Under the pieces are notes generated by a model. It ran no database searches, had not been told where the DNA came from, and worked only from the letters and a program-made list of their open reading frames with translations. DNA of 52,188 nucleotides. Source: a virus. This document shows, piece by piece, positions 1 to 52,188 of the stretch; the first letter of the stretch is position 1; every line of letters begins with the position of its first letter. Location of the stretch: positions 1-52,188 of the IMG/VR virus record IMGVR_UViG_3300042569_002280; one strand, given 5' to 3'. The position numbers and the translations under genes were made by a program.

Positions 1-1068
1 TATGTAGAAAATCTTAGAAAATATAAACCCGATTACGTTATACATGGTGACGATTGGCAAACCGGAAGGCAAAAGAAAGTAAGGGAAAGAGTTATAGAAA
101 CCATAACCGAATGGGGAGGCGAATTAATAGAGATCCCGTACACCGAAGGAATATCTTCAACACAGCTGAACTATATACAAAAAAGTATAGGTACTTCTCC
201 CGCTATCAGGCAATCTAAGTTAAGAAGGCTACTTGATTCCAAAGAAATAGTTAGAGGCATGGAAGCACATACTGGATTGAGTGGAATAATAGTAGAAAAA
301 GCTTCTGTTGTTAAAGATGATAAAACCGAAGAATTTGATTGCATATGGATGTCAAGTTTAACCGATTCTACATCAAAAGGGAAACCCGATATTGAGTTGG
401 TTGATAGACTTGATACATTAAATCAGGTGCTAGAGGTAACAACTAAGCCTATTATAGTAGATGGTGATACTGGAGGTGTAGAAGAACATTTCTGTTATAC
501 AGTAAGGACTTTGGAAAGACTAGGGGTTTCGGCTATAATTATAGAAGATAAAATCGGTCTTAAGAAAAATTCACTATTCGGAACTGACGTCGACCAAGAG
601 CAAGACACGGTCGATAACTTTTGCTCCAAGATAGCAGCAGGTAAAAAATCTCAGGTATCAAATGAATTCATGATCATTGCCAGAATAGAGAGCCTTATAT
701 TAGGTAATGGTCTTGATGATGCTATATTAAGAGCTGAAAAATATATAGCCGCTGGTGCTGATGGTATTATGATACATAGCAAAAAAACAGATCCGACTGA
801 AATATTCGAATTCTGTAAAATGTATCAGAAGCTAGATAATAAAGCACCTCTTTTTGCCGTTCCTTCAACGTATGATTCAGTAACAGAGAAAGAACTAATA
901 GACAATAATATAGATTTAGTAATCTATGCAAATCATCTAATAAGAAGCGCATACCCAGCAATGCTTAAAACCGCTGAAAGCATACTGCTTCACGAAAGGG
1001 GCAAGGAGGCATCGGAAAATTGTTTAAGCATAAAGGAAATATTAGATCTAATACCAGGGACGAGATAA
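1..1068 (+). CDS. pepM: Cytidylyltransferase-phosphoenolpyruvate mutase fusion, 5' truncated
   Basis: The reading frame is open from base 1, so the N terminus lies outside the window. The first ~85 residues are the C-terminal part of a cytidylyltransferase-like domain (HGDDW, then [12 protein letters not shown]). The remaining ~270 residues are PEP mutase: DGDTGG metal-binding segment, the diagnostic [10 protein letters not shown] (family EDKxGxKxNS), ARIES, and [14 protein letters not shown] mutase rearranges PEP to phosphonopyruvate, the entry step of nearly all phosphonate biosynthesis. The same domain order occurs in bacterial AepX-type enzymes, where the nucleotidyltransferase is thought to activate a phosphonate with CTP. 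Phosphonopyruvate decarboxylase genes follow directly. Family assignment of the mutase is very secure; the exact substrate of the cytidylyltransferase part is inference. Confidence 0.95.
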
Positions 1069-1137
1069 TAATAAAAAGCGGATTCAAGTTAATAGACAGC
1101 GGTAATAATTTTTTCAAATTAAAAATAAAATAAAAAT

Positions 1138-1527
1138 ATGATAACTTTAGAAGAACTTAAAAATCAAGGTTATTCCTTTTTCACAGGCGTTCCTGATAGC
1201 TTGTTATCTCCGCTAATAAGAGAAATAGAAAAATCAACAGAAACACATATCATAGCACCCAACGAAGGGTTAGCATTAGGATTAGCTGTTGGCGCAGAAC
1301 TTGCGGGAAAGAAAAGCTGTGTATATTTACAAAATTCAGGTCTTGGTAATTTAATAAATCCTCTAACAAGTCTATGCATTCCCTTTGATATTCACCCTCT
1401 CCTCATAATAGGTCATAGGCATACTCTGGAGCAACATAAAGTGATGGGGAATACCGATAGAGAGATATTAGAATTATTGGGATATGAGAACTTCATAATA
1501 GTGGAGGGATCGAATAACGAATCATAA
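1138..1527 (+). CDS. Phosphonopyruvate decarboxylase, N-terminal (PYR) subunit
   Basis: This 129-residue protein matches the pyrimidine-binding half of ThDP-dependent phosphonopyruvate decarboxylase. It has FTGVPDSLL near the N terminus, then APNEGLALGLAVGAELAGK carrying the glutamate that activates ThDP, and a LQNSGLGN segment. Usual Ppd proteins are single chains of about 380 residues; here the frame stops after this domain and the second half begins two bases later in another frame. The leader is A-rich with no Shine-Dalgarno. It would drive the unfavourable PEP mutase reaction forward by decarboxylating phosphonopyruvate to phosphonoacetaldehyde. The related sulfopyruvate decarboxylase ComD/ComE is naturally two-subunit, so a split form is plausible; a frameshifted single gene is the alternative. 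Confidence 0.88.
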   Translation: MITLEELKNQGYSFFTGVPDSLLSPLIREIEKSTETHIIAPNEGLALGLAVGAELAGKKSCVYLQNSGLGNLINPLTSLCIPFDIHPLLIIGHRHTLEQHKVMGNTDREILELLGYENFIIVEGSNNES

Positions 1528-1528
1528 T

Positions 1529-1993
1529 ATGACAAGCAGAAAACAAGCGATATTGGAAATATTTAAGAATCATCCTGATTCTTTTTTTATAGCTAGCACG
1601 GGATACATTTCGAGGGCTGTATTTGAATTATTTCCTGATAATAAAAATATATTCTATATGCAAGGAAGCATGGGTATGGCTCCTGCTATAGGTTTAGGTT
1701 TAGCATCACAAACAGACAAGAACGTAGTGGTAATATCCGGTGATGGTTCATTGCTTATGCATCTGGGGATTACCCACACGATAAGAGATCTGAATCTTCC
1801 AAATTTATTCAATTATGTTCTAGATAATGGTACGCACGAGTCAGTGGGTGCATATCCTGTAAGCGATCTTGAAATGGAATATCCGGGAATAGATAGGATA
1901 TTTAAAATTACAAATGATGGTAAGCCACCTAGAGTGGGTATGGATTTTAAAACCAATAAGGAATGCTTCATAAAAGAATTAAAAGGACTATAG
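1529..1993 (+). CDS. Phosphonopyruvate decarboxylase, C-terminal (PP, ThDP-binding) subunit
   Basis: 154 residues match the pyrophosphate-binding half of phosphonopyruvate decarboxylase. Visible are ASTGYISRAVFEL, the QGSMGMA turn, and the ThDP motif GDGSLLMHLG followed by NYVLDNGTHESVGAYP (the GDG...N metal/diphosphate motif with the family's N-G-x-H-E-S). The ATG lies one base after the upstream stop (TAATATG), so the two halves are probably co-translated and assemble as a heteromer. The start falls exactly at the natural domain boundary (TSRKQAI, where full-length enzymes have a SR-x-EA-type segment). That argues for an evolved split rather than a random nonsense mutation. The 3' end overlaps the next gene by 31 bases. 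Confidence 0.88.
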   Translation: MTSRKQAILEIFKNHPDSFFIASTGYISRAVFELFPDNKNIFYMQGSMGMAPAIGLGLASQTDKNVVVISGDGSLLMHLGITHTIRDLNLPNLFNYVLDNGTHESVGAYPVSDLEMEYPGIDRIFKITNDGKPPRVGMDFKTNKECFIKELKGL

Positions 1994-2751
1994 TTTGTTC
2001 ACAGTCAACAAAAAAATTCATAGAGGGTAATGCAGGTGACGAATATATCATAGTAACAGGACCTCCTGATGAAAAAATATTAGACCTTGTCGATAGTATA
2101 GAAAATGTAATATGTATCGGCGGAGGCGCGGTTATAGATTATGCTAAGATAATTTCTAAGGGTCCAATAGAAATATGCTATCCAACTACCGCATCAGGAT
2201 CATCAGAAACTTCACATGCAGTTTATTGGATCGGTAACAATAAAATGGGGATTAAAAGATTTATTCCGAAAGAGGTTAGAATAATCGAAGAATCACTAGT
2301 TGGTCTTTCCGATGATATGATTCTATGGACCAAATGCGATATGATAGCTCATTGCTTAGATGTTAAATGGTCATCCGGAGCAACAATAGATAGCATAGGA
2401 TTAGCAGATGGAGCATTAGATTTAATAGGATCATCAGACTCCAATCTATCACTGGTGAATGCTGGTATAATTGCTGGGAGAGCAATAGAAATTACCCCGA
2501 CGACGATACTGCATTCCTTATCATATCCACTTACAGGTTTTTATAATATATCTCACGGAAAAGCTCTGTCATATCTTATACCAAAATTAGCAAACCATCT
2601 GAATCAAAAAATACCTAATATCAAATATGTTGAGTATATTGGAGAAATAGATTGGGATTTGGTTGTAGATAAGGCTTATGAGTATGATAAAATTTCTAAT
2701 GTAAACTTCAATATCAATAAAGAAGATTTGATAAAAATATTAAGCCGATGA
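1963..2751 (+). CDS. Fe-dependent alcohol dehydrogenase, probable phosphonoacetaldehyde reductase
   Basis: 262 residues of the iron-containing (group III) alcohol dehydrogenase family. Seen are the nucleotide-binding GGGAVIDYAK, the PTTASGSSETS segment, and metal ligands in DMIAHCLD, HSLSYPL and ISHGKAL. In phosphonate clusters this family (PhpC) reduces phosphonoacetaldehyde to 2-hydroxyethylphosphonate. Its position after PEP mutase and Ppd makes that the most likely reaction. At 262 residues it is shorter than the usual ~370, mainly because the C-terminal helical domain is abbreviated. The chosen ATG overlaps the Ppd gene by 31 bases; a later non-ATG start is possible. No aminotransferase for the alternative 2-aminoethylphosphonate branch is visible in the window. 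Confidence 0.82.
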   Translation: MLHKRIKRTIVCSQSTKKFIEGNAGDEYIIVTGPPDEKILDLVDSIENVICIGGGAVIDYAKIISKGPIEICYPTTASGSSETSHAVYWIGNNKMGIKRFIPKEVRIIEESLVGLSDDMILWTKCDMIAHCLDVKWSSGATIDSIGLADGALDLIGSSDSNLSLVNAGIIAGRAIEITPTTILHSLSYPLTGFYNISHGKALSYLIPKLANHLNQKIPNIKYVEYIGEIDWDLVVDKAYEYDKISNVNFNINKEDLIKILSR

Positions 2752-2789
2752 AAATAGCAATTTATTGGAATAATTTAGGATCAACGTAG
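2748..2789 (+). pseudogene. 13-codon remnant of a glycosyltransferase-like gene start
   Basis: An ATG overlaps the preceding stop as ATGA, the coupling used by intact genes elsewhere in the window. It opens a frame reading MKIAIYWNNLGST and then stops at TAG. The N terminus looks like a normal start of a GT-B type transferase but nothing recognisable follows. The stop sits inside a perfect palindrome, TAGTAC-AA-GTACTA, at 2787-2800. A deletion or truncation that removed most of a gene explains this best; a leader peptide is possible. Confidence 0.35.
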
Positions 2790-2830
2790 TACAAGTACTA
2801 ACGGAAAGTTACTAATTTTTTAAATGACGT

Positions 2831-3517
2831 ATGAATATTTGCATAAATTTAATAGCTACAGGTAAATACGTAGATTTTTTAGACGGGATAATAGAAAGCT
2901 CCGAGAAAAATTTTTTTCCTAATGATTCAGTTTATTATATTATCCACACAGATTGCACGGACCGGGTATTTCCAAAAAATTCAATAATTAATAGAATAGA
3001 TTTTGAGGAGTGGCCAAATCCAACTCTTAAAAGATTCCATTATTTTTTAATGGCTGAGGATGATATATTGAAGTCCGATTTTTCTTTTTATGTTGATGTA
3101 GATAGTTTATTTGTTAACCTTATAGATTTTGAATTAGAACCAATAAAGGGTATAATATCAACTTTGCATCCTGGATTTTACGGTACCTCCGGAACTCCGG
3201 AAAGAAATCCTAATTCTAAATCATATTTACCAATTGGTTCCCAAAATTTATATTTCTGCGGTGGATTTTTTGGAGGTGATTCTGTATCCTTTGTCAAGAT
3301 GTCAAGGAGGATAAAAGAAAATATAGATGATGATCTAAAGAATGGTATTATAGCAATATGGCACGACGAATCCCATCTAAATCACTACCTTTTCTACAAT
3401 CCTCCTGCAAATATATTAGGGAACTATTTCGCTATATCGCAAAATCAAATTAACCAGCACCCTGATTCTAGGATAGTTTTTCTAGATAAGAACCACAAAC
3501 ATTTAAGAAAAAAATAA
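2831..3517 (+). CDS. Glycosyltransferase family 6 (ABO/alpha-1,3-Gal(NAc) transferase type)
   Basis: 228 residues with the hallmarks of GT6, a retaining family that includes the ABO blood-group enzymes. These are YVDVDSLFV with D89-V-D91 as the metal-binding DXD, CGGFFGG, and the near-invariant WHDESHLNHY at residues 177-186. GT6 enzymes move Gal or GalNAc from UDP-sugar in alpha-1,3 linkage. As I recall, most bacterial GT6 proteins carry NXN instead of DXD, while a cyanophage member keeps DXD; this protein resembles the latter. It lacks the membrane stem of mammalian forms. Neighbours are the phosphonate genes and two further transferases, so it probably extends the same glycan. Family assignment is strong; donor and acceptor are unknown. 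Confidence 0.9.
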   Translation: MNICINLIATGKYVDFLDGIIESSEKNFFPNDSVYYIIHTDCTDRVFPKNSIINRIDFEEWPNPTLKRFHYFLMAEDDILKSDFSFYVDVDSLFVNLIDFELEPIKGIISTLHPGFYGTSGTPERNPNSKSYLPIGSQNLYFCGGFFGGDSVSFVKMSRRIKENIDDDLKNGIIAIWHDESHLNHYLFYNPPANILGNYFAISQNQINQHPDSRIVFLDKNHKHLRKK

Positions 3518-3524
3518 AATAAAA

Positions 3525-4364
3525 ATGATAGATTTAAGAAAATGCACGTTCATAATTCCTATAAAGGTAGAACACGAGGATAGACTTAAAAATCTAAGGA
3601 CAACATTAGGTTATCTTAACCATCACTTTATAACAAATGTAATACTCTACGAAATAGAGGATCCCGTTTCTCTGGAAATAAAAAATAAAAATATAGACCT
3701 CTATAATCTTAGTTTATTACCCAATCTAAATCTACATCACATTTTAAAAAAATTAGAATCTATTGATTTTTTTCATAGGACAATGTATCTAAACGAAATG
3801 CTAGAAATGGTTGAAACGGAGGTAGTTTGTAACTATGATATAGATGTCGTTCTACCGGTTGAATCCTACGTTGAAGCAGTAGATAAAATATCTGGCGGTG
3901 AATTGGACGTGGTCTATCCATTTTCATTCGGGGCTAGTCAATTTCAAGTTTTTCAAAATCTAGACCGAGACGGATTTGAAAAAAATTGGGATCTTTCTGA
4001 AATAATATCGCAGGATGAGAAGATAAATCGGTATTATTCTGAATATGGTCACTGTATATTTTTTAATACTGGTGTTTATAGAGAGCTAGGTGGTGAAAAT
4101 GAAAATTTTAAATCATACGGTCCCGAAGATAAAGAAAGAGGAACTAGGTTCATAAAATTAGATAAAAAAGTAGAATGGCTAAAGGGTGACGTTTTCCATT
4201 TTGAGCATTACCGCAGCAACGATAGCTCACCATCAAATCCCAATATAGATTTCAACAACTATCTATTTTCGAAATTATCAAATAAAACAAAAGAGGAGCT
4301 TTTTGACTATTACGCTAATGTGGAATATAGAAAGAAATATAGCAAGATGTCCAGTCACAATTAA
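3525..4364 (+). CDS. GT-A glycosyltransferase (galactosyltransferase-like)
   Basis: 279 residues. The N terminus (FIIPIKVEHEDRLKNLRTTL) is a typical first strand and helix of a GT-A fold. NYDIDVVLP provides a DXD at D105-I-D107, and SYGPEDKERGTRF resembles the G-x-x-x-ED acceptor-side motif of chondroitin-synthase/galactosyltransferase-type enzymes, followed by HFEHYRSNDSS. It would transfer a sugar from a nucleotide donor in the cytoplasm. The leader is A-rich (AAATAAAATAAAA before ATG, like that of the gene at 1138) and it begins 8 bases after the GT6 stop, so it is operonic. The specific sugar cannot be read from sequence. Confidence 0.75.
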   Translation: MIDLRKCTFIIPIKVEHEDRLKNLRTTLGYLNHHFITNVILYEIEDPVSLEIKNKNIDLYNLSLLPNLNLHHILKKLESIDFFHRTMYLNEMLEMVETEVVCNYDIDVVLPVESYVEAVDKISGGELDVVYPFSFGASQFQVFQNLDRDGFEKNWDLSEIISQDEKINRYYSEYGHCIFFNTGVYRELGGENENFKSYGPEDKERGTRFIKLDKKVEWLKGDVFHFEHYRSNDSSPSNPNIDFNNYLFSKLSNKTKEELFDYYANVEYRKKYSKMSSHN

Positions 4365-4376
4365 CTAGATCAAATA

Positions 4377-5111
4377 ATGAAGACAGGCGTTATTTTCTAT
4401 CATAAAAACTCCAGTATCTTATATGAAAAAAGATGGATTGATAAATGCATAGATACTATATTGAATCAATCCTATCCTGATTTTAATATCTATGAACTGA
4501 ATTATGGCGGAGATGATTTTTCTATATTTTCCGGAATTAATCACAATAGGGATTTAAATTTTTACAGCAAAAAATTTGAAAATCATGCGGAGGCAATGAA
4601 CTTTATAATAGATACTGCCTTTTGTGAAGGATGTGATGTAGTTTTTAATACTAATGTGGATGACTTCTATTCATTGGATAGGTTTAAGGAGCAATTAGAA
4701 ATACTATCAAAGGGGTATGATCTAGTTTCCTCTGATTTTTACTATGTAAAAGATTTTAACGAGAAAGAGTTGGACGTCGTAACTAATGGTCTTTGTGTTT
4801 CTAATGAAGGCTCAATAGAAGATGCATTGGAAAAAAACAATAACGTGATAGCTCATCCGTGTGTTGCTTTTAGCAAAAAATTCTGGGGTAGCAATAGATA
4901 CAATCCTGAAGAAATACCGGAGGAGGATCTTCTGCTCTGGAAAAGAGGAATTGAATCCGGTATGAAATTTTACATAATACCGGAAAAGCTACTTTTTTAT
5001 AGAATACACCAAAATCAGATATCATCTTCCCCTGTTCTATTGGAGGAAAAGAAAGTAGATAATTCAAGTAAAAGCGGGGGAAGTGTGTGGTTTAATGATT
5101 ATAATATTTAA
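4377..5111 (+). CDS. Family 2-like glycosyltransferase
   Basis: 244 residues. CIDTILNQSYPDFNIYELNYGGDD is the usual GT2 beginning, although the canonical DD-x-S is replaced by YGGDD. NTNVDDFYS at about residue 95 is the metal/UDP-binding DXD-like segment. The C-terminal EEDLLLWKR followed by YRIHQNQIS is the ED(x)LW and YR-x-H pattern common in polysaccharide GT2 enzymes. No membrane helix is seen. It is the third transferase of the block following the phosphonate genes and is five bases from the GDP-mannose dehydratase, so a shared glycan product is likely. Substrate unknown. Confidence 0.75.
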   Translation: MKTGVIFYHKNSSILYEKRWIDKCIDTILNQSYPDFNIYELNYGGDDFSIFSGINHNRDLNFYSKKFENHAEAMNFIIDTAFCEGCDVVFNTNVDDFYSLDRFKEQLEILSKGYDLVSSDFYYVKDFNEKELDVVTNGLCVSNEGSIEDALEKNNNVIAHPCVAFSKKFWGSNRYNPEEIPEEDLLLWKRGIESGMKFYIIPEKLLFYRIHQNQISSSPVLLEEKKVDNSSKSGGSVWFNDYNI

Positions 5112-5116
5112 AAACA

Positions 5117-6100
5117 ATGAATAAAAGAGCTCTTATAACAGGCATTAACGGACAAGATGGATCATATCTTGCAGAATTTCTAATAGGCAAAGGGTATGAT
5201 GTATTTGGTACGGTAAAGAGAAATTCAGTAGCAGAAAATCAAACTGCCAGGCTTGATTCGGTTTATGATAAAATCGGAAAAAATCTAATTTATGCAGATC
5301 TTACAGATTTAGCATCTCTACTGAATGCTTTAAGAATATCTAATCCAGATGAGGTTTATAATCTAGCTGCACAATCTCACGTTAGAATATCTTTTGACCA
5401 GCCAATCTATACAGCTAATGCTACAGGTTTAGGAACTCTTAATCTTCTAGAAGCAGTAAGATCTTTCAACCCAAAGATAAAGATCTACCAAGCATCGTCT
5501 TCTGAGATGTTTGGCAACTCCATAGACCCAGATGGATTCCAAAGGGAATCTACACCTTTGAATCCGGTTTCACCCTATGGATGTGCTAAAGTTTTCTCCT
5601 ATAATATCTGTCGAAATTATAGAAACTCGTACGGGATGTATATTTCAAACGGTATTCTATTCAATCACGAGTCACCCAGAAGAGGGACTAATTTTGTAAC
5701 CAATAAGGTATGTAAAGAAGCGGTAAAGATCAAATTAGGTCTATCTAAAAAACTAGCTCTTGGCAATCTAGATGCTACAAGAGACTGGGGACACGCTAAA
5801 GACTACGTGGAGGCGATGTGGCTTATACTTCAGCAGGAATCCCCGGAGGACTATGTTTGCTCTACCGGTGTATCGCATTCTGTAAAGGATCTAGTCGAGT
5901 ATGTGTTCAGTAAGCTAGATCTTGATTGGAAAGACTATGTGGTACAGGATGAAAAATTCCTCCGTCCCGAGGAGCTTGATGATTTAAAAGGAGACAGCAG
6001 AAAGCTTCGTTCTTTAACGGGATGGTCCCCTAAATACACATTCGAAACTATGCTCGACGAGATGATAGAGCATTGGCTAAGCTATTACTCTAATAAATAG
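5117..6100 (+). CDS. gmd: GDP-mannose 4,6-dehydratase
   Basis: 327 residues of the extended short-chain dehydrogenase family. The Rossmann motif GINGQDGSYLAEFL lies at the N terminus, then AAQSHVRISF, the catalytic SSSEMFG, and Y154-x-x-x-K158 in YGCAK. FNHESPRRGTNFVTNK and GNLDATRDWGHAKDYVEAMW are specific to GDP-mannose 4,6-dehydratase. It converts GDP-mannose to GDP-4-keto-6-deoxymannose, precursor of fucose, rhamnose or perosamine. Length is slightly below cellular Gmd (~345-370). Phage-borne gmd genes are known, usually beside glycosyltransferases as here. No GDP-fucose synthase (GMER) or perosamine synthase is beside it, so the next step may use a host enzyme. Confidence 0.96.
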   Translation: MNKRALITGINGQDGSYLAEFLIGKGYDVFGTVKRNSVAENQTARLDSVYDKIGKNLIYADLTDLASLLNALRISNPDEVYNLAAQSHVRISFDQPIYTANATGLGTLNLLEAVRSFNPKIKIYQASSSEMFGNSIDPDGFQRESTPLNPVSPYGCAKVFSYNICRNYRNSYGMYISNGILFNHESPRRGTNFVTNKVCKEAVKIKLGLSKKLALGNLDATRDWGHAKDYVEAMWLILQQESPEDYVCSTGVSHSVKDLVEYVFSKLDLDWKDYVVQDEKFLRPEELDDLKGDSRKLRSLTGWSPKYTFETMLDEMIEHWLSYYSNK

Positions 6101-6125
6101 AGACAAGAAGGATTGAGAACTGTTG

Positions 6126-6134
6126 GATATATAA
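6126..6134 (+). promoter_or_regulatory. Candidate phage late promoter (GATATATAA)
   Basis: One of a set of near-identical nonamers (consensus GATATATAG/A) found 21-30 nt before structural genes. This copy is 21 nt before the gene at 6156. It resembles the T4 late promoter TATAAATA, read by the gp55 sigma factor without a -35 box. Function is inferred from recurrence and position. Confidence 0.55.
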
Positions 6135-6155
6135 TATTGCAAAAAAATCCGACAG

Positions 6156-8483
6156 ATGAGAAAAATAGTCTCTTTTTCCCTTTTTAATAAAATATTAGAG
6201 GGCGACCAAACATACGAGGAACTCGTTCCAGAGTTCCCTGAGTATAACTCAATACTATCCGCATTTCTTAATACAACAACTTCTATTCTTACAAGAACTA
6301 AGGGTATTGACAGAGAAGTATTAGCAAGCCTAGTTGATGATATAAAAACAGTTCCTTTAGAAGGCAAGGCTAATGCTTTGACAAAAGTATTTGACGGCGT
6401 CGTAAAATATGAAAATCCAGATTTAGATCCCGCTGTAAAGAGCAAGTTAAACGAGATTCAAGCTGAGATTAAAAAGATAGAGCCTCTCCTATCTGAACTC
6501 ATTGCACAGGAGGAAGATGTAGAGGTTAAGGAAAAATTGCTAGACTTTATATCTAAATGGTGCGATAAGAGCAGGGATGTGATTCTAAAACCGGAAGACG
6601 TAAAAGAGTCTTTAAGAATTTTTGAATCTATTAAGATCGATCCTAGAAACATGTTCAATGTTTTTAGCTCTGATGTTTCTAATCTTTTAACACAGTCCAA
6701 TGCAGTAAAAACTGACATTGATGCACTCTATGATAATCCAACCAGTGCTAGATTAAAGAGAAGTATAGAGCCCTATAAAAGAAAAATAGATTTGCTAGTA
6801 GACGAGCTTCAAACAGGGAATGGACAGGGCGTAAATTGGTCTATACTCAATAGACCGCAGGCAAAAGAAAGAATAGCTTTTATTCAAAATGCGATAAGGG
6901 ATATAGTTAACGACTACACAGAGATAAGCTTCAAGGAAACTGCTTATGATGGTAGAATTAAACCTATAATGGCTAAACTAAGCTCCGTAACGGACAGAAT
7001 AAATGTCCTACTGTCAGATCTATTGAGAATAGAAAAAGAGATAGAGGAAGAAAAAGTTATATCTGCATCGATGAAGGAAGCTAATTTGGATTGGAGCATA
7101 AAGTCCTTTATGTCCGAAGAAATAATTGGGCAGAGAAGGGAAAAGTGGTATGAGCCAATTACACAAGGCGGGAATTTTACACTACAATCATTCGAGAGAT
7201 TTGGTCCAGATGATCTTTTAAAAGGAGACACATACTCTTACAAATTAGAGGGAAGTAAATGGTATACAGCCAAAGATAAAAACATAGATTCCGATTCAAA
7301 AGAATGGGTCGAAATAACAGACCCAGAGTCTATTAAGATTTTAAATAATGCATACGCATATAGGCTAATAAAGGTGATTGAATGGTGTGTAGATAATAAA
7401 AAATCCTTTTACGACAAGAGCGGAAATCCCGTAATGACTGATGAGGAATATAGAAAATGCATAGCTACTTTAGCGGCGGCTAAAAACTTTGATCCTATAG
7501 CAGCTTCTAAGAGTGTTAAAGGTAAAGCGGGATATGATGAATTTAATTACCAGGACGGAGCGGGATCAGACACACAGGAAACTAATGACGGTGGATCTGG
7601 ATCGGACGGATCAGATGGGTCCTCTAAAAATACCAACCCAGTAAAAAAGGAGGAGAAGACAGCCACATGGGAGACAATTTCTAAAGAACTACCAGGTTTA
7701 ACTTTTAGAGTAGGTGATAACGTAGTTACCAATGATAATGCGGAAAGAAAATGGCAGAAGGCAGGAAAGGATCTCACTACAACATGGTTTACCCCAGGCT
7801 CTTTCACTACACCGGATAACATAAAGTCAGAAGGATTTGAGATGAGCGGCTATTGGGTAAGACTAGCATCAGGTTATTGGGAGATGTATAAGGGAACGAA
7901 TAAACCTGCCAACGAAGATGGTAAAATATTAAGAATGAAGATTTTTCAGAACAAGGATAAAAAAACTTCTGATCTTTTTAAAAATATAATTACAAGTTTA
8001 AATAGCCAGCTGGAAAGAATTCTTAATGATTTAAAGGATTTGACTAGATATTGGGGGGTTGGATCAGGTAAAACTAACATCAGCGATACCGCTTGGGGAT
8101 CTGAAAAGGAATCAAGAGCTATCATCAAAGGGGGAGGAACAAAGGACGAAAGAATAGAGGTTGAGATCTGGCCTGATAAATTAGGAGGAAGCTCCACGTC
8201 CGACGATGTCATTCTAAAGGTTTATAAAAACGGTGGATTGGGAATATTGGATGACGATAATTCCGATAGCATCTGGGGTAGCTGGAAGGTTGATGATGAC
8301 GGCGATAACTTTATAGTAAAATGGGAAATGTATAGCGGCTCCTCCAATAAAGGATGGAAACCGATTAGCGATTATTCAGGTGGAAGAATAGGTGCAATTA
8401 CTAAATTTACTGGACCTGTTAGCGGGGGATTAAAACCAGTTTTAGATGACGCAATGAGAAGATTCATACAGGTTTTCTATTAA
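6156..8483 (+). CDS. Probable capsid-targeted internal head protein, 775 aa
   Basis: No whole-protein family is recognised. The N terminus (MRKIVSFSLFNKILEGD) ends in I-L-E followed by G, matching the T4 prohead-protease site (I/L-x-E). It resembles the capsid-targeting sequence of T4 internal proteins (MKTYQEFIAE). The next two genes begin the same way. Residues ~20-460 are mostly helical and charged; one stretch (LYDNPTSARLKRSIEPYKRKIDLLVDEL region) resembles the product at 8531, suggesting paralogy. A Gly/Ser/Asp linker near residues 465-500 separates this from a Trp-rich beta C-terminal part that may bind or adhere. A late-promoter-like nonamer precedes it. Packaging into the head and ejection with DNA are inference. 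Confidence 0.5.
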   Translation: MRKIVSFSLFNKILEGDQTYEELVPEFPEYNSILSAFLNTTTSILTRTKGIDREVLASLVDDIKTVPLEGKANALTKVFDGVVKYENPDLDPAVKSKLNEIQAEIKKIEPLLSELIAQEEDVEVKEKLLDFISKWCDKSRDVILKPEDVKESLRIFESIKIDPRNMFNVFSSDVSNLLTQSNAVKTDIDALYDNPTSARLKRSIEPYKRKIDLLVDELQTGNGQGVNWSILNRPQAKERIAFIQNAIRDIVNDYTEISFKETAYDGRIKPIMAKLSSVTDRINVLLSDLLRIEKEIEEEKVISASMKEANLDWSIKSFMSEEIIGQRREKWYEPITQGGNFTLQSFERFGPDDLLKGDTYSYKLEGSKWYTAKDKNIDSDSKEWVEITDPESIKILNNAYAYRLIKVIEWCVDNKKSFYDKSGNPVMTDEEYRKCIATLAAAKNFDPIAASKSVKGKAGYDEFNYQDGAGSDTQETNDGGSGSDGSDGSSKNTNPVKKEEKTATWETISKELPGLTFRVGDNVVTNDNAERKWQKAGKDLTTTWFTPGSFTTPDNIKSEGFEMSGYWVRLASGYWEMYKGTNKPANEDGKILRMKIFQNKDKKTSDLFKNIITSLNSQLERILNDLKDLTRYWGVGSGKTNISDTAWGSEKESRAIIKGGGTKDERIEVEIWPDKLGGSSTSDDVILKVYKNGGLGILDDDNSDSIWGSWKVDDDGDNFIVKWEMYSGSSNKGWKPISDYSGGRIGAITKFTGPVSGGLKPVLDDAMRRFIQVFY

Positions 8484-8498
8484 ATGAAATAGAAAAAA

Positions 8499-8507
8499 GA
8501 TATATAA
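8499..8507 (+). promoter_or_regulatory. Candidate phage late promoter (GATATATAA)
   Basis: GATATATAA followed by an A-rich leader, 23 nt before the ATG at 8531. Same nonamer as at 6126 with the same spacing class. Confidence 0.55.
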
Positions 8508-8530
8508 GAAAAACAAAAAAAAACATAACA

Positions 8531-9802
8531 ATGAAACCAATTTTAGATTTTAAAACGTTCCAGAGGATATTCGAAGCTGACGAGCCTGCAAAAGAGGGGG
8601 TTTTAGCTATTGCTCCTTTGCTATTAAGCTTATATTTTCAGGCTTACGGAGAACTAGCCTCCAAAGTGGAGGGATATAAGGATGTAGTTAAGGATCTTCA
8701 ATCCATCATGAAAAAACCAGAAGAAATAGTAGTCATAGCTAAGAAAATAGTGGCACTAGTTAAAGATGCGGAGATAAAGAAAGAATTAGAAGCTTCTATA
8801 GTACCAGCTGTTACAGTTTTAGTTGAAGCTTATAAAGAGCTCTTAAATACAGCTAGCGACGAAGATAAGAAGAAAATGCAAGAGGCATTCGCTGATGGTG
8901 TTTTGGACTATCAAAACAGTCTTATTCAAGCTGTTAAATCAGTTAACGAAAGCTATTTTATAGAAAGAGATCCTATCCTAGAAAAGAATACATTTAAAGA
9001 CGATAGATCTGATTTAATCAGAGACCTCAACACTCTAGAAAGTGGAATCAACATGGTTCTTTTAAATCCTCCAACAGAGAGAATAAAAGGAGCAATGTCA
9101 GGACTAGCAGGACAGGTTAAAGAACTTAAAAAAGAACTTACCGATGATGCTAAATGGGAGGCAATGAGTAGAAAGGATAGAAAGAACAGAGTGAAGGAAA
9201 TCCCTCAGTTGATTGCTAAAATAAAAGAGGATCAGAGTAAAGCTATTTCTGATGAGGTTGTTAAATCCGGGATAGAGAAAACAGTATTGACCAAAATACA
9301 GGATGCACAAGCTAAATTAAAAGCAGGCACTGAAAAAATAGGCGCTATAGTTCAGAAGAATATAGAAACCAAGAAATCAGAAGACTCTAAAAAATCAGCT
9401 GAGGAAGAAGCTAAGGCGTTAAACGATTTCAAGAAAGCTAGTCTTAAATTAGACGATTACAAAGAGATCGTAACTGGCAAAAAAGAAGTTGGGAACCTTC
9501 AGAAGAAAGGTAAGAATCTTAAGACAATTCAGAAGATCCAGGAGTTATTGAATAACTACTTAGAAAAACCAATTAAGGCAGATGGACTTTACGGCGAAGG
9601 CACTGAAAAAGCTATCGCGGAGGTATCTAAAGCACTATCTCTAATTGAGCCAGAAGTGAAAAGTGACGGTAAAGTAATGTCACCTCTTTTGCAAGCTATG
9701 CTTATGAAAATCGAAGAGAAAGGTGGAAAGGAAAAAGTTAAACAAGCATTCGATAAGGTTTCTAAAGAAGGTAGCGGAGAAGAAAAGGCAGAAAAAAAGT
9801 AA
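8531..9802 (+). CDS. Probable capsid-targeted internal protein with peptidoglycan-binding-like C terminus, 423 aa
   Basis: The N terminus MKPILDFKTFQRIFEAD carries I-F-E before A, the best match of the three to the T4 capsid-targeting and gp21-cleavage signal. The body is helical, Lys/Glu-rich and probably coiled. Near residue 135 VNESYFIERDPILEK repeats the I/L-x-E pattern and has a counterpart in the product at 9817. Around residues 327-372 is a peptidoglycan-binding-domain-like segment: IQKIQELLNNYL, then ADGLYGEGTEKAI, as in the DG-x-x-G-x-x-T-x-x-A-I core of PG_binding_1. The tail is Lys/Glu-rich. A protein stored in the head and ejected, with affinity for cell wall, would fit; a structural scaffold is the alternative. 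Confidence 0.5.
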   Translation: MKPILDFKTFQRIFEADEPAKEGVLAIAPLLLSLYFQAYGELASKVEGYKDVVKDLQSIMKKPEEIVVIAKKIVALVKDAEIKKELEASIVPAVTVLVEAYKELLNTASDEDKKKMQEAFADGVLDYQNSLIQAVKSVNESYFIERDPILEKNTFKDDRSDLIRDLNTLESGINMVLLNPPTERIKGAMSGLAGQVKELKKELTDDAKWEAMSRKDRKNRVKEIPQLIAKIKEDQSKAISDEVVKSGIEKTVLTKIQDAQAKLKAGTEKIGAIVQKNIETKKSEDSKKSAEEEAKALNDFKKASLKLDDYKEIVTGKKEVGNLQKKGKNLKTIQKIQELLNNYLEKPIKADGLYGEGTEKAIAEVSKALSLIEPEVKSDGKVMSPLLQAMLMKIEEKGGKEKVKQAFDKVSKEGSGEEKAEKK

Positions 9803-9816
9803 ATTAAAGGCATCTA

Positions 9817-11601
9817 ATGAAAATACTGAGCTTCTCAGATTATCTATTTGAAAAGGAGGATCCCAATGAGGGATCCTTCTCTTCTGATGAATTTACCTTT
9901 AGAAACGGTATATTCGGTGGGACCAGATTCAAATCTAACAAAAAAATGGATCTCATAGATATCTCAGGAGACACCAAGCTAATGCCCAAGGACGATAAAG
10001 CAGTATTGGGGATTAGAAATTGGGAAAGAATATCAGGAATAGATTCCAAAAGGAAAAAAGGATCAGAGGATCAGTATAAATGGATAGAACTAGAAAATAA
10101 AGGTGCGACTAAGAGATATCAGGAAGGCGATCAGGAATTTGATGCAGCGGTGAGATTCATAAATAGATTAATCAATCAACTATATTCCCAAAGTACCAAG
10201 GGGGGTGATTCTGAAACTGGTAAGGATATTAGTGCAGACGATTCTATCTATAGGCTATTATTGGATAAAGCTCTTTCAGCATTAGTCATGATGAGAGCTA
10301 TTCTACCGGTGAACGCAGAGGGTAAGCCGGAGATAAAAGATCTTTTAGATGACTTCAATATCTACACTAACATAATAGATATCTTAAGCCAGGTAAAGCC
10401 GGATAAGGCTTCACATAAAAAAATGTGGGGCGATATAAAGAACCTAGGCACGGAGAGTGAGAAGTACATAGAGGAATTTGGTCAAGTGTGGGGTAAATTA
10501 GAGGAAGTCCCAGAGGAGGGAGAGACCAGAATAGAGATGATGAATAGAGGTGTTTTGGATTTAAAGAACGCTAAAGAAAAATACAGTGCCACCGGAAATG
10601 GTGCTTCCACTTTTATAAAAGCAGGTATAGATAGCTATGCTAACGGAGGATTAAATTTATTGGATAGCAACGGAATTGATCTAAACTCCTTGCAAAAAGT
10701 TTTTCCAGAGATCATAAAAAAATACGAGGAAAAAGAAGCGAGCGGAGCAGTTAACGAATCTTATATTAATCTAAAAAATAGATCAGATCTATTCGAGAGA
10801 AAAAAATCAGACGATACTTCCACAGCTCAGATGCAGGAAGCTTCATACTCAACCCTACTAAATCAAGTAATATCTCTAGCTGGAATCATAGATAGCTTCA
10901 TAGATTTCTTTATAGGATCTCCGTTTGAAACAGAAATCAGGGCTTCAGCCGTTAAGTACCAAAAACCACTTCAGCAGGCTGCACAGTTTTTATCGTCTAA
11001 TAACTTCTCACAGATAAGGGGAAGCAGTGCAGGCGGTGATAAGATCAAGGAGATAACCGACAACTTAGAAAAGCTATCCGCACAAAATGGAGAGCTTAGT
11101 ATCGCCGAGTGGAAAAATAAATCCCTAGAAAAATACGGGAACGCCCAGATTTCTAACGACTTTCTTAACGACGGTGATGCAAAGATAGCAAGAGCTCAGG
11201 GTATAGTAAACGATATGGTTAAGTTATCCTCACTTAAACAGAAAGCAGCTTCAACACAACTTCAAAATGTAATAGCTGATATTGCTAATGTGAACACAGT
11301 GGGAGATTCTAAGATTGATAGAATAGGCGGAGGCGATGGCGTGACAGATGGAGCACCCACCTCTAAAGCAGATATAGAAGAGCTTCAGAAGGAAATATCT
11401 AATATATTGGGTACACCCAAATCTGCTACAGATAAAGTAACACCAGAGGAGGTATTGGAAATAGCTAGATATCTTTCACTGCTAACAGGAAAGACATATA
11501 AAACTGCTAACGGTACCACAGACACAGCGGAGATTAATAAGGACATACGTATATTCCTAGAAAAAAGAGGGGATATAAAGAAAGAGCTATACGTTAATTG
11601 A
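9817..11601 (+). CDS. Probable capsid-targeted internal head protein, 594 aa
   Basis: The N terminus MKILSFSDYLFEKED ends in L-F-E, again the prohead-protease pattern. A second site-like stretch near residues 312-330 (VNESYINLKNRSDLFERK) resembles VNESYFIERDPILEK in the preceding protein. Together with the start similarity, this links the three consecutive gene products. The rest is acidic/helical with no motif I recognise, no signal peptide and no transmembrane segment. It starts 14 bases after the upstream gene and has no separate promoter-like nonamer, so it is probably co-transcribed with the gene at 8531. A role as head-internal or core protein is inference. Confidence 0.5.
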   Translation: MKILSFSDYLFEKEDPNEGSFSSDEFTFRNGIFGGTRFKSNKKMDLIDISGDTKLMPKDDKAVLGIRNWERISGIDSKRKKGSEDQYKWIELENKGATKRYQEGDQEFDAAVRFINRLINQLYSQSTKGGDSETGKDISADDSIYRLLLDKALSALVMMRAILPVNAEGKPEIKDLLDDFNIYTNIIDILSQVKPDKASHKKMWGDIKNLGTESEKYIEEFGQVWGKLEEVPEEGETRIEMMNRGVLDLKNAKEKYSATGNGASTFIKAGIDSYANGGLNLLDSNGIDLNSLQKVFPEIIKKYEEKEASGAVNESYINLKNRSDLFERKKSDDTSTAQMQEASYSTLLNQVISLAGIIDSFIDFFIGSPFETEIRASAVKYQKPLQQAAQFLSSNNFSQIRGSSAGGDKIKEITDNLEKLSAQNGELSIAEWKNKSLEKYGNAQISNDFLNDGDAKIARAQGIVNDMVKLSSLKQKAASTQLQNVIADIANVNTVGDSKIDRIGGGDGVTDGAPTSKADIEELQKEISNILGTPKSATDKVTPEEVLEIARYLSLLTGKTYKTANGTTDTAEINKDIRIFLEKRGDIKKELYVN

Positions 11602-11831
11602 TAATAAATAGTTTTTTTTGTAAAATTATTTATTATTTTGAAACAATTCGTAATTTAACAGCTAAGACTATTACTTGTAATCACCCGGGGTAATATCATA
11701 CTAAGACATATAAGAGCCCCAATCTTAGCTTTACAAAGGCCAAATCTAAAACCTAAATCCCAATCATAAAATTCTAAAAGAAACCTCTTGCTGTTTTCCG
11801 AGTATAATATAGAAAACATTTCTATTTAATT
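11602..11831 (+). other. 230-nt non-coding leader before uvsX, with possible RNA structure
   Basis: No open frame of note. An 8-bp inverted repeat (AGCTAAGA at 11660-11667, TCTTAGCT at 11723-11730) encloses 55 nt that hold a small hairpin (TTAC-TTGTAA region) and a GGGG/CCCC pairing (11687-11690 with 11717-11720). An AT-only inverted repeat lies at 11603-11610/11627-11634 and could end upstream transcription weakly. TATAATATAG at 11803-11812 is a possible early or middle promoter element. By far the longest gap in the replication block, so a regulatory role is plausible. Confidence 0.4.
11809..11825 (+). promoter_or_regulatory. Perfect palindrome just upstream of uvsX
   Basis: ATAGAAA-ACA-TTTCTAT, seven perfect base pairs around a 3-nt centre, ending 6 nt before the uvsX ATG and overlapping a TATAATATAG element. 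It could be an operator for a dimeric repressor or an RNA hairpin affecting translation. The gene at 17908 has a looser relative (ATAGA ... TCTAT) in its leader. Confidence 0.35.
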
Positions 11832-13019
11832 ATGGCTAAAACTACATCGGAAAAAGGGAAAGGCTTTTCTTTCCTATCACTGGATAAAGAGCTTTCAAAG
11901 ATATCCGGGTTTGAGACGGGGTCTATTCTTTCAGAAAACTCTTTCAGTGAGGTTGACGAGTGGATTTCCACTGGTAACTATCTTCTTAATGCCCAAATAT
12001 CGGGAACCCTATTTGGGGGAATACCAAATACAAGATCGCTAGGTGTCATGGGAGACCCGGGAACGGGTAAATCTTTTTTCTGTCTAAACGTCGTTAGAGA
12101 GGCACAGAAGCAAGGATACGATGTCATATATTGTGACACAGAGGGTGCTATTGATAAAAGCAGCGCTAAAAACTTCGGTATTGATCTAAACAAGATTAGA
12201 TACCAGCCTATTCAAACTGTTTCACAATTCCAAACATTTGTATCTAATATATTAGATCTTGTTAAGAAATCCAAAAGTGAGGGCGAAAATCCAAAGATCT
12301 TATTGATACTTGATTCTTTAGGTATGCTTAGTACGGATAAGGAACTAGCCGATGCTCTAAAAGGGCATAATGCAGCAGATATGGGGGCTAAAGCTAAGGA
12401 GCTTAGAAAGCTATTTAGAGTTATTACACTAGACCTAACTGCAGCTAAGATCCCTTTGATCTGTACAAACCACGTTTATACCGGAGGTGGCTACATGCCG
12501 ACCAAAGAAAGCTCAGGTGGCGATGGACCAATCTTCGCTATGTCTGCTGTTGCGTTTCTTTCTAAGGCTCAGCTGAAAGATGGTGCAGGCACTAAGACTG
12601 GTATAGTTGTTACGTCCAATCTTAAGAAAAGTAGATTCACTGTCCCTGAAATGATCAAGTTTCATATATCATTTGCTAATGGTATGAATCCATATGTTGG
12701 GTTACAGGACTATGTTTCTTGGGATGTTTGCGGTATAGAAAGAGGTAAATTCGAGGAAGTAAAGAACGCTGAAGGTAAAAAAGAAATGGTTTTTAAGCCT
12801 AACGCATCGGCAGTTAGATGGGGCGTTAAACATCTAGGAAAGACCATAGCATCTACGGAGTTATTCTCACCCAATATTTTCACTGATGAGGTTTTAAAAA
12901 ATATTGACGAGCGCGTAATCCAGCCTAAATTCAAATTGCCAGATCTATCCGATCCTACTGAAATTTTAGATGAATTGGAAATGGGCGGAAATGAGGTAGA
13001 CGACAATGGAGAGGAATAA
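11832..13019 (+). CDS. uvsX: UvsX-like RecA-family recombinase
   Basis: 395 residues, the size of T4 UvsX (391). Walker A is GDPGTGKS at residues 74-81 and Walker B is LLILDSLG with D161. TNHVYTGGGYMP and SSGGDGPIFAMS correspond to the L2/DNA-binding region of UvsX/RecA proteins. The C terminus is acidic (DELEMGGNEVDDNGEE), as in UvsX. It would form filaments on single-stranded DNA and start recombination-dependent replication with the gp41 helicase and gp46/gp47 encoded just downstream. Its last codons overlap the next gene by 14 bases. A 230-nt leader with a palindrome precedes it, suggesting separate control from the head-protein genes upstream. Confidence 0.93.
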   Translation: MAKTTSEKGKGFSFLSLDKELSKISGFETGSILSENSFSEVDEWISTGNYLLNAQISGTLFGGIPNTRSLGVMGDPGTGKSFFCLNVVREAQKQGYDVIYCDTEGAIDKSSAKNFGIDLNKIRYQPIQTVSQFQTFVSNILDLVKKSKSEGENPKILLILDSLGMLSTDKELADALKGHNAADMGAKAKELRKLFRVITLDLTAAKIPLICTNHVYTGGGYMPTKESSGGDGPIFAMSAVAFLSKAQLKDGAGTKTGIVVTSNLKKSRFTVPEMIKFHISFANGMNPYVGLQDYVSWDVCGIERGKFEEVKNAEGKKEMVFKPNASAVRWGVKHLGKTIASTELFSPNIFTDEVLKNIDERVIQPKFKLPDLSDPTEILDELEMGGNEVDDNGEE

Positions 13020-13308
13020 GATCGAGTTTAAGTATTTGATGGGCTTGTGGAAAACTCTACCCGACTACCCTACTAAGAAAGATATAACATACGAATTAAG
13101 CGTTTATCTTTTAAAGGACGGCAGGCCAAACGGTGAGTTTTCACACCAGACCTTCAATTCTGCTTTTGGATCGGATTGGGAAAAGACCGAGCATAAGAGA
13201 ATAGTCGATGAAATGATTAAAGATGGTGACTTTGAGGAAACCTCTAAGTCATCTGCCACTAAGAGATGGTATAGAATTAAAAATAACCCTTATTATAACA
13301 GGAAATAG
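13006..13308 (+). CDS. Small protein between uvsX and helicase, unknown
   Basis: 100 residues, Lys/Asp/Glu-rich, with no recognised family. Residues ~7-60 alternate predicted helices (KYLMGLWKTLP, KKDITYELSVYLL), and the C terminus ends RWYRIKNNPYYNRK, which is basic and aromatic and could contact nucleic acid; a winged-helix fold is conceivable. It overlaps uvsX by 14 bases and ends directly before the helicase ATG, so all three are translated from one message. Position suggests a role in recombination or replication (for example a mediator or loader), but nothing in the sequence proves it. Confidence 0.7.
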   Translation: MERNKIEFKYLMGLWKTLPDYPTKKDITYELSVYLLKDGRPNGEFSHQTFNSAFGSDWEKTEHKRIVDEMIKDGDFEETSKSSATKRWYRIKNNPYYNRK

Positions 13309-14610
13309 ATGGATTTAAGTTACTCTGAAAATATTATCATCAAGAACATTCTAGAAGACAAGTCCTATCTAGAAGTTGTAAAATCTGATTTTTTTAAGAA
13401 CGAGGGATTTAAAACCATAGTAGAGGTAGCCAAGGATTTCTGGGAGAGATATAAGGAATCCCCAACTAGGGAGCAGATAAAAGAGGCTCTTAAGATATCT
13501 GGCAGAATGGATAGTGTATCGATAAGCGAGATCGATAGCATATATGACGTTGATCTAAATAAATATGACTCTGATTGGCTCATAGAGACCACCCAGTTTT
13601 TTATTGAATATAAGAATCTGACAAAGTCAGCTGTTGATGCGGTTAAGTATCTACAGAGCACGCCTGTTACTTCTGAAAATATAAAGTCTGTTATTGAGAC
13701 TTTTAAGAGTATAGTAAACGATAGAAATAATCTAGATTTCTCTTTCGATGAGGGATTAGATTTCTTTAATGCTGAGAATCACAAGCAACCCACTACCAAC
13801 ACATTCTCTAGCGGATATACTTTTATAGATACTGTATTAGGAGGTGGATTTTCAGCTAAGGCATTATATGTTTTCATGGGTATGCCTAAGGTAGGTAAAA
13901 GTTTGTGGCTCGGAAACATAGCTGCTCAAGCAGTTAGATCGGGTCATAATGTAGGTATCATTTCCCTGGAAATGAGTGATCGAAAATATGTGAAGAGATT
14001 AGGTGCTAATATCTTAGGTATACCCGTTGGTGAATACAACGATAGAGCCGAGGATGACCAACTAATAAAGAAGAAAATTCAGTCTGTAGCTTTTGATAAT
14101 CTGCAAATCCCTGGTAAATTGTTTGTCAAGGAATTTCCAACATCACAAGCATCAGTACATGATGTTGAGAGATATTTAAGAAAAATTGAGGAAAGTAAGG
14201 GTATAAAATTTAAGGTTGTTATTGTGGATTATATTAACATTATGAAGAATTGGCGAAATCCGAATTCAGAGAACACCTACATGAAGATTAAGCAGATTGC
14301 AGAGGATTTAAGAGGAATTGCCATGGCGAATGAATGGTCCATAATTACAGCAACACAAACCAAACAATCTGATTTTGATTCATCGGATTTGAGTATCAAC
14401 TCAGCTGCCGAATCATCAGGTCTAGTAGCTACCGTTGATGGTATGTTTGGCATCATTCAAGATCCCATGATGTACGCAAATAGGGAGTATAAATTGAAGA
14501 TATTAGCAAACCGTGATGACGGTTATAAAAATGCACATAAGATTTTCAACGTCGATTACAAGTTCATGAGAATAGTAGAAGACACGAATACACCCATGCA
14601 CACAGAATAA
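13309..14610 (+). CDS. 41: DnaB-type replicative helicase (T4 gp41-like)
   Basis: 433 residues. An N-terminal helical domain (~1-150) is followed by a RecA-like motor: SSGYTFIDTVLGGGFSAK, Walker A GMPKVGKS at 191-198, GIISLEMSD (DnaB H1a region), Walker B VVIVDYINIM with D307, and TATQTKQ, the H3/H4 segment with the glutamine sensor. T4 gp41 is 475 residues and encircles the lagging strand as a hexamer with gp61 primase. It begins on the base after the preceding stop. No primase or loader is recognised in this window, so those genes lie elsewhere or are unrecognised. Confidence 0.93.
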   Translation: MDLSYSENIIIKNILEDKSYLEVVKSDFFKNEGFKTIVEVAKDFWERYKESPTREQIKEALKISGRMDSVSISEIDSIYDVDLNKYDSDWLIETTQFFIEYKNLTKSAVDAVKYLQSTPVTSENIKSVIETFKSIVNDRNNLDFSFDEGLDFFNAENHKQPTTNTFSSGYTFIDTVLGGGFSAKALYVFMGMPKVGKSLWLGNIAAQAVRSGHNVGIISLEMSDRKYVKRLGANILGIPVGEYNDRAEDDQLIKKKIQSVAFDNLQIPGKLFVKEFPTSQASVHDVERYLRKIEESKGIKFKVVIVDYINIMKNWRNPNSENTYMKIKQIAEDLRGIAMANEWSIITATQTKQSDFDSSDLSINSAAESSGLVATVDGMFGIIQDPMMYANREYKLKILANRDDGYKNAHKIFNVDYKFMRIVEDTNTPMHTE

Positions 14611-14619
14611 AAAAATAGC

Positions 14620-15084
14620 ATGGTAGAAAAAAAAGAAGAAGAACAGCCAAATAAAAAACTTGGCGATAAAATATTCGGTGCACATAATAATCCAACAAAG
14701 GACTCTGATTACAGTGATAACTTTGATGTTGATTTTTCGCACGTGATAATAGAGGATCGATACGACGAGGAGGAGTATCTCTATAAAAAAAAACTGGAGG
14801 AAGCAGTGTATGTTGCTTTCCAGAATTCACGCTGGCATCCGCTTAGCTATAAGAAGAAAATACCAAAGGATCTTATACCCCACTTATTCCATGAGATATT
14901 GGAGCAAATGGAAGAAACTGAATTTAACTTCATAGAGAAGTTTGTCAGCATATGTGATTTTGTATCTCTTTCGTATACTAAAGCATATGATGTGATTCCG
15001 ACTAAATATAAAGAAAAAATAGTCAACGAGTTGGAGATAAAGTATAGCGTTTTATCAAAAAGAAACATAAGTAAATTGTTTTAA
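14620..15084 (+). CDS. Unknown protein between helicase and gp47
   Basis: 154 residues and not recognised. Residues 1-50 are hydrophilic and low-complexity (EKKEEEQPNKK) and probably disordered. From about residue 55 to the end it reads as a helical domain (EEYLYKKKLEEAVYVAFQ, LIPHLFHEILEQME, FVSICDFVSLSYTKAYDVIP). No signal peptide and no cysteine motif are seen. It lies 9 bases after the helicase and 9 before gp47, so it is co-expressed with the recombination genes. A small adaptor of the replication/recombination machinery is a guess from context only. Confidence 0.65.
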   Translation: MVEKKEEEQPNKKLGDKIFGAHNNPTKDSDYSDNFDVDFSHVIIEDRYDEEEYLYKKKLEEAVYVAFQNSRWHPLSYKKKIPKDLIPHLFHEILEQMEETEFNFIEKFVSICDFVSLSYTKAYDVIPTKYKEKIVNELEIKYSVLSKRNISKLF

Positions 15085-15093
15085 TCACTATAA

Positions 15094-16197
15094 ATGGTAG
15101 AGAATAAGGAAGCTAAAAGAGTTTGGTTTATTACAGATACCCACCTGGGGGTAAGAAACAATTCTAACGAGTGGATAGATTATATAAGATCTTATTTCTT
15201 TGATTGGTTTTTTCCACTTGTGAAACAGCACTGGAAACCAGGAGACGTTCTGCTACATCTTGGTGATTATTACGACTCTAGACAGAGTGTCAATCTTAAA
15301 GTTTTAAACATGGGAGTTGAAGTAGCTGAGGAGCTATCTAGACTATTTCCGGATGGAATTTATTTTATAATAGGTAACCATGATATTTGGGGGGTCTCCA
15401 ATAATGGGGTCAATTCTTTGAAGTCAATAAAATGGGTACCCGGTATTACTATTTTCGAAGAACCTGAAACACTTGTACTTTCTGACAAGAGATTTTATAT
15501 GATGCCTTGGAGAAAGAATCATGACGAGGAGGAGGCCACCCTTGAAGGTGCTGAACCTCATGATTATCTATGCTGTCATACGGATATAAGGGGACTTAAG
15601 TTTAATAGAGCAGTACATATCGAGAATGGCGCTAATATAGATAAATTCAGAAAATTTGATCGAGTTTACTCTGGCCATATACACTATTCACAGACGGTTG
15701 ATAATATTAAGATGCTAGGATCACCCTATGAGATAACAAGATCCGATATGGGTAATCCTAAAGGAATAACTCTTCTTGATTTATCCAACGGCGAGGAAAC
15801 TTATTTTCCTAATGAATTTTCTCCTAAGTTCAAAAAACTTTATTTTGACGAGATCCTGGATATGAATTCTTTGGAGGTCGAGGAGCTGTTCAGGAATAAC
15901 TTTGTTGATATAATGATAGATCCAAGAATGGCTCTAAAAGCACCACTGAATATCATAACAGACACAATACAGTCACAAAGAAAATTAAGTTTTCATCCAT
16001 ACGATCCAGAGCAAGCAAACCCTCTCTCCGTACAGATAATGGAAACTGACGGAAAGCAGTTCAATGTTTTGGATTTCATAGGTGAATATGTGAGAACTAT
16101 CGAAACAGATGAAGACACCAAAGATAAAATAAAGAGAAGTTTAGGTAAACTGTATCAAACAGTCGTAGAAAAGGATCAGGAAAACAGAGAGCTATGA
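15094..16197 (+). CDS. 47: gp47/SbcD-like recombination nuclease subunit
   Basis: 367 residues of the calcineurin-like phosphoesterase family. The metal-binding motifs occur in order: DTHLG (D15, H17), GDYYDSR (D57), GNHD (N95-H96-D97), CCHTD and SGHIH. T4 gp47 (339 aa) pairs with gp46 as an Mre11/Rad50-type complex that resects DNA ends for recombination-dependent replication. The C-terminal third, which caps the nuclease and binds the partner, is less conserved. Its stop overlaps the gp46 start (ATGA), giving matched synthesis of the two subunits. Confidence 0.92.
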   Translation: MVENKEAKRVWFITDTHLGVRNNSNEWIDYIRSYFFDWFFPLVKQHWKPGDVLLHLGDYYDSRQSVNLKVLNMGVEVAEELSRLFPDGIYFIIGNHDIWGVSNNGVNSLKSIKWVPGITIFEEPETLVLSDKRFYMMPWRKNHDEEEATLEGAEPHDYLCCHTDIRGLKFNRAVHIENGANIDKFRKFDRVYSGHIHYSQTVDNIKMLGSPYEITRSDMGNPKGITLLDLSNGEETYFPNEFSPKFKKLYFDEILDMNSLEVEELFRNNFVDIMIDPRMALKAPLNIITDTIQSQRKLSFHPYDPEQANPLSVQIMETDGKQFNVLDFIGEYVRTIETDEDTKDKIKRSLGKLYQTVVEKDQENREL

Positions 16198-17861
16198 AGA
16201 TAAAGAAAGTAGAGTGGAAAAATTTTGCTTCATATGGCAATAGAAAGCAGATTCTTGAATTTCCCGATGAACCCTCACTTTTTCAGGTTATAGGAGAAAA
16301 TGGATCGGGCAAGTCATCTATATCCCAGGTTATAACATTTGCTTTCTATGGTAAAGTAGAGGGTAAGAAATTAGGTGATATTCCTAATAGAATAAACGGA
16401 AATGCGTGGGTTCGTGTTGAATTTGAATCTGATGGCAGAAATATAGCCGTTGAAAGAGGACTAGAGCCTAGCTTATTTGACCTGTATATTGATGGCATGA
16501 AGTACGATCAAGCTGGTCAAAGAACTGTACAGGAGTATTTATCAGATGATATTTTGGGAATACCGTATTATGTTTTCAATAATACAATCTTACTCTCCAT
16601 TAATGACTTTAAGAGTTTTATTAAAATGAGTGTTCAGGACAAAAGGGCAATCGTTGATAAAATATTCGGATTCCACATATTGAACCAAATGAGGGATGCA
16701 CTCAAAGAGGAATCTAAGAAAATAAAGGAATCGATGGATAATCTATCCGGGCAGATGATCTCAATTAAAAACTCAATAGAGAAGTCGCATTATGAAATGG
16801 AATCTCTTGCTTCTGAAATAGAAGAAAAGTCAAAGGAAAGACTAGGATCTCTTAACGAATCTCTTGAAGCTTTCATCAAGCTGCAGGAAATACATTCTCA
16901 AAAAATAACAGATTTTAAAAAAATTGAGACTGAGTTTAATTCCAGCAATCTTAGTGCAAACCAATCACTGACTGAAGCAAGAACTAAGATGAAGGATATT
17001 TTAAGAAGATTGTCCCTGTATGAATCTGATAAATGTCCCACATGCGAGTCACCCCTAGATACTGATTTTCATAGTGATGTCAAAAATGGTCTAGAGGTTG
17101 AATCTAAAAAAATGGAAAGCAATCTTAGTGAAATTGAATCCCTGATTTTAGACCTTAGAAAAAAAGAGGCAGACATAAATTCAACAAAATCAGATCTGAG
17201 GGACAAAGGAAATAAAATATCTGCTAAGATCATAGAGGTAAATAGGGAAATAGAGTCTCTATCTCATAAGAGCGGCAGGGATGAACAGCTTGGTGCGTTA
17301 AAGAGGATAATAGATAATCTGGAGAGCGACAGCCAATCGATACAATCCGAGTCTTTTAAGGTGGAGGAAAAATCTAACTGGATAAAGACTTTGGATGATA
17401 TATTAGGGGAGAAGGGTGTTAAACAATTGGCTATACGAACCATACTTCCATCACTCAATTCTGAAATATTGGATCTTCTTGGACAAATGCACCTTGATTA
17501 TCAAGTAGTGTTTGATGAGGAGTTTAAAGCTACGATATATCACATGGGGATAGAAATACCAGTTCAGACACTCAGTACTGGAGAAATGAAGAAGGTCGAT
17601 TTTGTTGTTCTTGTGGCGATAATGAAGCTAATGAAACTTAAATTTTCATCCATAAATCTTTTATTCCTCGACGAGCTTTTTAGTTCCGTCGACCCGGATG
17701 GGATTTACTCTATATTAAAAATATTACAGAAGGTAACTAGAGAACTTGGCCTTAATATATTTGTGATTAATCACGCTCCAATGCCGCATGAGATATTCGA
17801 TTGGAAGCTTGAGGTTAAAAAGATGAACAACTTCTCTACTATAACCATAGACAAGTTCTAA
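16194..17861 (+). CDS. 46: gp46/SbcC-like SMC-type ATPase subunit
   Basis: 555 residues, close to T4 gp46 (560). Walker A GENGSGKSS (K40) is followed by AFYGKVEGKK. Long coiled-coil arms surround a zinc hook CPTC (C281, C284). The ABC signature LSTGEMKKVDF starts near residue 460 and Walker B LLFLDELFSS has D493-E494. It is the ATP-driven partner of the nuclease encoded immediately upstream, with which it overlaps by 4 bases. The message ends here: a T-rich stretch and then a late-promoter-like nonamer follow. Confidence 0.93.
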   Translation: MKIKKVEWKNFASYGNRKQILEFPDEPSLFQVIGENGSGKSSISQVITFAFYGKVEGKKLGDIPNRINGNAWVRVEFESDGRNIAVERGLEPSLFDLYIDGMKYDQAGQRTVQEYLSDDILGIPYYVFNNTILLSINDFKSFIKMSVQDKRAIVDKIFGFHILNQMRDALKEESKKIKESMDNLSGQMISIKNSIEKSHYEMESLASEIEEKSKERLGSLNESLEAFIKLQEIHSQKITDFKKIETEFNSSNLSANQSLTEARTKMKDILRRLSLYESDKCPTCESPLDTDFHSDVKNGLEVESKKMESNLSEIESLILDLRKKEADINSTKSDLRDKGNKISAKIIEVNREIESLSHKSGRDEQLGALKRIIDNLESDSQSIQSESFKVEEKSNWIKTLDDILGEKGVKQLAIRTILPSLNSEILDLLGQMHLDYQVVFDEEFKATIYHMGIEIPVQTLSTGEMKKVDFVVLVAIMKLMKLKFSSINLLFLDELFSSVDPDGIYSILKILQKVTRELGLNIFVINHAPMPHEIFDWKLEVKKMNNFSTITIDKF

Positions 17862-17875
17862 TTTTTATTTTATAG

Positions 17876-17884
17876 AATATATAG
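17876..17884 (+). promoter_or_regulatory. Candidate phage late promoter (AATATATAG)
   Basis: AATATATAG, one base from the consensus, 23 nt before the TTG start at 17908. It marks the switch from replication genes to tail genes, where a late promoter is expected. Confidence 0.5.
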
Positions 17885-17907
17885 GATAGAAAAATCTCTA
17901 TTCAATA

Positions 17908-18801
17908 TTGGCACAATCCGGAAGAAAAAGAATCCTAAGAGCTACCCAAGCTACAACCCCTCAATCTCAGACCAAGAAAATTGATCAGAATAAAAAGAAG
18001 GCTGGGCTGGGTAATATACCTAGCACATATTTTGAGCCGGGATTAAGTGGGGGTATACCAGGTGTAGGATTACTGAAACCTAGACCAGTTTCCACACAAA
18101 ACTATCAGCCGGTTACGAATAATCAAAATAGACCAGTATACAGTACAAATACAATAGCTAAGTATAGTTACTTCTTTGTTGAATATGACAACATATACAC
18201 TCCTCTAAGAGATGGTGTTTTGTATACCTTTGTTGTTGTTGTAACACTTTCCCCACAGACCGATAATAATGTGGCTATCATGTTAGGAAAGATTAAAAAG
18301 AGGATAACCCCTTTAACGGCAGATACTTACAAAAATGGATCGTTTAATCATCCGACATACATAAATCAAAATGGGGATCCTTTATCGTTTAGATACGCGG
18401 AAATTCCTTTAGTTGTTCAAAAAACACCTGGAAGATTGGACAATGTCCCTATAGGATATCCTAACTTCGATTCAACACCAAGTCCAATTAGTACTTCCCA
18501 AGGACCATTTCCGTCTGCTCCTATTGTTAATTTCACAACAGCAACAGGCGCAACTTCAGGTGTTAGTATCTCTGCAGGTGGTACGGTTTATTTTGTTGAT
18601 GCCTCTGTTCAAAGTCCTTCCGCATATAGACCACTTGGCTGGACTTGGAATTTTGGTGCAACAGCATCTCCCACCGGTTCCACTGATAGAAAACAGATAG
18701 TTACATACGGGGCTACTGGAGTATATAGCGTTACCCTTACTGCTTATAATGCAGGGGGAACCGGATCAAAAACAAAATCTACATTTGTAACTGTAACTTA
18801 A
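17908..18801 (+). CDS. Structural protein with C-terminal PKD-type Ig-like domain
   Basis: 297 residues starting at TTG (TTG GCA CAA); no ATG serves this frame better. Residues ~1-75 are basic and Gln/Asn/Pro-rich. A middle domain (~80-190) includes YFFVEYDNIYTPLRDGVLYTFVVVVTL. The C-terminal ~85 residues match a PKD fold: GGTVYFVDAS, then GWTWNFG, and YSVTLTAYNAGG before a final strand. PKD and other Ig-like domains decorate many phage virion proteins and are thought to make weak contacts with surface carbohydrate. It begins a late block (promoter-like nonamer upstream) that continues with a gp15-like tail protein. It is probably a virion surface or tail protein; precise role unknown. Confidence 0.7.
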   Translation: MAQSGRKRILRATQATTPQSQTKKIDQNKKKAGLGNIPSTYFEPGLSGGIPGVGLLKPRPVSTQNYQPVTNNQNRPVYSTNTIAKYSYFFVEYDNIYTPLRDGVLYTFVVVVTLSPQTDNNVAIMLGKIKKRITPLTADTYKNGSFNHPTYINQNGDPLSFRYAEIPLVVQKTPGRLDNVPIGYPNFDSTPSPISTSQGPFPSAPIVNFTTATGATSGVSISAGGTVYFVDASVQSPSAYRPLGWTWNFGATASPTGSTDRKQIVTYGATGVYSVTLTAYNAGGTGSKTKSTFVTVT

Positions 18802-18802
18802 T

Positions 18803-19552
18803 ATGAGCGGATTTTTAGAAAAATACAACACCGACGAGGTATTCTTAAGAAACCTTATCGTATCTTTTATTAGGTCTCTAAATGATAAATTGACTTATAT
18901 CCAGGTAAATGACCAACAGCAGATACTAGAGGTTTTCGTTCCTTTCTTCTATTCAATGACGGGGGATGAGAGCTTTTTGCAAGACTTCTTTATAGAATAT
19001 AAAAACTGTCTTACTGACGAACCCCATGCTGAGGGTAACTATGACGTAGTTCCAAGAGGAATAGTTAAAATGACAGCTAGTAACATAGATGTAGCTGGTA
19101 TAATGAACCCCAATGTTAGAATGTCATACACGATGGAGGATCTAGACGGTAACATGAAAACATTCTCTGCTTATACTAAGCCGGTTCCTCTTACTGTTTC
19201 TTTTGACGTTAGTATAATAACAGATACTATGTTAGATGCTTTTAAAATCTACCAGTCTGTAATAACTACTTTCTATAAAACATATACTTTTGCTTTTGAG
19301 TTCCAGGGATTGAGAATACCCGCTATTGCTGGATTTCCAGAACAGATAACGAACGACAAGCAGTTTGAATTTACGTACGGTAGTTCTCAGAAGTTTATAA
19401 CAAGCCAATTTTCAGTTGAGGTTCAGACTTACTTCCCAGAAAAAGACCTAACCACGGAAAGGTTCAGGGGTAATTTGATGCAAGCTGGAATCAGAGCAGT
19501 CCAAAAATTGGACGAAAGAAATGTTAATAGAGGAAATAATAGAATAGTCTAA
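18803..19552 (+). CDS. Tail sheath stabiliser/completion protein, gp15-like
   Basis: 249 residues (T4 gp15 is 272). The pattern follows gp15: an N-terminal helix (LRNLIVSFIRSLND), a strand EVFVPFFYS, then VPRGIVKMTASNID, PVPLTVSFDVSIITDTMLDAFKIYQSVITTFYKTY (where gp15 has a YELSIFTRYEDDMFQIVEQILPYF-type segment), and a late QFSVEVQTYFPEKD strand. In T4, gp15 caps the tail tube and sheath and joins the tail to the neck. The gene is not beside the neck gene here, unlike in T4. The match is by pattern recognition without alignment, so another tail-end protein such as gp3 is possible. It starts 1 base after the upstream stop. Confidence 0.55.
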   Translation: MSGFLEKYNTDEVFLRNLIVSFIRSLNDKLTYIQVNDQQQILEVFVPFFYSMTGDESFLQDFFIEYKNCLTDEPHAEGNYDVVPRGIVKMTASNIDVAGIMNPNVRMSYTMEDLDGNMKTFSAYTKPVPLTVSFDVSIITDTMLDAFKIYQSVITTFYKTYTFAFEFQGLRIPAIAGFPEQITNDKQFEFTYGSSQKFITSQFSVEVQTYFPEKDLTTERFRGNLMQAGIRAVQKLDERNVNRGNNRIV

Positions 19553-19572
19553 TGTTCTATATTATCAACGCG

Positions 19573-19581
19573 GATATATAG
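19573..19581 (+). promoter_or_regulatory. Candidate phage late promoter (GATATATAG)
   Basis: Exact consensus nonamer, 23 nt before the ATG at 19605 and upstream of the fibre genes. Confidence 0.55.
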
Positions 19582-19604
19582 ATCAGATAAAATATTCGTG
19601 CCTC

Positions 19605-19898
19605 ATGAACAACTCACAGCTCCCATTTAATCCAGAAGAATTTGCAAATAGGATAATCGACGGTAGCAATAGTGAAACCCTCGATCAGCTTTATTTTGTG
19701 GGCAGTGCTAAATCATACATTAAAAAAGTTGACACAGGAAACTCATTAACCGTGAAAGCTTCTGGTAATTTCTTTAGTAATGTTGCGGGACAGGAATTCA
19801 GGGACATATTAGACGGTGGAACGTCCACCCCAGGATCATATCAGTATTATGGTGTGATTGTAGGTGGTGTTTTCCCAACGGAAAAAAATGGAATATAA
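19605..19898 (+). CDS. Small probable tail/fibre-associated protein
   Basis: 97 residues, no family recognised. Short polar helix region (FNPEEFANRIIDG), then strand-rich sequence with Gly and Tyr (SYIKKVDTGNSLTVKASGNFF, GSYQYYGVIVGGVFP). The text has the look of a small virion beta-domain. It follows an exact late-promoter nonamer and precedes two fibre genes by 17 bases, so a role in fibre attachment or assembly is reasonable. Nothing more specific can be said. Confidence 0.6.
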   Translation: MNNSQLPFNPEEFANRIIDGSNSETLDQLYFVGSAKSYIKKVDTGNSLTVKASGNFFSNVAGQEFRDILDGGTSTPGSYQYYGVIVGGVFPTEKNGI

Positions 19899-19915
19899 AA
19901 ATAGAAATATAAAAA

Positions 19916-21010
19916 ATGGCATTTAGAATTCAGATTAGAAGAGACACCTCTGTTAGGTGGGCAGTTAACAACCCAGTACTACTTTCAGCAGAGTTAGGTT
20001 ATGAAACTGACACTGATCTCCTTAAGATTGGAGATGGCACTACCCTATGGAATGACCTTGATTACTGGAACGGTAATCTAACTATAGAAGTAAACGGCAC
20101 GCAGGTTATACAAGGGGCTGGTACCCTTAACTTTACTGGTGGTGTTTCTGCTAGTGCCACAGGAGGAAGCGTAACACTCGACTTCTCTGGAGTTGGCGGG
20201 TTAACAGGACCAACAGGGCCTAGTGCTAATATTGGAGTTTTCGATGCTACTACATTTGTAGCAGGTGCAACAGGCATACAGTTCACTGGCGGTGGGGTTA
20301 GCGTATCTTCATCTGGAAATGTTGCTGTTGTTTCAGTAAGTGCTTTACAAAACTCACTTTATAACGAGACTGTAAGGTATCTAATCGATAACACAACAGC
20401 TCAGTATTCAGGATCACCTATCATAGGAACAAATGATAAGATTACTATATGCTCTAGCGGTAACATTTATGCTAATAGATCCTGGACTAGATCTGGAACT
20501 ACACTGACAGTAAACTCTACTTCTCATGGATTGTTAGCAGGTGATGGTGTTGTAATTAGAAATGGTGCTTCTACAGATAGCTACAATTTCTATATAGTCC
20601 AAACCGCAAGCGCTAATTCTTTTACTGTGACTGTTGCTAACTCCGGTGGTGCATCAGGAAGCGGATTGACATACATACCTAGCTTTTCTGTTACCTCCTG
20701 GTCGTCTGGAACATCTATGACCCTAAGCGCACCAACAGTTGGTAATGCCCAACTTCTTTCGGCTACTGTCTGTACTGTTATGAGCACTACCTCTTTCTAT
20801 GTTACAATAGACGGTGAGGGAATAAGCAATGGTGCTGGTGTTAATGCCTCGGTTAGAACAATGAATCCACCTGTTGTTTCTGCACAAACTACCTCTAACG
20901 GTAATGATCTAGCAGCATCGTGTACTCTGGATGTAAATTCTCCGTATCAAACCTTTGTGTTGCAAAGTTTAACTGCAGCTGTTGAAAATCTAGTAAAAAT
21001 GGTATTCTAA
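19916..21010 (+). CDS. Tail fibre protein with Mtd_N-type N-terminal domain
   Basis: 364 residues. Residues ~3-50 (IQIRRDTSVRWAVNNPVLLSAE...GYETDTDLLKIGDGTTLWNDLDYW) match the N-terminal beta-prism segment found in major tropism determinant and many fibre proteins (R-x-x-T-x-x-W...LL-x-x-E-x-G-x-x-x-D...KIGDG-x-x-x-W-x-x-L). A short collagen-like TGPTGPS follows near residue 100, then repetitive beta-rich sequence with Gly, Ser and Thr. The C terminus ends in a helix (LQSLTAAVENLVKMVF) that could trimerise or dock to the next protein. It lies 6 bases before the giant fibre gene, so the two probably form one fibre. No reverse transcriptase or template repeat is present, so the domain gives no evidence for a diversity-generating element. 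Confidence 0.75.
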   Translation: MAFRIQIRRDTSVRWAVNNPVLLSAELGYETDTDLLKIGDGTTLWNDLDYWNGNLTIEVNGTQVIQGAGTLNFTGGVSASATGGSVTLDFSGVGGLTGPTGPSANIGVFDATTFVAGATGIQFTGGGVSVSSSGNVAVVSVSALQNSLYNETVRYLIDNTTAQYSGSPIIGTNDKITICSSGNIYANRSWTRSGTTLTVNSTSHGLLAGDGVVIRNGASTDSYNFYIVQTASANSFTVTVANSGGASGSGLTYIPSFSVTSWSSGTSMTLSAPTVGNAQLLSATVCTVMSTTSFYVTIDGEGISNGAGVNASVRTMNPPVVSAQTTSNGNDLAASCTLDVNSPYQTFVLQSLTAAVENLVKMVF

Positions 21011-21016
21011 AAATTA

Positions 21017-24000
21017 ATGCTTACGGATAACCTGTTTAGTGGAATTGTAGATTTTACCGACGGTAGCTTAAGCAGCTTAGTTGGTATCACAGGTAGTGCG
21101 ACATACGGGTCCAGTGTGATAACTGGAGTTGATAGCACGATCATACCTGGATTAACTGCTGGCCTTTCGGTTAGAGCACTACCAGAAGGAATTCTCAATC
21201 CCTCTACAACGATAGTTTCTTTGGGCTCTAACACGGTAGAGTTTTCTAACCCGGTAGGTTACACCGGATCCGCTAATTTTTATATAGAACTAAGCAGCGG
21301 CAATTATCTTTTAAACAACGCTTTATTTGTTGACGTTAACAACATCTATAATGTTGGTGATATACCAGACTATCAAATAGGAGCCACTGGAGGATTGGTA
21401 ATTTCTCCTTTTGCGATCTATACTCAGGGAAGATATAACGATCAGAAGAATCTTAAAGCCATATATGAAAAGTACATAATAACAAAAGTACTTTCAAGGA
21501 ACACAGTAACAAATAGATTTAGCGCTATAGTTACTTGGGGTTTTTCAGGATCTGCACCGACGAGTGTTAATACTGGACAGACAGTTCTACCTATAACTCA
21601 GCTATCCCCGAATAATTTATTGCCTCCCATAATAGACTATAGAGCATTTTCTTATAAGAATCTTCCGGAAGGACAGCCATTTAATCAGGAGATATTAAAG
21701 GTCTTAGATTCTGGAGGAAGCGGAGGAAGCGGAGGAAGCGGAACTTCAGGAACAAGTGGTAGTTCAGGATCTTCAGGAACTTCAGGAACAAGTGGTAGTT
21801 CAGGCACTAGCGGCACAGACGGTTCATCGGGAACTAGCGGTACAGATGGCTCAAGTGGAACTTCAGGAACTAGCGGTACGGATGGTAGTTCAGGAACTAG
21901 CGGTACAGATGGTTCAAGTGGAACTTCAGGTAGTTCAGGTACAAGCGGAACAGATGGTTCTTCAGGAAGTAGTGGTACGGATGGTAGCAGCGGTACATCA
22001 GGTACTAGCGGAGCAGATGGTTCATCAGGAACTTCAGGAACATCAGGATCCAGTGGTTCTTCAGGTGAATCGGGTTCAAGTGGTTCATCAGGTGAATCGG
22101 GAACATCAGGATCCAGTGGTTCCTCAGGTGAATCGGGTTCAAGTGGTTCTTCAGGTGAATCAGGAACAAGTGGTTCTTCAGGTGAATCAGGTTCAAGTGG
22201 TTCTTCAGGTGAATCAGGAACTTCAGGATCCAGTGGAACATCGGGATCCAGTGGAACATCAGGTGAATCAGGAACTTCAGGATCGAGTGGAACTTCAGGA
22301 TCCAGTGGTTCTTCAGGTGAATCAGGATCCAGTGGTTCTTCAGGTGAATCAGGAACTTCAGGATCGAGTGGAACTTCAGGATCCAGTGGAACATCAGGTG
22401 AATCAGGAACAAGTGGTTCTTCAGGTGAATCAGGAACTTCAGGATCCAGTGGAACATCGGGATCCAGTGGAACATCAGGTGAATCAGGAACTTCAGGAAC
22501 TTCAGGATCGAGTGGAACTTCAGGATCCAGTGGTTCTTCAGGTGAATCAGGAACTTCAGGATCGAGTGGAACATCAGGATCCAGTGGAACATCAGGTGAA
22601 TCAGGAACAAGTGGTTCTTCAGGTGAATCAGGAACTTCAGGAACTTCAGGATCGAGTGGAACTTCAGGATCCAGTGGAACATCAGGTGAATCGGGAACAA
22701 GTGGTTCTTCAGGTGAATCAGGAACTTCAGGATCGAGTGGAACATCGGGATCTTCAGGCTCAAGTGGTTCTTCAGGAACATCAGGTTCTTCAGGAACATC
22801 AGGTTCTTCAGGAACATCAGGTTCTAGTGGATCAAGTGGATCAAGTGGATCAAGTGGTTCTTCAGGAACATCAGGTTCTAGTGGATCAAGTGGATCAAGT
22901 GGATCAAGTGGATCAAGTGGTTCTTCAGGAACATCAGGTTCTAGTGGATCAAGTGGTTCTAGTGGATCAAGTGGTTCTTCAGGAACATCAGGTTCTAGTG
23001 GATCAAGTGGTTCTAGTGGATCAAGTGGTTCTTCAGGAACTAGTGGTTCTAGTGGATCAAGCGGTTCTAGTGGATCAAGCGGTTCTTCAGGAACTAGTGG
23101 TTCTTCAGGAACATCAGGTTCTTCAGGAACATCAGGTTCTTCAGGAACATCAGGTTCTTCAGGAACATCAGGTTCTAGTGGATCAAGTGGTTCTTCAGGA
23201 ACATCAGGAACATCAGGTTCTAGTGGATCAAGTGGTTCATCAGGAACTAGTGGTTCTTCAGGAACATCAGGTTCTAGTGGATCAAGTGGTTCTAGTGGAT
23301 CAAGCGGTTCTTCAGGAACATCAGGTTCTAGTGGATCAAGTGGTTCTAGTGGATCAAGCGGTTCTTCAGGAACATCAGGTTCTAGTGGATCAAGTGGTTC
23401 TAGTGGATCAAGTGGTTCTTCAGGAACATCAGGTTCTAGTGGATCAAGTGGTTCTAGTGGATCAAGTGGTTCTTCAGGAACAAGTGGTTCAAGAGGAACA
23501 TCAGGTTCTTCAGGAACATCAGGTTCTTCAGGAACTAGTGGTTCTAGTGGATCAAGTGGTTCTTCAGGAACTTCAGGTTCTAGTGGATCAAGCGGTTCTT
23601 CAGGAACATCAGGTTCTTCAGGAACTAGTGGTTCTAGTGGATCAAGTGGTTCTTCAGGAACATCAGGTTCTAGTGGATCAAGTGGTTCTAGTGGATCAAG
23701 TGGTTCTAGTGGATCAAGCGGTTCTTCAGGAACATCAGGTTCTAGTGGATCAAGTGGTTCTAGTGGATCAAGTGGTTCTAGTGGATCAAGTGGTTCTTCA
23801 GGAACATCAGGTTCTAGTGGATCAAGTGGATCAAGTGGTTCTTCGGGAACATCAGGTTCTAGTGGATCAAGTGGTTCTAGTGGATCAAGTGGTTCTTCAG
23901 GAACATCAGGTTCTTCAGGTTCATCAGGATCAAGTGGTTCTTCAGGAACTTCAGGTTCTTCAGGAACTTCAGGCTCTTCGGGGTCAAGTGGTTCTTCAGG

Positions 24001-27000
24001 GTCAAGTGGTTCTTCAGGAACTTCAGGCTCAGCAGGAACATCAGGCTCTTCAGGGTCAAGTGGTTCTTCAGGAACTTCAGGCTCAGCAGGAACTTCAGGC
24101 TCAGCAGGAACTTCAGGCTCAGCAGGAACTTCAGGCTCAGCAGGAACTTCAGGCTCTTCTGGGTCAAGTGGTTCTTCAGGGTCAAGTGGTTCTTCTGGGT
24201 CAAGTGGTTCTTCAGGAACATCAGGCTCTTCGGGGTCAAGTGGTTCTTCAGGAACATCAGGCTCAGCAGGAACATCAGGATCTGCTGGAACATCAGGAAC
24301 TTCTCCTACAGGATTAGTTGCTTCTAATTATGTTGTTAGAGGAGTTAAAGGTGGATCTACACAAACAATTACATCCGGTGCAGATGACGTAGTAACATTT
24401 GTTGATGATTTTGATCCAAATGGTTGGTTAACTTCTAATAAAATTCAACCTACAGTCGCTGGTTATTATATTGTTAATGCTCAAGTTTGGTGGGATGCTG
24501 GTGTTGTTACTAATAATCAATCTAATATCCAATTTAGAAAAAATGGATCAACCCAAGTAGCTATCAACCAAACACAGATTCTTACAGGATCTGGATATGC
24601 TCAAGAGATAGATGCTATAATTTTCTTTAATGGAACTACTGATTATATAGAAGTAACAGCATTCACAGGTAATACAACATCTCAAGTAATAAATGCTGCT
24701 AATGGCGGAACATATGTAGAAGCTTCTTTAATAGTTGGTGGTGGTACATCAGGAACTTCAGGAACATCAGGTTCAAGTGGTTCTTCAGGAACATCAGGTT
24801 CTTCAGGATCAAGTGGTTCTTCAGGAGCTAATGGTTCATCAGGAACATCAGGCTCTTCAGGATCATCAGGAACAAGTGGTAGTTCAGGTACTTCTGGCTC
24901 AAGTGGAACATCCGGATCTAGCGGTACATCAGGAACAAGTGGTTCTAGTGGAACTTCAGGAAGTAGTGGTAGTACAGGTTCTTCTGGAACATCAGGTAGT
25001 TCAGGAACAAGTGGTTCTGCCGGTTCAAGTGGAAGTTCTGGTTCTTCGGGTTCAAGTGGGGTGTCAGGTAGTTCAGGAACAAGTGGTTCTGCCGGTTCAA
25101 GTGGAAGTTCTGGTTCTTCGGGTTCAAGTGGGGTGTCAGGTAGTTCAGGAACAAGCGGAAGTAGTGGTTCTTCAGGAAGTTCTGGTTCATCAGGGTCTAG
25201 CGGTTCTTCAGGTAGCTCAGGTTCAGTAGGTACATCAGGTTCAAGTGGTTCTTCAGGAAGTACAGGAACATCAGGTAGTGCTGGTTCTTCTGGCTCAAGT
25301 GGTAGCTCAGGTTCTTCAGGAAGTGCAGGAACATCGGGTAGTAGCGGAACATCAGGTTCCTCAGGTTCAAGTGGTAGTACAGGTTCTTCAGGAAGTTCTG
25401 GAACGAGTGGTAGTTCGGGTTCTGTTGGAACTTCAGGAACGTCTGGAAGTTCTGGTAGTAGTGGGTCTTCTGGTAATTCTGGTTCTTCAGGAACTAGCGG
25501 AACATCTGGAACAAGTGGTTCATCAGGTTCTAGCGGTAGCGCTGGAAGCTCAGGAACGTCAGGTTCTGTAGGTACAAGTGGGACATCAGGTTCTAGCGGA
25601 AGTTCTGGTTCTTCAGGTACTACAGGTTCAAGTGGAACTAGTGGTTCTTCAGGAACATCTGGTACTAGTGGTAGTTCAGGAAGTTCTGGTTCATCGGGTA
25701 GTACAGGTACTTCAGGAAGCTCAGGCTCAAGCGGAACAAGTGGTTCTTCAGGGTCTAGCGGTTCATCGGGTTCTAGTGGAAGTTCAGGGTCATCTGGTAG
25801 TACAGGTTCAAGAGGGACTAGCGGAACATCTGGTACAAGTGGTACATCAGGTACATCAGGATCAAGTGGATCTACTGGTACATCAGGTTCGTCAGGATCA
25901 AGTGGTTCATCAGGATCAAGTGGATCTACTGGTACATCAGGTTCAAGTGGTTCAAGTGGTTCATCAGGATCAAGTGGATCTACTGGTACATCAGGTTCAA
26001 GTGGATCTACTGGTACATCAGGTTCAAGTGGATCAAGTGGATCTACTGGTACATCAGGTTCATCAGGATCAAGCGGATCTACTGGTACAAGTGGTACATC
26101 AGGTACATCAGGATCAAGTGGATCTACTGGTACAAGTGGTACATCAGGTACATCAGGATCAAGTGGTTCATCAGGATCAAGTGGATCTACTGGTACATCA
26201 GGTACATCAGGTACATCAGGTTCATCAGGATCATCAGGATCAAGTGGATCTACTGGTACATCAGGTTCAAGTGGATCAAGTGGTTCGTCAGGGTCAAGCG
26301 GATCAAGTGGATCTACTGGTACATCAGGTAGCTCCGGGTCAAGTGGCTCATCAGGAAGTTCAGGTTCTGCGGGTACTAGTGGAAGTGTTGGAACTTCGGG
26401 TTCTTCAGGTTCGAGTGGGTCGTCAGGAAGCTCGGGTTCCACAGGTTCAAGAGGTACTAGCGGTACATCAGGAAGTTCTGGCTCAGTAGGAACTTCAGGT
26501 ACTAGTGGAAGTTCAGGAACATCCGGTTCAAGTGGTAGTACTGGCAGTACAGGAACAAGTGGTTCGTCAGGTTCTAGTGGATCTACTGGTACATCAGGTT
26601 CATCAGGATCAAGTGGATCTACTGGTACATCAGGTTCATCAGGATCAAGTGGTTCATCAGGTAGTAGTGGAAGTTCGGGGTCATCTGGTAGTACAGGTTC
26701 AAGAGGGACTAGCGGAACATCAGGTACAAGTGGTAGTTCAGGAACATCTGGTTCAAATGGTACATCAGGAAGTTCTGGTTCATCGGGTAGTAGTGGTACT
26801 TCAGGTTCATCAGGATTAAGTGGTGTTGATGGTACAAACGGTACAAGTGGTAGTTCAGGAACGAGTGGAACCTCTGGTACATCAGGATCAAGTGGATCTA
26901 CTGGTACATCAGGTAGTTCAGGATCAAGTGGATCTGCTGGTACATCAGGTTCATCAGGAAGTGCTGGTACGAGTGGAAGTTCAGGAAGTAGTGGCTCATC

Positions 27001-30000
27001 AGGTTCTTCAGGAAGTACTGGTTCAAGAGGAACATCAGGTACATCGGGTACTAGTGGAAGTTCAGGTTCATCAGGAAGTGCTGGTACGAGTGGAAGTTCA
27101 GGAAGTAGTGGTACATCGGGTGCCAATGGAAGCAGTGGAACATCAGGTAGTTCGGGGTCTAGCGGAAGTGCTGGTTCATCAGGAAGTTCAGGTTCAACTG
27201 GAACATCTGGTTCAAGTGGTAGTTCAGGAAGTACAGGTTCTTCTGGTTCAAGTGGAACATCAGGAAGTTCAGGGTCTAGTGGTTCTTCAGGTTCTAGTGG
27301 TAGTGCTGGAAGTTCTGGTACATCAGGTGCTAATGGTAGTTCAGGAACATCTGGCTCAAGCGGTTCATCTGGCTCAAGTGGAAGTAGCGGTAGTTCTGGT
27401 TCTGTTGGAACATCAGGTTCTAGTGGAAGTAGTGGTAGTTCAGGGTCTTCAGGAAGTACTGGTTCAAGAGGAACAAGCGGTTCTTCAGGAACCTCAGGAA
27501 CAAGTGGAAGTGTTGGAACATCAGGTACGAGCGGTTCGTCAGGTTCTAGTGGTAGCACTGGAAGCTCAGGAAGTGCGGGTACATCAGGAACATCGGGGAC
27601 ATCAGGAACTTCAGGTTCAAGTGGTTCGTCAGGTTCTAGTGGTAGCACTGGAAGCTCAGGAAGTACTGGTACAAGCGGAAGTTCTGGTTCATCAGGTAGT
27701 TCAGGGTCATCAGGTTCTAGTGGAAGTGTTGGAACTAGCGGTTCATCAGGAAGTTCGGGTTCAAGCGGTAGTAGTGGAAGTTCAGGTTCTACTGGCTCAA
27801 GAGGAACATCAGGAACATCAGGTGTTAATGGTAGTTCAGGAACATCAGGGACAAGTGGTTCGTCAGGTTCTAGCGGAAGTGCTGGAAGCTCAGGAAGTTC
27901 TGGTTCTGTTGGTACTTCAGGAACATCTGGTTCAAGTGGAAGCTCGGGGTCATCTGGAAGCTCAGGAAGTAGTGGTTCATCAGGTACATCGGGAGCTAAC
28001 GGAAGTTCAGGTACAAGTGGCTCTTCAGGAAGTAGTGGTAGTTCAGGGTCATCTGGTTCTGCGGGTACATCGGGAGCTAACGGAAGTTCAGGAACATCTG
28101 GTTCAAGTGGTAGTGCTGGAAGCTCAGGAAGTAGTGGTAGTTCTGGTTCCGTTGGTACGTCAGGTTCTAGCGGTTCATCAGGAAGTTCTGGTACGAGTGG
28201 AAGTTCAGGAAGTAGTGGCTCATCAGGTTCTTCAGGAAGTACAGGTTCAAGAGGAACATCAGGTACTTCGGGAACATCAGGTACATCAGGTGCCAATGGA
28301 AGTAGTGGAACATCAGGTAGTAGTGGTTCTAGCGGAAGTGCTGGAAGCTCAGGAAGTTCAGGTTCAACTGGAACATCTGGTTCTTCAGGAAGTAGTGGTT
28401 CTAGTGGTAGTTCAGGAAGTACAGGTTCTTCTGGTTCAAGTGGAACATCAGGTTCGTCAGGAAGTTCCGGCTCATCAGGATCAAGTGGGTCTGCTGGAAC
28501 TTCAGGGGCTAACGGAAGTTCAGGAACAAGTGGTTCTTCAGGTTCTAGTGGTAGTGCTGGAAGCTCAGGAAGTTCTGGTACATCGGGTGCTAACGGAAGT
28601 TCAGGAACATCAGGTAGTAGTGGTTCTAGTGGAAGTGCTGGTTCATCAGGAAGTTCAGGTTCAACTGGTACATCTGGTTCTTCAGGAAGTAGTGGTTCTA
28701 GTGGAAGCGCTGGTTCATCAGGAAGTACAGGTTCAAGAGGAACATCAGGTACATCAGGAACATCAGGAAGTGCTGGTTCATCAGGTTCAAGTGGAAGTTC
28801 AGGAACATCAGGAGCTAACGGAAGTTCGGGAACATCCGGTACAAGTGGAAGTTCAGGTTCTTCGGGAAGTAGTGGTAGTTCTGGCTCTGCTGGTACATCA
28901 GGTGCTAATGGAAGTAGCGGAACATCAGGTAGCTCTGGTTCATCTGGCTCAAGTGGAAGTAGTGGTAGTTCAGGTTCATCAGGAACAAGTGGGGCTAATG
29001 GAAGTTCAGGTACAAGTGGTAGTTCTGGAACATCGGGCTCAAGTGGGTCGTCAGGTAGTTCAGGCTCAAGTGGAAGTTCTGGAATTAACGGTTCATCAGG
29101 AACTTCAGGTTCAAGTGGTAGCACAGGGTCTACTGGTAGTAGTGGTTCTTCAGGTAGTTCAGGAACATCAGGAAGTAGTGGGACATCGGGAAGTTCTGGT
29201 TCAAGCGGAAGTTCTGGTTCATCAGGAAGCACAGGTTCAAGAGGAACAAGTGGTTCTTCAGGAACATCAGGAAGTGCTGGTTCATCAGGTTCAAGTGGTA
29301 GTACTGGAAGCTCGGGTACTTCTGGTTCATCAGGAAGTTCTGGCTCAAGCGGATTAACAGGTTCTTCAGGAACAAGCGGTTCGAGTGGTTCTTCAGGAAG
29401 TACAGGTTCTAGCGGAAGTGCTGGAAGCTCAGGAAGTTCAGGTACATCAGGTGCTAATGGAAGCAGTGGAACCTCTGGGTCAAGTGGTTCATCAGGAAGT
29501 GCTGGCTCATCAGGAAGTTCAGGTTCAACTGGTTCTTCGGGAAGTAGTGGTTCTAGTGGAAGCGCTGGTTCATCAGGAAGTACAGGTTCAAGAGGTACTA
29601 GTGGTACATCAGGGACATCAGGGACATCAGGAAGTGCTGGTTCATCAGGTACATCAGGTGCTAATGGAAGCAGTGGAACCTCTGGGTCAAGTGGTTCATC
29701 AGGAAGTGCTGGCTCATCAGGTTCAAGTGGAAGTTCAGGAACATCGGGAAGCAGTGGTTCTTCAGGTTTTAGTGGAAGTTCAGGAACATCAGGAACAAGT
29801 GGAAGTTCAGGTTCATCAGGAAGTTCTGGAATTACTGGTTCATCGGGAACTTCAGGTTCTAGCGGAAGTGCTGGCAGCTCAGGAAGTGGAGGTTCATCGG
29901 GAACATCAGGTTCTTCGGGAACAAGTGGAAGTGCTGGTTCATCAGGAAGTTCTGGAATTACTGGTTCATCAGGTACTTCTGGTTCATCGGGTAGTTCAGG

Positions 30001-31261
30001 TTCAGCAGGAAGTTCAGGAACATCAGGTTCATCAGGAAGTGCAGGTTCAAGTGGGATATCAGGAAATGACTCTTCTAACTCAGGTAGATGGGGTTACGCA
30101 TCAGGTGGAGGGGTTCCTGGTTCGGGAAGATTTAGCGCAAGTAGTTCGACACTTTCATCTGTAATTGGTTTTGCAGTTAATGACCTTGATATTAATTCTA
30201 CCGATTACGATGAATGGTGGTTAACAGCTGAGGGGTTAGTATCTGGAGGAAATGGGATATACTTACAAGTAACTCAAGTAGGCAGTAATAATATAATAGG
30301 TCTTTATTCAGTTTCCGCGATAAATGATAATACCACATATTGGTCAATAACAGTTAAATTCATAGCTGGGAGTGGTTCTATGACCAATGCCGAAAATTAT
30401 ACAATATCTTGGGTTTACAATGGTGCTGATGGTCCTTCTGGTTCAAGTGGAACATCAGGTTCAAGCGGAAGTTCTGGAAGTTCAGGCTCTAGTGGTATTG
30501 CTGGTAGTTCGGGAACATCTGGTTCTTCAGGTTCAAGCGGAAGTTCTGGAAGTTCAGGTTCAAGTGGTATTGCTGGTAGTTCGGGAACATCTGGTTCTTC
30601 AGGAAGTAGTGGTTCTACAGGTTCAAGAGGAACTAGCGGTTCTTCAGGTTCAAGTGGAAGCTCAGGTTCAAGCGGTTCTACAGGTTCAAGAGGAACTAGC
30701 GGTTCTTCAGGTTCAAGTGGAACTAGCGGTTCTTCAGGTTCAAGTGGAAGCTCAGGTTCAAGCGGTTCTACAGGTTCAAGAGGAACTAGTGGGACATCTG
30801 GAACATCAGGTTCATCTGGAACATCATCAACGGTTTATGTGGGTAATGCTAATGGTGCCGGTATTACTAATGGTGCTAGAGGTTCTATTTATTTAGGAGG
30901 AACCCCCGTTGCCACGGTTGCGGTTACCGCAGGTGATTACGGAGGTGGCGCAACTGATTTTATGCCAGGATACCCAATGCCGGCAGGAACTGCAAGTAAA
31001 ATGAGAGTTATTACAAGAAGTGCTAATCCTGCTCTAAATAGTTTAGAGGTCTATGTTGCTAATGCTACTACATCAACATTAGGTGCTAAAGTTACAATAG
31101 CCGCTGGGTCAGCCGCAGGAGTTTACACTACAGATGACGGAACAACAGTTACGTACTCAGTTGGTGATAGATTATATTGTATTGCTAAAAATCCTAATGT
31201 GGGGGGAGGAGCGACTTCCGCACAAATAACTACAGTATCATTTAATTTTACACCTAGCTAA
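21017..31261 (+). CDS. Giant Ser/Thr-Ser-Gly repeat tail fibre, 3414 aa
   Basis: A single uninterrupted 10.2-kb gene. Residues 1-231 are an ordinary beta-rich attachment domain (QIGATGG, YRAFSYKNLPEGQPFNQEIL). Then three blocks of x-x-Gly triplets, almost all SSG or TSG, run at ~232-1095, ~1243-3016 and ~3139-3271. Between blocks 1 and 2 (~1096-1242) is a C1q/TNF-like jelly-roll (VAGYYIVNAQVWW, FRKNGSTQV, DYIEVTAF). Between 2 and 3 (~3017-3138) is another small beta domain (EWWLTAEGL, GIYLQVTQ). The C-terminal ~143 residues form a non-repetitive tip. Glycine at every third position recalls collagen or polyglycine-II fibres, but proline is absent. About two thirds of repeat residues carry hydroxyls, ideal for O-glycosylation. 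Fibre assignment comes from neighbours and architecture. Confidence 0.85.
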   Translation: MLTDNLFSGIVDFTDGSLSSLVGITGSATYGSSVITGVDSTIIPGLTAGLSVRALPEGILNPSTTIVSLGSNTVEFSNPVGYTGSANFYIELSSGNYLLNNALFVDVNNIYNVGDIPDYQIGATGGLVISPFAIYTQGRYNDQKNLKAIYEKYIITKVLSRNTVTNRFSAIVTWGFSGSAPTSVNTGQTVLPITQLSPNNLLPPIIDYRAFSYKNLPEGQPFNQEILKVLDSGGSGGSGGSGTSGTSGSSGSSGTSGTSGSSGTSGTDGSSGTSGTDGSSGTSGTSGTDGSSGTSGTDGSSGTSGSSGTSGTDGSSGSSGTDGSSGTSGTSGADGSSGTSGTSGSSGSSGESGSSGSSGESGTSGSSGSSGESGSSGSSGESGTSGSSGESGSSGSSGESGTSGSSGTSGSSGTSGESGTSGSSGTSGSSGSSGESGSSGSSGESGTSGSSGTSGSSGTSGESGTSGSSGESGTSGSSGTSGSSGTSGESGTSGTSGSSGTSGSSGSSGESGTSGSSGTSGSSGTSGESGTSGSSGESGTSGTSGSSGTSGSSGTSGESGTSGSSGESGTSGSSGTSGSSGSSGSSGTSGSSGTSGSSGTSGSSGSSGSSGSSGSSGTSGSSGSSGSSGSSGSSGSSGTSGSSGSSGSSGSSGSSGTSGSSGSSGSSGSSGSSGTSGSSGSSGSSGSSGSSGTSGSSGTSGSSGTSGSSGTSGSSGTSGSSGSSGSSGTSGTSGSSGSSGSSGTSGSSGTSGSSGSSGSSGSSGSSGTSGSSGSSGSSGSSGSSGTSGSSGSSGSSGSSGSSGTSGSSGSSGSSGSSGSSGTSGSRGTSGSSGTSGSSGTSGSSGSSGSSGTSGSSGSSGSSGTSGSSGTSGSSGSSGSSGTSGSSGSSGSSGSSGSSGSSGSSGTSGSSGSSGSSGSSGSSGSSGSSGTSGSSGSSGSSGSSGTSGSSGSSGSSGSSGSSGTSGSSGSSGSSGSSGTSGSSGTSGSSGSSGSSGSSGSSGTSGSAGTSGSSGSSGSSGTSGSAGTSGSAGTSGSAGTSGSAGTSGSSGSSGSSGSSGSSGSSGSSGTSGSSGSSGSSGTSGSAGTSGSAGTSGTSPTGLVASNYVVRGVKGGSTQTITSGADDVVTFVDDFDPNGWLTSNKIQPTVAGYYIVNAQVWWDAGVVTNNQSNIQFRKNGSTQVAINQTQILTGSGYAQEIDAIIFFNGTTDYIEVTAFTGNTTSQVINAANGGTYVEASLIVGGGTSGTSGTSGSSGSSGTSGSSGSSGSSGANGSSGTSGSSGSSGTSGSSGTSGSSGTSGSSGTSGTSGSSGTSGSSGSTGSSGTSGSSGTSGSAGSSGSSGSSGSSGVSGSSGTSGSAGSSGSSGSSGSSGVSGSSGTSGSSGSSGSSGSSGSSGSSGSSGSVGTSGSSGSSGSTGTSGSAGSSGSSGSSGSSGSAGTSGSSGTSGSSGSSGSTGSSGSSGTSGSSGSVGTSGTSGSSGSSGSSGNSGSSGTSGTSGTSGSSGSSGSAGSSGTSGSVGTSGTSGSSGSSGSSGTTGSSGTSGSSGTSGTSGSSGSSGSSGSTGTSGSSGSSGTSGSSGSSGSSGSSGSSGSSGSTGSRGTSGTSGTSGTSGTSGSSGSTGTSGSSGSSGSSGSSGSTGTSGSSGSSGSSGSSGSTGTSGSSGSTGTSGSSGSSGSTGTSGSSGSSGSTGTSGTSGTSGSSGSTGTSGTSGTSGSSGSSGSSGSTGTSGTSGTSGSSGSSGSSGSTGTSGSSGSSGSSGSSGSSGSTGTSGSSGSSGSSGSSGSAGTSGSVGTSGSSGSSGSSGSSGSTGSRGTSGTSGSSGSVGTSGTSGSSGTSGSSGSTGSTGTSGSSGSSGSTGTSGSSGSSGSTGTSGSSGSSGSSGSSGSSGSSGSTGSRGTSGTSGTSGSSGTSGSNGTSGSSGSSGSSGTSGSSGLSGVDGTNGTSGSSGTSGTSGTSGSSGSTGTSGSSGSSGSAGTSGSSGSAGTSGSSGSSGSSGSSGSTGSRGTSGTSGTSGSSGSSGSAGTSGSSGSSGTSGANGSSGTSGSSGSSGSAGSSGSSGSTGTSGSSGSSGSTGSSGSSGTSGSSGSSGSSGSSGSAGSSGTSGANGSSGTSGSSGSSGSSGSSGSSGSVGTSGSSGSSGSSGSSGSTGSRGTSGSSGTSGTSGSVGTSGTSGSSGSSGSTGSSGSAGTSGTSGTSGTSGSSGSSGSSGSTGSSGSTGTSGSSGSSGSSGSSGSSGSVGTSGSSGSSGSSGSSGSSGSTGSRGTSGTSGVNGSSGTSGTSGSSGSSGSAGSSGSSGSVGTSGTSGSSGSSGSSGSSGSSGSSGTSGANGSSGTSGSSGSSGSSGSSGSAGTSGANGSSGTSGSSGSAGSSGSSGSSGSVGTSGSSGSSGSSGTSGSSGSSGSSGSSGSTGSRGTSGTSGTSGTSGANGSSGTSGSSGSSGSAGSSGSSGSTGTSGSSGSSGSSGSSGSTGSSGSSGTSGSSGSSGSSGSSGSAGTSGANGSSGTSGSSGSSGSAGSSGSSGTSGANGSSGTSGSSGSSGSAGSSGSSGSTGTSGSSGSSGSSGSAGSSGSTGSRGTSGTSGTSGSAGSSGSSGSSGTSGANGSSGTSGTSGSSGSSGSSGSSGSAGTSGANGSSGTSGSSGSSGSSGSSGSSGSSGTSGANGSSGTSGSSGTSGSSGSSGSSGSSGSSGINGSSGTSGSSGSTGSTGSSGSSGSSGTSGSSGTSGSSGSSGSSGSSGSTGSRGTSGSSGTSGSAGSSGSSGSTGSSGTSGSSGSSGSSGLTGSSGTSGSSGSSGSTGSSGSAGSSGSSGTSGANGSSGTSGSSGSSGSAGSSGSSGSTGSSGSSGSSGSAGSSGSTGSRGTSGTSGTSGTSGSAGSSGTSGANGSSGTSGSSGSSGSAGSSGSSGSSGTSGSSGSSGFSGSSGTSGTSGSSGSSGSSGITGSSGTSGSSGSAGSSGSGGSSGTSGSSGTSGSAGSSGSSGITGSSGTSGSSGSSGSAGSSGTSGSSGSAGSSGISGNDSSNSGRWGYASGGGVPGSGRFSASSSTLSSVIGFAVNDLDINSTDYDEWWLTAEGLVSGGNGIYLQVTQVGSNNIIGLYSVSAINDNTTYWSITVKFIAGSGSMTNAENYTISWVYNGADGPSGSSGTSGSSGSSGSSGSSGIAGSSGTSGSSGSSGSSGSSGSSGIAGSSGTSGSSGSSGSTGSRGTSGSSGSSGSSGSSGSTGSRGTSGSSGSSGTSGSSGSSGSSGSSGSTGSRGTSGTSGTSGSSGTSSTVYVGNANGAGITNGARGSIYLGGTPVATVAVTAGDYGGGATDFMPGYPMPAGTASKMRVITRSANPALNSLEVYVANATTSTLGAKVTIAAGSAAGVYTTDDGTTVTYSVGDRLYCIAKNPNVGGGATSAQITTVSFNFTPS
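21710..24303 (+). repeat. x-x-Gly repeat block 1 of the giant fibre
   Basis: About 288 triplets. Composition is zoned: GGS start, Asp triplets (TDG) to ~22020, Glu triplets (ESG) ~22050-22740, pure Ser/Thr to ~24000, then Ala triplets (SAG) to the end. From ~22750 the DNA itself is highly homogeneous, built of units such as GGTTCTAGTGGATCAAGT and GGTTCTTCAGGAACATCA, which suggests recent slippage or unequal exchange. Confidence 0.95.
24742..30063 (+). repeat. x-x-Gly repeat block 2 of the giant fibre
   Basis: About 590 triplets with more varied serine and glycine codons than block 1, so older or under less homogenisation. Ten copies of the decamer GSTGSRGTSG occur at irregular 250-640 nt spacing, and Asn triplets (GANGSSGTSG) recur between them. 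Arginine is confined to the decamer. Confidence 0.95.
30431..30828 (+). repeat. x-x-Gly repeat block 3 of the giant fibre
   Basis: About 44 triplets between the second beta domain and the C-terminal tip. It contains two copies of an IAGSSGTSGSSG unit and three closely spaced GSTGSRGTSG decamers (near 30610, 30680 and 30765), i.e. a recent local duplication. Confidence 0.95.
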
Positions 31262-31506
31262 TGGAATACACATACAAACAAATAGAAAATGGCGATTGGC
31301 AATTACTTGTTATTGTAAATGAAATACCTATTGTGTTCATTCTATCTGAAGACCTTATAGGTACTGAAGATACACCTCCTAGGGGTTTACCTGAACATAT
31401 ACAAATGATACAAGATTTTAAAGATGTTTCTAAACTAGAATATTTTATTCAACTTTTAATAGATAACCCTGGTACAGCATTTTCTATATATAATAATTTT
31501 GAATGA
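31261..31506 (+). CDS. Small acidic protein coupled to the fibre gene, unknown
   Basis: 81 residues with the start overlapping the fibre stop as TAATG. The N-terminal half is strand-like (YTYKQIENGDWQLLVIVNEIPIVFIL), and the C-terminal half is helical and acidic. Not recognised. Coupling to a giant fibre gene, and small size, suggest a fibre-assembly chaperone or a tip partner (compare T4 gp38 and gp57A), but this is position-based inference only. Confidence 0.6.
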   Translation: MEYTYKQIENGDWQLLVIVNEIPIVFILSEDLIGTEDTPPRGLPEHIQMIQDFKDVSKLEYFIQLLIDNPGTAFSIYNNFE

Positions 31507-31951
31507 TTCTGAAGTACTATAAAACTATAATCTAAGATAAATAATAATATTATAACTTATAGAGGTTTTGGATACCAATATTGGTCTTATGAAAAGATTG
31601 ATGATATGTGTGTTCATATCTATATGTGAGATGGAATATATGCATTTATGGGTAATAATACTATAATTAATAAGGTACTTTGTATAAATTCAGACGAGAT
31701 AATAAGTTATCTACCGTAATATAGCATAGCAACATTAAGATCCTTCGCATATAATACTGTTTCAACAATAGGTACTGATGTAGAGGATATTGCAGGATTG
31801 GATGTGAAGATAAGAGCGGATAACACAAACGATTCATTGAAAATAGAGGCTAAAGGAGCGGGTGAGGATATAAGATGGACCGCTTATATAGAGGGTGTTG
31901 GGATAGCGGTTTCTATAGTTCAGTAACAAACGAAACAAAGATACCTCTTAA
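31507..31951 (+). other. Gene-poor gap holding decayed coding sequence
   Basis: 445 nt without an intact gene. Two stretches read as protein without start codons: 31543-31632 (GFGYQYWSYEKIDD) and 31720-31926 (described separately). No RNA gene, strong hairpin or late-promoter nonamer is seen. It marks the left edge of the AT-richer glycosylation island. Confidence 0.55.
31720..31926 (+). pseudogene. Remnant of a tail-fibre C-terminal domain
   Basis: An open stretch of 68 codons with no ATG, preceded in frame by TAA, reads ...RSFAYNTVSTIGTDVED, then LDVKIRADNTNDSLKIEAKG and GEDIRWTAYIEGVGIAVSIVQ before the stop. The N-D-x-L-x-I-x-x-x-G then R-W-x-A-x-I/V-E pattern is typical of the C-terminal ends of phage fibre or C1q-like domains. 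It looks like the end of an older fibre gene displaced when the present fibre tip or the island was acquired. Confidence 0.5.
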
Positions 31952-31975
31952 TTGTATAATAAGGAAAGGTACTTC

Positions 31976-34738
31976 GTGAAGAAATTATTGATAATAACCC
32001 CCCACCTATCGACTGGGGGATTACCGCAAGTTACGACAAACAAAATCCAACTTCTAAAGGATGATTACATCATTAAATGTATAGAATACGGATGTTATTC
32101 ATGGGATTTTGTTGTTCAGAAGAACCGTATCAAGAATTTGATCGGTGAGGAAAATCTTATTACATTATGGGATGATAAGAATGTTTTGATTAATGTTATT
32201 GACGAATTCCAACCTGATATTATATCTATGGAGGAATTCCCTGAATTTTTCATGGATAGCAATATCGCAAGACAAATCTATAAAAAGGATCGCCAGTATA
32301 AAATCTTTGAAACCACACACGACTCAAGTTTCAACCCAAGATCTAAAGTTTGGCTCCCCGATAAGTTTATCTTCGTTAGTGTGTTTAATGCTATACAGTA
32401 TTCAATGTTTGATGTACCTTATGATGTCATTGAATACCCTATTGAAAACAGGGAGAAGAGGAAGGACTTGTTCCAAGAAAAACTTGGGTTAGATAAGGGA
32501 TGGAAACATGTTGTTAATGTTGGGTTATTCACTGAAAGGAAGAATCAAAAATACATTTTTGAAATTGCTCGTAAGTTAGAAAATGCTAAAATTAAATTTC
32601 ATTTTATTGGTAATCAGGCGGATAACTTTAAGAGTTATTGGGAACCATTGATGAATAATAAACCTGAAAACTGTATTGTTTGGGGCGAAAAAGATAATGT
32701 ATCTGAATTTTTGGAAGCGTCTGATTTATTCATGTTTCCATCAAAAGGAGATAGAGATAATAAGGAGTTAAACCCAATTGCTATTAAGGAAGCCATTGAA
32801 TATGGTATTCCGATGATGATGTATAATCTTGATGTGTATTGTGGGAAATATGATAAACTATCCCATGTTAAATTTTTGACTGGTGATATAGATAATGACG
32901 TAAATAATATGATTGATATTTTAAATGTGGGAGGTGTTGATTCACCAGGTGTTGATTCACCAGGTGTTGATTCACCATTCAGTTTTGTATTTAATAGTGA
33001 TAATAATGAGATTATCATAAATTATACAGGTAATGAAAAGTTAAATCTTAGTGTTAGTGATTTAAATAATATTATGAATATTTTAAATGTGGCAGATATC
33101 TATTCCCTATTCAATTTTGGATTCGATGGGGAAACTAATCAGGTTACCATAAATTATACAGGTAATGAAAAGTTAAACTTTAATGTTAGTATTAGGGACA
33201 TGACATCAAGGGCTCCTATGTACTGGTTTAATCTATCCTTGGAGTACCCAATATTTTATTGGACAATACCTATACCAATTCACATTAAGAAATTTAAAGA
33301 CAATCCTAATTTTAGAGGATTTTTGGTTGAGTTTTATGATGGGGAAACAAACGAATTGGTTTTTGACCACGACTTAATTGTTAATAGTAATTTCTTCCCA
33401 AAAATACCTGAGTTTAAATTCAAACCTTTGGATTGTAACTACATTAATTATTGTGAGTTCTTTGTTGATAGATGTTTTGATGATTTGAGATTAGAAAATC
33501 TTGACACAGTAATTGATATTGGGGCTAATGTTGGACTGTTTGCTAAGTATATGTATTCTGTGAACGCTAAGAAGGTTATCTTAGTTGAGGCTAATCCATA
33601 CCTAAGAGAAAGTATTGAATACCATTTAGATACGGATTTAGAAAAATCAGTTATCTATATGAATCCAGTTTATAAAGAACACACTAAAATTGATTTTAGA
33701 TTCTCAACGGAAAACTCAACAATTGGTTCAAATGTTTTTGATAGTAACGTGGGAGAATACGGACAACTTAGTAATTTAATCACTTGTGACACTATCACTA
33801 TTGATGATATCTACAAGGATAACGACTATGGTAGAATATCATTATTTAAATGCGATATTGAAGGTGGTGAATATCCTATTTTTGAATCAATTACTGATGA
33901 ACAGATTGGACTAGTTGATAGATTTATGGTTGAGTTCCACGAAAATACCGATGGACAGATTAATATTATACTTGAGAAATTAGATAGAAATAATTTTGAG
34001 TATGACATTATTGTTTATGAGATGGGTCGGAAAATTAGAGCAGATAGAAATTCTAAACATGGTGTTATCTTTGCTAAACCGAAAAATATTAAATTAAGGA
34101 AACCAGGTACTTTATCATCATCAGTTTATGATGTTACAAAAAGTTTTGAAGAACGATTGGCGGAATATACAGGAGCACCATATGCGGTTACTATTGATAA
34201 CCAAAGTAACGCTCTGTTCTTGGCTTTGTATTATGAAAAGATTACAGGTAAAACAATTAAAATACCAAGTAGAACATATCCTTCGGTTCCTTGTGAGGTT
34301 ATCCACGCTGGGGGTAAGGTTGAATTTGAACCTGTTTATGGGTCAACATTAAAAGGACCTTATCAGTTATCACCGACAAATGTATGGGATTCAGCATTAA
34401 GGTTTACTACCGACATGTATATACCAGGAACACATATGTGTTTATCATTTACAGGTCCATACAAACACCTAAAACTTGGTAAGGGTGGAGCAATCTTAAC
34501 TGACGACTTTGAGGCTTATAAGTGGTTTAAGAGAGCTAGATATTCAGGTAGAAATGAAGTTTCGTATCATGATGATAATTTTGATATGTTAGGATGGAAT
34601 TTTTATATGATGCCTGAAATTGCGTCAAGAGGATTGTTACTTATGAACCAATTTTATAATATGGACGGGACACCTAAACATAATGAGGATTTGGAATTAC
34701 CATACCCTGACTTATCAAAATTTGATGTTTATAAATGA
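31976..34738 (+). CDS. Three-domain fusion: GT4 glycosyltransferase, FkbM methyltransferase, short DegT-like aminotransferase
   Basis: The GTG at 31976 is chosen because it gives the natural GT start MKKLLIITPHLSTGGL and has AAGGAAAGG ahead of it; a TTG eight codons earlier is also in frame. From the GTG the protein has 920 residues. Residues ~1-310 form a GT4 domain (VGLFTERKNQKY, FPSKGDRDNKELNPIAIKEA). A linker with GVDSP three times and a duplicated INYTGNEKLN unit follows. An FkbM-type methyltransferase spans ~505-690 (DIGANVGLFAKY from D514, then VEANP, FKCDIEGGEY). Residues ~715-920 form a DegT/DnrJ-type PLP domain with FTGPYKHLKLGKGGAIL, in which K830 should bind PLP, but it is about half the usual length. 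Such a fusion suggests coordinated building of one modified sugar unit. Confidence 0.8.
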   Translation: MKKLLIITPHLSTGGLPQVTTNKIQLLKDDYIIKCIEYGCYSWDFVVQKNRIKNLIGEENLITLWDDKNVLINVIDEFQPDIISMEEFPEFFMDSNIARQIYKKDRQYKIFETTHDSSFNPRSKVWLPDKFIFVSVFNAIQYSMFDVPYDVIEYPIENREKRKDLFQEKLGLDKGWKHVVNVGLFTERKNQKYIFEIARKLENAKIKFHFIGNQADNFKSYWEPLMNNKPENCIVWGEKDNVSEFLEASDLFMFPSKGDRDNKELNPIAIKEAIEYGIPMMMYNLDVYCGKYDKLSHVKFLTGDIDNDVNNMIDILNVGGVDSPGVDSPGVDSPFSFVFNSDNNEIIINYTGNEKLNLSVSDLNNIMNILNVADIYSLFNFGFDGETNQVTINYTGNEKLNFNVSIRDMTSRAPMYWFNLSLEYPIFYWTIPIPIHIKKFKDNPNFRGFLVEFYDGETNELVFDHDLIVNSNFFPKIPEFKFKPLDCNYINYCEFFVDRCFDDLRLENLDTVIDIGANVGLFAKYMYSVNAKKVILVEANPYLRESIEYHLDTDLEKSVIYMNPVYKEHTKIDFRFSTENSTIGSNVFDSNVGEYGQLSNLITCDTITIDDIYKDNDYGRISLFKCDIEGGEYPIFESITDEQIGLVDRFMVEFHENTDGQINIILEKLDRNNFEYDIIVYEMGRKIRADRNSKHGVIFAKPKNIKLRKPGTLSSSVYDVTKSFEERLAEYTGAPYAVTIDNQSNALFLALYYEKITGKTIKIPSRTYPSVPCEVIHAGGKVEFEPVYGSTLKGPYQLSPTNVWDSALRFTTDMYIPGTHMCLSFTGPYKHLKLGKGGAILTDDFEAYKWFKRARYSGRNEVSYHDDNFDMLGWNFYMMPEIASRGLLLMNQFYNMDGTPKHNEDLELPYPDLSKFDVYK
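32933..32977 (+). repeat. Three tandem 15-nt repeats in a domain linker
   Basis: GGTGTTGATTCACCA three times without change, encoding GVDSP x3 in the fusion protein. It sits next to a larger imperfect duplication (ATAAATTATACAGGTAATG at about 33016 and 33150). Perfect identity implies recent expansion. Confidence 0.9.
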
Positions 34739-35361
34739 TAGTTGGATTCAATGAATATAAACACAAGTATCAATTTAATGTTACAGGTGTAATCCATGTT
34801 GGGGCTCACGTTGGTCAAGAATATGATGAATATGTTGAAGCATTTGGTTTAATACCTACATATTGGTTTGAACCAATACCGCATGTTTATAAAGAGCTAT
34901 CAAAAAATTTAGAGGGTAAACCTAACACGTTTTGTTATAATGTTGCGTTAGGTGAAAAAATCGGAGTTCATAAAATGTATCTTGATGATGGCAACGGACA
35001 ACAAAGTTCATCATTGTTAAAACCAAAAGAACACCAAAATTTTTATCCCCATATCAAATTTAGTGAAGAAAACACTATTAATATTACCTTAAATACATTA
35101 GATTTTTATGGTATAGATAATTGTAATTTTTTAGTTTTGGATACTCAGGGGTATGAGTTAAATGCTCTTAAGGGTTCAATTAATACCTTAAAGAATATTG
35201 ATTATATATTCACAGAATTTAATGTTATTGAAATGTATGATGGCTGTCCATCAATTGAACAACTTGATGAATTTTTACAACCTTTTGGGTTTTACAGACA
35301 AGAAACGTGGGATGTTGATGGAGTATGGGGTGATGCATTTTACTTAAAAAAATATGATTAA
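34735..35361 (+). CDS. FkbM-family SAM-dependent methyltransferase
   Basis: 208 residues. SAM motif I is reworked as GVIHVGAHVGQEYDEY, followed by WFEPIPHVYKEL, YNVALGEK, and LDTQGYELNALKGS, the D-x-x-G-x-E of the FkbM family (Methyltransf_21), which O-methylates sugars and small molecules. The start overlaps the preceding stop (ATGA). This is the second FkbM domain in the island; the first lies inside the fusion immediately upstream. The product may cap or modify a glycan; acceptor unknown. Confidence 0.85.
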   Translation: MIVGFNEYKHKYQFNVTGVIHVGAHVGQEYDEYVEAFGLIPTYWFEPIPHVYKELSKNLEGKPNTFCYNVALGEKIGVHKMYLDDGNGQQSSSLLKPKEHQNFYPHIKFSEENTINITLNTLDFYGIDNCNFLVLDTQGYELNALKGSINTLKNIDYIFTEFNVIEMYDGCPSIEQLDEFLQPFGFYRQETWDVDGVWGDAFYLKKYD

Positions 35362-35941
35362 AAAAGCTTTTATAGGTAATGGTGGACATTTGAGAGAGGT
35401 AATCGCTCATACGAGATATGATGTTACTAGATTTGTTGAAGACGAATACTTCAACGGGGAACATAATACATTACCGTTATCGCAATTCGATCCAAAAGAG
35501 TATTCTATTATGATTGCAATTGCTGACAGTCAGGTTAGAGCAAGAATTCAAAAATCATTGCCCGAAGACACCAGATATTTTTCATTCATCGATCCATCGG
35601 CAATTCTTTTGGATAGAAATATTGTAATCGGTGAAGGTTCATTTATTGGTGCAAATTGTGTAATAACTACTAATGTTAGTATTGGTAATCATTCAATTTT
35701 AAATAGAAATGTTAATATCGGACATGATTCGGTAATAGGTGATTTTTTTAGTGCTATGGCGGGGTCCGTAGTGTCAGGGAACGTTTCAATTGGCAATAAT
35801 TGTTATATGGGTAACAATTCATCAATCCGTGAAAAAACAACTATTTGTGATGATGTGGTAATTGGGATGAATGGAAGTGTTGTTAAGAATATCGATAAAC
35901 CTGGAACTTATGTTGGAGTTCCTGTTAATAAAATTAAATAA
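35354..35941 (+). CDS. NeuD/PglD-like sugar O- or N-acyltransferase
   Basis: 195 residues. The N-terminal ~75 residues form a small Rossmann-like sugar-binding part (KAFIGNGGHLREVIA; cellular homologues have G-x-GGH-x-K/R-V). From ~85 on, a left-handed beta-helix of hexapeptides is visible (IVIGEGSFIGANCVITTNVSIGNHSIL, with NIGHD as the catalytic-histidine turn), ending YVGVPVNKIK. NeuD/PglD enzymes move acetyl from acetyl-CoA to sialic acid or to the 4-amino group of UDP-amino sugars. The latter would pair with the DegT-like domain encoded just upstream. It overlaps the previous gene by 8 bases. Confidence 0.87.
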   Translation: MIKKAFIGNGGHLREVIAHTRYDVTRFVEDEYFNGEHNTLPLSQFDPKEYSIMIAIADSQVRARIQKSLPEDTRYFSFIDPSAILLDRNIVIGEGSFIGANCVITTNVSIGNHSILNRNVNIGHDSVIGDFFSAMAGSVVSGNVSIGNNCYMGNNSSIREKTTICDDVVIGMNGSVVKNIDKPGTYVGVPVNKIK

Positions 35942-37677
35942 TGGAAAAATTACTTTCGGTTATAGTATCGGCATATAATTTTGAAAAATACCTTGAAGAG
36001 TGTATAGATTCAATTTACAACCAAAAAATTATCTACGGATATGAGGTAATTGTTAGAGATGATTGTTCAAAAGATAATACTAAAGATGTTTTAATTAAAC
36101 TAAAAGAAAAATACACCGATTTAAGAGTATTAAATGGTGATGTTAATTTGGGAGCGTTAGAAAATATAAGAACTTTATTAAATGCTTGTACGACAAAATA
36201 TATCGCATATATTGATGGTGATGATTATTTTGACAATTATACAATTTTGAATGAAGAGGTTGAATTTTTAGAGAATAGCCCAAATTATAGTATGGTATGT
36301 ACCGGAACTAGATATTTGTATCCTAACGGGGCAAGAGTACCAGTAGTAACTGAGTTATTTATTAGCTCATTTCTTGACGATGTTACAACGGATGACTTAC
36401 TTACAATCAATCACGCTTCATTTGCGAGAGTGTTTAGAAACATACCAAATTTAATAAAAGATTACTTCAAAAATCTACCCTATGTTGATTGGCCACTTAA
36501 CTATGAAATTAGTAAACATGGTTTAATTAAATGTATTCATAAGTGTGGTGGAATTTATAGAATATCTAATGATGGTATGTTCTCAAATGTGTCTGAAAAG
36601 GAAAAAAACAAAAAAAATTCAATAGTTATTAATGAACTTAAAAGACAACATCTTAAAAATGATTTCAAAACAATAACTATAGTTGATTGTTTTATTCATA
36701 ATGAAAACGTTTTAGGTAAATTGGAGTTATGTATAAATAACTTAAAAAAATATAATCATACAATACTTTTGGTATCTAATACAATTGTGCCTGAACATAT
36801 AATAAAAAATGTTGATTATCATCTATATAATTCTAATAATATTCTTTTTGAGGGTGAGTATACTGATTCAGAGCCAGTTGTATTTTGGAAAAAAGTCAAT
36901 GGATTAACAATTTACGAAGTTATTAATACAATACAAAAACATGGATTACCTGTTATGGTTAATCTATTTAATTCATTGGACTTATGTAAATCACTTGGAT
37001 TTACTCACTTCCAAAGAATCGAAGTTGATGATTTATATACTGACGAAGGTTATGAACATATGAGAAGTGTTCCTTTGATTTGTTCTGAGAAAAATAAAAA
37101 GGGTGTGTTCTATTTTAATGAAGGTAAAGATGTATCATTTCACTATTTTTATTGCGAGATAGAGTATTTCCAACAGATAATAAATAGAGTTAGTTGTGAA
37201 GAAGATTATAAAAATTATTTATTAACTCACGGATATGGTACTGATTTCATAAATGTTGAAAAATATCTATACGATAACATAAACAGGAATGATCCCGGTT
37301 TATTAATAAGAAAGGATGGTGAGGAAGAAATGAACTCTGATTTTTACGGAACATTATGGAATACAGAAACTACAGGTAGTAACGTATCGTCTAAATTTAG
37401 AGGATGTTCAAGTAAACTTTATAAGATATTAGGACAAGAGCCTATAATGTTATTATCTTATAATTATAATAATTTTAGGTCCGAGAGAAAAATAATTGTA
37501 AATTACGTGGATAATACTTCTGGAGTGTTTTATCACGGTTTAGATAATTACGGACATTGGTCATTTAATATTTTTGAAAATGAAATTGAAAAAATATTAG
37601 TATACGATAGTCAAACTGACGAATTTTTATATGAAATAATAAACGAAAACATTGTTGATTATATCGTTTTTTTATGA
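35941..37677 (+). CDS. Family 2 glycosyltransferase with large C-terminal extension
   Basis: 578 residues. The first ~230 are a clear GT2 domain: LSVIVSAYNFEKYLEECIDSI, RDDCSKDNT (the DD-x-S motif) and AYIDGDDYF (DXD). After ~245 a second globular part starts with TITIVDCFIHNENVLGKL, includes FQRIEVDDLYTDEGY and extends past residue 450. It resembles another GT-A-like domain but is not firmly recognised; the last ~100 residues (LLSYNYNNFRSERKIIVNYV) look like a beta domain. It may be a bifunctional transferase adding two sugars. The start overlaps the previous stop (TAATG) and its own stop overlaps the next start (ATGA). Confidence 0.82.
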   Translation: MEKLLSVIVSAYNFEKYLEECIDSIYNQKIIYGYEVIVRDDCSKDNTKDVLIKLKEKYTDLRVLNGDVNLGALENIRTLLNACTTKYIAYIDGDDYFDNYTILNEEVEFLENSPNYSMVCTGTRYLYPNGARVPVVTELFISSFLDDVTTDDLLTINHASFARVFRNIPNLIKDYFKNLPYVDWPLNYEISKHGLIKCIHKCGGIYRISNDGMFSNVSEKEKNKKNSIVINELKRQHLKNDFKTITIVDCFIHNENVLGKLELCINNLKKYNHTILLVSNTIVPEHIIKNVDYHLYNSNNILFEGEYTDSEPVVFWKKVNGLTIYEVINTIQKHGLPVMVNLFNSLDLCKSLGFTHFQRIEVDDLYTDEGYEHMRSVPLICSEKNKKGVFYFNEGKDVSFHYFYCEIEYFQQIINRVSCEEDYKNYLLTHGYGTDFINVEKYLYDNINRNDPGLLIRKDGEEEMNSDFYGTLWNTETTGSNVSSKFRGCSSKLYKILGQEPIMLLSYNYNNFRSERKIIVNYVDNTSGVFYHGLDNYGHWSFNIFENEIEKILVYDSQTDEFLYEIINENIVDYIVFL

Positions 37678-38441
37678 TCGGATTAACTATAACCACCTGT
37701 AAAAGAATTGATTTGTTTGAAAAGACAATATTAACATTTGTAAGTGAATGTGAAGATTGTAATTCAATTGATGTCATAATTCATTACGATGATTCATCAT
37801 CTTTGGATGATAGAAATAAAATGTTTACATTATTGAATACATTATTTACTGACACTTTAATAATATCTAAAAGATTTAATCCAAATTCGTTTAACACTAA
37901 TCGAAGACATTTAGAGATAATGAAAAAATGGAAAGAAGACATAAAATTTTTTAATGTGGATTATGTTTTTCATTTAGAAGATGACTGGTTATTTGAAAAC
38001 AAATTTAGTATCCAAGAGGGTGTTGAATTATTAAAGAATAATGATGAAATTGCTATGGTTGGATTTTCATGGAAAAGAAAGATATTCCCGAAAGAATTAT
38101 TTGAACCAAGGATTATTGGTAATTTTTGGGAGTGGTATTATTCTGATAAACATTATCTGAATGAACCTTTGTTTAATGATACGGTTGAAGAAACTTTACA
38201 CGCAGATAAAGGAATGTGGATTAAATATATTAATTGGCCTTACTTCGGATTTAGACCGGCAATACATGATGTTAATAAATTAAATCAAATTGAAAATTTT
38301 AACGATAATATGGATTCTTTTGAGTTGGAATTTGCAATAAGGTTTGCAAAAAAATTCAAATCGTTTTTACATTTGGAAAAAATTTGTTATCATATTGGTG
38401 ATGAAAATTCATCATATAATTTAAATAATTCTTTAAGATAA
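37674..38441 (+). CDS. GT-A-type glycosyltransferase
   Basis: 255 residues. The N terminus IGLTITTCKRIDLFEKTILTFV is a GT2-like first strand and helix. HYDDSSSLDDR has the DD-x-S pattern, and VFHLEDDWLFE gives the EDDW metal/donor motif. HADKGMWIKYINWPYFGFRPAIHD near residue 180-200 and the late YHIGDENSSYN resemble the ends of short phage and marine bacterial transferases. Length is typical of a single catalytic domain with no membrane segment. Substrate unknown. Very AT-rich compared with the flanking phage core genes. Confidence 0.75.
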   Translation: MIGLTITTCKRIDLFEKTILTFVSECEDCNSIDVIIHYDDSSSLDDRNKMFTLLNTLFTDTLIISKRFNPNSFNTNRRHLEIMKKWKEDIKFFNVDYVFHLEDDWLFENKFSIQEGVELLKNNDEIAMVGFSWKRKIFPKELFEPRIIGNFWEWYYSDKHYLNEPLFNDTVEETLHADKGMWIKYINWPYFGFRPAIHDVNKLNQIENFNDNMDSFELEFAIRFAKKFKSFLHLEKICYHIGDENSSYNLNNSLR

Positions 38442-39013
38442 TGGATTATAATTTTTTATGGGTACCTAAGACCACTTATCATAGGTCAGCACAAAGTCAG
38501 TTTGTTGTTGATGTTTTTCCTAAAATATTAAAAAATTTTGAATTGATAATTGAAATTGGAACATTTACAGGAGCGTTCACTTTATGGTTGTCTGAAAATA
38601 ACTCTGATAGTTGTAAAATAATCTCTTACGATATTAATCCTGATTATTGTGAAGTTAATAATCTTAAAGATACCGAATTAAGAATTGGAGATTGTTTTGA
38701 TATTGATGTTATGAAAGATATTCGTGATCTAATTAACAATTCGGGTAGAACTCTTTTTTTATGTGACGGAGGGGATAAGGAACTTGAGTTTAGATTATAT
38801 TCAAAGTACTTGAAAAAGGATGATGTTATAATGCTCCACGATTATTCACATAGTGATGAAGAGTATAATATTATTAAACAAAAAATAAACTGGCCAACAA
38901 ATTCAGAATCACACTATAAGAATATTGAAAGATACTTACCTGAACTTAATTTAAGTACATATATGTATGATGATTTTAAACAAGTTTTATGGGGTTCGTT
39001 TATAAAAAATTGA
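38441..39013 (+). CDS. Class I methyltransferase / CmcI-like protein
   Basis: 190 residues. IIEIGTFTGAFTLWLSEN is SAM motif I in the form seen in cephalosporin-hydroxylase-like (CmcI) and Methyltransf_24 proteins. SYDINPDYCEVN follows as motif II, LFLCDGGDKELEF holds the usual C/V-DG-x-H/D segment, and VIMLHDYSHSDEE is the HD element. These proteins in polysaccharide loci methylate sugar hydroxyls, though some lack shown activity. Coupled to both neighbours (TAATG upstream, 1-base gap downstream). Confidence 0.78.
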   Translation: MDYNFLWVPKTTYHRSAQSQFVVDVFPKILKNFELIIEIGTFTGAFTLWLSENNSDSCKIISYDINPDYCEVNNLKDTELRIGDCFDIDVMKDIRDLINNSGRTLFLCDGGDKELEFRLYSKYLKKDDVIMLHDYSHSDEEYNIIKQKINWPTNSESHYKNIERYLPELNLSTYMYDDFKQVLWGSFIKN

Positions 39014-39014
39014 T

Positions 39015-39734
39015 ATGAATTATAAGATTAAATTAGTTCATTTACAGACAACACAGAATGAACATAGAGAAAAACTATCACGAAAATCTATACAACAAGT
39101 AATACCTTACGGTATTGAATATGTTTTACATCAGAACGAGTTATATACTTCCTTACCTCCAGTTCATACAAGTGTTAGACCACATAATGTTAGAATCGGT
39201 AAGTATGAAGATGTTAATGACCCTGAATATGGGAACGCATTAACTCCAGCTCACTACGGATGTTTTGAAGCTTTTAAAATTGGTATCCTATCAGAATTTG
39301 ATAATGATTTAGATTTCTTAATTGTTTGTGAAGGTGATTGTATTATTGAAGTTCCAATAGAAGAGTTTATTGATAAAGTTAATCAGGTATGTGGTATAGT
39401 TAATCAGGAAGATATCTCTTACTTTTCATTTGGTGATACCAAAACTTTAGATTATGGTTGGCATCAATCTGACGTTGTTAGAGAAATACCGAACCAAGAT
39501 TTATTGTTTATTACTAATAAAATAATTGGTTTACAGTGTATTATGTTTTCAAAAAAATCACGTAAAACAATTATGAACCAGTTGAGAACACATAGATGGG
39601 ATTGTGCTGACACATTTTTTAATATAATATGTGCGGAACAGAGATTAACTATGGGAGTTTTAAAGAAAAGAATAACAACCCAAGCGGATGGGGAATCATT
39701 CATAGATAAAGAATATAAAGTTTTTACAAAATAA
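39015..39734 (+). CDS. Glycosyltransferase, GT25-like
   Basis: 239 residues. ALTPAHYGCFEAFKIGILSEFDNDLDFLIVCEGDCII recalls the GT25 (LPS biosynthesis) core, in which G-x-x-GC-x-x-SH precedes L-x-L-I-L-E-D-D; here the acidic pair is reduced to CEGD. Near the C terminus CADTFFNIICAEQ has an acidic D before a helix, as in GT-A catalytic ends. It would add hexose to a glycan or, as in some GT25 members, to a protein side chain. The GT assignment is reasonable and the family number less sure. Confidence 0.6.
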   Translation: MNYKIKLVHLQTTQNEHREKLSRKSIQQVIPYGIEYVLHQNELYTSLPPVHTSVRPHNVRIGKYEDVNDPEYGNALTPAHYGCFEAFKIGILSEFDNDLDFLIVCEGDCIIEVPIEEFIDKVNQVCGIVNQEDISYFSFGDTKTLDYGWHQSDVVREIPNQDLLFITNKIIGLQCIMFSKKSRKTIMNQLRTHRWDCADTFFNIICAEQRLTMGVLKKRITTQADGESFIDKEYKVFTK

Positions 39735-39735
39735 T

Positions 39736-40281
39736 ATGGCACACGAACAACAAAAGAATTTTTTTAAAAGAGTTAAAGATAAATATCCAAAATATTTTAC
39801 AGATGTAAAAGTTTTAGATATTGGTTCTTTGGATATAAATGGTTCAATACGGGATTTATTTGATTATCCATTTTATTATGTTGGGTTAGATTTAGCTGAG
39901 GGTAAAAATGTTGATGTAATTTGTCCTGGACATTTATATGACTCAGGATTTGAATTTGATGTTGTTTCATCTGGAGAATGTTTTGAACATGATATGTATT
40001 ATGCTAGAACAATACAGAATATGATTAGACTTCTTAAGTGTGGAGGTTTAATGGTTTTTACTTGTGCGTCAACAGGTAGACATGAACATGGAACATTAAG
40101 AACTACACCTGATAATGCGCCTTTCCTAAGTAATATTAGTGAAAAGTGGGGAAATTATTATAAAAATCTAACTGAAGATGATATAAGGTCAGTTATTGAT
40201 GTTAATAATATCTTTAGTGATTTTGGATTTGAATATGAACCAGTGACTTGTGACTTATATTTTTGGGGGATAAAGAAATGA
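39736..40281 (+). CDS. Class I SAM methyltransferase (type 11-like)
   Basis: 181 residues. VKVLDIGSLDINGSIRDLF is SAM motif I, followed by YVGLDLAEGKNVDVI, FDVVSSGECFEHD and a helix, and LLKCGGLMVFTCAS (post-motif III). HGTLRTTPDNAPF is a loop seen in small phage and marine methyltransferases of this kind. ATG is 1 base after the preceding stop. It probably modifies a sugar made in this island; a nucleotide or protein substrate cannot be excluded. Confidence 0.82.
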   Translation: MAHEQQKNFFKRVKDKYPKYFTDVKVLDIGSLDINGSIRDLFDYPFYYVGLDLAEGKNVDVICPGHLYDSGFEFDVVSSGECFEHDMYYARTIQNMIRLLKCGGLMVFTCASTGRHEHGTLRTTPDNAPFLSNISEKWGNYYKNLTEDDIRSVIDVNNIFSDFGFEYEPVTCDLYFWGIKK

Positions 40282-40973
40282 TTAATGTTGATGTAATTTG
40301 TCTAACAAATACAACTTCTGATGATTTGTATTGGATGACTCGTCGTACATTAACTACCATACATGATTCGGAAACAGATTATAAATTTCATATTCATTTA
40401 ATTGAAACAAATTTTGAAAGTGGGTATAATTATTCTGATATTGTTGAAAATTATGTAAAACCAAATGAAAAATTTAATTACAATAGATTTTTAAATCACT
40501 CATATCCATATGTAAAACATGATTGGGTATTAATTACAAATAATGATGTAAGATACGAAAGAGGATGGTTTTCAAAAATAATTGAGGTTTACACTAAAAG
40601 ACCTGATGTTGAATCTTTTTCACCTAAATGTCCAATTTTATATTCTAAATATTTTTACGATGATTTCTTAGGTGGTGATTTAGATTTTCATGAAAGTGTT
40701 GGTACTAGTGTTCATTTAATGGGATGGTCATTAGTTATGAAAAAAAGAGTTTTTGATATTGTTTATCCTTGGGACGAAAATTTTTATATGTATTACCAAG
40801 ATAATGATTACGCTGAAATTCTATTAAAGAATAATATTAAACATGGTTTGGTTAGGGACTCAATTGCAACTCACTTAGAATCACAAACTATAAAACATAA
40901 ATTTAATTCAAATACAATTGATAATCTTAAAGTAAAAAATTATTTTTATCAAAAATGGGGAAAGGAGATTTAA
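40278..40973 (+). CDS. Family 2-like glycosyltransferase
   Basis: 231 residues from the ATG at 40278, preferred over an in-frame ATG five codons earlier because it forms the ATGA overlap used throughout the island. VDVICLTNTTSDDLYWMTRRTL opens the domain. NHSYPYVKHDWVLITNNDVRYERGWF is the donor/metal site with NND in place of DXD (as in GT2 rhamnosyltransferase-type N-N/D-D-V). MGWSLVMKKRVFD and DENFYMYYQDNDYAEIL (ED/D-x-D-Y) match the acceptor side of GT2 rhamnosyl-like transferases. Substrate unknown. Confidence 0.82.
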   Translation: MINVDVICLTNTTSDDLYWMTRRTLTTIHDSETDYKFHIHLIETNFESGYNYSDIVENYVKPNEKFNYNRFLNHSYPYVKHDWVLITNNDVRYERGWFSKIIEVYTKRPDVESFSPKCPILYSKYFYDDFLGGDLDFHESVGTSVHLMGWSLVMKKRVFDIVYPWDENFYMYYQDNDYAEILLKNNIKHGLVRDSIATHLESQTIKHKFNSNTIDNLKVKNYFYQKWGKEI

Positions 40974-40974
40974 T

Positions 40975-43110
40975 ATGAAAATTACACAAGTAACACCTGG
41001 AATTATTACAATACCACCTAACGGATGGGGAGCGGTCGAAAAAGTAATATGGGAATATTACAACAATATTAAAGAGTTAGGTTACCAATGTGACATAAAA
41101 TATCTTAATGAGGTAGATACTAATAGTAGTGATATTATTCATATTCACATGGCTAATTTAGCAATTGATGCTGCTAACAAAGGAATACCTTACATTTTTT
41201 CATTACATGACCACCACGTTGTTTATTATGGTAAGGACTCATCTAACTACCAACAGAATTTAGAGGCGATTAAAAGGTCTGTGGTATCTTTTACACATGC
41301 TGAGTTTTTAGTTGATTACTTTGACGAAACTGATAAGTTGTTCTACCTATCACATGGTGTTAATACAGAGTTCTTTAAGAATGACAAACCGAAAAGAAGT
41401 GAACATAAACTATTGTGTTTAGCAAACAATGGTATTGGAGGAGATTCGACGTATGATAGGAAGGGATTTAGATATGCTATTGAGGCGGCAATCAAATTAG
41501 ATTTACCCATTACAGTTGCCGGTCCTGAAAATAATAGAATATTCTTTGAACATCATAATGACTTATTAAATTATGATAAGTTAACTTTAATGTTTTCAAA
41601 TCCAAACGAAGAACAAATATTAGAATTATATAAAAGTCATTCAATATTCTTACATCCTTCTATGTTAGAAGCCGGTCACCCTAATCTAACATTATTAGAA
41701 GCAGTATCTTGTAATATGCCAGTTGTTGGTACTTACTTAGGTTCACAAACGATAGAAGGAATGGTTGTGGTTGAAAGAGATGTAAATCAAATAGTTAGTG
41801 GTGTTAAACAAATCATTGATAATTACGATTTATATTTAAGTAACACTGAATTAGATAGACAAAATTATGATTGGAGTATTATCACCAAGAGAATGGTTAG
41901 AATTTATGAAGACCTGATTAACAGTAGAAAGAATTTGAATAGTCTTGAGACTAAACAAAGATTTGATAAAGTATTTGAGAATACTGAAATAAAACCAAAA
42001 GAGATGGTTGAAAAAATTGAAGTAATTAATCATTATATCAACGGAGCGTTAGTTGAAATTAAGGGCAATAGTGATAAACGATATTTAGTTGAGTTTTGGA
42101 ATCAGGACGGTAACTGTGAATATCGTGAGGAGATTGGTTGTAATATGTGGGTCAGATTAAGTAAGAAGTATTTTGATGAATATACTTTAAAAATTTATTC
42201 TGAAGGTAATTTAATCAGTGAAAAGAAATACAACGCTGAAAACAAACGAGTTTATATTGCATTAGATTCAAAGTCTTTGGGTGATACATTTGCTTGGGTA
42301 CCTTACGCTGAGGAATTCAGAAAGAAACACAACTGTAAGGTTATTTGTTCAACATTCTTTAACGATTTATTTGTAAAACAATATCCTGAGATACAATTTG
42401 TTTCACCTGGTAGTACGGTTGATAACCTATACGCAATGTATGAGATAGGTTGGTTCTACGATGGTGATAATGTTAAAACGGATAGACACCCAAGCGATTT
42501 TAAACTAGGCCCACTACAAAAAACTGCGACAGACATTTTAGGCTTGGAATATAAAGAGGTAAAACCTTTAATCAAAAACCCTAACAAGTTAAAGAAAAAA
42601 CGAGTTGGATTAGGTATCCACTCAACGGCTCAATCCAAGTATTGGAATAATCCAAAGGGATGGCAAGACATTACTGATTATTTGATTTCACTTGGATATG
42701 AGGTGATTATCTACTCAAAAGAGGAAGATGGTTATATGGGTAATTACTATCCTAAAGGTGCTAAACAAAACCCTCCTGACTCAATCTACAAACTTATTGA
42801 AGAATTATCAACATGTGAATTCTTTATAGGTATATCAAGTGGTATTTCATGGGTGACCTGGGCGTTAGACATACCGACAGTATTGATTTCAGGATTTACT
42901 GAAGAGTTTAATGAACCTTATGAGAATGTGTATAAGGTTAGTGCTCCTGAAAATACTTGTAGAGGATGTGCTAATAAGTTTAGATTAGACCCAGGTGATT
43001 GGAACTGGTGTCCGATAAATAAGGGGAATGAAAAGATGTTTGAATGTTCTAAAAAGATAACATCTGAAATGGTGACAAATGTAATTAAAAGAGAGGGATT
43101 AGTAAAATGA
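40975..43110 (+). CDS. GT4 domain fused to a BAHT/TibC-type protein O-heptosyltransferase domain
   Basis: 711 residues in two catalytic halves. Residues 1-~325 form a GT4 domain: NGWGAVEKVIWEYY at the N terminus, LSHGVNTEFF, and EAGHPNLTLLEA (E-x7-E). Residues ~345-711 match the bacterial autotransporter heptosyltransferase family (TibC, Aah): VINHYINGALVEIKG, DSKSLGDTFAWVPYAEEF, GIHSTAQSKYWNNPKGWQDI, FFIGISSGISWVTWAL, and a terminal cysteine finger C662-x2-C665-x13-C679-x11-C691 with DWNWCP and FECS, like the iron finger of TibC. That family attaches heptose to Ser/Thr of repetitive autotransporter passengers. In this phage the nearest repetitive Ser/Thr protein is the giant fibre upstream. 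Family assignment is strong; the sugar and target are inference. Confidence 0.85.
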   Translation: MKITQVTPGIITIPPNGWGAVEKVIWEYYNNIKELGYQCDIKYLNEVDTNSSDIIHIHMANLAIDAANKGIPYIFSLHDHHVVYYGKDSSNYQQNLEAIKRSVVSFTHAEFLVDYFDETDKLFYLSHGVNTEFFKNDKPKRSEHKLLCLANNGIGGDSTYDRKGFRYAIEAAIKLDLPITVAGPENNRIFFEHHNDLLNYDKLTLMFSNPNEEQILELYKSHSIFLHPSMLEAGHPNLTLLEAVSCNMPVVGTYLGSQTIEGMVVVERDVNQIVSGVKQIIDNYDLYLSNTELDRQNYDWSIITKRMVRIYEDLINSRKNLNSLETKQRFDKVFENTEIKPKEMVEKIEVINHYINGALVEIKGNSDKRYLVEFWNQDGNCEYREEIGCNMWVRLSKKYFDEYTLKIYSEGNLISEKKYNAENKRVYIALDSKSLGDTFAWVPYAEEFRKKHNCKVICSTFFNDLFVKQYPEIQFVSPGSTVDNLYAMYEIGWFYDGDNVKTDRHPSDFKLGPLQKTATDILGLEYKEVKPLIKNPNKLKKKRVGLGIHSTAQSKYWNNPKGWQDITDYLISLGYEVIIYSKEEDGYMGNYYPKGAKQNPPDSIYKLIEELSTCEFFIGISSGISWVTWALDIPTVLISGFTEEFNEPYENVYKVSAPENTCRGCANKFRLDPGDWNWCPINKGNEKMFECSKKITSEMVTNVIKREGLVK

Positions 43111-43376
43111 AAAGCGTAAATTTACCAGAGGAAATCCTGTTAGAAATTCAGGATTTATTATCTAGAATTAACTATTCTAAAATGGATTTAGGTGAAGCTC
43201 ACCTAGCAGTTTCTAATTTTGAAAAGGAATTGGAAAATTTAAAATTAGAGAGAGAAAAAAAAATAGCTGTCTGTGTAGACCTAGAGCAGGAAAAGACCAG
43301 ACTAGTGATGAGAATAGTTGAGACCTACGGGGAGGGCGATCTTGATCTTAACAGTGGCAAGTATTTCGTAAAGTAA
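43107..43376 (+). CDS. Small coiled-coil protein, unknown
   Basis: 89 residues, overlapping the upstream stop (ATGA). The sequence is a likely continuous coiled coil from ~8 to ~70 (LLEIQDLLSRINYSKMDL, NFEKELENLKLEREKKIA, LEQEKTRLVMRIVETYG). Base composition returns here to that of the phage core, so this is probably the old gene into which the island's last gene was joined. Function unknown; a small structural or assembly protein is possible because the next genes are neck and terminase. Confidence 0.65.
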   Translation: MKSVNLPEEILLEIQDLLSRINYSKMDLGEAHLAVSNFEKELENLKLEREKKIAVCVDLEQEKTRLVMRIVETYGEGDLDLNSGKYFVK

Positions 43377-43395
43377 ATTGGCAACTCTGGAGGGT

Positions 43396-43404
43396 GATAT
43401 ATAG
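43396..43404 (+). promoter_or_regulatory. Candidate phage late promoter (GATATATAG)
   Basis: Exact consensus nonamer 30 nt before the neck gene. It begins the neck-terminase block and is absent from the glycosylation island before it. Confidence 0.55.
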
Positions 43405-43434
43405 AGAAATCACTATCAAATAAGACCAGAGCCA

Positions 43435-45942
43435 ATGAGTTTCAATCCGGAGGATAGGCTACCCAAGCCAATTAATAAAGTTCTGAATACTAACGGTGAG
43501 CAATACGATCTCACTAACCCTAGATTCACAACTGCTGATGGGCTGGAGAATACTACGAAGATCCCGTTCTCTTCGACTGATGACTATTTTTCAACACAGG
43601 AAGCTGCTGAAGCTAGAGCACAGCAGATAGGATGCGGTGGATATCACACTGTCATCATAGAGGGTAAGCTTTATTATAGACCCTGTGAAACCGCTAATTA
43701 CTATTCTATTAGAAAGCAGCAGTTAGATTCTGCTCTTAATTTTCAGTACATTGGTAACTATAGAGTTTTAACGTGGGACACTCCTTTTTTTGGAGTTAGA
43801 AAATACAAGGGGTGGATAATAGATGCTTCATATAGCAATAATTCAGGACCTAGTATAAATCCTAATGACGTTCTTGTTGAGTTTAGATATTCCATAGATG
43901 GTGAATCTTGGTCCCTTTGGTCAACTGTAGGTACAGCAATGAACAATTTCTCCAATACGGAGGCTGCTATTTTCGAAATAAACCTGGATCCTGCGGATAA
44001 ATTTTATCCGGAGTTTAGGTTTACCTCGGTTCTAATTAATCCCGACGGAACACTGGGGTATGAGTCTAATGAGCCAGTGGATCCTAACGTAACCATAGTG
44101 GATTTTCAATTGGATATTGAATATGATCTAGACTATTTGTCAAATGCATCATTGGATAATAAAGTTATAGCTCCTGCTCTGAGATGCTCTAATGAGTATA
44201 CAAATAGACCAGTAGTATTTGACGATTGCAGATTCACTTTTAATCCTTATGCTGTTAATAGAGCGCTTAACCTTTATCAGGATCTAAGTAAAATAGTAAA
44301 TAAGGTATTTGGACTTGATGTTAACTATTATTCTGTGCAACCTCAGGCTAGGGGTAAGGATGTGATACTAAAGGAATATACCCTGTTCAACGTTGTCGAT
44401 GAGAAGTGTATAAAAGTTCTAGTTAACCAGAACCAATTTCCGGACAATAAAATTAACTACGATCCATTTGGTTTACAGTTCGATGAGCCCTTTGAGATAC
44501 AGATAGACAGAAGGTATTTCGAGGGAATATTTGGAAATGGATCACAGCCTAGAAAAAGAGATATTATTTATTTCCCAATAACTAATAGAATCTATGAGAT
44601 AAATTCGACATATCTTTTCAGGGATTTCATGAATGCTCCCGTTTATTATAAGATCGAGCTAAAGAAATACCAGCCAAAGAGCAACACATATTTCCAAGAT
44701 CCAGCATACAAAGAGGAATTGGATGGCATTGCACTTACAACCCAGGAATTGTTTGGTGCTGAAGTAACTAGTGAGGAAGAAAAAGTAACAAAGAGGCAGC
44801 AATACAACGAGACAACATATGTTAGATCACAGGATCCCATTAGATCATACATCTATTACAATTTAGCTATCATTGGATATGATCTTAATAATAACTGGAC
44901 GATAGTTCTTAATAACTATTATGACCTTGAATCTTCATTCGTTGACAATTCAGAATTTACATCCGATCCATTTAAATACAGGAATGCCATAAGATATAAG
45001 GACCTGCCTAAGCTTGGACCTAAGGAAGAATTATCCCTAACAGCCTGGTGGAATTTGAGAAATGCTTACGATGATACAAAGCTTAGAAAGATAGGCTTCC
45101 CTGTTATAAATGTGAATGTTTCTTCCTATACTGAATCGTATGTTGTTTATTCTACCTATCCAATAAAGCACAATCTTACGGCATGGAACAGTTACGCCGA
45201 TAACCCTAATGGATATGTTGCAATACAGGGTGATTCTGCACACAGTGGGGGATATCTAGTAAGAAGTGTAATAGACGAATACACATTCACCACAATAAAT
45301 CAAAGCGTTGAATTTGACCCTGGAGTTATGGTATGGAAAATGCAAAAGGCTCAATCCCGTAACTTTCTTAGCGGACTTTATATGGAAGGCTTAGAATACA
45401 GGGGATTCAGGTTTGACCTAATCCACTCTGGATCGATTGAGCAAGATGCCACTAACTATATCCAGCAGGGTAGCTTCTATCTTAGACTTAATAATGGCAT
45501 AGAGATAAACTCCCCACTTCAATTCACAGCAAAACATGGTGAATGGTATTCTGTTGTGGTGAACGTTTCTAATAAGTATAAACAGATTTCAATAAATGCT
45601 TGGCAAATGTCATATGACCCGGTGAACCCTCAATCACAATCCAGTGAATTGATCAAGGTACATGAATACGTGCAAAGTTTGGATGCACCCGTTATATTCG
45701 ATGCGCCTTCTAACATAGTAACAGATGTCAGCAGTCCTTTCTATGGAACAGATCAGAATTCCTATAAGGTGTTTACTTCCCCACTATATTTGTCAAATAT
45801 AAGATTGTTCAAGAATATGATAGATATAGATAATCAATCAACCGTCTTAAATCAGAATATTGTAAGAGACACACAGCTTGCACACATTATAGATAACGCT
45901 AAACCGCTTCTGAACGTTCCTAGATTTGTTCGTAGCCGTTAA
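43435..45942 (+). CDS. Neck protein, gp14-like core with extra domains
   Basis: 835 residues, over three times T4 gp14 (256). Residues ~280-415 follow gp14: helix NRALNLYQDLSKIVNKVFGLDVNYYSVQP, then FGLQFDEPFEIQIDRRYFE, and RKRDIIYFPITNRIYEINSTYLF (gp14 has a GDLIYFPMDNSLFEI segment). The N-terminal ~230 residues are a separate beta domain (FRYSIDGESWSLWS). The last ~280 (LSLTAWWNLRNAYDD, FRLDLIHSGS-like FDLIHSGSIEQ, GSFYLRLNNGIEI, GEWYSVVVNVS) look like a LamG/concanavalin fold that could bind carbohydrate. In T4 order gp14 precedes the terminase genes, as here. The middle match carries the assignment; the outer domains are inferred from pattern. Confidence 0.65.
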   Translation: MSFNPEDRLPKPINKVLNTNGEQYDLTNPRFTTADGLENTTKIPFSSTDDYFSTQEAAEARAQQIGCGGYHTVIIEGKLYYRPCETANYYSIRKQQLDSALNFQYIGNYRVLTWDTPFFGVRKYKGWIIDASYSNNSGPSINPNDVLVEFRYSIDGESWSLWSTVGTAMNNFSNTEAAIFEINLDPADKFYPEFRFTSVLINPDGTLGYESNEPVDPNVTIVDFQLDIEYDLDYLSNASLDNKVIAPALRCSNEYTNRPVVFDDCRFTFNPYAVNRALNLYQDLSKIVNKVFGLDVNYYSVQPQARGKDVILKEYTLFNVVDEKCIKVLVNQNQFPDNKINYDPFGLQFDEPFEIQIDRRYFEGIFGNGSQPRKRDIIYFPITNRIYEINSTYLFRDFMNAPVYYKIELKKYQPKSNTYFQDPAYKEELDGIALTTQELFGAEVTSEEEKVTKRQQYNETTYVRSQDPIRSYIYYNLAIIGYDLNNNWTIVLNNYYDLESSFVDNSEFTSDPFKYRNAIRYKDLPKLGPKEELSLTAWWNLRNAYDDTKLRKIGFPVINVNVSSYTESYVVYSTYPIKHNLTAWNSYADNPNGYVAIQGDSAHSGGYLVRSVIDEYTFTTINQSVEFDPGVMVWKMQKAQSRNFLSGLYMEGLEYRGFRFDLIHSGSIEQDATNYIQQGSFYLRLNNGIEINSPLQFTAKHGEWYSVVVNVSNKYKQISINAWQMSYDPVNPQSQSSELIKVHEYVQSLDAPVIFDAPSNIVTDVSSPFYGTDQNSYKVFTSPLYLSNIRLFKNMIDIDNQSTVLNQNIVRDTQLAHIIDNAKPLLNVPRFVRSR

Positions 45943-45954
45943 TTTTTTTAATTT

Positions 45955-46734
45955 ATGCCACGTAGAAAACCAAAGATGAGCAAGGTCGTCGAGGAAAAAA
46001 TCAAAGAAACCCTCGATTCAATAATACTTGATGAGAATTTAGATTCAGTAGAAACTGGAACTGGAGAATTACCGAGATTAAAAACAACGGTGCAGATGGA
46101 TTTTGAGGAGGAAAAAATATCCGCTGCAAGGGATGCCAAGTCTTTGCTGGATTCCTTAGCCATGTTCTATCTTGATGATTCTGGTGCAGATAATAACCCT
46201 TATCTTGAATACCGTAAGAAAATAGATTCCATGAACATCTCGTCTATGACATTCCAGCTTAAGAGTGCACAGCATGCGATAACTAAGCTATTGGAAGAAA
46301 TAGACATGGGTAATATGACGCCTAGACTTTTCGAGGTTTTAGCTCAACTACAGGGACAGGTTATACAAATATCTAAAGATCACCAGGCTTATTTGGATAA
46401 AATGGAAAAAAGCTACAAGGTGATGAAGGGAGATATTGATCAGAAGAATTACAACGGAGCTGTTAGAATAGGGCCAGACGGGAATTACACAGAACCAGCG
46501 AAAGGATTAGGTGACGGATCAGGAATTAAGGTACGAGGAACAAGAGGATTGATGGAGAATCTGAGAGATCTAATAGGTGCTGAAATAGTAGACGTTAAAC
46601 CAGAGGAGATCAAGCCAGGAGCTGTTGTTAATGCTAGAGATAAGATAAGGATGGACGCCGAAGAGAAGGGATACGAGGGTGAAATACCAGAGGGCGGGGA
46701 CGATCTTCAGATAGAGGATGATCTTTTTAATTAA
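45955..46734 (+). CDS. 16: Small terminase subunit, gp16-like
   Basis: 259 residues (T4 gp16 is 164). The position directly before the large terminase is the main evidence. A central helical pair, SAQHAITKLLEEIDMGNMTPRLFEVLAQLQGQVIQISKDHQAYLDKMEKSYKVMK, resembles the gp16 region with HPRAYEVAGNLIKNVADINKDLMDLHKKM, i.e. the oligomerisation coiled coils. The N terminus is basic (MPRRKPKMSK), the C terminus long, acidic and probably disordered. TerS rings recognise DNA and stimulate the packaging ATPase. Confidence 0.8.
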   Translation: MPRRKPKMSKVVEEKIKETLDSIILDENLDSVETGTGELPRLKTTVQMDFEEEKISAARDAKSLLDSLAMFYLDDSGADNNPYLEYRKKIDSMNISSMTFQLKSAQHAITKLLEEIDMGNMTPRLFEVLAQLQGQVIQISKDHQAYLDKMEKSYKVMKGDIDQKNYNGAVRIGPDGNYTEPAKGLGDGSGIKVRGTRGLMENLRDLIGAEIVDVKPEEIKPGAVVNARDKIRMDAEEKGYEGEIPEGGDDLQIEDDLFN

Positions 46735-46739
46735 TTTTT

Positions 46740-48584
46740 ATGGCGGAAGAAACAAACAAGAATCAGCCGGAGCTAAATGATGGTAATTATTGGAGCACGG
46801 CTAAAGTTAACGAGTTACTCAGAAAAGCAGACGAGGAAGGGCTAGATTTCAAGAGTGTAGATAATCCTTTCCATGACAATAATCCTGAGCTAAGAAGATC
46901 TAATGTACTATTCGAGTACACACAGGAGGAGATAATAGAAATTGACAAGTGCGCAAGGGACGTCATCTACTTTTCAAAATATTGTCAGGTTATGACCGAT
47001 ACCGGTCTTGCTTATATTACTCTGAGAGAATATCAAGAATCGGTATTAAGAGAATATCAGGCCAATAGATTTAATATATTCCTAGCACCCCGGCAGGTTG
47101 GTAAATCCATAATGTCCGCTGTTTTTCTGGTGTGGTTTTTACTTTTCAACCACGATAAAAATGCGATGATACTGGCAAACGTTGGTGACACAGCAGAGGA
47201 ATTGATGGATAAGATAAAAGCCATAATAAAAGGATTGCCTTTCTTCTTGAAGCCAGGAATGATGGTCAATAATGTGATGTCTGTGCGTTTTGATAACGGA
47301 TGTAGGGTTATTGCTAAAACGACCACTAAGACATCCGGTATTGGTTTTACTATTCATTTTTTATACATGGACGAGTTTGCTCACATTAACTCATCCTTTA
47401 TGGAAGCTTTCTTCAGGTCTACATACCCCACGGTATCTTCCTCGAAGGTGTCCCGAATCATTATAACATCTACCCCAAATGGAATGAATAAGTTCTATGA
47501 GATGTATATGAGCGCTGTTAAAAAGGAGAACACATTCAATCCAATTAGGGTTGATTGGTGGCAGGTACCGGGAAGGGATGATGTGTGGAAGCAGAATGAA
47601 ATATCCAACCTTGGATCCGAGGAGCTATTCAATCAGGAGTACGGTAATCAGTTCTTAAGCTCCTCTACGTTGCTACTTGGATCACAGGAGTTACAGAAGA
47701 TAAAAAGAAACGAGGTAGAGTACTTATGGAGGGAGATTGATGAGTTTCATTACTCTGACGTAAATTATGAGAATTTTCTATGGCATCCTAAATTTGATAT
47801 AGATAGTGCTGCAGAAGGGAATAAAAAATATGTTGTATCCGTCGATCTCTCAGGTGGAAACAAGGGTGATTTTACAGTCATTAATGTTTTCAAGGTCTCT
47901 CCTCTTCCAAAGAAAGTGATAGAAAGAATAGGAGAATTTGAGGACGAGGGTGATTTCTTTGGCCTTATTCAGGTTGGTATATTAAGGGACAACGAGATAA
48001 AACTGGAGGATGTTGTTAAGATACTTAGAATACTGGTAAAGAATGTACTAGGTGTCGAATCTGTGAAAATAGCTCTTGAGATAAATTACAAGGGAGAGCT
48101 TCTAGTTGATAAATTCCTTTCTGATGATGATTTATTTGAGGAAATTTTTGTTTACACTAAGCATTCTGAATCTGCTAGATCTTCTAAAGCTGGTATAAAA
48201 TACAATGAAAAGAACAAGATGAAAAACTGTGAGCAGCTCAGAACACTTGTTAGAGCAGACAGAATATTAGTGAATGATAAGAAATGGACAGTACCCGAGC
48301 TATTCACATTCGGGCTGAATTCAAGAGGAACATATTCCAGCCAAACAGGTCATGATGACGTTGCTATGTCCCTGGTTAATCTCTCCTCTGCTTTTGAAAG
48401 TGGAGATTTCTACCAACTGGTCGGAGAACTTTTTGATGCGATGGAAACCCCATATAAAGGATTAATATTAAATAAAATGGGGGAAACCGGGCAATCCCAA
48501 TCTTCTGATGAATTTGGATTCGGAAACCAAGGTCCTTCTACCAAGGACGGAAAAAGCTTTAGGGACTTTAGTTCCATGATGTAG
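46740..48584 (+). CDS. 17: Large terminase subunit, gp17-like
   Basis: 614 residues, the same length class as T4 gp17 (610). The ATPase has LAPRQVGKS (residues ~115-123) as Walker A and FLYMDEFAHI with D211-E212 as Walker B and catalytic carboxylate, then IIITSTPNGMNKFYEMY as the coupling motif. The RNase H-like nuclease starts at SVDLSGGNKGDF (D369), continues with ALEINYKGE and ends with the GHDDVAMSLVN carboxylates. It cuts concatemeric DNA and pumps it into the prohead. It starts 5 bases after gp16. Confidence 0.97.
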   Translation: MAEETNKNQPELNDGNYWSTAKVNELLRKADEEGLDFKSVDNPFHDNNPELRRSNVLFEYTQEEIIEIDKCARDVIYFSKYCQVMTDTGLAYITLREYQESVLREYQANRFNIFLAPRQVGKSIMSAVFLVWFLLFNHDKNAMILANVGDTAEELMDKIKAIIKGLPFFLKPGMMVNNVMSVRFDNGCRVIAKTTTKTSGIGFTIHFLYMDEFAHINSSFMEAFFRSTYPTVSSSKVSRIIITSTPNGMNKFYEMYMSAVKKENTFNPIRVDWWQVPGRDDVWKQNEISNLGSEELFNQEYGNQFLSSSTLLLGSQELQKIKRNEVEYLWREIDEFHYSDVNYENFLWHPKFDIDSAAEGNKKYVVSVDLSGGNKGDFTVINVFKVSPLPKKVIERIGEFEDEGDFFGLIQVGILRDNEIKLEDVVKILRILVKNVLGVESVKIALEINYKGELLVDKFLSDDDLFEEIFVYTKHSESARSSKAGIKYNEKNKMKNCEQLRTLVRADRILVNDKKWTVPELFTFGLNSRGTYSSQTGHDDVAMSLVNLSSAFESGDFYQLVGELFDAMETPYKGLILNKMGETGQSQSSDEFGFGNQGPSTKDGKSFRDFSSMM

Positions 48585-48608
48585 ACCCTTCTTTTTCTAA
48601 TTTGGTTT

Positions 48609-48617
48609 GATATATAG
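48609..48617 (+). promoter_or_regulatory. Candidate phage late promoter (GATATATAG)
   Basis: Exact consensus nonamer 29 nt before the tail-sheath gene, followed by an A-rich leader without Shine-Dalgarno. Confidence 0.55.
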
Positions 48618-48646
48618 ACAAAGAAGAAAAAAATCATAAAGAAATA

Positions 48647-51600
48647 ATGGCACAAAAAATTAAAATCGACTATTCACAATTTAGAGCATCGGGCGTTTAC
48701 ACCCTGGAATTTGACAGTTCCGCTAGTGTTATATTAACGTCTACCACTATAAGATTGGTAGTTGGATTCTCTAACAAGGGCCCATTCAACACACCGGTTT
48801 ACATACCGGATGCATCTACAATGATCTCGATTTTTGGTGATATTGACAGATCACTAGAAAATAGAGGATCTTTCTTCCAAAGATCTATACTAACCTGCTT
48901 GAATGCGGGACCGGTTTTTGCTTTAAATTTATTGAAGCTTAATGATGATTTAGACAGTGCTACCCCCGATGTTGTTGATTACAGATCTTATTCTGTTGAT
49001 ACCGAACAGTTTAATGGTATTTTAACAAGTAAACTATACTCGTCTTTTTATAACAAAGAGAGATTTTGGTTTGCTTCAACTGAATACTTCTTGGCCACAT
49101 TGAGCTTACTGGATCAAGGAAGATTACTCAACCTTGTTAATCTTGGTCAACAGCCAATGAGTGTTATCATAAGAAAGTCCACTGACTCGACAACGCCAAT
49201 AAAGGGATATAATATCTTCGCTATAGATTGGTATGGTGCTGATAATGTGCCTAGTTTTATGCACCCTTATGATTACATCCAGGATTATTTCATTGATGTT
49301 ATTGCAGTTTCTGGTAGTTGGACTAATTACCCACAACTTTCTGTGGATCCTCAATGGAGCCAATATTTTACATCCAATGGGTTTATTAAGAGCCAGATGG
49401 ATAATTTCCTTAATAATCCTAATGTTCAGCTTCTTGTTTATCAAACAGGATGTATTATACCTGATTTTACCGATTTGAATGGGGTTAACCAGTACATCCA
49501 AACGTTGGTCAATAGTAATACTGCTTCAACCGGTTTATTCTGTGCCGTAGACGAAAAGGCATTTGATGATATTTGTAATAATACCTACAGGATAGATCTT
49601 GTAGGTAATAACCTTATCGACGAATTAACATCAGATAGAGACCTACTAAGCCCAAGACTTGATTTCTTAAGTTACGATCAAGCTTTATTGGCTGATTATT
49701 TATACACTGAAGCAAATTACGGAGTTACTGGTGCATCCGGTGCAACTGGTGGTAATATGTACGTTGGTACTTTATTCGACCCGATCACATTCGGAGCTAC
49801 CGGTGGTACAACGGATAAGGGTCTTTACTCAAATACATTCCAGGCTTACGATCCGAATGAATTTGATGGTGGATATCACTATATCATTACAGGTACAGGT
49901 GGAGCACCTCCTTTATCGACATCTCAGAAATCTTCTCTTAAAACATTCTGTGATATTTCTTCTTCGGCTGATCAGAAATTTATTATAGGTAAAGCTACTA
50001 TACCAGCTGGTGTAACTGGATCTGTCCCCTCAAGTTTCGGAGGTCCAAACACAACCCAACTAGTTAAGCTTAAGATAGCTTTAACTAAGACTTCTAATTC
50101 GGAAGTTAAAATTCTATGGCAACATCCGTTGGATACTGCTTACTATAGATCTCAAGGTATTACAGTTGAGCCTTGGGCTTATCTGCAACAAGTTCCTATC
50201 GATCCAGATATCGCATTCCTGAATTCAGGTGTTGGTGTATATCAATTTGGATGGGCTGATAGAGTAGGTGAGGAGTCTATACTAAACCCAGACGGAGCAG
50301 GAGTAACAGGATCAGGATTCCCAAATGGATATTCTAACTCTTTGATAGCGTATTCTATGTCTAACCCTTATATTGATTTTCAATATAACGAGACCGCAGA
50401 TGGAGATATTATTTGGAAAAATTCAGACGGAACGGACATTCAATATCTGGATTACCAAAGCTTGGTTGATGTAGATGGATTTCCTTATGTAGCGGTTAGA
50501 TCTTTTAGTAATACTTCTAGAGACATTACTAGCCTAGAAGATATTGCTGCCTTTGGTGCTTCTTATGCCTCAGATAATGTGGGTCTCCCAGTTTCTGCAG
50601 ATAAGATAGACATCATATCACAAAATGGAAACATAAACGAATACCTTAATGTTATAACTAGGGTAGATGCCACAACGTTTACTATAGGTTTAGACGCCCT
50701 TGGCAACGTTCCTTTATCAGTGGGTGATTGGATAGTTTCTACTGACCTTAATATATGTTTAGATGCTGCAGGGACAAGACAGTCTAGACTAGGAAAGATC
50801 ACTACAGTTTCTGCTACAACAACTAGCGGTGTCTATAGAGTAACTTGTGCTAGACCAGTACTTTATTACTCAGGAACACCTCTAAGAGTTCAGAAGTTCA
50901 CATCGATTGAGGATTTCACTACATCTTTTGATTTCACATACTTCCAAGGTTTCACTATGACTGAAAGGCATAGACCAAATGGAACTGATGCTAGACTAAC
51001 TGAGATATTAGATGTACTTTACAATACAGATCTTGCTATAGCGCTTGCTAATAAGGACGCTATAACTTACAGATACATTATTGATACATTCGGTGGACAA
51101 ATACTTCCTAATTCTAAGTATCAATTGAGTAAGTTGGCGATGATGAGACAGCAATCTCTTGCTATCATCAATGCGCCTTCTACTGCTCAATTCCAGGCTT
51201 CTACAGATCCTAGATTTACTGATGCACCTACAGCTACTAATCCTAAGCCGTTGTTAAATACTGCTTATATAGCTTCCGGTGGTAATCTATCCTTGAATCC
51301 TACATACACATTCAGTCTTCCTTCCGAAGCTGATGGAGCTAAATTCTGTGCATTCTACTCACCTTATATCACTATAAGAGAGGCAAATAGAAACGTAAAC
51401 GTTCCGCCGGCAGCTTTAGTTTCTAATAATTTCATTAGAAAATTTGCGACAGGTGAACCTTATGCAATCGTAGCAGGTCAAAAAAGAGGGGTTCTTTCAG
51501 GGCAAACTATAGTAGGTGTTGAATATGATTATAGTGATGCAGACAGAGGAAATTTAGAGCCATTCGGAATAAATCCTATCATCAGAAGAAAAGGTATTGG

Positions 51601-51988
51601 TGTAGTTATATTCGGTAACGGAACTGCTTATCAACAAGTTAATTCTGCATTCAGCCTTGTTCACGTTAGAGATTTGCTCATCAGCATTGAAACTGACACC
51701 AATCAAATTCTTTCTAACTATCTGTTTGACTTCAACGAGGATTCAATTAGACTTGAAATTAAGACTTTGGTTGATAATTACTTAGATGGAGTAAGAGCAG
51801 GAGGTGGTATTTATGCTTATAAGACCATCATGGATGCTACTAACAATACACCAGCGATCATTGATATGAACATGGGGGTTATTGACATCATCATCGAGCC
51901 TGCAAGAGGTATACAGAAATTCATAAACAGAATCACTGTAACTAGAACAGGCGGTATAGCTGCTGGAGGATTCATACAGTTTGTATAA
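48647..51988 (+). CDS. 18: Contractile tail sheath protein, gp18-like
   Basis: 1113 residues against 659 in T4. The N terminus (GVYTLEFDSSASVILTSTTIRLVVGFSNKGPFNTPV, then MISIFGDIDRSLENRGSFFQRSIL and GPVFALNLLKL) is the standard sheath opening. The C terminus (VRDLLISIETDTNQILSNYLFDFN, LVDNYLDGVRAGGGIYAYK, INRITVTRTGGIAAG) is the conserved domain IV that links neighbouring subunits. The extra ~450 residues lie between, including Gly/Thr-rich stretches (TGASGATGGNMY), and probably form outward-facing sheath domains. A gp19-like tube gene follows, as in T4. Confidence 0.95.
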   Translation: MAQKIKIDYSQFRASGVYTLEFDSSASVILTSTTIRLVVGFSNKGPFNTPVYIPDASTMISIFGDIDRSLENRGSFFQRSILTCLNAGPVFALNLLKLNDDLDSATPDVVDYRSYSVDTEQFNGILTSKLYSSFYNKERFWFASTEYFLATLSLLDQGRLLNLVNLGQQPMSVIIRKSTDSTTPIKGYNIFAIDWYGADNVPSFMHPYDYIQDYFIDVIAVSGSWTNYPQLSVDPQWSQYFTSNGFIKSQMDNFLNNPNVQLLVYQTGCIIPDFTDLNGVNQYIQTLVNSNTASTGLFCAVDEKAFDDICNNTYRIDLVGNNLIDELTSDRDLLSPRLDFLSYDQALLADYLYTEANYGVTGASGATGGNMYVGTLFDPITFGATGGTTDKGLYSNTFQAYDPNEFDGGYHYIITGTGGAPPLSTSQKSSLKTFCDISSSADQKFIIGKATIPAGVTGSVPSSFGGPNTTQLVKLKIALTKTSNSEVKILWQHPLDTAYYRSQGITVEPWAYLQQVPIDPDIAFLNSGVGVYQFGWADRVGEESILNPDGAGVTGSGFPNGYSNSLIAYSMSNPYIDFQYNETADGDIIWKNSDGTDIQYLDYQSLVDVDGFPYVAVRSFSNTSRDITSLEDIAAFGASYASDNVGLPVSADKIDIISQNGNINEYLNVITRVDATTFTIGLDALGNVPLSVGDWIVSTDLNICLDAAGTRQSRLGKITTVSATTTSGVYRVTCARPVLYYSGTPLRVQKFTSIEDFTTSFDFTYFQGFTMTERHRPNGTDARLTEILDVLYNTDLAIALANKDAITYRYIIDTFGGQILPNSKYQLSKLAMMRQQSLAIINAPSTAQFQASTDPRFTDAPTATNPKPLLNTAYIASGGNLSLNPTYTFSLPSEADGAKFCAFYSPYITIREANRNVNVPPAALVSNNFIRKFATGEPYAIVAGQKRGVLSGQTIVGVEYDYSDADRGNLEPFGINPIIRRKGIGVVIFGNGTAYQQVNSAFSLVHVRDLLISIETDTNQILSNYLFDFNEDSIRLEIKTLVDNYLDGVRAGGGIYAYKTIMDATNNTPAIIDMNMGVIDIIIEPARGIQKFINRITVTRTGGIAAGGFIQFV

Positions 51989-52012
51989 AATTTGATCACT
52001 CAGAAGCAAATA

Positions 52013-52021
52013 GATAAATAG
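52013..52021 (+). promoter_or_regulatory. Variant of the late-promoter nonamer (GATAAATAG)
   Basis: GATAAATAG differs from the consensus by one base and is closer to the T4 late box. It ends only 7 nt before the ATG at 52029, unlike the other copies (21-30 nt), so a promoter here would give an almost leaderless message. Weak call. Confidence 0.3.
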
Positions 52022-52028
52022 TTAGTAT

Positions 52029-52188
52029 ATGGCAGGCTTACCACATTTTTCAAACTCGATCTCATCGATGAATAACTTCGAACCGGTTTACTTAAACCAG
52101 TTTGAGGTAGTAATAAATCCACCAGCTGCTGTAGCTGGTGGACCTATTCTTTTACAGCACGTAACGAAGGTTTCTGGTATGGATGTAG
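52029..52188 (+). CDS. 19: Tail tube protein, gp19-like, 3' truncated
   Basis: Only the first 53 codons are in the window: MAGLPHFSNSIS, then FEPVYLNQFEVVINPP and LLQHVTKVSGMDV. The N-x-FEV-x-I then HVTKVSG-(M)-D pattern and the position right after the sheath gene point to the tube protein, which polymerises into the inner channel of the contractile tail. Identity rests largely on gene order. Confidence 0.75.
   Translation, partial: MAGLPHFSNSISSMNNFEPVYLNQFEVVINPPAAVAGGPILLQHVTKVSGMDV

Follow-up and report, generated by a model that had tools for sequence, protein, structure and literature searches.

Three consecutive large proteins, P1, P2 and P3, encoded in a 52,188-nucleotide virus sequence (IMG/VR record IMGVR_UViG_3300042569_002280, positions 1 to 52,188; the window) are probably internal or core proteins of a phage head, which would be sorted there by an N-terminal signal like the T4 capsid targeting sequence (CTS). 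The proposed capsid targeting and processing of the three is well supported by comparison with related phages.

The window, which encodes UvsX, a DnaB-like helicase, SbcC/D, a gp15-like sheath stabiliser, a neck protein, terminase and tail sheath, is a piece of a T4-like jumbo phage. Its host is probably a member of the Bacteroidota, because of the related freshwater phages from which this host is taken (PMC9723584) and because the terminase resembles those of Tenacibaculum and Prevotella phages. The window ends just past the sheath gene and the T4-like positions of portal, protease and major capsid protein fall beyond, so that cleavage specificity had to be read from relatives. Direct searches with P2 in IMG/VR and with P1 in INPHARED gave no matches, and the route to relatives therefore led through synteny, with terminase (80 loci, on contigs of up to 373 kb) and UvsX (17 loci) as queries. 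One terminase locus (L004) has a terminase 100% identical to that of the window, and a contig from the same metagenome (L187) carries both capsid protein and protease, with the same arrangement of tagged genes after the capsid gene as in the other phages.

The N-terminal tag of P1, P2 and P3

The first-pass annotation had observed that the three consecutive proteins share an N-terminal tag; the ORFs, their coordinates (Table 1) and the tag ends KILE (P1), RIFE (P2) and YLFE (P3) were confirmed, with all ATG starts being predictions. The tags are aromatic and hydrophobic, and each has the form of a short (10-20 residue) N-terminal propeptide with an [IL]xE end, as in a T4-type CTS (ILE15, IFE15 and LFE12). 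Likeness to the T4 pattern holds for all three in the spacing of the aromatic pair, which follows T4 Y4/F7 (F/Y-x-x-F/Y: FSLF, FKTF and FSDY, respectively), but the exact T4 distance from this pair to IxE is kept only in P3, P1 and P2 having two residues more. In the T4 CTS, targeting depends on the aromatic residues 4 and 7, and processing on Ile 8 and Glu 10 (PMC9026906); conservation here falls on the same four positions, which supports reading the tag as such a signal.

With a relaxed pattern ([FYW]xx[FYWH]x(0-6)[LIM]xE inside the first 26 residues, expectation from internal windows), 6 of the window's 38 ORFs match against 0.8 expected. No three consecutive ORFs match other than P1 to P3, and the remaining matches (a glycosyltransferase, SbcC and a GtrB-like protein) look like chance. 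Any consecutive matching triple would arise by chance with a probability of about 5e-4, a figure to be read with P1 and P2 being paralogues and so not independent; conservation is the stronger evidence. Judged from sequence, the shared tag is not a chance feature.

All 13 members of the P2 family keep the tag, at 22-35% identity to the window P2 (for two members a downstream ATG was taken instead of the first). In the family alignment 11 columns are invariant, E15 among them, and conservation of L5 and F7 reaches at least 90%. Family tags include MDRVLSFSSYHKLNE and MKIGKVVDFRTFHKLNE, each followed by AE, MGKILSFGDYQKIFE followed by AD, MKRVLDFNSYGKIFE and MKDRVLKFSDFNKLFE, each followed by VD, MSKLRVLDFRSYHAINE followed by ED and MQKKSVLNFRQFSGIFE followed by DD; more exist. 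The P2 tag is modelled as a detached helix of low confidence. Two to four genes lie upstream of UvsX at the relatives' UvsX loci, most with the same tag start and in nearly all relatives to the right of a GDP-mannose-dehydratase-like gene.

Table 1. Positions in the window of P1 to P3, their tags and candidate cleavage sites, and the two genes used to find relatives
Feature	Position	Strand	Description
P1	6156..8483	+	775 aa; first ~290 aa a paralogue of P2, last ~480 aa without found relatives
P1 tag, residues 1-15	6156..6200	+	MRKIVSFSLFNKILE, then GD; predicted cut after E15
P1 second candidate site RIFE157/S	6615..6626	+	putative; near position of conserved mid-protein site of P2
P2	8531..9802	+	423 aa; two helical domains (22-137 and 154-302) joined by a linker; C-terminal domain peptidoglycan-binding-like
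P2 tag, residues 1-15	8531..8575	+	MKPILDFKTFQRIFE, then AD; E15 invariant in 13 family members
P2 second candidate sites VNE140/S and ILE151/K	8942..8983	+	in low-confidence linker of model
P2 C-terminal PG_binding_1-like segment, residues 333-364	9527..9622	+	21.1 bits, Pfam gathering cut-off 23
P3	9817..11601	+	594 aa; halves are separate genes in several relatives
P3 tag, residues 1-12	9817..9852	+	MKILSFSDYLFE, then KE; exact T4 spacing FxxYLxE
P3 second candidate sites VNE314/S and LFE327/R	10750..10797	+	putative; at junction of two halves
UvsX recombinase	11832..13019	+	conserved right-hand neighbour; served to find syntenic loci
Large terminase	46740..48584	+	served to find relatives with head operon

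Protease, scaffold and tagged proteins in related phages

The first-pass annotation had read the tag ends as capsid-targeting sequences cut by a prohead protease, and had proposed comparing them with that protease and its sites in the capsid protein. The comparison, made in the relatives, supports this reading well: an S77 prohead protease is present together with other substrates bearing the same site, and the Peptidase_S77 match, the capsid-protein site and the tags of the head operon all fit [LI]xE. In G017, a relative of 373 kb, the ORF of the protease hits both the head maturation protease family phrog_207 (E=5e-37) and, in Pfam, Peptidase_S77 (E=1e-7). Its C-terminal half, the scaffold, contains 12-13 copies of a perfect 14-residue tandem repeat, YSEYLAENLDKGIS. 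The capsid-gene search contained 63 loci with repeat-bearing ORFs, and the copy number, counted through a motif filter that partly imposes profile columns 1-7 and leaves the 14-residue spacing and the other columns free, was 11-13 in most. The YSEYLAE of the repeat unit and the YQEFIAE of T4 IPII and IPIII, read from the T4 genome, are equal in residue class except at the second position (S and Q, both polar). The capsid protein of the relatives aligns to T4 gp23, and in all 54 distinct N-terminal arms SLNE/SA contains the final Glu ahead of the capsid fold; SLNE/SA is the predicted exact maturation site.

The strongest reason for taking the tag as a head signal is that it is nearly universal on the ORFs that follow the capsid gene. 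Counted over distinct N termini with a regular expression that is looser than the genome-wide pattern and misses some obvious cases, it is present on the second (46/47) and third (46/46) of these ORFs, and on 32/47 and 33/43, respectively, of the first and fourth. Examples are MTLKFKEWNELNE and MLNYKQFILGE, each followed by A.

Tagged ORFs are also in excess across whole genomes. In two near-complete relatives, G017 and G035, they number 35 of 427 (10.2 expected, p=1e-8) and 41 of 371 (7.6 expected, p=5e-15), or roughly 25-33 above chance; a looser expression for G017 (42 tagged, about 14 expected) was replaced by this stricter pattern. Some of the genome-wide matches, SbcC for example, are in all likelihood simple coincidence of sequence. 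This excess on unrelated families largely refutes the far-fetched reading that the common N terminus reflects no more than shared descent of P1, P2 and P3 and carries no working signal. P1 is indeed a paralogue of P2, and P3 has its C-terminal domain in common with P2, but the tag sits on unrelated proteins in both genomes and stays while the bodies behind it diverge.

The tagged G017 proteins include an adenylate kinase in which the Pfam domain starts past the tag, at residue 27, as well as a RimK-like ATP-grasp protein, CHAP, SLT and PG_binding_1 proteins, and one with a weak match to an RNA 2'-phosphotransferase family. Adenylate-kinase-like and RimK-like N termini with the tag were also matched by eye in G035. 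Such enzymes are unusual for capsids, and the role of the tag might go beyond packaging. By eye a tagged 163-aa protein (L101:18090-18581) was taken for an ADP-ribosyltransferase, but Pfam, PHROGs and PDB sequences did not support this.

The CHAP, SLT and PG-binding proteins raise the question of whether the tag addresses proteins elsewhere than the prohead, for instance to the cell envelope or the lysis machinery, as might also be read from PG_binding_1 in P2, where it stays under the Pfam gathering score, and in one relative's counterpart of P3, where it is clear (L105, E=6e-38). We regard such an address as improbable, given that the tag is almost universal on ORFs flanking the major capsid gene, matches both the scaffold repeats and the capsid-protein site, and is carried by an adenylate kinase and a RimK-type ligase without obvious envelope role.

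Domain structure and second candidate sites

The P2 model (pLDDT 76) shows a loose N-terminal helix, two helical domains separated by a low-confidence linker (residues 139-152) and a small C-terminal domain. Foldseek with this model returned nothing significant from PDB or BFVD, profile searches of PDB that started from the P2 and P3 families yielded chance-level hits only, and the P3 model (pLDDT 49) was too poor for use. By profile comparison P2 aligns across 344 columns with the fourth, ~830-aa ORF of the head operon (E=2.7e-7) and shares its C-terminal domain with P3 (E=1e-6), pairwise E-values that may be inflated between helical proteins. Pfam and PHROGs searches of P1 to P3 found no enzymatic domain or homology to a known inhibitor; a Dynamin_M match (E=0.03) was rejected, and weak endolysin matches reflect only the PG-binding-like segment. 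The first ~290 residues of P1 are paralogous to P2 (E=1.6e-10), and no homologue of its C-terminal ~480 residues was found in INPHARED or in a further search that lacked a positive control. Only this C-terminal part looks lineage-specific, and we favour the view that P1 is a lineage-specific, enlarged copy of P2.

These data bear on whether P1 to P3 are effectors, ejected like T4 IPI or Alt to act on the host after infection, as the first-pass annotation had suggested. In T4 a CTS-type tag does mark ejected anti-host proteins (PMC3012670, PMC9391042), the C-terminal part of P1 stands without a found relative, the body of P2 diverges fast (first-found homologues are about 30% identical, beside mostly about 80% for the adjacent UvsX), and there is the weak RNA 2'-phosphotransferase match of a tagged protein elsewhere in a relative. 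Against this, P2 and P3, or the halves of P3, are present in every close relative that has the locus, as would suit a standard part of the core, P2 resembles a head-operon protein, and neither an enzymatic domain in the three nor a fold match for P2 came to light. An effector role is thus the less likely reading, though one to be taken seriously. The constant presence of P2 and P3 and the resemblance to the head operon favour core or internal head proteins, which the modelled helical-bundle architecture of P2 fits at least as well as ejected cargo; for P2 and P3 a structural role of this kind is at least as likely as an effector role.

The candidate sites suggest, furthermore, that P1 to P3 are cut in the middle too, a point that the first-pass annotation had missed. 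Second [IVL]xE sites lie between domains in all three proteins. The short motif [LIVM]xE occurs 11-12 times per protein, so the case for internal sites rests on conservation and not on the motif alone. The P2 family has a conserved mid-protein motif, [LI][FL][ED]K plus N/D/Q; in one member, L103, this place also carries a short insertion. Asp at this site in some members speaks against the core-protein reading, as in T4 IPIII Asp at the cleavage position blocks processing (PMC9026906); members with Asp have NE, then G just before. In the P3 family the split second-half genes begin LIE/NFGGFL, INE/GFL or INE/SFGSWL ("/" marking the candidate cut), and fused versions keep LVE/DFGGFL, ILE/DFGGFL, TNE/G or VFE/G at the joint; one split gene (L106) is without the motif. 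Splitting and fusing of genes at a candidate protease site is what would be expected of a processed precursor.

Predicted head assembly and comparison with known systems

In the assembly that best accounts for these data the tag ([IVL]xxF/Y-xx-F/Y...[IL]xE) would associate, during formation of the prohead core, with the scaffold part of the polypeptide in which protease and scaffold are fused. As the 12-13 tandem repeats of the scaffold share the tag's sequence pattern, we infer that the tag docks to them. Once the shell has closed, the S77 protease would cut after the tag Glu (E15, E15 and E12 in P1, P2 and P3) and so remove the anchor, with further cuts probable at the second sites in the interdomain linkers. 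Each protein would then yield two or more mature pieces, presumably staying with the DNA in the virion.

More tentatively, and with the odds slightly against it, these phages may possess a genome-wide capsid address system in which about one gene in ten is tagged, the tag docks by mimicry of the scaffold and the virion delivers a large prefabricated set of enzymes, metabolic ones included. The literature searched, which mostly excluded subscription papers, yielded neither a previous account of such a tag in these phages nor proteomics for the group. In these jumbo phages, which are abundant and mostly uncultured, a sequence-readable tag would extend the small capsid-targeted set of T4 to dozens of proteins, and the contents of their virions could be listed for testing. 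The scaffold repeats further suggest a principle for the CTS itself, which would be a lone unit of the scaffold repeat; if so, the binding partner of the T4 tag becomes a directly testable question.

The closest parallel is with T4 IPI, IPII and IPIII, whose CTS (MKTYQEFIAE) also has an N-terminal aromatic pair with [IL]xE after it, matched at each position by P3, and whose genes likewise lie away from the head operon and encode fast-diverging bodies behind a conserved tag. P1 to P3 differ in size (423-775 aa, against roughly 100-190 aa), have no sequence or fold match to the T4 proteins, and, unlike them, have conserved internal second sites and belong to genomes with dozens of tagged proteins. 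In phiKZ, SPN3US and 201phi2-1, as proposed here, many inner head proteins are cut after Glu, at multiple sites, by a gp21-type protease, but in SPN3US most propeptides exceed 100 residues (PMC5694885), whereas those predicted here, ending in [IL]xE sites, have about 12-20 residues, as in T4. Protease and scaffold resemble T4 gp21 and gp22 in the S77 family and in richness in [LIV]xE sites, respectively. Unlike the T4 pair they form one polypeptide, and unlike gp22 the scaffold has a perfect 14-residue tandem repeat with a tag-like motif in every unit.

Prohead protease and scaffold in relatives

In relatives of the window phage one polypeptide combines the prohead protease with a scaffold in which a perfect 14-residue repeat, YSEYLAENLDKGIS, recurs 12-13 times; every unit holds a candidate cleavage site similar to the T4 capsid targeting sequence.

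Coordinates of the protease fusion and of capsid-tagged proteins in relatives
Feature	Genome or locus	Position	Strand
Prohead protease-scaffold fusion	L110 (G017)	13676-15646	
Prohead protease-scaffold fusion	L187	3954-5984	
Prohead protease-scaffold fusion	~60 further loci		
Tagged adenylate kinase	G017	142406-143035	
Tagged RimK-like ATP-grasp	G017	154306-155766	
Tagged CHAP	G017	287360-288181	
Tagged SLT	G017	288840-289667	
Tagged 133-aa protein	G017	276892-277293	-

Other genes of the window and a relative

Window 1-1993 likely encodes a phosphonate pathway: upstream of a PEP phosphomutase (PF13714, 5e-48) lies a partial frame, nucleotidyltransferase-like by eye, and downstream a protein with a TPP-enzyme N-terminal domain, with glycosyltransferases adjoining. 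A single 3414-aa ORF (21017-31261) adjoins a 364-aa tail-fibre-like protein; the 1516-aa open frame antisense to it probably results from the composition of a repetitive fibre gene. In relative locus L162 (9219-11453) an apparent intein, C-terminal ...VEGAHHYFLENGVISHN, interrupts the recombinase gene uvsX, whose sequence continues after it; the interruption perhaps contains an endonuclease ORF.

Tagged proteins of G017

In this 373-kb relative the capsid tag, a short aromatic/hydrophobic stretch ending in (I/L)xE, is an N-terminal extension on the tabulated adenylate kinase and on the RimK-like ATP-grasp, CHAP and SLT proteins. The tagged 133-aa protein has weak similarity (E=2e-4) to an RNA 2'-phosphotransferase family and may thereby parallel T4 Alt, a tagged ADP-ribosyltransferase.
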